The position numbers were made by a program, and so were the translations under genes. Source: Candidatus Thorarchaeota archaeon SMTZ1-83 (GTDB lineage: Archaea; Asgardarchaeota; Thorarchaeia; Thorarchaeales; Thorarchaeaceae). Taken from it: 26,238 nucleotides of DNA. This document shows positions 1-26,238 of the stretch, in pieces. The stretch covers positions 1-26,238 of the forward strand of contig LRSK01000010.1 in NCBI GenBank assembly GCA_001563325.1. Reading direction: 5' to 3'. Below the pieces are notes generated by a model that saw only the letters and a program-made list of their open reading frames with translations, ran no database searches and was not told the origin of the DNA. Numbering within the stretch: the stretch's first letter is position 1; the number at the start of each line of letters is the position of its first letter.

Positions 1-39
1 TCCTACCACATCTAAGTGTTGGTCTCAGCAGACCCGTGC

Positions 40-771
40 TCACTCTGGGTATGACACCGTGTTTGTAATCGTCGAGTAGAACATGGATATAGAAGCCTGT
101 AGATGACCTCCCTCTATGAGCCAGTAGCCTTCAAACAGCTCACCAATCTCTGGCCAGCCTCCAGCGGTGTAGCCACCAGTCCAGGTGCCATTACATATGT
201 AGACCAGACCATCTGACGAAGTGTAGCCAATGTAGAACATTGTCAGGTCTTCAAAATAGACTTCAACAAAGAAGTCAACGGGCCATGTCTGAGGCCAGTA
301 CTCTGGATGAGATGTTGCATCGTTCATCTGCCCGATACCGTCGTCAATAAGAGATCCACTAAGCCAGAACCAGGTTGTTGGACCTACCTCTCCAGAAACC
401 CTCCCCGCCGAACTGAACAAGACCTCTATTCTGCAGTAGTCCGTGTCATTGCGCCACATCTGGACTCCATCGACGAAAGTACCTGCATGTTGTTGATTGT
501 AGAACGTTGACAGGTCATCGTTCACAAAGCTGGAGTTGCACATCCAAAAGAAAACGACATCTTCACGTTTGCTGTTCAGAAAGGTGGCAGCCAAGGGACC
601 GTATCCGTCGCCTCCACCGTTGGTCGTGGTTGTTGTAGTCGTGGTTGTCGTTGTCGTTCCATTGCCGCCTGGAGGCCAGAACAGAGTGGCTCCAAAACCG
701 GCCACGATTAGCACAGCGATGATTACAGGGGCGAGTACTCTCATTCCTATACCCGAATCGTATTCTCTCAC
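40..771 (-). CDS. Membrane-anchored exoprotein with poly-threonine linker, function unknown
   Basis: The 243-residue product has an uncleaved-looking N-terminal membrane segment (about residues 11-32), a Gly/Asn stretch, twelve consecutive Thr (39-50), a Gly-rich spacer, then an extracytoplasmic domain of about 185 residues rich in Trp, Tyr and Phe with several N-X-S/T sites. I do not recognise the domain. Thr-rich linkers after an N-terminal anchor are common in archaeal surface proteins and are often O-glycosylated, so an outward-facing position is inferred. The threonines use ACG, ACA, ACC and ACT mixed, which points to protein-level selection rather than a slipping microsatellite. The GTG start at 771 is preceded by AGGTGA seven bases upstream; an in-frame ATG at 744 is the alternative. 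A TATA-like box lies at 807-815. Confidence 0.75.
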   Translation of the reverse strand: MREYDSGIGMRVLAPVIIAVLIVAGFGATLFWPPGGNGTTTTTTTTTTTTNGGGDGYGPLAATFLNSKREDVVFFWMCNSSFVNDDLSTFYNQQHAGTFVDGVQMWRNDTDYCRIEVLFSSAGRVSGEVGPTTWFWLSGSLIDDGIGQMNDATSHPEYWPQTWPVDFFVEVYFEDLTMFYIGYTSSDGLVYICNGTWTGGYTAGGWPEIGELFEGYWLIEGGHLQASISMFYSTITNTVSYPE

Positions 772-806
772 TGATTGTTCACCTACTGAATACTGCAGCT
801 CCTGTT

Positions 807-815
807 GATATTATG
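807..815 (-). promoter_or_regulatory. Candidate TATA box for the poly-Thr exoprotein gene
   Basis: Read on the minus strand this is CATAATATC, centred near 811. An archaeal start about 26 bases downstream would fall near 785 and leave a leader of about 14 bases containing the AGGTGA ribosome binding site. The inference rests on position and AT content only. Confidence 0.4.
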
Positions 816-821
816 CTAATC

Positions 822-851
822 ATTGAACACATTGTTCCGTTTATTGAACAC
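822..851. promoter_or_regulatory. Candidate operator: inverted repeat plus repeated half-site
   Basis: GAACA-CAT-TGTTC (825-837) is a perfect 5+3+5 inverted repeat. The sequence ATTGAACAC occurs at 822-830 and again at 843-851, 21 bp apart (two helical turns), so the GAACA half-site is repeated on the same DNA face. The element sits just upstream of the candidate TATA box at 807-815, where a repressor or activator could act. No regulator is identified. Confidence 0.35.
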
Positions 852-890
852 TGAGGAATAATGGACTATGTACAAAAGGTTATTAGCAAT

Positions 891-969
891 ATCTGCACAA
901 TCGTTAACCAACAAGAGAGGTGCAGATGGAGAGCCCTTTGACTAATACTGCACACCAGAAGGGTCAAAG
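891..969 (+). other. Two adjacent potential stem-loops upstream of the thioredoxin-like gene
   Basis: ATCTGCAC at 891-898 is the exact complement of GTGCAGAT at 920-927 (8-bp stem, 21-nt loop containing GTTAAC). CTTTGAC at 936-942 is the complement of GTCAAAG at 963-969 (7-bp stem), with CCCTT 934-938 and AAGGG 959-963 as an alternative pairing. They could be a structured leader of the gene starting at 1035 or protein-binding sites. Whether they are transcribed is not known. Confidence 0.3.
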
Positions 970-1034
970 TTGTGCATGATTGTCGGAGGACACACAGTTC
1001 TGCAACGTTTTACTCCCTCACGAAGGTGAAATCA

Positions 1035-1505
1035 ATGTCCACACTATCTGAGTTGTCTGAGGATGTTCCAAGCGTCACCGAATACATAGAAAACATGGCA
1101 GCAACGTATCGGGGAGGGTTCATCAGGCAGAGAGATAGCTATACCCTGAAAAAGGAAGCTACTGATATACTAAAGACACTCGTCGATGACTACGTAATCG
1201 TCGCCTTCTTTGCCGACTGGTGCGGCGACTCCAGAAGAGCCATCCCGGTTCTCTCTCTGCTTGAACAAGAGCTTGACTTCAAGGTAAGAGCGTTTGGCGG
1301 AATGACCAAACCACCGTTCGGGTCAAAGACGAATTGGGCAGTCCCGCCGAGTCCGAAAGAGGTAGAAGTCTGCGATATCACAAGTAGTCCAACTATCGTT
1401 GTATACAAGAAGTCAGGTGAAGAAGTCGGACGAATGAAGACAAAGCCCCGCATGGCCCCTACAGTTGAAGAGGAGATCATCTGGATTATTGAGAAAGACA
1501 ACTAG
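1035..1505 (+). CDS. Thioredoxin-fold protein with CXXS motif
   Basis: The 156-residue product has the thioredoxin fold signature: a hydrophobic strand VIVAFFADW followed by C63-G-D-S66, and a cis-proline loop SSPT with P119 before a strand. The resolving second cysteine is replaced by serine, so the canonical dithiol reductase cycle is not possible with this pair alone. CXXS thioredoxin-like proteins usually act as monothiol or isomerase-type enzymes or form mixed disulfides. C113, shortly before the cis-proline, is the only other cysteine and could take part. No signal peptide is seen, so it is probably cytoplasmic. I chose ATG 1035 because AGGTGA lies five bases upstream; an upstream in-frame ATG at 972 has no such site and would add 21 residues of unlikely sequence. 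The gene converges with the HxlR gene, 12 bp apart. Confidence 0.85.
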   Translation: MSTLSELSEDVPSVTEYIENMAATYRGGFIRQRDSYTLKKEATDILKTLVDDYVIVAFFADWCGDSRRAIPVLSLLEQELDFKVRAFGGMTKPPFGSKTNWAVPPSPKEVEVCDITSSPTIVVYKKSGEEVGRMKTKPRMAPTVEEEIIWIIEKDN

Positions 1506-1517
1506 GGAGTAAGTTTC

Positions 1518-1922
1518 TCACTGGAAGCGTTCTTGGCATCCTTTGCAGTTCTCGAATCCTGGACCTAGGCATACTTCCGTTTGACTTCCACCGTACTTTA
1601 GACCCCATCGTTGCATCATTTCTAGGACTCCTCGAAGGTCGTTTCCCTTTCGCGTCAGACTATAGGATACCTTGGGTGGAATGCTTGTTGCCTCCACCTG
1701 CCGCTCTACAATCCCTTCGTGCTCCAACTCCCTCAGACGCTCGGTCAGCACTTTGGGACTGATCCAATCTAGATCTCTGTGTATGCCGCTGAAACGCATT
1801 TCCTCTGCAGACCTAGGTCTCATCAGCGTCTGTAAGATGAGGATCATCCACTTCTTTCCAAGTATCCGGGACGCCACATAGACTGGGCACACCTCCACTG
1901 CGGATTTGACACGTTTCACCAT
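1518..1922 (-). CDS. HxlR-family winged-helix transcriptional regulator
   Basis: The 134-residue product matches the HxlR family along its length: an N-terminal Cys-Pro (C12), the ILGKKWMILIL helix, the recognition region around DLDWISPKVLTERLRELEHEGIVER, and the wing PPKVSYSLTRKG. HxlR proteins act as dimers on palindromic sites, and many sense oxidants or electrophiles through the N-terminal cysteine. It also carries an unusual C-terminal cysteine group C118-X7-C126-X2-C129, which could bind a metal or Fe-S cluster or form disulfides. It is divergent from the ferredoxin gene at 1993, with a palindrome between them, so self-regulation and control of that neighbour are likely. ATG 1922 has a GGTG three bases upstream; a GTG at 1931, three codons earlier, is the alternative and would be nearly leaderless. 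Confidence 0.88.
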   Translation of the reverse strand: MVKRVKSAVEVCPVYVASRILGKKWMILILQTLMRPRSAEEMRFSGIHRDLDWISPKVLTERLRELEHEGIVERQVEATSIPPKVSYSLTRKGNDLRGVLEMMQRWGLKYGGSQTEVCLGPGFENCKGCQERFQ

Positions 1923-1941
1923 TGGCACCACTTACTTTTCG

Positions 1942-1953
1942 GTAACTAGTTAC
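1942..1953. promoter_or_regulatory. 12-bp perfect palindrome, probable HxlR operator
   Basis: GTAACTAGTTAC equals its own reverse complement. It sits between the divergent HxlR and ferredoxin genes, directly beside the TATA box at 1954-1963, where bound protein would block TFB/TBP. HxlR-family regulators typically bind such AT-rich dyads next to their own genes. TTACTTT is also repeated at 1932-1938 and 1950-1956. Confidence 0.55.
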
Positions 1954-1963
1954 TTTATATAAG
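1954..1963. promoter_or_regulatory. TATA box shared by divergent HxlR and ferredoxin genes
   Basis: TTTATATAAG is nearly symmetric and could serve both strands. A start about 26 bp to the right falls near 1984, giving a leader of about 9 nt before ATG 1993. A start about 26 bp to the left falls near 1932, close to the HxlR start codons. Positions are inferred from typical archaeal spacing. Confidence 0.55.
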
Positions 1964-1992
1964 TTTTGTACTTCCTGAAAGTCTGATGGACA

Positions 1993-2736
1993 ATGGTCAA
2001 GCGATTGATGATCATGATTGACGAGGGCAAATGCACTGGCTGCGGCCTGTGTGTCCCAAGTTGTGCAGAGGGTGCATTACAGATAGTTGATGGGAAGGCG
2101 AAGCTAGTCTCTGAAACCTTCTGCGATGGGCTTGGAGCATGTCTAGGACATTGCCCCGAGGGAGCGCTAACTCTACGGGAAGTTGAAACTGTGGAGTTTG
2201 ATGAAGAGGCCGCAATGGCCCATGTTGCTCAAGTGCGGGCGCAGACGGTTGCCGCAGATGCCACAGGGTCTTCAGTGGGTTGCGCAGGTTCAGAGGCGTT
2301 CACGTATTCGTCCACAGAAGAAGATTCCGCTCACGAGGGAGCGGTACCGGAGAAGGTAGCACTGTCACAACTCCAGCATTGGCCAGTGAAGCTGCGGTTG
2401 TTGAATCCACAGCATCCAGTCTTCGAGAATTCGAGCGTTGTGATAGTCGCCGATTGTGTAGGCCCCGCATATGCAGGCCTTCATGACGACTTCTTGAAGG
2501 GAAAGGCCGCTGTGCTATTATGTCCCAAGTTTGAAGACTACGGTGCGAATGTGGACAAGCTATCAGCGATCTTCAGGCTGCACAATGTCAAGGACATAGC
2601 ACTCATCCATATGGAGGTACCATGTTGCCATGGGTTGGCAAGGGCGACACAAGAAGCTGTTCAGAAATCCGGGAAGGACATCCCTATCAGAACCTATGTG
2701 ATTGGTGTGCGGGGAGAAATCAAAGCGGTCACTTAA
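1993..2736 (+). CDS. Dicluster [4Fe-4S] ferredoxin-like protein with Cys-containing C-terminal domain
   Basis: The 247-residue product has an N-terminal dicluster module: C14-X2-C17-X2-C20-X3-C24, then C44-X5-C50-X3-C54-P. The second cluster has the CDGLGACLGHCPEG form known from a family of 4Fe-4S proteins in anaerobes. A variable linker (about 70-125) leads to a conserved C-terminal domain starting near WPVKLRLL, with C155, LLCPKFED (C177) and the motif MEVPCCHGL (C211, C212), which may hold a further cluster. No signal or membrane segment is seen, so a soluble electron carrier or redox enzyme subunit is inferred; the substrate is unknown. Its promoter overlaps the HxlR palindrome, so redox or toxic-compound control is plausible. 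ATG 1993 gives a short leader from the TATA box. Confidence 0.88.
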   Translation: MVKRLMIMIDEGKCTGCGLCVPSCAEGALQIVDGKAKLVSETFCDGLGACLGHCPEGALTLREVETVEFDEEAAMAHVAQVRAQTVAADATGSSVGCAGSEAFTYSSTEEDSAHEGAVPEKVALSQLQHWPVKLRLLNPQHPVFENSSVVIVADCVGPAYAGLHDDFLKGKAAVLLCPKFEDYGANVDKLSAIFRLHNVKDIALIHMEVPCCHGLARATQEAVQKSGKDIPIRTYVIGVRGEIKAVT

Positions 2737-2835
2737 TCGACGCGCATCTTCGAAGAACCTTACCACCGCCTGCTACATCTTGGGCTCCAATGCATGAATC
2801 TTCCAAACAGGAACTCTTACGGCCAAGATGCCACC

Positions 2836-2868
2836 ATCACCTGTCACTATAGTCTTGTTTCCGGTGAT
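2836..2868 (+). other. Short inverted repeat covering the ribosome binding site of the next gene
   Basis: ATCACC (2836-2841) is complementary to GGTGAT (2863-2868), which is the ribosome binding site of the gene starting at 2874. A 6-bp stem with a 21-nt loop could mask that site. The stem is short and may be chance. Confidence 0.2.
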
Positions 2869-2873
2869 AGGGG

Positions 2874-3286
2874 ATGGATGTTCTAGATAGGTCCTTTCGA
2901 GTCCTCCGGACCTTGATTGGATTCGGCGGGCTTCTCGGACTTGCAGTGGGACTAGTCATCCTCTTCTGGGGAGATGTGATCATCTCTGCAGCAACACGAA
3001 TGCTGGCTCCGACATGTCCTCTCTACTGGAGAACCATGGGGCTACTCGCCGCATCTTTGGAGGCCTGCAGGTGGTTCCTTCCCAGGATCAAAGGCGCTAC
3101 CTAGCAATCCCAATAGCGGCGCACTTGGTCAGATTACTTATCCCGATTCTCACCTATGCGCAAGTTCTCGATATACCATCGATGGTAGGGATGCTCATAG
3201 TGTCCACTGTCTTCGACCTCTTTCTAGCTGTCGCTACCGTTGTACTTCTCTTCCAGACGGGGCTATTAACAAGAAGTCAACCGTAA
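2874..3286 (+). pseudogene. Small multi-spanning membrane protein gene with an apparent one-base frameshift
   Basis: The frame opened by ATG 2874 (GGTGA six bases upstream) encodes an N-terminal membrane helix (GFGGLLGLAVGLVILFW) and a second hydrophobic stretch around YWRTMGLLAA, then turns charged and stops at 3104. A second frame, open to 3286, continues in membrane-protein style: RRYLAIPIAAHLVRLLIPIL and MLIVSTVFDLFLAVATVVLLF. Joined near 3045-3060 they give a protein of about 137 residues with roughly four helices, resembling the small four-helix membrane proteins with a PLYWR...GLL motif before helix two. Moving between the frames needs one inserted base, so the sequence appears to have lost one. 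This could be a real pseudogene or a sequencing error. The end overlaps the convergent hydrolase gene by 10 bp. Confidence 0.6.
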
Positions 3287-4170
3287 CTGAGCTCCTCAAG
3301 AAAGCGGCCATGAGGTGTCATTGAGCTGTATATCGAGTCCCCTCTATGGCCAAGAACTGCGACAGGCATGTGTGGTGTGTCAAATCCAATCCCGAGGTTT
3401 CCAGAGTTGTCCGCCATGATTAGGCCTGCCTCCCCACTCGTCTTCTCGCGAAGCAGCTGCATCGCTTTGTCTGCAGCCTCCTGGACTTTGAAACCCTCCT
3501 CCACGTACAATACAGCCATCCGTCCCATGACAATCCTCAGTATCTGTTCACCCTTGCCTGTACAGCTTGCAGCAGCCAACTCGTTTGCGTAGACTCCAGC
3601 ACCGACTACTGGTGAATCACCAACCCGGCCTGGTAGCTTTCCTGGCCATCCGCTAGTAGAAGATCCAGCGGCAATCCGCCAATCGGAGTCTACGACCACG
3701 CAACCTACTGTGTCACAGCCTTCAGCCATGGGTGTCTGAGATGAGCGATTTCTTTTAGACTCCTTCCTGTAGCCTTCCGAAATCATCTGCTTGTATAGCT
3801 TGTTCGCCCCAGTGCCGACCATTTGTGAATTGGGTGTCCGCTCCAGCACGTACCTAGCCAAAGAGATGGGATGAATTATATCTCGAACGGACATAACGGC
3901 CCCGCTTTCTAGTCTGTTGCCGTCCATCACCATCGCATCGACTTCGATCTCACCGTCACGGTTTGGCCGGGCTCCACGACCCGCAGTAAAGAGATCTGTT
4001 TCTTCCAACTCCCATATGGCGGCCTCAACTGAATCTACTGCTGAGCCCCCCTTGTTGAGTACGCACATCCCAGTGATTGCGGCCTTCTCGACTGCCTTCA
4101 GAATGGCGACATGGCGCTTCTTGTCGAAACGCGTTGCACCCCCGTGAACTACGATTATCGGTCGTGGCAT
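3277..4170 (-). CDS. Isoaspartyl peptidase / plant-type L-asparaginase (Ntn hydrolase)
   Basis: The 297-residue product belongs to the Ntn-hydrolase asparaginase family, which self-cleaves to free a catalytic threonine and then hydrolyses isoaspartyl dipeptides or asparagine. Visible landmarks are IIVVHGGA at the N-terminus, the cleavage/nucleophile site CD-T154-VG, the substrate loop LPGRVGDSPVVGAG (179-192) and the TGKGE turn (204-208). Length is normal for the family. The loop usually written FNAGxGS is here FTAGRGAR (61-68), so activity or specificity may differ. I chose ATG 4170 because GGAG lies six bases upstream; a longer in-frame extension to 4212 lacks support. It lies 58 bp after the ABC ATPase gene on the same strand and may be the last gene of that operon, which would fit peptide or amino acid salvage. 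Confidence 0.9.
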   Translation of the reverse strand: MPRPIIVVHGGATRFDKKRHVAILKAVEKAAITGMCVLNKGGSAVDSVEAAIWELEETDLFTAGRGARPNRDGEIEVDAMVMDGNRLESGAVMSVRDIIHPISLARYVLERTPNSQMVGTGANKLYKQMISEGYRKESKRNRSSQTPMAEGCDTVGCVVVDSDWRIAAGSSTSGWPGKLPGRVGDSPVVGAGVYANELAAASCTGKGEQILRIVMGRMAVLYVEEGFKVQEAADKAMQLLREKTSGEAGLIMADNSGNLGIGFDTPHMPVAVLGHRGDSIYSSMTPHGRFLEELSYG

Positions 4171-4228
4171 TTTCTGCTCCAACTCAAGAGGAGTCGTCCT
4201 ATTAAGATACAACGTTCACTCTTTGGGT

Positions 4229-5122
4229 CTAGACTCCCATTCGATGCAGCTCTTCTTCCAAGAAACGCTTGGTCTGCTGCGTATTGTGCCAGCGTTCAGC
4301 GAACGTTCCTGGTGTGATTCTCTGCTCACTGTAGGCCTTCTGAAGGGCATCGAGCTCTTGCGCAGTCTCTGCGAGTCGATCCCTGTACATTTGTATCCGC
4401 ATTGCAGCGCCGGCCTCTTCAGATTCACTTGGTGTCTGGACCGATATTATGCGACCATCCATTATTCTATATATCCTATCAGTCCGTCTGGCAATTGCCG
4501 GATCATGGGTGACAATCAATACGGTCTTGCCCATTTCCTTATTCACTCCTATCAAGAACTCCACAATCTTGGCTCCTGTCTCAGTGTCTAAGTCGCCTGT
4601 AGGTTCATCACATATGAGAATCGGTGGGTCGTTCGCAAGGGCAGCAGCAATCGCTACTCGTTGTTTCTCGCCTCCTGAGAGCTCATCGGGTTTATGGTTA
4701 ATTCTCAGCCCGAGACCTACTTTGTCTAGAAGTGCAGTGACGCGTTTCTTGCGTTCATCCTTAGGTGTATTGATGGCGAGCATCGGTAGCTCCACATTCT
4801 CATACGCAGTAAGAGTAGGGATGAGATTCAGCGTCTGAAAGATATGGCCAACAACCTTCTGCCTCAATGCTCCTAGCTGTGCAGGATTAGACGATGAGAT
4901 ATCCTTCCCAGCAACCCAACTCTTGCCTGCCGTCGCATGGGTCAGGCCTCCAATTATGTTCAGCAATGTGGTCTTCCCAGAACCACTCGGTCCAACTATT
5001 GCGATTATCTCGCCCTTGTCTACCTTCATGGAGAGGCCCCTCAGTGCCTGGACTTCGACATCGCCGAGCTCGTATACTTTCACCAAGTCTCGTGTTTCTA
5101 TGTAGCTAGGTATGGATTCCAT
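4229..5122 (-). CDS. ABC transporter ATPase (LolD/MacB type) with C-terminal extension
   Basis: The 297-residue product has all ATPase motifs: Walker A GPSGSGKT (44-51), Q-loop Q96 in FQTLNLIPTLTAYENV, signature LSGGE (148-152), Walker B ILICDE (168-173), D-loop DLD and switch histidine H206. The LNLIPTLT and EPTGDLD forms are typical of the LolD/MacB/FtsE group that drives FtsX-like permeases by mechanotransmission rather than classic substrate pumping. The core ends near 228. About 70 more residues follow, mostly charged and helical (RDRLAETAQELDAL and beyond), likely a coiled coil not found in the minimal family. It follows the permease after 2 nt, with GGAG five bases before ATG 5122 lying in the end of the permease gene, so the two are translated together. 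Confidence 0.93.
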   Translation of the reverse strand: MESIPSYIETRDLVKVYELGDVEVQALRGLSMKVDKGEIIAIVGPSGSGKTTLLNIIGGLTHATAGKSWVAGKDISSSNPAQLGALRQKVVGHIFQTLNLIPTLTAYENVELPMLAINTPKDERKKRVTALLDKVGLGLRINHKPDELSGGEKQRVAIAAALANDPPILICDEPTGDLDTETGAKIVEFLIGVNKEMGKTVLIVTHDPAIARRTDRIYRIMDGRIISVQTPSESEEAGAAMRIQMYRDRLAETAQELDALQKAYSEQRITPGTFAERWHNTQQTKRFLEEELHRMGV

Positions 5123-5124
5123 TT

Positions 5125-7914
5125 CTACTCCCTCAGAACATCAACTTTCGATTCTGTGAATCTCGAAGCCAAGACTATTGGTACTAGAGCCGCCGCAAGG
5201 ACAGCAACGATCATAGTAATCATGCCAACAACCGCAGGTATAGATAGGACGACCACTGGTCTCACAAGCTGCTGCAAGTTCTGGCTCTGATTAGCAAGGT
5301 CGCCGAATAACTGAATGAACCCTGTTCCAACTCCCAGGATTAGCGAGAAGAGTATCATCACCATAATCTCCGCGATGAGGACTTTCAGAACTTGACTTCG
5401 GGTGAACCCGCGAACCCTGAGCAATGTGGTTTCGTACTCTTTTTCCCGCAGAGTAAGTCCCACAACCAGTGCAGTGCCAAAAATCGCCAATACCACTGCA
5501 AATACAACTCCCACCCAACGTGCTCGTGTGCCTCCAACCTCGAAGGTGTTCTCCTCCATAGCCTTAAGTGAAGATACCACTGAGTCTGTGCTCTCTACTT
5601 CGGGATATCTCGATGCTATCTCCTCTTCGAGAACTGTGCCGTTTACATCGGGAAAAGTCTTGACGAGAATGTGACCTTCGGCATACTCAGAAAGACCCGT
5701 CGAGTTGAGGAAATCACTGGGAACGAAAGACGGGTAAGTCCCACCGAAGGCAAATCGGCCGAAGTCCCGAGCGATGTCCCCTAGAAGTGCTTCGAATGGA
5801 CTGACGAATCCCACAAGACCAACAATCTCCATCCGGTGAACATCGCTAGCGCTTGTCCCACGAAGCGTTATGAAGTTGCCAATCCTGAGGTCAAGGGATC
5901 TGGCCACAGAGACTGACAGGAGAATCTTCTCTCCCGTGAAATTCTGGAAGACCTCATCCAGCGACGGACCGCTAAACCAGCTTTCCTCATAAAACGCGGC
6001 TTCGGTCCAATTTTCGGGGAAGATGCCTCGTATCTCCATACTGCCCGTGGTGCTACTCATCGTGAGTCTGTACTCCAACGTGACGGCTTGGACCCCTTCA
6101 AGCCCCTCAATCACTTCAATTGTGCCCGTGAGATTGGTGCCTGCCGGGAATATTGCACCAACGTCAGATCCGACATCATATAGAGTGGTACGATTGACAC
6201 GGTCCGCTTCTGAGAAGAGACCTCCAACACTGAACAATCCATACGCGACGATGAGTGCAACCACAAACACCAAAGCCGCGTTTCTCGAAGGATTCCTCTT
6301 CACATTCCTAGTCGCGAGCCTGCCAAAAGCACCAAAGAATCGGCTAAAAGTCTGAACGATTCCCTCCTGAAACTTCTGTGAGCCTCGGAGCAGTATCTTG
6401 GTTAGACCGTACAGAAACAAGATAGGGCCTGCAAAGTTGAGGAATCCGTCCACGGGGGTCCATATTGCTGTGACTATGAGGAGAAGGAAGTTTGTGGACA
6501 GGGCTCCCGAAAGCACACTCTGCATATTGATTCCTAGAATCCATGCGACGATCTTGTAGGTGCCGAGAACCAGGGCAATTGTGGGCAACAGCCTCTTGTA
6601 TTCTCTCCGTTCCTCGATGTATACGTACTGCTTCAGCGCATCGAGAGGATCGAGCTTGGATGCTCTTTCTGCAGGACCACGAACCGACCAGTACGCCAAG
6701 ATTAGCGCAAATGCAACAACGAATACTGAGGTCATAGGGTTGCCTGTGAATGCCAAGAGAGGGTTATCGATTGCCACCCCCACCACCATATGCCCAAGTA
6801 GTGTACCAAGAATCAAGCCCACTATTCCGCCGATCAGTCCGATTATCACTCCTTCCAACACAAGCATTCTCTTGATCGACTTCGGCCCAAGCCCTTTTGT
6901 CGACAGTAGACCAAACTCCCGACGTCGCAGATTGTAGCTTACGTCACTGAGCATCGTCGAGGAATACCAAGACATGAAGATGATAGGAGCCGCTAGGCTG
7001 ACGAAGGCAACGATTAGGATTGTGGACATGAGTGACACCATGGAGAGTGTAGGACCGACCAGATTCGTCACATCGGTGTTGAGAACTGCTGTTCTATCCT
7101 CTATTCTTGCAACGATATCATTGACAGTGGAAGAAGAGCCTCCCACATCATATGGGTTGATGACCATGTCTCTGTTGAGCTGGCATGCATATCCCGTAGT
7201 CATGAACATCCGGGTTCCATTCTCGTATCCATCAAACCATTCAATGAATGGAGCCATTGTAGATTCCCAGTCGACTAGCAGGAGGTTATAGTCGCGCCAA
7301 TTGCCAATCTCGATTTGGATGAATCCTAGGTTCAAGTATCGAGGAGGATTCAACAGGCGCGCAGTACGCTCAGGAATGTCCACATAACCAGCAACCGTGA
7401 GGTTAAGCTCAAGTTCCTCTATGTAAGGAAATTCTGTCGTCTGTACTCTGATCGGGAATTGCAGAATCTCACCCGCGGACAGAGCAGATGCGTTCACTGA
7501 GCTCGCAACAATGTAGGTTTCATTGGCGCCCAGTGTTGTTGAGCCGTTTATGTATTCGACCGTACTCCATGCAGCACTCAGAGTATTCAGCCCTATAACG
7601 TCAAAGGACGTCCCGGTTGTTTGGTTGTATGTGTAGACGACTTCCGAGTACACGTCTACTGATGACACCTCGGGCAGCCCCTGTAGAAGAGCCTCTAACT
7701 CGGCCATTTCAGTGTTCGACCAAGTGACATTGTTTGCTTGGACACGGAGATCATAGTCAACATTTTGAAGAGCGTTCAGCAGAGCCTCTCTAGATGTAAC
7801 ATCAGCAGATACGACCATGCCTGCGAAGAAAGTCGTGGCAATAAGGACGCCAACAGTGAGGGCAACGAAGAGTCGGTAGCCCCTGACGACTCTCTTCAGC
7901 GCGTATCTAAACAT
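5125..7914 (-). CDS. Large FtsX-like ABC permease (two FtsX modules, about ten membrane helices)
   Basis: The 929-residue product begins with helix 1 at about 15-36, followed by a large outside domain (38-288), then a helix block at about 288-320, 355-380, 393-410, 441-462, 475-507 and 543-566, a second outside domain (567-798) and three final helices (799-822, 842-870, 888-918). The layout is two FtsX/MacB-type permease modules fused in one chain. Partners of LolD/MacB-type ATPases move lipids, lipoproteins, peptides or signals at the outer face; the cargo here cannot be read from sequence. Several N-X-T/S sites lie in the outside domains. ATG 7914 has a TATA-like box at 7951-7958, predicting a leader of about 15 nt. 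The upstream ribosome binding site is weak (GAGAG). Confidence 0.9.
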   Translation of the reverse strand: MFRYALKRVVRGYRLFVALTVGVLIATTFFAGMVVSADVTSREALLNALQNVDYDLRVQANNVTWSNTEMAELEALLQGLPEVSSVDVYSEVVYTYNQTTGTSFDVIGLNTLSAAWSTVEYINGSTTLGANETYIVASSVNASALSAGEILQFPIRVQTTEFPYIEELELNLTVAGYVDIPERTARLLNPPRYLNLGFIQIEIGNWRDYNLLLVDWESTMAPFIEWFDGYENGTRMFMTTGYACQLNRDMVINPYDVGGSSSTVNDIVARIEDRTAVLNTDVTNLVGPTLSMVSLMSTILIVAFVSLAAPIIFMSWYSSTMLSDVSYNLRRREFGLLSTKGLGPKSIKRMLVLEGVIIGLIGGIVGLILGTLLGHMVVGVAIDNPLLAFTGNPMTSVFVVAFALILAYWSVRGPAERASKLDPLDALKQYVYIEERREYKRLLPTIALVLGTYKIVAWILGINMQSVLSGALSTNFLLLIVTAIWTPVDGFLNFAGPILFLYGLTKILLRGSQKFQEGIVQTFSRFFGAFGRLATRNVKRNPSRNAALVFVVALIVAYGLFSVGGLFSEADRVNRTTLYDVGSDVGAIFPAGTNLTGTIEVIEGLEGVQAVTLEYRLTMSSTTGSMEIRGIFPENWTEAAFYEESWFSGPSLDEVFQNFTGEKILLSVSVARSLDLRIGNFITLRGTSASDVHRMEIVGLVGFVSPFEALLGDIARDFGRFAFGGTYPSFVPSDFLNSTGLSEYAEGHILVKTFPDVNGTVLEEEIASRYPEVESTDSVVSSLKAMEENTFEVGGTRARWVGVVFAVVLAIFGTALVVGLTLREKEYETTLLRVRGFTRSQVLKVLIAEIMVMILFSLILGVGTGFIQLFGDLANQSQNLQQLVRPVVVLSIPAVVGMITMIVAVLAAALVPIVLASRFTESKVDVLRE

Positions 7915-7950
7915 CTCTCAGTAAACCTTGGTATGCCCCAGAGTTCAACC

Positions 7951-7958
7951 GATATAAA
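7951..7958 (-). promoter_or_regulatory. TATA box of the ABC permease gene
   Basis: On the minus strand this reads TTTATATC, about 40 bases upstream of ATG 7914. With the usual archaeal spacing, transcription would start near 7929, leaving a leader of about 15 nt. Confidence 0.5.
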
Positions 7959-7984
7959 GTGGTTGTTCACCTCATCGCCCAGAT

Positions 7985-8242
7985 TCGGAATATGGAATCA
8001 AGAGGCTTGAGAATAAGGTGGGCGCACCACCGTGGGCAACATGACACTTGCCGCGCCACCACCTAATGATTTGTGCGTCATGTTCCATATAGCCCATTTT
8101 TGGGGCACAATGCGAGGCTCGGAACGCACGCCAGATTCCGTAGCCGACCCACGCAAGATGTGCTGCGCCCTTGTTTTGGAGACAGTCATGTTCGCTGATG
8201 CTCCACCACAACTATCTCGCAGTTGACATTAGGGCACAAGCG
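7985..8242. other. Gene-free region with dense complementary segments (candidate structured RNA or decayed element)
   Basis: No convincing gene lies between 7915 and 8441. Inside it, pairs include AGGTGG+GCGC (8016-8025) with GCGC+CCACCT (8053-8064, two-base bulge), nested GGCAA (8035-8039)/TTGCC (8048-8052), GTGCGT (8073-8078)/ACGCAC (8124-8129), GCCC (8092-8095)/GGGC (8103-8106), GGGCGCA (8020-8026)/TGCGCCC (8164-8170), and GGAATC (7994-7999)/GATTCC (8134-8139). CATGAC in the loop at 8040-8045 matches GTCATG at 8077-8082, a possible pseudoknot. GTCATGTTC recurs at 8077 and 8185, and GGGCACAA at 8103 and 8232. Not all pairs can form together. I found no RNase P, SRP or tRNA signatures. Confidence 0.35.
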
Positions 8243-8294
8243 AATATAACTTTAGGTGTCTGCGACACCATCCCGAAAAATGAGGAGTGATGGT
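8241..8294 (+). promoter_or_regulatory. TATA-like box followed by inverted repeats
   Basis: AATATAAC at 8243-8250 resembles a TATA box. Immediately after it, GGTGTC-TGC-GACACC (8255-8269) is a perfect 6+3+6 inverted repeat, and ACCATC (8267-8272) can pair with GATGGT (8289-8294). No gene of useful length follows on the plus strand, so this could be the promoter of a short RNA, or the repeats could belong to the 3' end of the giant operon read from the other strand. Confidence 0.25.
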
Positions 8295-8441
8295 CGCGGC
8301 GTCTCCTTGTTCACATAGTAATACGACTAAATAGCATATAACAGTATCTCAAGTGACCGAGTACGCCATGGAATGACCTCAACATGGCGCCGGAACCTCC
8401 TGTTTCGGTTTGCCAGTTTGTCCTAACAGAGAAATCAAACC

Positions 8442-11400
8442 CTAGTCTGGAGAGGATGATCTCTTCAGGAACACATCCCTGCGCCTACGCACATAGACCG
8501 GTATCAAGACAGTCAAGGCAATTAGGGGGGTCGCGACCAACGCAGCCCTGATTATGGCTTCCACCTGGGAGCCGGCTGGCTCCATTGAGCTCCCTACTGG
8601 GGGAACTGAAGGAGCAATCTCACTCCCCGACACCACGAGATATCTCCACTTGGAATGGATAGCAACGTCTGGTGGGGATGCAACGGAATAGAACCGGCCT
8701 ATCTTCGGGGATCTCAATCTCTCTTGAGATGAATAATGCCAGATGAGACGACGTGTTGCACCACTGACCACGTTGATGTATTCGTTATTCGTCATGATGA
8801 GATCATCGGCTTCGTCGCCATCCATGTGGTCGAAAGTGCACATACAGCTAGTATATGGACCACGAAGTGGCGCCAGGTATGTCCATGCGCCTTCATAGTA
8901 CGGATAGGTTGCCTTGTAACGCACTGCGACAATCCCAGCATCAACATAGTTTATGACCAACTCATCAATTCCATCACTGAGGTATAGGTCGGCAGAATAG
9001 AAGTCCCGTATGTTCTCATCCGGAAGGACTACTGAATAGTAGACTGACGTTGTTGGCGATAGGATTGTAGTCAAGTTTCCGTATGTCCTCACTGCGATGT
9101 CTGTTACTCCATCGCCGTCGAAATCCCCGGTCTTGATGTCGCCGATGTTGGCCCCCGTGCCAATACTCCATCCAGGGTCACCATTACCCTTTAGCACCGT
9201 GAGCGTATTATCCTTCCCTCCAATGACAACATCGTAGAGTGTGGGACTCCCACTAAAGCGGCCAAGGGCCATATGGTTTCCAGTTGATGTTGCATTCGCT
9301 AGGCTCCAGTACAGGGAATTGCCTGAACGGTCAAACCAACCGACCCAGGCAGAGGATGAGCCTTCGAAGAGAACCGCAATCTCATGATGGATGTGAATGG
9401 CATCGGGCACAAAATCGGCAATATGAAAGTCAAGAATGCCTACTCCAACAGTCGGGGTAATAGTTCCTATCTTGGTCCCAGTGCCTGCATTGAAGATTGC
9501 CACAGACGACTTGTCAAGGAGAACTCCAATCTCTAAGTCGGGATTGTCGTCGAGCTGGCCAAACCTCACCTCAGTGATAGATTCGCCGATCGACAGATTC
9601 CACAAAGCTGCACTCGTCGTTCCGTTGATTAGGAGCAGATTATGAGTACTGGTGGCCAGCACAATTTCATCTCTTGCATCTCCAAGAATATCCTTCACCC
9701 ACATCCCGGTAACAGCTGCTGGAGAGGTTTCTTTCTCCCAGTAGGCCTGATGCGCCGTGTAGGCTGGTGGTGTCAATGGCAAAATCCTCTCTTCGCCCTC
9801 GAAGGCCTGCAAAGTTCGGTTGATGAAGTCCCAGGCAATTATCGCGGCTGAATCAATACCCGGTAGTCTGGCAATGGTGGCACTCCACGGAAGTCCGTTA
9901 GTCACATTGAACCACATGAGAACTCCATTCTTTCCATCAACGGCACCTACTATACCGAGAGGCGTGAACGGGTTGCTGATCGCGACAGCGATGTCTAAAG
10001 TCCCCGAACCGCCGAGATATCCAACGTCTATGGCCAAGACTCCGATATTCTCGGCGGAAGGTCTGTAGTTCCATTGACTCCTACCAGTGGAGGGTTCTTC
10101 AAGGAAGAGTCCCTTGTCAATAGAGTGGACCAGCACCTCATCCACACTGTCTCCATCGAAGTCTCCGAGGAAAAGCTGGCTCATAAGCCCCCTTTCTGTG
10201 GTGTTATAATACGTGGTTCTCGTTTTGAAGTCGAGCAACGAGAGGCCGAACCGCCCACCGCCGAGGTTCGTAGCATAGATTAAGTCCACAAAACCGTCTT
10301 CGTTCATATCGCTAGTCAAAAGATCCATCTCATAATCAGTCACCCAATCGGCGGTTTCCCATAGCACGGTACCGTTAACCGGATTCACGAGTTGAATTCG
10401 AGATTGGCCAGTCACGACGGCGACAAGTAGTGTCGAGTCACCCGTGAAGTTTCCTACGACAAGCCGGTAGGCGGCATCCACCGATACTGATGTGTCATTC
10501 ATGTACTGTCCTTGGTGTGAAACCATCCATATCTCACCTGTGGTGGTTCCGAACACTATCTCCACGGAGCCATCAGCGTTCACATCTGCTACATCCATAC
10601 CTAGATACTCACCTGAAGCGATGTTGTACCTCCATAACTCTAAGCCATTCGTGATGTTCAGGGCATAAATGGTTGAATTCTGGCTAGTCAACAAGACTTC
10701 TGGAATGCTGTCGTTTGTTATGTCTTCAAGTAACATGAAGTTGAAGCCGACTCCCTCATCGGTGTTATTCCAGACAAGAGTAGCTCCGTCGTCATTCAGA
10801 CAATAGACCTCCCCGACGTCAGTTTCCGCGACAATGATTTCGTCATATGTGTCACTGTCAACGTCATAGACCTGCAAGAGTCCGTGTGTGGCGGGCAGAG
10901 AACCTATTCCGGGGGTAGCAAAATCCCATAGCATCTCGGAAACTCTGAGCTCGGTTGCACCCTCAGAAGTGTCGAGGTACTCCATGATGTAGACTTCACC
11001 ACGTCCGGTTGAGATTCCGATTTCGGGGAAAACATTGCCATTGGAGTCATAAACAGTGACACCAGTGACCTCGTTGTCATATACCTTTGACAACCAGACC
11101 TCTTCATAAACGGCCATGTCATCAACTCCAATGGAGTGCTTCATCTCATAGACGCCAACTTGCTGTTCGAATGCAACCATAACCTCCTTTCGGCCATCAT
11201 TGTCAGTGTCCCCCGTGTCGAGATCGACTACATTCCTCAGAGTGTTCCCGGTCCAATCCGAGCTGGGGTTGATGCCATAGACAAGGTCAGTATTGAATCT
11301 GTAAAGTAAATCCTGACCTTTGAAGCCGGTCCAGTAGTGGCTGAACATCTCTACGTACATGAATCCGGCATCGGTCAGTCCCAGCACGCATGGAGATTTC

Positions 11401-14400
11401 GCCGTTGGGCCGTATATCAGATCGCCTGTTGCCTGATATGTGAAATTCACTAAGTTTGTATCGGGGTCCTCAGTTCTCTGAATGTAGTTCGGAATTGTGT
11501 TCAGAGTTTCCTGAACACTCCATGTTGCACCCTTGTCCCTGCTCCCAACCATTCCTATTTGATCTTCGAATAGAACCCCGGGAGTCTCATAGATGACTAT
11601 CAATGATTCATCATCGGATCTCTGATAATTGATATCTGGAAAAATCTCGTCTTTGAAAGACGTCGTTGCCTGATGGGCGATGGAGCCGGTGAAGTTGAGC
11701 TCACTGTCTGCAACAAGGACCCAGATATCATAGTCTGGTTTTGCTGTCAGTGTGTTTATCGCGGACAATGCAAGAGCGTGGTCACCACTGGGTAGCTTCA
11801 CAACTGATGCAGACTGTGCATCCAACTCGTTCCAGTTGGGATAGAAGTTGCCATACCATACCGGTGGTGCGGTGGGTGTGCCTTTGTGTATGAAGTTGCG
11901 ATAGACTCTCTTAACGTCAGTCTTGGTGTAGATGACTCCTACATGTGAACTGTTGTATACCCAGACCTTGGGGAAGTTTCTAGTAACATCGGCGTTGGTT
12001 CTTATCTTGGTGGGTTGCGTCCAGGTCTTTGTGAATGCATCAAACCTTGAGATATAGAAGTCGTATGTGCCACCCATCGAATCGAAGGCCTTCCATGTCA
12101 GATAGATATCTCCATCGCTGTCTGAGGTCACGCATGGCTGCACTTCTTCAGTTATTATCATCGACCCTCCAGGGTCGTAGTCCGCATCGTCAAAGATCTG
12201 TACGGCATCACCCCAAATTCCTGTAGATATCGTGTAATTCTTCCAGTATAGGTGACTCTGATTCACATAAGCCAAGAAGACCTTGTCCGAAAGAGTGGAC
12301 TTGCCTTCTGTCAAGTCACTGCAATATTGCCAGTCATTGACATTGATGTCCTCACCAGCACTCCTAACTGTATCAAGCTGTACCAAGGGATAGTTAGGAG
12401 AAGCGGTGACAAACTCGACCTTCTTGTACTGCGAATCTGTCCCCGGTATCCATTCCCACATATCAAAACCATGACTGTGGCCGATGATGATTTCCTGGGC
12501 ACCATCATAGTCCTGATCGTCAAGTGTAAGGCAACTGACAGGGTTCCAGAATATCAACTCCCATGGAGCTGTCCAGGACCAAGTGAAAGTACCTCCTTTG
12601 CATTCGTATGTGTTTACAAAACCGTGTGGACGCGAGTACCTAGTGTCCAGGGTACCTCCGATGATTATTTCCCGATATCCATCCTGATCTGTGTCACACA
12701 TCACTATGGCGTCAATGCAGGCGTACTGGTAGTCCAACACGCCTGAGGGGTCGGCGAGAGCATTGCCAAGTAACATGTATCTGCCATCAAGTGCGGGACT
12801 CGTCATGAAGAAGTCGTTGTCCTGAGTTCCATCCCAGGAATCTTGCGGAACATTGTAGATGAATAGGAACGGACCAGCCGCAACTGCTACCTCCAACCTG
12901 CCATCGTAGTCTATGTCATCACCTGCTGCAATGGCGGTCACCTCGGTCACGTGATCCCACTCAGCCGTCAGATTGAACACCGAATCACGAATGTCGATTG
13001 AGTACGCAAAGCCGATAGCATCCCCGCCGGTAAGACCCAGCTCCTCGAATACGTATATTTGAAGGTCGGCTGCCACAATCAGCTCCTTCAGACCGTCTTG
13101 GTCTAGGTCTACGTCTGCAATCAAATGATTAGCGTGATCCCAAATCCGTCTATTGAAATCTCCACTAATGCCCTCCAACTCCTCATAGAGATAGGGGCTT
13201 ACTGAACTCTTCTCAGTGTGATTCAGGTCGAATGAACGGAACATTCTCTTGTAGGTGTTGTTTGTCATATGTTCAAACACGTATACATTCGAATCGTAGT
13301 CACCGACTATCATCTCACCTTTGCCGTCATTATCAATGTCTCCTGAAGCAATGGAAAGGGTCCATTCCTCTAGATCATCCTCATTGCTCCAAGCCTCATG
13401 AATATGGAAACCCGCGTTCTTGAAAGCAGTGCTGTTCATTAGGCTGAAGTCGATTCTAAGGGCTTCGGGGTATGTAGCAACCAGATAGCTATCAATTGCA
13501 TCGTAGAGAGGCTCGGCAAGAACCATCTTCCAAGTATCTGGGTTGATTCCTGTTAGAGTGAAGTTGCCCTTCACTTCAATATCAAAGAAGTCATCGTAGT
13601 ATCCGAGCGTGTATTCATCAGTATTCGGGACGAGTCTGACATCCTTGTAGCCCAAGTACTTCAGATTGGTGGTAAGCCCCGGGTTGGAGAATATACGCTT
13701 CTCTTGTTCCCACGTAGGATCGTTGTTTGATCCTCTGTTGATGAAGCATGTAGCGCCATCCTTGTCAGCATAGTTCATAATGAGATCGAAGTCACCATCT
13801 TCGTCGACATCAACTAGGTCGGGCTGTCCCCAGATGTAGCTAGTTTCATACTCGTTCACTTCATCAAAGTATCCCCTTACCAGTGTGAAATTCGTCACCC
13901 CGAGTTCAGAGAATGTGTTCTTGGCCAGATACACCTCACCTGTGGAGAGAATCATGTCCAAGTCTTTGTCTCCATCGACATCTTCAAAGTCCATACGAGG
14001 CGTTGTCTGAGCCACTCCGACCAGCTGGACAAGCTCGCCAGTGGTGTCAACGAATCCGAGTGAGAAGTAGTTCTCGTACGGATATGGTGAAACAACTGAC
14101 CTATAGAAGAAAAGCACCTTCCCCCTCTCCTCTGGGTCTGTTACTTCAAACGGGTCGAGTTCGGGCTTCAGCATCCCACACACAATGAATGGATAGCCAC
14201 TTATCTCATTATGAAAAGTCCCATCGAAGTTAGCAAACCAAGGAGCCTCCGCGGAAACGTCCCACGGGCCGCCTATTGCCAAGGTTGGGTTTATGGGAGC
14301 AACCATGGCTGCAAAGTCGACGTCTGTAACCTCTGACCCTGTTGGATAGTTGAAATAGATACCTCCACCTCCCTTCGTACCAACAATGTACTGGCCTAGG

Positions 14401-16439
14401 CCTGACATAAACGGCTGGAGTTGTGCGTAAGTCCAGGAGTTGTATGAGAAACCAGGATCTGACATAGTCAATGGTAGGAACGGGAGGTCAGGATATGGTG
14501 GTTCAAGTATTCTCCAGATCGGGAACGAGGGGCCGACTTTGGCAACCTCAGAGATGAACTCGATGTCCCAAATGTTTGTCCCCAGGTTGTAGAAGTCATC
14601 AGGTCCGGACTCCCACAAAATCTCGTATCGGTTCTGACCTTCGTTCCATCCTACTGAGATGAACTCGCCATTGACCGCTCCGACGAGTATCCTGTTCGGT
14701 TCCCGTGAATGTGTTAGATATGCATCACCGTCCAGGCGAAGTGGGGCTATGCAGACAGACAGAGCATCTGTTATCAGGTTGTAGATGTACCTGAGTTCGA
14801 TGGAATTGACTGAGTAATCTGCACCGTCATAGACGGTCAACTTCGCGTATCTAAACCAGTCCCATTTCCTCCTACTGAGGGCATCGTCAACATCGATGAA
14901 CAACTTGTTGAACAAGTAGGTGTATTTTGTCGAAGACACCTGCTCGAATGTGGAACCATCCTGAGATATGCTGAAGTTGAATTTCGTTCGAATGCTCGAA
15001 TCCAACATCTCATAGAAAGTGACAATCAGGTCATAATCAGAAGATGCACTTCCAGTGCCTTCTTCGTCCAGTCCGAAGTCAACGACGGCTGTGGCGTTGT
15101 CGACACTAGGTACAGTTGTGTCGAATGTTGAGTAGTTTCCGTCCGTATAAGATGCCATGCCAGTGTTGTATGGATACACGTTTGCATCAGGTAGGAACTT
15201 GAGGAGCGCCTCACTCCAAGTGTACTGGATGGGCTCTGGTACTATGAGAGAGGAATTCACAGGGTCGTGATAAGTGACGTTCTTGGCCCACACAACCCGG
15301 TCAACCCATTTGTCAAGACCCCACAGACCAAAGGTTTCCCACGGCTCAAAGTCGCGGATCACCTTTCTGTAATCAAACGTCTGTCGGAGCGAGTTCCAAT
15401 CAAGCGTAAACAGACCCTGACCTTGAGCCACTATAGCCAGCTCGTCCCCCAGGGATCCGTCTAGCTCACCAACATCCATAGATACGATTGGTGTCCAGGT
15501 GTAGTTGGCGCTTGACCAGTTTAGATAGTAGTAGTTGTCTCTGACAAGCGGAAATGGGTGACCGTCAATCCATATAGTCAAGCCACCATTCTCAAACACG
15601 TAGACTCGGCCTTCCCTTGTACCAACCACTATCTCAGGAAGTCCGTTTCCATTAGTGTCGCCCGTTTCTAGAGTATAGATCTTGCCCTCGATTTCATCAC
15701 CAGAGTTCCAGACCTCCCGATACGTGATCCAATGCTCTTCTGCGAACGGATATCCAGAGTGGTCATCATACTCGAAACAGCGTACCGTCCCGTCCCAAGC
15801 ACCAGCCACAATATCTGGACGGAAGTCACGGTCGACATCGTCAACCTTCACCGCCATGACTTTTCTCATTCCAGGACTGGTCCAGACGTGGTCAAACATG
15901 TTCTCAGTGTTTGCGAAGGGATCATAGATGTGCCTCTGCTCAAAGACGTACACGTGCCCATCTGAGCTCCCAACGACAATCTCAATGAAGGAATTCAGAT
16001 CAGTATCGCCGAAGTCAAGGCTCATGACGTCTGACCTGAGGACTCCGTCGCCAGTGTCCCATACTTTATCGAACTGCCCACTCTCGACGTTTAGGCGGAA
16101 TATGTGGACCTCATTATCAAAGAGGTAACCACCACCTAGTGCCAAGAAGCCGGTGTCCTCATCATAGGCAACTGCGTGTACGGCAGCCTTTGATCGCCAG
16201 GGCTCATACGTAAGCTTGTAGTCATTGATTCTGTCACCAAGAACACTGCCAATATCGTAATCATCAGGAAGGTAAGGAGATATGTCAGACAGCGCTCTGT
16301 TGACAATGGGGGCGATGTCGTCGGGAAGTTGATCCAGGCCAACATCTACGATGTCGGCGAAGACAGGGGCACTCGGAACGGCACCAAATCCTACCGCCAT
16401 CAATCCAACAATGACAATTGTCAGTAGCTTGTGTTTCAT
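8442..16439 (-). CDS. Giant membrane-anchored exoprotein: FG-GAP beta-propellers with sialidase-like region
   Basis: The 2665-residue product has a signal peptide (cleavage near VFA, 26-28), a long outside part, one membrane helix (about 2629-2650), then an RRRR stop-transfer and a 15-residue tail. About 27 FG-GAP/VCBS-like blades follow the pattern GD-D-x-D-G...E-I-x-V-G...V-Y-V-F-E, with Ca-binding-type Asp loops: a group at about 140-345, two near 815-890, five at about 1035-1320 and the rest at about 1745-2595. Such blades fold as integrin-alpha-like propellers. Between blade groups lie a possible jelly-roll (about 420-560) and a sialidase-like stretch (about 1356-1713) with an Asp box SRDKGATW near 1633. 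Binding to glycans or other cells is inferred; no enzyme active site is claimed. ATG 16439 is chosen because GGGAGGTG ends six bases upstream; the earlier in-frame GTG 16448 is part of that site. Confidence 0.9.
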   Translation of the reverse strand: MKHKLLTIVIVGLMAVGFGAVPSAPVFADIVDVGLDQLPDDIAPIVNRALSDISPYLPDDYDIGSVLGDRINDYKLTYEPWRSKAAVHAVAYDEDTGFLALGGGYLFDNEVHIFRLNVESGQFDKVWDTGDGVLRSDVMSLDFGDTDLNSFIEIVVGSSDGHVYVFEQRHIYDPFANTENMFDHVWTSPGMRKVMAVKVDDVDRDFRPDIVAGAWDGTVRCFEYDDHSGYPFAEEHWITYREVWNSGDEIEGKIYTLETGDTNGNGLPEIVVGTREGRVYVFENGGLTIWIDGHPFPLVRDNYYYLNWSSANYTWTPIVSMDVGELDGSLGDELAIVAQGQGLFTLDWNSLRQTFDYRKVIRDFEPWETFGLWGLDKWVDRVVWAKNVTYHDPVNSSLIVPEPIQYTWSEALLKFLPDANVYPYNTGMASYTDGNYSTFDTTVPSVDNATAVVDFGLDEEGTGSASSDYDLIVTFYEMLDSSIRTKFNFSISQDGSTFEQVSSTKYTYLFNKLFIDVDDALSRRKWDWFRYAKLTVYDGADYSVNSIELRYIYNLITDALSVCIAPLRLDGDAYLTHSREPNRILVGAVNGEFISVGWNEGQNRYEILWESGPDDFYNLGTNIWDIEFISEVAKVGPSFPIWRILEPPYPDLPFLPLTMSDPGFSYNSWTYAQLQPFMSGLGQYIVGTKGGGGIYFNYPTGSEVTDVDFAAMVAPINPTLAIGGPWDVSAEAPWFANFDGTFHNEISGYPFIVCGMLKPELDPFEVTDPEERGKVLFFYRSVVSPYPYENYFSLGFVDTTGELVQLVGVAQTTPRMDFEDVDGDKDLDMILSTGEVYLAKNTFSELGVTNFTLVRGYFDEVNEYETSYIWGQPDLVDVDEDGDFDLIMNYADKDGATCFINRGSNNDPTWEQEKRIFSNPGLTTNLKYLGYKDVRLVPNTDEYTLGYYDDFFDIEVKGNFTLTGINPDTWKMVLAEPLYDAIDSYLVATYPEALRIDFSLMNSTAFKNAGFHIHEAWSNEDDLEEWTLSIASGDIDNDGKGEMIVGDYDSNVYVFEHMTNNTYKRMFRSFDLNHTEKSSVSPYLYEELEGISGDFNRRIWDHANHLIADVDLDQDGLKELIVAADLQIYVFEELGLTGGDAIGFAYSIDIRDSVFNLTAEWDHVTEVTAIAAGDDIDYDGRLEVAVAAGPFLFIYNVPQDSWDGTQDNDFFMTSPALDGRYMLLGNALADPSGVLDYQYACIDAIVMCDTDQDGYREIIIGGTLDTRYSRPHGFVNTYECKGGTFTWSWTAPWELIFWNPVSCLTLDDQDYDGAQEIIIGHSHGFDMWEWIPGTDSQYKKVEFVTASPNYPLVQLDTVRSAGEDINVNDWQYCSDLTEGKSTLSDKVFLAYVNQSHLYWKNYTISTGIWGDAVQIFDDADYDPGGSMIITEEVQPCVTSDSDGDIYLTWKAFDSMGGTYDFYISRFDAFTKTWTQPTKIRTNADVTRNFPKVWVYNSSHVGVIYTKTDVKRVYRNFIHKGTPTAPPVWYGNFYPNWNELDAQSASVVKLPSGDHALALSAINTLTAKPDYDIWVLVADSELNFTGSIAHQATTSFKDEIFPDINYQRSDDESLIVIYETPGVLFEDQIGMVGSRDKGATWSVQETLNTIPNYIQRTEDPDTNLVNFTYQATGDLIYGPTAKSPCVLGLTDAGFMYVEMFSHYWTGFKGQDLLYRFNTDLVYGINPSSDWTGNTLRNVVDLDTGDTDNDGRKEVMVAFEQQVGVYEMKHSIGVDDMAVYEEVWLSKVYDNEVTGVTVYDSNGNVFPEIGISTGRGEVYIMEYLDTSEGATELRVSEMLWDFATPGIGSLPATHGLLQVYDVDSDTYDEIIVAETDVGEVYCLNDDGATLVWNNTDEGVGFNFMLLEDITNDSIPEVLLTSQNSTIYALNITNGLELWRYNIASGEYLGMDVADVNADGSVEIVFGTTTGEIWMVSHQGQYMNDTSVSVDAAYRLVVGNFTGDSTLLVAVVTGQSRIQLVNPVNGTVLWETADWVTDYEMDLLTSDMNEDGFVDLIYATNLGGGRFGLSLLDFKTRTTYYNTTERGLMSQLFLGDFDGDSVDEVLVHSIDKGLFLEEPSTGRSQWNYRPSAENIGVLAIDVGYLGGSGTLDIAVAISNPFTPLGIVGAVDGKNGVLMWFNVTNGLPWSATIARLPGIDSAAIIAWDFINRTLQAFEGEERILPLTPPAYTAHQAYWEKETSPAAVTGMWVKDILGDARDEIVLATSTHNLLLINGTTSAALWNLSIGESITEVRFGQLDDNPDLEIGVLLDKSSVAIFNAGTGTKIGTITPTVGVGILDFHIADFVPDAIHIHHEIAVLFEGSSSAWVGWFDRSGNSLYWSLANATSTGNHMALGRFSGSPTLYDVVIGGKDNTLTVLKGNGDPGWSIGTGANIGDIKTGDFDGDGVTDIAVRTYGNLTTILSPTTSVYYSVVLPDENIRDFYSADLYLSDGIDELVINYVDAGIVAVRYKATYPYYEGAWTYLAPLRGPYTSCMCTFDHMDGDEADDLIMTNNEYINVVSGATRRLIWHYSSQERLRSPKIGRFYSVASPPDVAIHSKWRYLVVSGSEIAPSVPPVGSSMEPAGSQVEAIIRAALVATPLIALTVLIPVYVRRRRDVFLKRSSSPD

Positions 16440-16440
16440 G

Positions 16441-19400
16441 CTAAGCACCTCCCTTCTTGCCCTTGGCCGGGCCAGATTCCTTCTTGGTCACCTTTCTTCT
16501 CTTGCCCTCTGCCGGCTTCTCGGACGATTCGGGTCCTTCCGACGGGGCCTCTTCAGGAAGTTTCGCTTTATCCGGTAGACCTTCTACAGGTTCAGCGTCC
16601 TCCGGTGGCATAGTAGCCTCCGGTTCGACCTTAGGACGTCTTAGAAGACGCCTCAAACCACGACCGACAATCCCGGTCCTTCGTTGTGCGATGCCCAATA
16701 CGACGACCAAGCCCACCATAACGACACCAATGATGCCGACGTAGAACCAGAACGGGTCATCTCCGGGTTGCACAGTAAACCAGATTGAGGCTGCATGAAC
16801 AACGCCGGATGCATTCCTCCCGTAGACGTATAGAGTGTAGTTCTGGTTAGCGGCCCAACGTATCTCATTGCTTCTCCAAAGCTGTGAAGCCGAATCGTAG
16901 TCAAGACTGTAGTTGCCCATCCATTCAACCGTTCCGTTTCTGAACCTGAACCACATCTCCTGGAATGGCGTGAAGTTTGCTACCTGAACGGGAGTGTTCT
17001 GATAGACCTGTGTGGAATGCTTGGGCGTCATCACTAACAAGGTACGCTCGCCACGCCGAACCGCCAGATGGGTCTCGAACTCCTCTTGAGAAGTGAACGC
17101 CAGTGGGTTGAGGCCCAGAGCTATCTCCAGACCGTCAGCATAGCCGTCATCATCTGAATCCCGGTCAGTAGGATCTGTGCCATATACGTAGAACTCCTCG
17201 CCATCCAAGATGCCATCAAGGTCCGAGTCAGGTGCCATTATCCCTCCACCGGGCGTCGATTGTAGACCAAGTATGAACTCAACTCCATCAGCCAAACCAT
17301 CATAGTCGGTATCAAACTCGTATGTATCTGCGACACCATCATTGTCGGAATCCTCATCGGTCGGATCAGACCCGTAGAACAGAACCTCAGCACCATCTGG
17401 AAGCCAGTCGTTGTCAGAGTCCCAATCTGTAGCAGATGTCGTGTATATCGGCACGACGGCTGCAGCTACAAACCTATCGTTCGTGATTTCCGTCATTGAT
17501 AAGGCCAGGAGCTCTTCTGGATGTTCTATCGTTTCAGTAACATTGCCACCTTGCCATCCGATGGACCAATTTGTGGGAGGCCACGGACCCCAAGGCCAGA
17601 CTTCAGAAACAACTTCTTCGTTGTCAAGCAGTCCGTCGCCATCTGTATCATCATATAGTGCCGATGTATTGTAGACCCAAATCTCCCACCAATCTGTTAT
17701 GCCATCTCCGTCAGTATCATTGCTGGCGGGGTCGGTCATGAAGATGATGACCTCTTGGTAGTCTGTCAGTGTGTCATTATCCGAGTCTTGTAGAACTGGT
17801 GACGTGTTGAACCTATTCACAATAGTGATAGCCCTGTAAGGATAGACGATATCTGTTACATTCTGAAGACTAAGCTCTGACCCATCCTTCAGGAAGTCGT
17901 CATCTGTGTCCGCGTCAAGCGGGTCAAGTAGAACGGGATCCATCCATGGAATCTCGCCCGAGCCAAGGTAGAGCTCTATTCCGTCTGATAGACCGTCGAG
18001 ATCAGAGTCAGGATCAGTGGCGTTTGTTCCATGTATCTTGACCTCGTCATAGTCGCTCATTGGCCAGGTCATAGCACCGAACTGGTTCGGCTCCCGGACA
18101 GAGTCATGGTCAGTGTCCCAACTGAGCGGGTCTGTATCATAGTAGAGAATCTCCTCACCATCGGAAAGACCATCGTAGTCGGTATCATACTCGAACGGAC
18201 TAGTGTAGTAGATCAATATCTCCTCGAAGTCAGTCAGCCCGTCGTTGTCAGTATCTTCGTCCATTGGATCAGAGTCGTGTAGGAGTACTTCTTCTCCGTC
18301 CAGCAGAAGGTCCGCATCGCTGTCATCAATCAAGGGATTTGAATGCCACCAGAAGACCTCTTCGCCGTCACTGAGTCCGTCAAAGTCAGAATCACTGATT
18401 CTTGGGTTTGTAAAGAAGCGGTAGAACTCATCGCCGTCACTTATCATATCAAGGTCCGTGTCTGAGCTCCTAGGGTCACATCCCAGGAGCATCTCCTGCA
18501 TGTCGAATAGACCATCATCATCTGTGTCAGGATCTAATGGATTTGTGTGATTGCTCCATTGACTAAGGACTCCCTCAAGCCCGTCAAGAAGACCGTCATC
18601 ATCAGTGTCTCCATCAGTCGGATCAGTCGGTGGAGTCTGAGCGAGCTCATATCCGTCTGAGTTGAGCCACGCACCGGGAACTGGAGTATGGTCTGTGATT
18701 CCGGTGTCGCCATCTGTGTCAGGATTGACTGGATTTGTAAACACTTGTTTGTCATAGGGCTCACCCTCCTCGTCATAGAATACAATCCAGAAACCAGCCA
18801 CCTCAGCACCGTCGTTCATGTCCTTGAGAAATGTGAGAGCCTGGCTGTCGATGACTCCGTTGTAGAGTTGCAGATAGGAATCATCATCTGTATCATAGTC
18901 AAGAGGATGGGTGAATCCTCCGTTGAAGATGATTGGATTCGGGTCCATTGCCCACTCGCCGGAGTCCTCATCGTATGTATCGTTGTAGAGACTCCCAAGT
19001 CCATAGTACGCACCCATTGGACCCTCGTCACCGTCCATCAGCGAGTCGCCATCTGTATCTGGGTTCAACGGGTCCGTATGGTCATTGTAGGATACACCTC
19101 CGATGACCACTTCCGTGACAGTGGGTGTGACATTTGAGATGTCAATTGCCGTATAGATCTCGTAGGCGTCCGTCAGGCCATCTCCGTCTGAGTCCTGAGT
19201 AAGAGGATTGGTGCCATAGATTCTCACCTCATCATAGTCAGGTACATCATCCCAATCGGAGTCCTCCCAGACAGGAGACGTTCCTAGGTCCCACTCCTCT
19301 CCATCTGTAAGCCCATCTTTGTCCATATCGGGATCAGATGGATCGGTTCCCATCGTCTGGACTTCGAGCTTGTCGTTTGCGCCATCACCGTCTGAGTCTG

Positions 19401-22400
19401 CCTTATTCTTATCAAGCCCCGGCGTTCGTTCCTCGAATTCGTCACCTAGTCCGTCCCCATCCGCGTCAAACCCTATTCCTGACTGTTCATACTCCGCCTC
19501 ACCTTTGTTTGGTGACAGGTCCCATGGCCCTCCTGGTTGCCAAGTCCATTTGTGAGTATCAGTGACAAATAGGAAACGGAGCTTCACCTTTAACGTGAAT
19601 ACGAGCCGTAATGTGATCTTCATCGGCGCGCTCGATGCAAAGTCCTGGAAGAACGTCAGTATGATCTCTAATGACCCATCTAGCGTTATTGCAACAATTA
19701 TGAGCTCGATTGGTATGTGCAGTGCCAAGCCAAAGATGATTTCTAGGGTAAGTGTGGATGTTTCCGGTTCCGTAGCAGTCGCCGCCATCTTCACTATGTC
19801 AAGTACTATGTCAAAGTAGATTGTTAGGGTGATGGTATCAAGCCCTAGGAACTCCGAGACCGCCAATAAGGCTCCGCCGCCAGTGCCAGCCGTGAAGAAA
19901 TCGATGAGAGTGAATACCTTGCCAATGTGTATCTTGATGTGTAGACCCCATTCGACCACTTTGAAGAAGTTGTCCCATTCGAAGACGCCTCCTCTAAAGG
20001 TGAAAAGGTTGAGCACAAACCGAGCGCTGCCCTCAAACGCAAGCTCAAGACCTAGAGATTTGAGCATGGTTCCCATTAGTGCATTCTTTGAGGAGTCGAA
20101 GCCACCAACGCCGACCTCTGCGTAGAATTGCGGACTGATCTCAAAGAACGAGAACAGTAGTTTGAAGAACTCGCCAATCTCGTCCATAGAGAAGACGCTG
20201 CGGGCATCGAATATCATGCTGGCAATCATGTCGAACAAGGGGCTTAGATCGATTGCAAAGTTGGCCCTGATGCCAAGAGCAAACGTGAAGTCGAAGAGTG
20301 ACCATTGACCAAGCCCTATCGGTATCTTGCCTGAATATCCAAGAAGGTCGTCCAATCCACCAAAGATGTCAGTGATTGTTTCTTCCAGTTCATCAAACAC
20401 AGGATTAAGCATCCCACTCAGCCAATCGAATATCTTCCCAATCAGCCACTCCACACCATTGGTGAAGATACCCTTAATATCCATGAAGAACTCGAGAAGT
20501 TCCTCCAGCATGGTGAGGTCAATGACACCTGTCAGATGTCCAGAGGCGCAATCCAGAATCTCGTTGATGACTTCAGTAGGACTTGGAGCATCGCCCCTTG
20601 CAAACTGAAACGCGTCTGGGAAGAAGGACTGCATCAGTTTGAGGAATGCATCGATTGGAACATCATCAAACGATGGGAATGTTCCGATGACTGAACCAGC
20701 CGACATCAATAGGGATTGCATGATTCCTTGGAAGGACTGGCCCTTCACAAGCTGAATCATGTTGACGATTCCGCCGACTATTTCTCCAGCTGTGCCAAGA
20801 ATAGAGTCCACATCGACTCCCAGGCCACCGAACACATCACTCAAGTCAAGGAACTGGAAGACGCTCCTGAAGATCTCAGGTAGAGAACCGAGCTCGGACG
20901 CAAAATCCTCCACCGTTTGTGACACCATGTTCTTGAGAGCATTGCTGTCAGAAACCAAGGCTATAATGCCCATCACTGGTTTCACAGCTTGATTGAGAGC
21001 ATTAACAACATCTGATAAATCTCCAGGACTCAAGCCGGCTTGCTGCATTATGTCCTCAGCTATGTCAAAGATGTCTGGAATCGAGCTCTTGTCAAAAGCC
21101 TCGTTGTAGAAGCCTCCTAGAAGTGTCATCAAGTCCTTTACCAGGTTCTTTACATCAACAGAAACAGTTGTGTAATCATCAAGTATCTGTTGAATGTCTG
21201 TTCGGAACTGGCTTAGGTCTGAGTCTGATGCTTCTTTGAAGTCCCTTGTGACATTGAGGAGCTTTCTTGTGAATTCCTCGACTTCTACAGTAATCTGAAG
21301 TTCTCCGATGAAAGCAGTGGAGATTCCGTCAAGGAGTTCGACAATCGATGAGGCATCAAACTCATCAACAAGGTCTATGGCAGTCATGCCAATCTCGACA
21401 ATCGACATAATCTTCTCGATCTCATCGTCTATGCCCGCCACACTGAGAACAGACCCCAGTAGGTCCGTACTCAAGTCCTGCAAGAACTCAACATGGTTTC
21501 GACTTGCGAGGAAGTCTACCACGGATTCGATGAAGGCTGTCATTCTGCCAAGGATGGGCGTTAGGTCTCCTGGGGACACACCCATTGTTGCCGCCAATGT
21601 CTTGTTCAGAAGCGATTGGAGAGTGTTCTTGGTGAAGAACCCGAAGACGACGTCAAAGACACCCTTTCCACCTGAAGCTGCATCGGATATGAGATCCCAG
21701 AGGCCGCCTGAAGCACCAAGCATGTTGGTCAGGAAATCCTTCACAATCTCAGGTATGGAATGGGGCAGAAGTGAAGTGAGGAGTTCTCCAACTATCTCCA
21801 GAATGCTTGAAAGGTCGCCTCTCAAGTTGAAGAGAGCCTTCAGGATGATATTCAGATAGTCCTTGAACTCAGCCATGAACGGAAACTCAGATGCCAAAGC
21901 CTCAATTACCGACTTCAGAGGTGACTCTGCATCAAAGTCACTGACAATTCCTATTATGGGTTCGATGATTTGGAAGGCATCCTGTATAGTCTCGATTATA
22001 TCAGTTGGGACCGAGATAGCCGTCTTCCCTGCATTCTTTAGCACCTTCAGCAAGACATCAACGATCTTTCCAATTGGGCCGTTCAGTGCAGAGAAGAGAG
22101 GGATATCACCAATCTTGAAATCACTGGCGGTCATTTCCGCTTCAGAGCTGACCTTCACTGCCGGTGAGAAGTTGGCAGGCAGGTTCTCCAAAGAGAGCTC
22201 TTGAAGCGAACCATTGTCCATCATTTGGTAGGCCGCCGGCTCAATCTCTGATTGATGTCTAGCCCACATCGTAGCTGTACGAGCTTCCAGCTCAACTGGA
22301 TCAATCTGGCCTACTGGATCAATGGGCTCAATGCTTCTCCGGAGAAGCTGATTGAGATTGTCCCCATAGATCTGTAGCGCTAAATCTCTAACATCCTCTG

Positions 22401-22995
22401 AAGCCCCCTTGTACTTGTCATCTACTTGCGCTCGCGTTTCAAGAGTTTCATACAGTGCCCAAATGTCATACATTATGAGCAGAAGCCCGTCTATCTCCTC
22501 TGCCTCGCTGTGTTGTATCATTGTGTCGCTGGGTTCAAGATGTTCGGCGAATGACAGAGTGTTGCCCATTCCCAGAATATGTTGAGTCTGTCTGTGTTGA
22601 CTGAGAAGTCTGTAGAACTCCTGCCAAGGCGTGAGCCGGTCAGGGATTATCACGCCCGTCAGGTTAGACCTAAGCGAGTACACCGATATCCACGGCTCCT
22701 CGGAGAGCCAATGCTCCATATCATTGTAGGAGTTGATTGGGATTTTCCGGACGGTATTGATTCGGTATGAGATGATCTCATAGACACCTTGCGCTACGGC
22801 CGACATCGTGTCGTCGGACGGATCATAGAAGAGATAGATGTCATCCAAATCGTATCCTGTGAAAGGTTTCGGGAACAGCTCTTCTTCTTGGTCTATTTGC
22901 TGACCAGCCCAAGCTGCTTGTGGAATCATCCCAAGCAGCAACAATGTGAGAAAAGCAGATGTAAGTAATCTAATCCTGAGCAGTCTTCTGTTCAC
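16441..22995 (-). CDS. Giant membrane-anchored exoprotein: amphipathic domain plus thrombospondin type-3 Ca-binding repeats
   Basis: The 2184-residue product has a signal peptide (cleavage near AWA, residue 30), an unrecognised N-terminal domain (about 30-295), a hydrophobic, mostly helical region (about 297-895), a strand-rich hydrophobic region (about 898-1145), about 26 TSP3-type repeats (about 1175-1965), a small strand-rich domain, one membrane helix (about 2082-2103) and a tail of about 80 residues rich in Arg/Lys, Pro and Glu. TSP3 repeats of the form D-x-D-x-D-G-L-x-D-x-x-E bind calcium and make stiff rods. The protein is therefore likely held on the outer face by its C-terminus. GTG 22995 is the start, with GGAG four bases upstream; the nearby ATG is out of frame. 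It is the first gene of an operon with the FG-GAP giant. The hydrophobic region resembles nothing I can name. Confidence 0.88.
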   Translation of the reverse strand: MNRRLLRIRLLTSAFLTLLLLGMIPQAAWAGQQIDQEEELFPKPFTGYDLDDIYLFYDPSDDTMSAVAQGVYEIISYRINTVRKIPINSYNDMEHWLSEEPWISVYSLRSNLTGVIIPDRLTPWQEFYRLLSQHRQTQHILGMGNTLSFAEHLEPSDTMIQHSEAEEIDGLLLIMYDIWALYETLETRAQVDDKYKGASEDVRDLALQIYGDNLNQLLRRSIEPIDPVGQIDPVELEARTATMWARHQSEIEPAAYQMMDNGSLQELSLENLPANFSPAVKVSSEAEMTASDFKIGDIPLFSALNGPIGKIVDVLLKVLKNAGKTAISVPTDIIETIQDAFQIIEPIIGIVSDFDAESPLKSVIEALASEFPFMAEFKDYLNIILKALFNLRGDLSSILEIVGELLTSLLPHSIPEIVKDFLTNMLGASGGLWDLISDAASGGKGVFDVVFGFFTKNTLQSLLNKTLAATMGVSPGDLTPILGRMTAFIESVVDFLASRNHVEFLQDLSTDLLGSVLSVAGIDDEIEKIMSIVEIGMTAIDLVDEFDASSIVELLDGISTAFIGELQITVEVEEFTRKLLNVTRDFKEASDSDLSQFRTDIQQILDDYTTVSVDVKNLVKDLMTLLGGFYNEAFDKSSIPDIFDIAEDIMQQAGLSPGDLSDVVNALNQAVKPVMGIIALVSDSNALKNMVSQTVEDFASELGSLPEIFRSVFQFLDLSDVFGGLGVDVDSILGTAGEIVGGIVNMIQLVKGQSFQGIMQSLLMSAGSVIGTFPSFDDVPIDAFLKLMQSFFPDAFQFARGDAPSPTEVINEILDCASGHLTGVIDLTMLEELLEFFMDIKGIFTNGVEWLIGKIFDWLSGMLNPVFDELEETITDIFGGLDDLLGYSGKIPIGLGQWSLFDFTFALGIRANFAIDLSPLFDMIASMIFDARSVFSMDEIGEFFKLLFSFFEISPQFYAEVGVGGFDSSKNALMGTMLKSLGLELAFEGSARFVLNLFTFRGGVFEWDNFFKVVEWGLHIKIHIGKVFTLIDFFTAGTGGGALLAVSEFLGLDTITLTIYFDIVLDIVKMAATATEPETSTLTLEIIFGLALHIPIELIIVAITLDGSLEIILTFFQDFASSAPMKITLRLVFTLKVKLRFLFVTDTHKWTWQPGGPWDLSPNKGEAEYEQSGIGFDADGDGLGDEFEERTPGLDKNKADSDGDGANDKLEVQTMGTDPSDPDMDKDGLTDGEEWDLGTSPVWEDSDWDDVPDYDEVRIYGTNPLTQDSDGDGLTDAYEIYTAIDISNVTPTVTEVVIGGVSYNDHTDPLNPDTDGDSLMDGDEGPMGAYYGLGSLYNDTYDEDSGEWAMDPNPIIFNGGFTHPLDYDTDDDSYLQLYNGVIDSQALTFLKDMNDGAEVAGFWIVFYDEEGEPYDKQVFTNPVNPDTDGDTGITDHTPVPGAWLNSDGYELAQTPPTDPTDGDTDDDGLLDGLEGVLSQWSNHTNPLDPDTDDDGLFDMQEMLLGCDPRSSDTDLDMISDGDEFYRFFTNPRISDSDFDGLSDGEEVFWWHSNPLIDDSDADLLLDGEEVLLHDSDPMDEDTDNDGLTDFEEILIYYTSPFEYDTDYDGLSDGEEILYYDTDPLSWDTDHDSVREPNQFGAMTWPMSDYDEVKIHGTNATDPDSDLDGLSDGIELYLGSGEIPWMDPVLLDPLDADTDDDFLKDGSELSLQNVTDIVYPYRAITIVNRFNTSPVLQDSDNDTLTDYQEVIIFMTDPASNDTDGDGITDWWEIWVYNTSALYDDTDGDGLLDNEEVVSEVWPWGPWPPTNWSIGWQGGNVTETIEHPEELLALSMTEITNDRFVAAAVVPIYTTSATDWDSDNDWLPDGAEVLFYGSDPTDEDSDNDGVADTYEFDTDYDGLADGVEFILGLQSTPGGGIMAPDSDLDGILDGEEFYVYGTDPTDRDSDDDGYADGLEIALGLNPLAFTSQEEFETHLAVRRGERTLLVMTPKHSTQVYQNTPVQVANFTPFQEMWFRFRNGTVEWMGNYSLDYDSASQLWRSNEIRWAANQNYTLYVYGRNASGVVHAASIWFTVQPGDDPFWFYVGIIGVVMVGLVVVLGIAQRRTGIVGRGLRRLLRRPKVEPEATMPPEDAEPVEGLPDKAKLPEEAPSEGPESSEKPAEGKRRKVTKKESGPAKGKKGGA
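16446..16453 (-). promoter_or_regulatory. Strong ribosome binding site inside the end of the upstream gene
   Basis: On the minus strand GGGAGGTG lies six bases before ATG 16439 and overlaps the last Gly-Gly-Ala codons of the 2184-residue protein. The stop TAG at 16441-16443 is one base from the ATG. This decides the start and implies translational coupling. Confidence 0.8.
17100..19475 (-). repeat. Coding tandem repeats: about 26 thrombospondin type-3 units
   Basis: Within the 2184-residue protein, DxDxDG-type acidic loops recur about every 20-45 residues, usually followed by x-x-D-G-x-E-x and a short turn with NP or DP. Examples are DSDGDGLTDAYE, DTDDDGLLDGLE, DSDFDGLSDGEE, DTDYDGLSDGEE and DSDDDGYADGLE. 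DNA copies are diverged, so this is an old protein repeat rather than a recent DNA expansion. A few units have lost the glycine or an acidic residue (for example the units with DSY and DTGITD). Confidence 0.85.
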
Positions 22996-23077
22996 GGTTC
23001 TCCATGCCTCCCTCTAGGAACGAACCAGATGAGGGAATGTCAGGACCTGAAATCACTGAATACCTAGATTACCATTG

Positions 23078-23087
23078 GATATAGAGC
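23078..23087 (-). promoter_or_regulatory. Candidate TATA box of the giant exoprotein operon
   Basis: The minus strand reads CTCTATATCC. With usual archaeal spacing transcription would start near 23056, about 60 nt before GTG 22995. A second AT-rich candidate at 23174-23182 would give a leader of about 160 nt. Confidence 0.4.
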
Positions 23088-23380
23088 AAGGTTCTCCAGT
23101 GCCAGCGATTCCATCCGGCCATTGCTTCTCCCTCTATCGGCCGCCCAGCGAACGACGAAGGGGTGATGAATCCCTGATATAACACTTATCGTGATTCTGA
23201 TGTCATCCAGAAATAGTCAAGTCTTTCCGAAAATCGCAGTTGTTGAAGAGAGCATAAATCAATCCGAATGAAGCATATCGGGGCAATTGTGGTCTATCAA
23301 AACGTTTTTCCGGTGTGCTCACACTGAGAGAGTACGCCTCCCAGCGAAAGACCTTAATGTCGACGGATGCCCAGACGCAG

Positions 23381-23395
23381 GACTACTCGGTAGTC
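23381..23395. promoter_or_regulatory. Perfect 6+3+6 inverted repeat before the PIN gene
   Basis: GACTAC-TCG-GTAGTC is an exact inverted repeat, 50 bp upstream of ATG 23446. It could be an operator or, if transcribed, a small leader hairpin. No binding protein is known. Confidence 0.35.
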
Positions 23396-23445
23396 TGTGA
23401 CCACCTCACCTAGCATGCAGTAGCGAAGAATGGAGTCAGAAGTGA

Positions 23446-25260
23446 ATGCGAGTATACCTTGATGCAAACTTCTTCATCAGTGGATTTAGCGACCGACCAA
23501 AGGATGTCACCATTATCAAAGAGGCCGCTCAGAAGGCAGGAATGGAGCTATGGATCACGAGACAGGTGTTTCAGGAGCTGAGATGGTATCTTCGTAGAGA
23601 GGTCGAACAGATAATCCAGATAGAAGAAACCCTCTCAAAAGACATCAAGGAACTGATGGAGAGCATCAAGAAACCTGAGGGAGCGCTGCCCCAACTGAAC
23701 GACATGTCCTTGGTATTGGGAGCTATGCGTTCGAAGAAATCAAAGATAGTCACGAGCGACCTGAAGCTGTTGAACACCATTCAAGACGTCAAAATAGATG
23801 TGGAGGGGATTGTAGGATCAGCCTTTGCTTTGGAACTCATGGAGTCGATTGACGACGAGAAATTGAAGAACAGACTCTCGGACATAAGAGAAAGAATCTA
23901 CGGGGAAGAAGTGAGGTATAGCATAGCCAGACAAGAAGCATATGACCCAGTAACAAGAATCCGTCTAATCGAAGAGCATGCGCTGCGTGTGATTCGAACT
24001 GTGAAGGCACCGGCAGAGGGTCTTGACAGGAAACTCTCCAGAGGACAGCCACTTTTTGTGCTAGACTTCCTCGAAGACATCAAAGCCGGAATCCCTACAA
24101 TGTTTGAAGACTTCAGAGCAGGCAGATATAGCACACTGGCCAATGAGATCGAGGCAGTACAGAATGAGATAGAACGTCTTCTGATAATGTCCACATTAAC
24201 GAATGATGAAGAAACACATGGCAAACTCGTGGAACATGCCTCCGACTTGACCTTGTTCCTATACTACCTAGAGATGATATGTCATCTGTATCGAGGCAGC
24301 AGAAAGGGTCTTGAGAATGCCCTTTCGGTGTCTGAGGAAGCATTTCGACTTCTCATGTTTGCTGCAGTTTCAGATGAAGAGCTGAAGGCAGGTGTCTTCT
24401 TTGTTCGAATAGTGTTGGCCCTGATTAGAGAAGACTATGACGAGATAGACTACTACTACAGTCTGTACGACAGCATGATCAGAAGAGTCAACCTCGAGGA
24501 CATGATAGAAACCTCAGAAGGACTCTATGTCATAATGCAAGTCCTTAGAGAGTTCATGGGAGGTTTTTCACTTACGAAGAGCAAGCTTCAGTACCCCGAT
24601 GCTACTCTTGCGCTGCTGAACGACATAGCTAAGCACGCTCTCCAGTTCGATGAACATGACAACGCATGGCAACTTGTAATCACTGCCTACAAGATAGGAG
24701 TAGCCTATGGAAAGGAAAAGGGGGCGCTGGCCTCGTTCCTCAATCTGTACAAAGTGTCATCCTCCTCACACGACAGGTTCAAGCCAGCACTTGAGAAGAT
24801 TGCAGAACATGCACTCAAGATGTTTGTCAAGAAGGGATGGGACACAGCTAAGATTACCCCAATACTGAACGAGATACAGGGTAGCATTCAACCTGTCGAG
24901 GAGATGACGACGGATGAGGCTGTAGAACTGACAGACTTGCCTGAGGCACTCCACGCGTGGATGGACGTTCTTTCCACTGAGAGAATCGAAGACACCGAGG
25001 TCCTCGTGGTCCGCAACGACGTGTTGCAGGCTAGGATTGGCATAGATATCAAAGACCACATTGACCTGAAGAGCCTCAAGACAGGCCACAGAGTTGCGCT
25101 AACAAAAGGGAGATTCAGCATGGCAAACGCAAGCCCAGAGATCATGAAGCAGTATGCTGTGGTTCTGACAGTGACTCCCGCAGAGAACGCCGAGATTTCC
25201 TATGAGGGAGAATACGGGTTCAGTTGGCTCAAAATCGCAGAACCAGAGCCTGAAGTCTGA
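23446..25260 (+). CDS. PIN-domain protein with long helical C-terminal part
   Basis: The 604-residue product starts with a PIN domain: D6 (YLDANFF), E44 (QELRWYL), D86 (NDMSLVLGA) and D105 (VTSDLKLL) sit where PIN nucleases hold their metal-binding acids, so RNase activity is possible. From about 125 to 500 the chain is almost entirely helical, with paired helices reminiscent of TPR-like repeats, though no clean repeat consensus is seen. A short strand-rich segment ends the protein (about 520-604). Ordinary toxin PINs are about 130 residues and paired with an antitoxin; this one is far longer and no antitoxin lies upstream, so a housekeeping or RNA-processing role is more likely. GGAG lies ten bases before ATG 23446. 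The next gene follows after 25 bp and is probably cotranscribed. Confidence 0.85.
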   Translation: MRVYLDANFFISGFSDRPKDVTIIKEAAQKAGMELWITRQVFQELRWYLRREVEQIIQIEETLSKDIKELMESIKKPEGALPQLNDMSLVLGAMRSKKSKIVTSDLKLLNTIQDVKIDVEGIVGSAFALELMESIDDEKLKNRLSDIRERIYGEEVRYSIARQEAYDPVTRIRLIEEHALRVIRTVKAPAEGLDRKLSRGQPLFVLDFLEDIKAGIPTMFEDFRAGRYSTLANEIEAVQNEIERLLIMSTLTNDEETHGKLVEHASDLTLFLYYLEMICHLYRGSRKGLENALSVSEEAFRLLMFAAVSDEELKAGVFFVRIVLALIREDYDEIDYYYSLYDSMIRRVNLEDMIETSEGLYVIMQVLREFMGGFSLTKSKLQYPDATLALLNDIAKHALQFDEHDNAWQLVITAYKIGVAYGKEKGALASFLNLYKVSSSSHDRFKPALEKIAEHALKMFVKKGWDTAKITPILNEIQGSIQPVEEMTTDEAVELTDLPEALHAWMDVLSTERIEDTEVLVVRNDVLQARIGIDIKDHIDLKSLKTGHRVALTKGRFSMANASPEIMKQYAVVLTVTPAENAEISYEGEYGFSWLKIAEPEPEV

Positions 25261-25285
25261 CGCTTGGTAAATGGATGTGTGAGAG

Positions 25286-25696
25286 TTGGACCCTATCATA
25301 TTCATCTTGATAGTTGTAGGGGTCATAGTGGTATCTTGGTTCAACTACGTGCTGAATCGCGCACCCGGATCAGATCCTGATGACTTCCTCATAGGTCCGG
25401 AGGGTATGCAATTGCAGTGTGATTGTTTCCTCAACACGATGATAGTCGGAGGCATATTCGTTGTTGCTGTGGCCATAGCATCGTCAGCCTTTGCTTCAAG
25501 AACCGAACTCTATCTCATCGGGCTAATTGCCTACGTAATAATCACAGCTGTAGGTGTGTACGGGCGAAGGCAGAGATACAAGGACTGGAGTGTGCTTGAT
25601 GGTGTACTTCAGCGTGCCGTGCCAGAATCAAAGCGTAGAGATTTCGACAGCGATAGACTGGACGTCTTCTTTGAGGAGGATGACGAGGACTTCTGA
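25286..25696 (+). CDS. Small membrane protein with acidic C-terminal tail, function unknown
   Basis: The 136-residue product has three predicted helices: about 3-22 (IIFILIVVGVIVVSWF), about 50-70 (NTMIVGGIFVVAVAIASSAF) and about 73-92 (LYLIGLIAYVIITAVGVY). A charged cytoplasmic-type tail follows, ending in a run of Asp and Glu. The start is TTG 25286; no in-frame ATG occurs before residue 41, and an upstream in-frame ATG at 25271 meets a stop at once. The ribosome binding site is weak. It follows the PIN-domain gene by 25 bp on the same strand, so the two are likely cotranscribed; whether the products interact is unknown. It converges with the cupin gene, 10 bp apart. Confidence 0.7.
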   Translation: MDPIIFILIVVGVIVVSWFNYVLNRAPGSDPDDFLIGPEGMQLQCDCFLNTMIVGGIFVVAVAIASSAFASRTELYLIGLIAYVIITAVGVYGRRQRYKDWSVLDGVLQRAVPESKRRDFDSDRLDVFFEEDDEDF

Positions 25697-25706
25697 TCAT
25701 TCTGTG

Positions 25707-26147
25707 CTACGTGGCTTCAATCTTGTCGTCCTTTAGGTTGGGCATCTTGATTGCGATGACATCAACACCAGCTCCAGGCGGAGTTTCAAACCAGTGGCTC
25801 TCACCAGGCTCAACAACGATGACGTCGCCTTTGCTAAGGTCATAAAGCGCATCTACGACACCCATCTTGATCTTGCCCATTATTACAAATAGCTCAGCAA
25901 GAAATCCGTGGGAATGAGGGGAAGTCTTCATTTCGGGAGGTATCTCAACGATTATGAATCCTGCGCTATCCGGTGGTTCTCCGAATATGACGTCAGCCAC
26001 GTACTTAGCACTGTATCCCAGGCGTTCCTTCGATTCCGCGTCAGACGCCCTATAGATCTCGACCATATCCATCAGAACCAGTCGGTGTAGAGCCGGCTGA
26101 AGAGCGTTACTCCTTGTCCCCTTCATTGCCTTCAGTGGAACCTTCAT
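25707..26147 (-). CDS. Single-domain cupin protein
   Basis: The 146-residue product contains a cupin barrel in its second half. Motif 1 is SPHSHGFLAELFVIMGKIKMGV (His78 and His80 region, then Glu), and motif 2 is the stretch DLSKGDVIVVEPGESHWFE, giving the usual His/Glu metal set. Small cupins act as metal-dependent isomerases or dioxygenases or as ligand sensors; which applies here cannot be told. The N-terminal 50 residues are less conserved and mostly helical. ATG 26147 is supported by GGTGA six bases upstream. The start lies inside the 3' end of another minus-strand reading frame, so the two may be translated together. Confidence 0.8.
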   Translation of the reverse strand: MKVPLKAMKGTRSNALQPALHRLVLMDMVEIYRASDAESKERLGYSAKYVADVIFGEPPDSAGFIIVEIPPEMKTSPHSHGFLAELFVIMGKIKMGVVDALYDLSKGDVIVVEPGESHWFETPPGAGVDVIAIKMPNLKDDKIEAT

Positions 26148-26238
26148 TTGATCTCACCGGTGGGACCCAAAAAGGAAAGTCGTCGTGGTACTTGAACAGC
26201 TTCTCGGCAGCTCTTCGGTAGAGGTGGCGGTTGAATCT
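26107..26238 (-). CDS. C-terminal fragment of a gene running off the right edge
   Basis: On the minus strand an open frame enters from the right edge in phase at 26238 and stops with TAA at 26107-26109, giving 43 residues. It begins RFNRHLYRRAAEKLFKYHDD, continues FPFWVPPVR and ends in a Gly/Glu/Asn-rich tail. It overlaps the start of the cupin gene by 41 bp in another frame and supplies the cupin ribosome binding site. The fragment is too short to name. It could be chance, but the composition is protein-like. Confidence 0.45.
   Translation of the reverse strand, partial: RFNRHLYRRAAEKLFKYHDDFPFWVPPVRSNEGSTEGNEGDKE

What the first reader, a model, noticed from the sequence alone, without database searches (positions are those of the whole stretch)
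8442..22995. Coupled operon of two giant surface proteins
A 2184-residue and a 2665-residue protein are encoded in one operon, one base apart, with a strong ribosome binding site inside the end of the first gene. Both have a signal peptide and one C-terminal membrane helix, and both carry many Asp-rich Ca-type loops (about 26 TSP3 repeats in one, about 27 FG-GAP-like blades in the other). This looks like a two-part surface complex, possibly for adhesion, matrix or envelope structure. Equal production is implied by the coupling. The tails differ: one is about 15 residues and basic, the other about 80 residues and charged.
Basis: partly seen in the sequence, partly recalled or inferred. Interest (0 to 1): 0.75.

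Follow-up and report, generated by a model that had tools for sequence, protein, structure and literature searches.

The report
Paired giant surface proteins of Asgards
Two giant proteins predicted to sit on the outer surface of Asgard archaea (relatives of the ancestor of complex cells) are encoded as a tightly coupled pair in several Asgard lineages and are sometimes fused into one protein, so they probably work as one unit whose job is still unknown.

Summary
P1 (2184 aa) and P2 (2665 aa) lie one base apart on the minus strand, and P2's ribosome-binding site is inside the last P1 codons. Both have an N-terminal signal-like segment, one C-terminal membrane segment and many DxDxD loops (26 and 23 non-overlapping). 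The pair is not a local accident: P2 directly follows P1, or is fused to it, in 40 of 45 P1-type genes with a readable 3' end (window included), in Thorarchaeota, Heimdallarchaeota/Hodarchaeota and Promethearchaeia genomes. An SD-like motif sits inside the P1 end in 35 of 38 separate pairs (control 5 of 23). In-frame P1-P2 fusions occur in three sequence groups; P1 and P2 distance matrices agree (r = 0.92). P2's first half models well as beta-propellers (pTM 0.79). P1 is more than a TSP3 rod: its 1150-residue N-terminal part matched no known family. It models, at modest confidence, as an alpha/beta domain, about 25 helices and nine long strands each with one hydrophobic face. The top solved-structure matches are animal lipid carriers (MTP, vitellogenin), but weakly. 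Best reading: a two-subunit, membrane-anchored, calcium-stabilised surface complex. Lipid binding by P1 is a live, unproven possibility.

The parts
16441..22995 (-). P1, 2184 aa giant surface protein (TSP3 type)
22906..22995 (-). P1 N-terminal signal-like segment (residues about 1-30)
   Evidence: hydropathy; conserved WAGQ in the family consensus
22324..22851 (-). P1 alpha/beta (Rossmann/caspase-like) domain, residues 49-224
20365..22077 (-). P1 region of about 25 helices, mostly amphipathic, residues 307-877; largely absent from short paralogues
19540..20349 (-). P1 sheet domain: nine long (13-19 aa) strands each with one hydrophobic face, and a tenth short polar one, residues 883-1152
   Evidence: retained in short paralogues
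17125..19467 (-). P1 TSP3-type DxDxD loop array, residues about 1177-1957
16666..16758 (-). P1 C-terminal membrane segment (within residues 2080-2110), followed by a charged tail of about 80 residues
16446..16453 (-). GGGAGGTG, ribosome-binding site of P2 inside the P1 reading frame
   Evidence: SD-like motif within the P1 end in 35 of 38 separate pairs
8442..16439 (-). P2, 2665 aa giant beta-propeller (FG-GAP type) surface protein
12750..16337 (-). P2 N-terminal half (residues 35-1230), modelled as beta-propellers
8487..8564 (-). P2 C-terminal membrane segment (within residues 2626-2651), short basic tail
5125..7914 (-). FtsX-domain (LolC/MacB-like) ABC permease downstream; seen after the pair in some relatives only, not a fixed part of the module
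   Evidence: same gene in L116, L118, L133 and, in part, L130
4229..5122 (-). LolD-like ABC ATPase following the permease

Best explanation
The two genes make the two subunits of one surface complex peculiar, as far as searched, to Asgard archaea. Both chains are exported and held by a single C-terminal membrane helix, with nearly all mass outside. P1 is the anchor and stalk: a Ca-type TSP3 array carries a large head made of an alpha/beta domain, a helical array and a long-stranded sheet with one oily face. P2 is a set of beta-propellers forming the recognition part. Ribosomes that finish P1 start P2 on the spot, which favours matched amounts and assembly as the chains emerge. Function, inferred: surface recognition or attachment and a protein coat. 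Shown: gene order, in-gene RBS, fusions, agreement of distances, P2 propeller fold (model). Inferred: export, contact between the chains, calcium, function.
For: P2 follows P1 at once in 38 genes including the window, and is fused to it in 2 more, of 45 P1-type genes with a readable 3' end. In 227 genomes of the phylum P1 is in 48, P2 in 47 and both in 41, Fisher p 2.5e-31, not corrected for kinship. SD-like motif inside the P1 end in 35 of 38, control 5 of 23 P2/fusion ends. In-frame fusions: L124 (4881 aa), L127 (4836 aa) and P0104/P0106 (4355/4348 aa), keeping P1's membrane segment and P2's signal segment at the joint. Short paralogous pairs keep the order (L147-L150 and L166). P1/P2 distance matrices r 0.92, 0 of 2000 permutations as high (maximum 0.37), 34 pairs. 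C-terminal membrane segment in 22 of 22 P1 and 19 of 22 P2 at KD 1.6; of the three without, L117 misses narrowly (1.55) while the short P2s of L147 and L166 clearly lack it (0.61, 0.72) and would need P1 as anchor. P2 model pTM 0.79. The cultured L. ossiferum has two P2 relatives and shows complex surface proteins without a highly ordered S-layer (PMC9834061, passages).
Against: No direct evidence of contact, calcium binding or location. Five P1-type genes are not directly followed by P2: L144, L145, L146, L151, L171; in L145 and L146 a P2-like gene lies before P1 instead (L163, L172). Coupling and gene order are common among functionally linked genes and do not prove a complex. Matching distances are inflated by shared descent. 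173 of the 227 genomes gave neither gene, though many are incomplete assemblies and the search scored at most 3 (P1) or 6 (P2) candidates a genome. L. ossiferum P1 was not recovered.
Confidence: 0.62

Rival explanations
1. P1 is an extracellular lipid carrier working like the animal large lipid transfer proteins (LLTP: vitellogenin, MTP, apoB): the helical array cradles the sheet whose oily faces line a lipid cavity, and P2 docks it to partners or to the envelope.
For: Foldseek of the P1 model against 350,542 PDB chains ranks MTP first (E 5.8e-4, the only row under 0.001), lipovitellin second (1.3e-3), MTP fourth (0.019), honey bee vitellogenin fifth and sixth (0.022, 0.023), apoB100 thirteenth (0.23). 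Nine strands have mean face difference 3.49 KD units against 0.82 (maximum 1.57) in 2000 within-strand shuffles. About 25 helices are mostly amphipathic. Helical repeats around amphipathic sheets are what PMC9219001 (passages) gives for LLTPs. Lol/MacB-like ABC genes lie downstream in the window and some relatives.
Confidence: 0.25
2. P1 and P2 are the Asgard equivalent of an S-layer: a two-component coat covering the cell.
For: Single-membrane cells with complex surface densities in L. ossiferum (PMC9834061, passages); giant, acidic, Ca-loop-rich, membrane-anchored chains made as a pair.
Against: The same cells lack a highly ordered S-layer; no lattice evidence; expression level unknown; both genes were found in only 41 of 227 genomes.
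Confidence: 0.15
3. The genes are co-expressed surface proteins that never touch: coupling only matches their supply.
For: Operon neighbours need not bind; both keep their own anchor in 19 of 22 pairs.
Against: Repeated in-frame fusions, anchor loss in two short P2s, preserved pairing in the short paralogues.
Confidence: 0.15
4. The pair captures or processes polysaccharide or other polymers, with the propellers as the binding or catalytic part.
For: Beta-prop_CGLA (lambda-carrageenase propeller, 71 bits against 26.8) and a weak BNR match in P2.
Against: Propeller similarity is not specific; no catalytic domain was named by Pfam or NCBIfam.
Confidence: 0.1

Closest known systems
Thrombospondin type 3 repeat surface proteins (TSP3_bac PF18884; CglD, MtsD; that these are myxobacterial is recalled)
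   Same: P1's loop array; NCBIfam CglD 125 bits and MtsD 28.8 bits through the repeats
   Different: Far under the cut-offs (400 and 800 bits); the N-terminal half of P1 is unrelated, and P1 has a partner gene
FG-GAP beta-propeller surface proteins (integrin alpha, LINKIN; recalled, and abstracts' first lines seen in the listing)
   Same: FG-GAP propellers outside and one membrane helix; integrins also pair two chains
   Different: A 2665-aa chain with more than one propeller; the partner shows no integrin beta domain; no sequence match in the PDB at E 0.01
Large lipid transfer proteins (MTP, vitellogenin, apoB)
   Same: Amphipathic helices followed by amphipathic sheets; top Foldseek rows
   Different: No sequence match, no superposition, different N-terminal domain, membrane-anchored, archaeal
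Multi-propeller proteins DDB1 and SF3B3 (the latter listed as spliceosome/U2 snRNP chains; name recalled)
   Same: Top Foldseek rows of the P2 N-terminal half (E about 1e-15)
   Different: TM-scores of 0.12-0.21: propellers shared, arrangement not; these are intracellular eukaryotic proteins
Giant tandem genes of aloposons and Thorarchaeota (Wu et al. 2022, PMC8813620, passages only)
   Same: Neighbouring giant genes in Heimdallarchaeum and Thorarchaeota
   Different: Aloposon giants lie by tRNA sites and the Thorarchaeota tandem genes resemble their neighbours; here no tRNA was found and P1 and P2 are not similar

Membership tests
Large lipid transfer protein superfamily | Amphipathic helical repeats plus amphipathic beta-sheets (PMC9219001, passages) | tested here: met
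   Predicted secondary structure and face hydropathy; model confidence modest
Large lipid transfer protein superfamily | Match to Vitellogenin_N / Vit_open_b-sht profiles | tested here: not met
   No P1 match; no match at a P1 place in 22 genomes, (PF01347 rings elsewhere in 14 of 22, over its cut-off in one, and over it in one control genome too)
Large lipid transfer protein superfamily | N-terminal beta-barrel domain (recalled) | tested here: not met
   P1 begins with an alpha/beta domain
Large lipid transfer protein superfamily | Superposable global fold | tested here: inconclusive
   Best E 5.8e-4 but TM 0.09-0.10; pTM 0.49
Large lipid transfer protein superfamily | Binds or transfers lipid | not testable with these tools
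   needs biochemistry
TSP3-repeat proteins | TSP3_bac profile over its cut-off | tested here: met
   PF18884, 65 bits against 25
FG-GAP / beta-propeller proteins | FG-GAP profiles over cut-off and propeller fold | tested here: met
Integrin heterodimer | Partner with integrin beta-chain domains | tested here: not met
   Only TSP3_bac found in P1
S-layer proteins | Ordered lattice on the cell | not testable with these tools
   no microscopy for this organism
Aloposon giant genes | Integration at a tRNA gene | tested here: not met
   No tRNA in the window or in the 20 loci scanned; the scanned stretches reach only a few kb beyond the pair

The most novel reading that the evidence does not exclude
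Asgard archaea carry a surface-anchored lipid carrier built like animal vitellogenin/MTP (P1), made in lockstep with and sometimes fused to a giant propeller receptor (P2). It would take up, hold or exchange lipids between the archaeon and its syntrophic partners, and would be an archaeal counterpart, by descent or by convergence, of a machinery known in animals.
Probability: 0.2. Interest if true: 0.92.

Novelty: new variant of a known kind. Interest (0 to 1): 0.62.

Why it matters
The surface structures of Asgard cells are visible in tomograms but, in the passages read here, not identified, and contact with partners is central to models of how complex cells arose. A conserved, coupled pair of giant surface proteins found in several Asgard lineages gives concrete candidates for those densities. 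The hydrophobic sheet of P1 makes lipid handling by an Asgard surface protein a testable idea.

Tried and rejected
Single-chain and profile searches of the PDB found no usable relative: P1 and P2 none at E 0.01; the P1 N-terminal profile gave one match at 4.4e-4 to a chain named sc-apCC-6-LLIA (a designed coiled coil, by recall) and nine weaker ones up to E 5, treated as chance. The genome-contig scan used TSP3 peptide patterns, so most of its 79 loci look like unrelated TSP3 proteins; L001-L003 match over nearly all of P1 and were kept. L019 (Heimdallarchaeota label, matching only P1 1199-2113) was not followed up; the genome of L041 gave no P1 match, and that of L056 gave one elsewhere. The third protein search added one close fragment (P0156) and six distant proteins. 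An obligatory operon with the downstream ABC transporter was considered and rejected: downstream genes differ among 20 loci, of which only the first few kb were in view. P1 and P2 as duplicates of each other: rejected. Vitellogenin-family profiles over 22 genomes: PF09172 matched in 2 genomes, none over cut-off; PF01347 in 14, over cut-off only in G004; none lies at a P1 place. A sigma-70/terminator scan of the gap after P2 was uninformative. Literature: no paper held Thorarchaeota with TSP3, or Asgard, archaea and FG-GAP together, and no title or abstract start in the listings concerns this pair (several lists are capped). That covers open-licence PMC papers only.

Counts and what was dropped: 45 = P1-type genes with a readable 3' end plus the window: 38 separate pairs, 2 fusions, 5 others. 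Not counted: P1 cut by a contig end (such as L111, L114, L121, L138, L139, L142, L170); six loci with long N-runs at or beside the place of P1 (L153, L154, L160, L162, L164, L165); L158 (P2 at a contig end); and P0104/P0106/P0049, which are proteins, not loci. In L165 a P1-like and a P2-like frame lie on either side of the N-run. One search used 34 pairs (31 of the 37 separate loci, the window, and both fusions cut at about the joint). One search used 22 of 38 pairs, leaving out 16 with a truncated or split partner. Near-identical genomes (G218/G219) were not thinned. Whether the three fusion groups are independent events was not tested with a tree.

Full report
OBSERVATION. The window holds two long minus-strand genes: P1, 16441-22995, 2184 aa, and P2, 8442-16439, 2665 aa. 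One base separates them, and GGGAGGTG at 16453-16446, inside the last P1 codons, stands 6 nt before the P2 ATG. Each has a hydrophobic N-terminal segment and one strong C-terminal one followed by positive charge. Loop counts are 26 and 23 non-overlapping DxDxD; strict patterns give 21 and 16, against shuffle maxima of 1 and 3.

WHO CARRIES IT. Of 33 hits to P1 among 5.8 billion proteins, 29 are P1 relatives: the window's own protein, 26 at 54-65% identity, and two at 35-36%. Where a source names them they are Thorarchaeota, Lokiarchaeota or Hodarchaeales. The other four match 3-7% of P1 and carry TSP3 repeats (only the candidates sharing most words were scored). P2 has 161 hits, 120 listed; named ones include Thorarchaeota, two Lokiarchaeum ossiferum proteins (40-43% over 98-99% of the length), Heimdallarchaeum endolithica and a Njordarchaeia protein. 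In 227 genomes of the Asgard phylum P1's N-terminal part is found in 48, P2's in 47 and both in 41. Carriers of the adjacent pair with a name are a Hodarchaeota MAG (L001), a Heimdallarchaeota MAG (L002), a MAG labelled Lokiarchaeota (L003) and Harpocratesius repetitus, class Promethearchaeia (L134). The 5' gene is P1, except for a second, reversed P2'-P1' arrangement in G054 and G048 (L163/L145 and L172/L146).

ORDER AND COUPLING. Of 45 P1-type genes with a readable 3' end, 38 (with the window) are followed directly by P2 and 2 are fused to it. The five others are L144, L145, L146, L151 and L171. In 35 of the 38 separate pairs an SD-like motif lies within the last 30 nt of P1; the same motif occurs in 5 of 23 P2 or fusion ends. 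Of the three without, L002 has it just after the P1 stop. The P1 C-terminus of many relatives reads KGG, EGG or similar, as expected if the codons double as the P2 ribosome-binding site.

FUSIONS AND PARALOGUES. L124 and L127 carry one open frame of 4881 and 4836 aa. P1's membrane segment and basic tail are followed without a stop by P2's signal segment and P2. P0104 and P0106 (4355 and 4348 aa) are a third fused group, and P0049 is a fragment resembling L124. Shorter paralogous pairs (P1 about 1535-1610 aa) keep the same order (L147-L150, L166). In the two with a complete P2 (L147, 1939 aa; L166, 1953 aa) P2 has no C-terminal membrane segment while P1 has one; P0104 and P0106 also stay just under the threshold there. 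P1 and P2 distances over 34 pairs correlate at 0.92, with 0 of 2000 permutations reaching this; shared descent inflates this figure. Together these make a physical unit likely.

NEIGHBOURHOOD. Downstream genes vary. The FtsX permease and LolD-like ATPase after P2 in the window recur in L116 and, the permease alone being in view, in L118, L133 and in part L130, so they are an accessory at most. No tRNA lies in the window or in the 20 loci scanned, and P1 and P2 are not similar to each other, which sets the pair apart from the aloposon giants described in PMC8813620 (passages).

MECHANISM. Shown: genes, order, RBS placement, fusions, predicted anchors, P2 propellers (model). Inferred: coupled translation gives matched amounts; both ectodomains assemble outside; calcium stiffens the P1 array; P2 recognises partners or surfaces. 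L. ossiferum, which carries P2 relatives, has complex surface proteins and lacks a highly ordered S-layer (PMC9834061, passages; PMC12993045, passages). Whether P1-P2 is among those structures is untested.

VERDICT. A real, conserved two-gene module of giant Asgard surface proteins with an uncharacterised P1 head. No description of it was found in the searches named (open-licence papers only, judged from titles and abstract starts).

Noticed in passing
window 3277-7914 (-): FtsX-type permease, LolD-like ATPase and an Asparaginase_2 family protein follow P2 on the same strand; the permease recurs after the pair in four related loci, in one of them only in part.
   Followed up: partly
L145 7101-12373; L146 3317-7820: A second P1-type gene, preceded by a P2-like gene, is followed by a NosD-type beta-helix protein and a large TPR protein in two genomes.
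   Followed up: partly
L163 1-18001 (G054): In one near-single-contig genome the standard pair and a reversed P2'-P1' pair lie close together on one strand: a cluster of four giant genes.
   Followed up: partly
G013 contig 1, 2220611: Open frame of 5328 aa in the presumed Heimdallarchaeum endolithica genome, possibly one of the reported aloposon giants.
   Followed up: no
L153, L154, L160, L162, L164, L165: Long runs of N at or beside the place where a P1 gene would be expected next to P2.
   Followed up: no
window 23446-25260 (+): Divergent gene for a PIN-domain protein of 604 aa upstream of P1.
   Followed up: no
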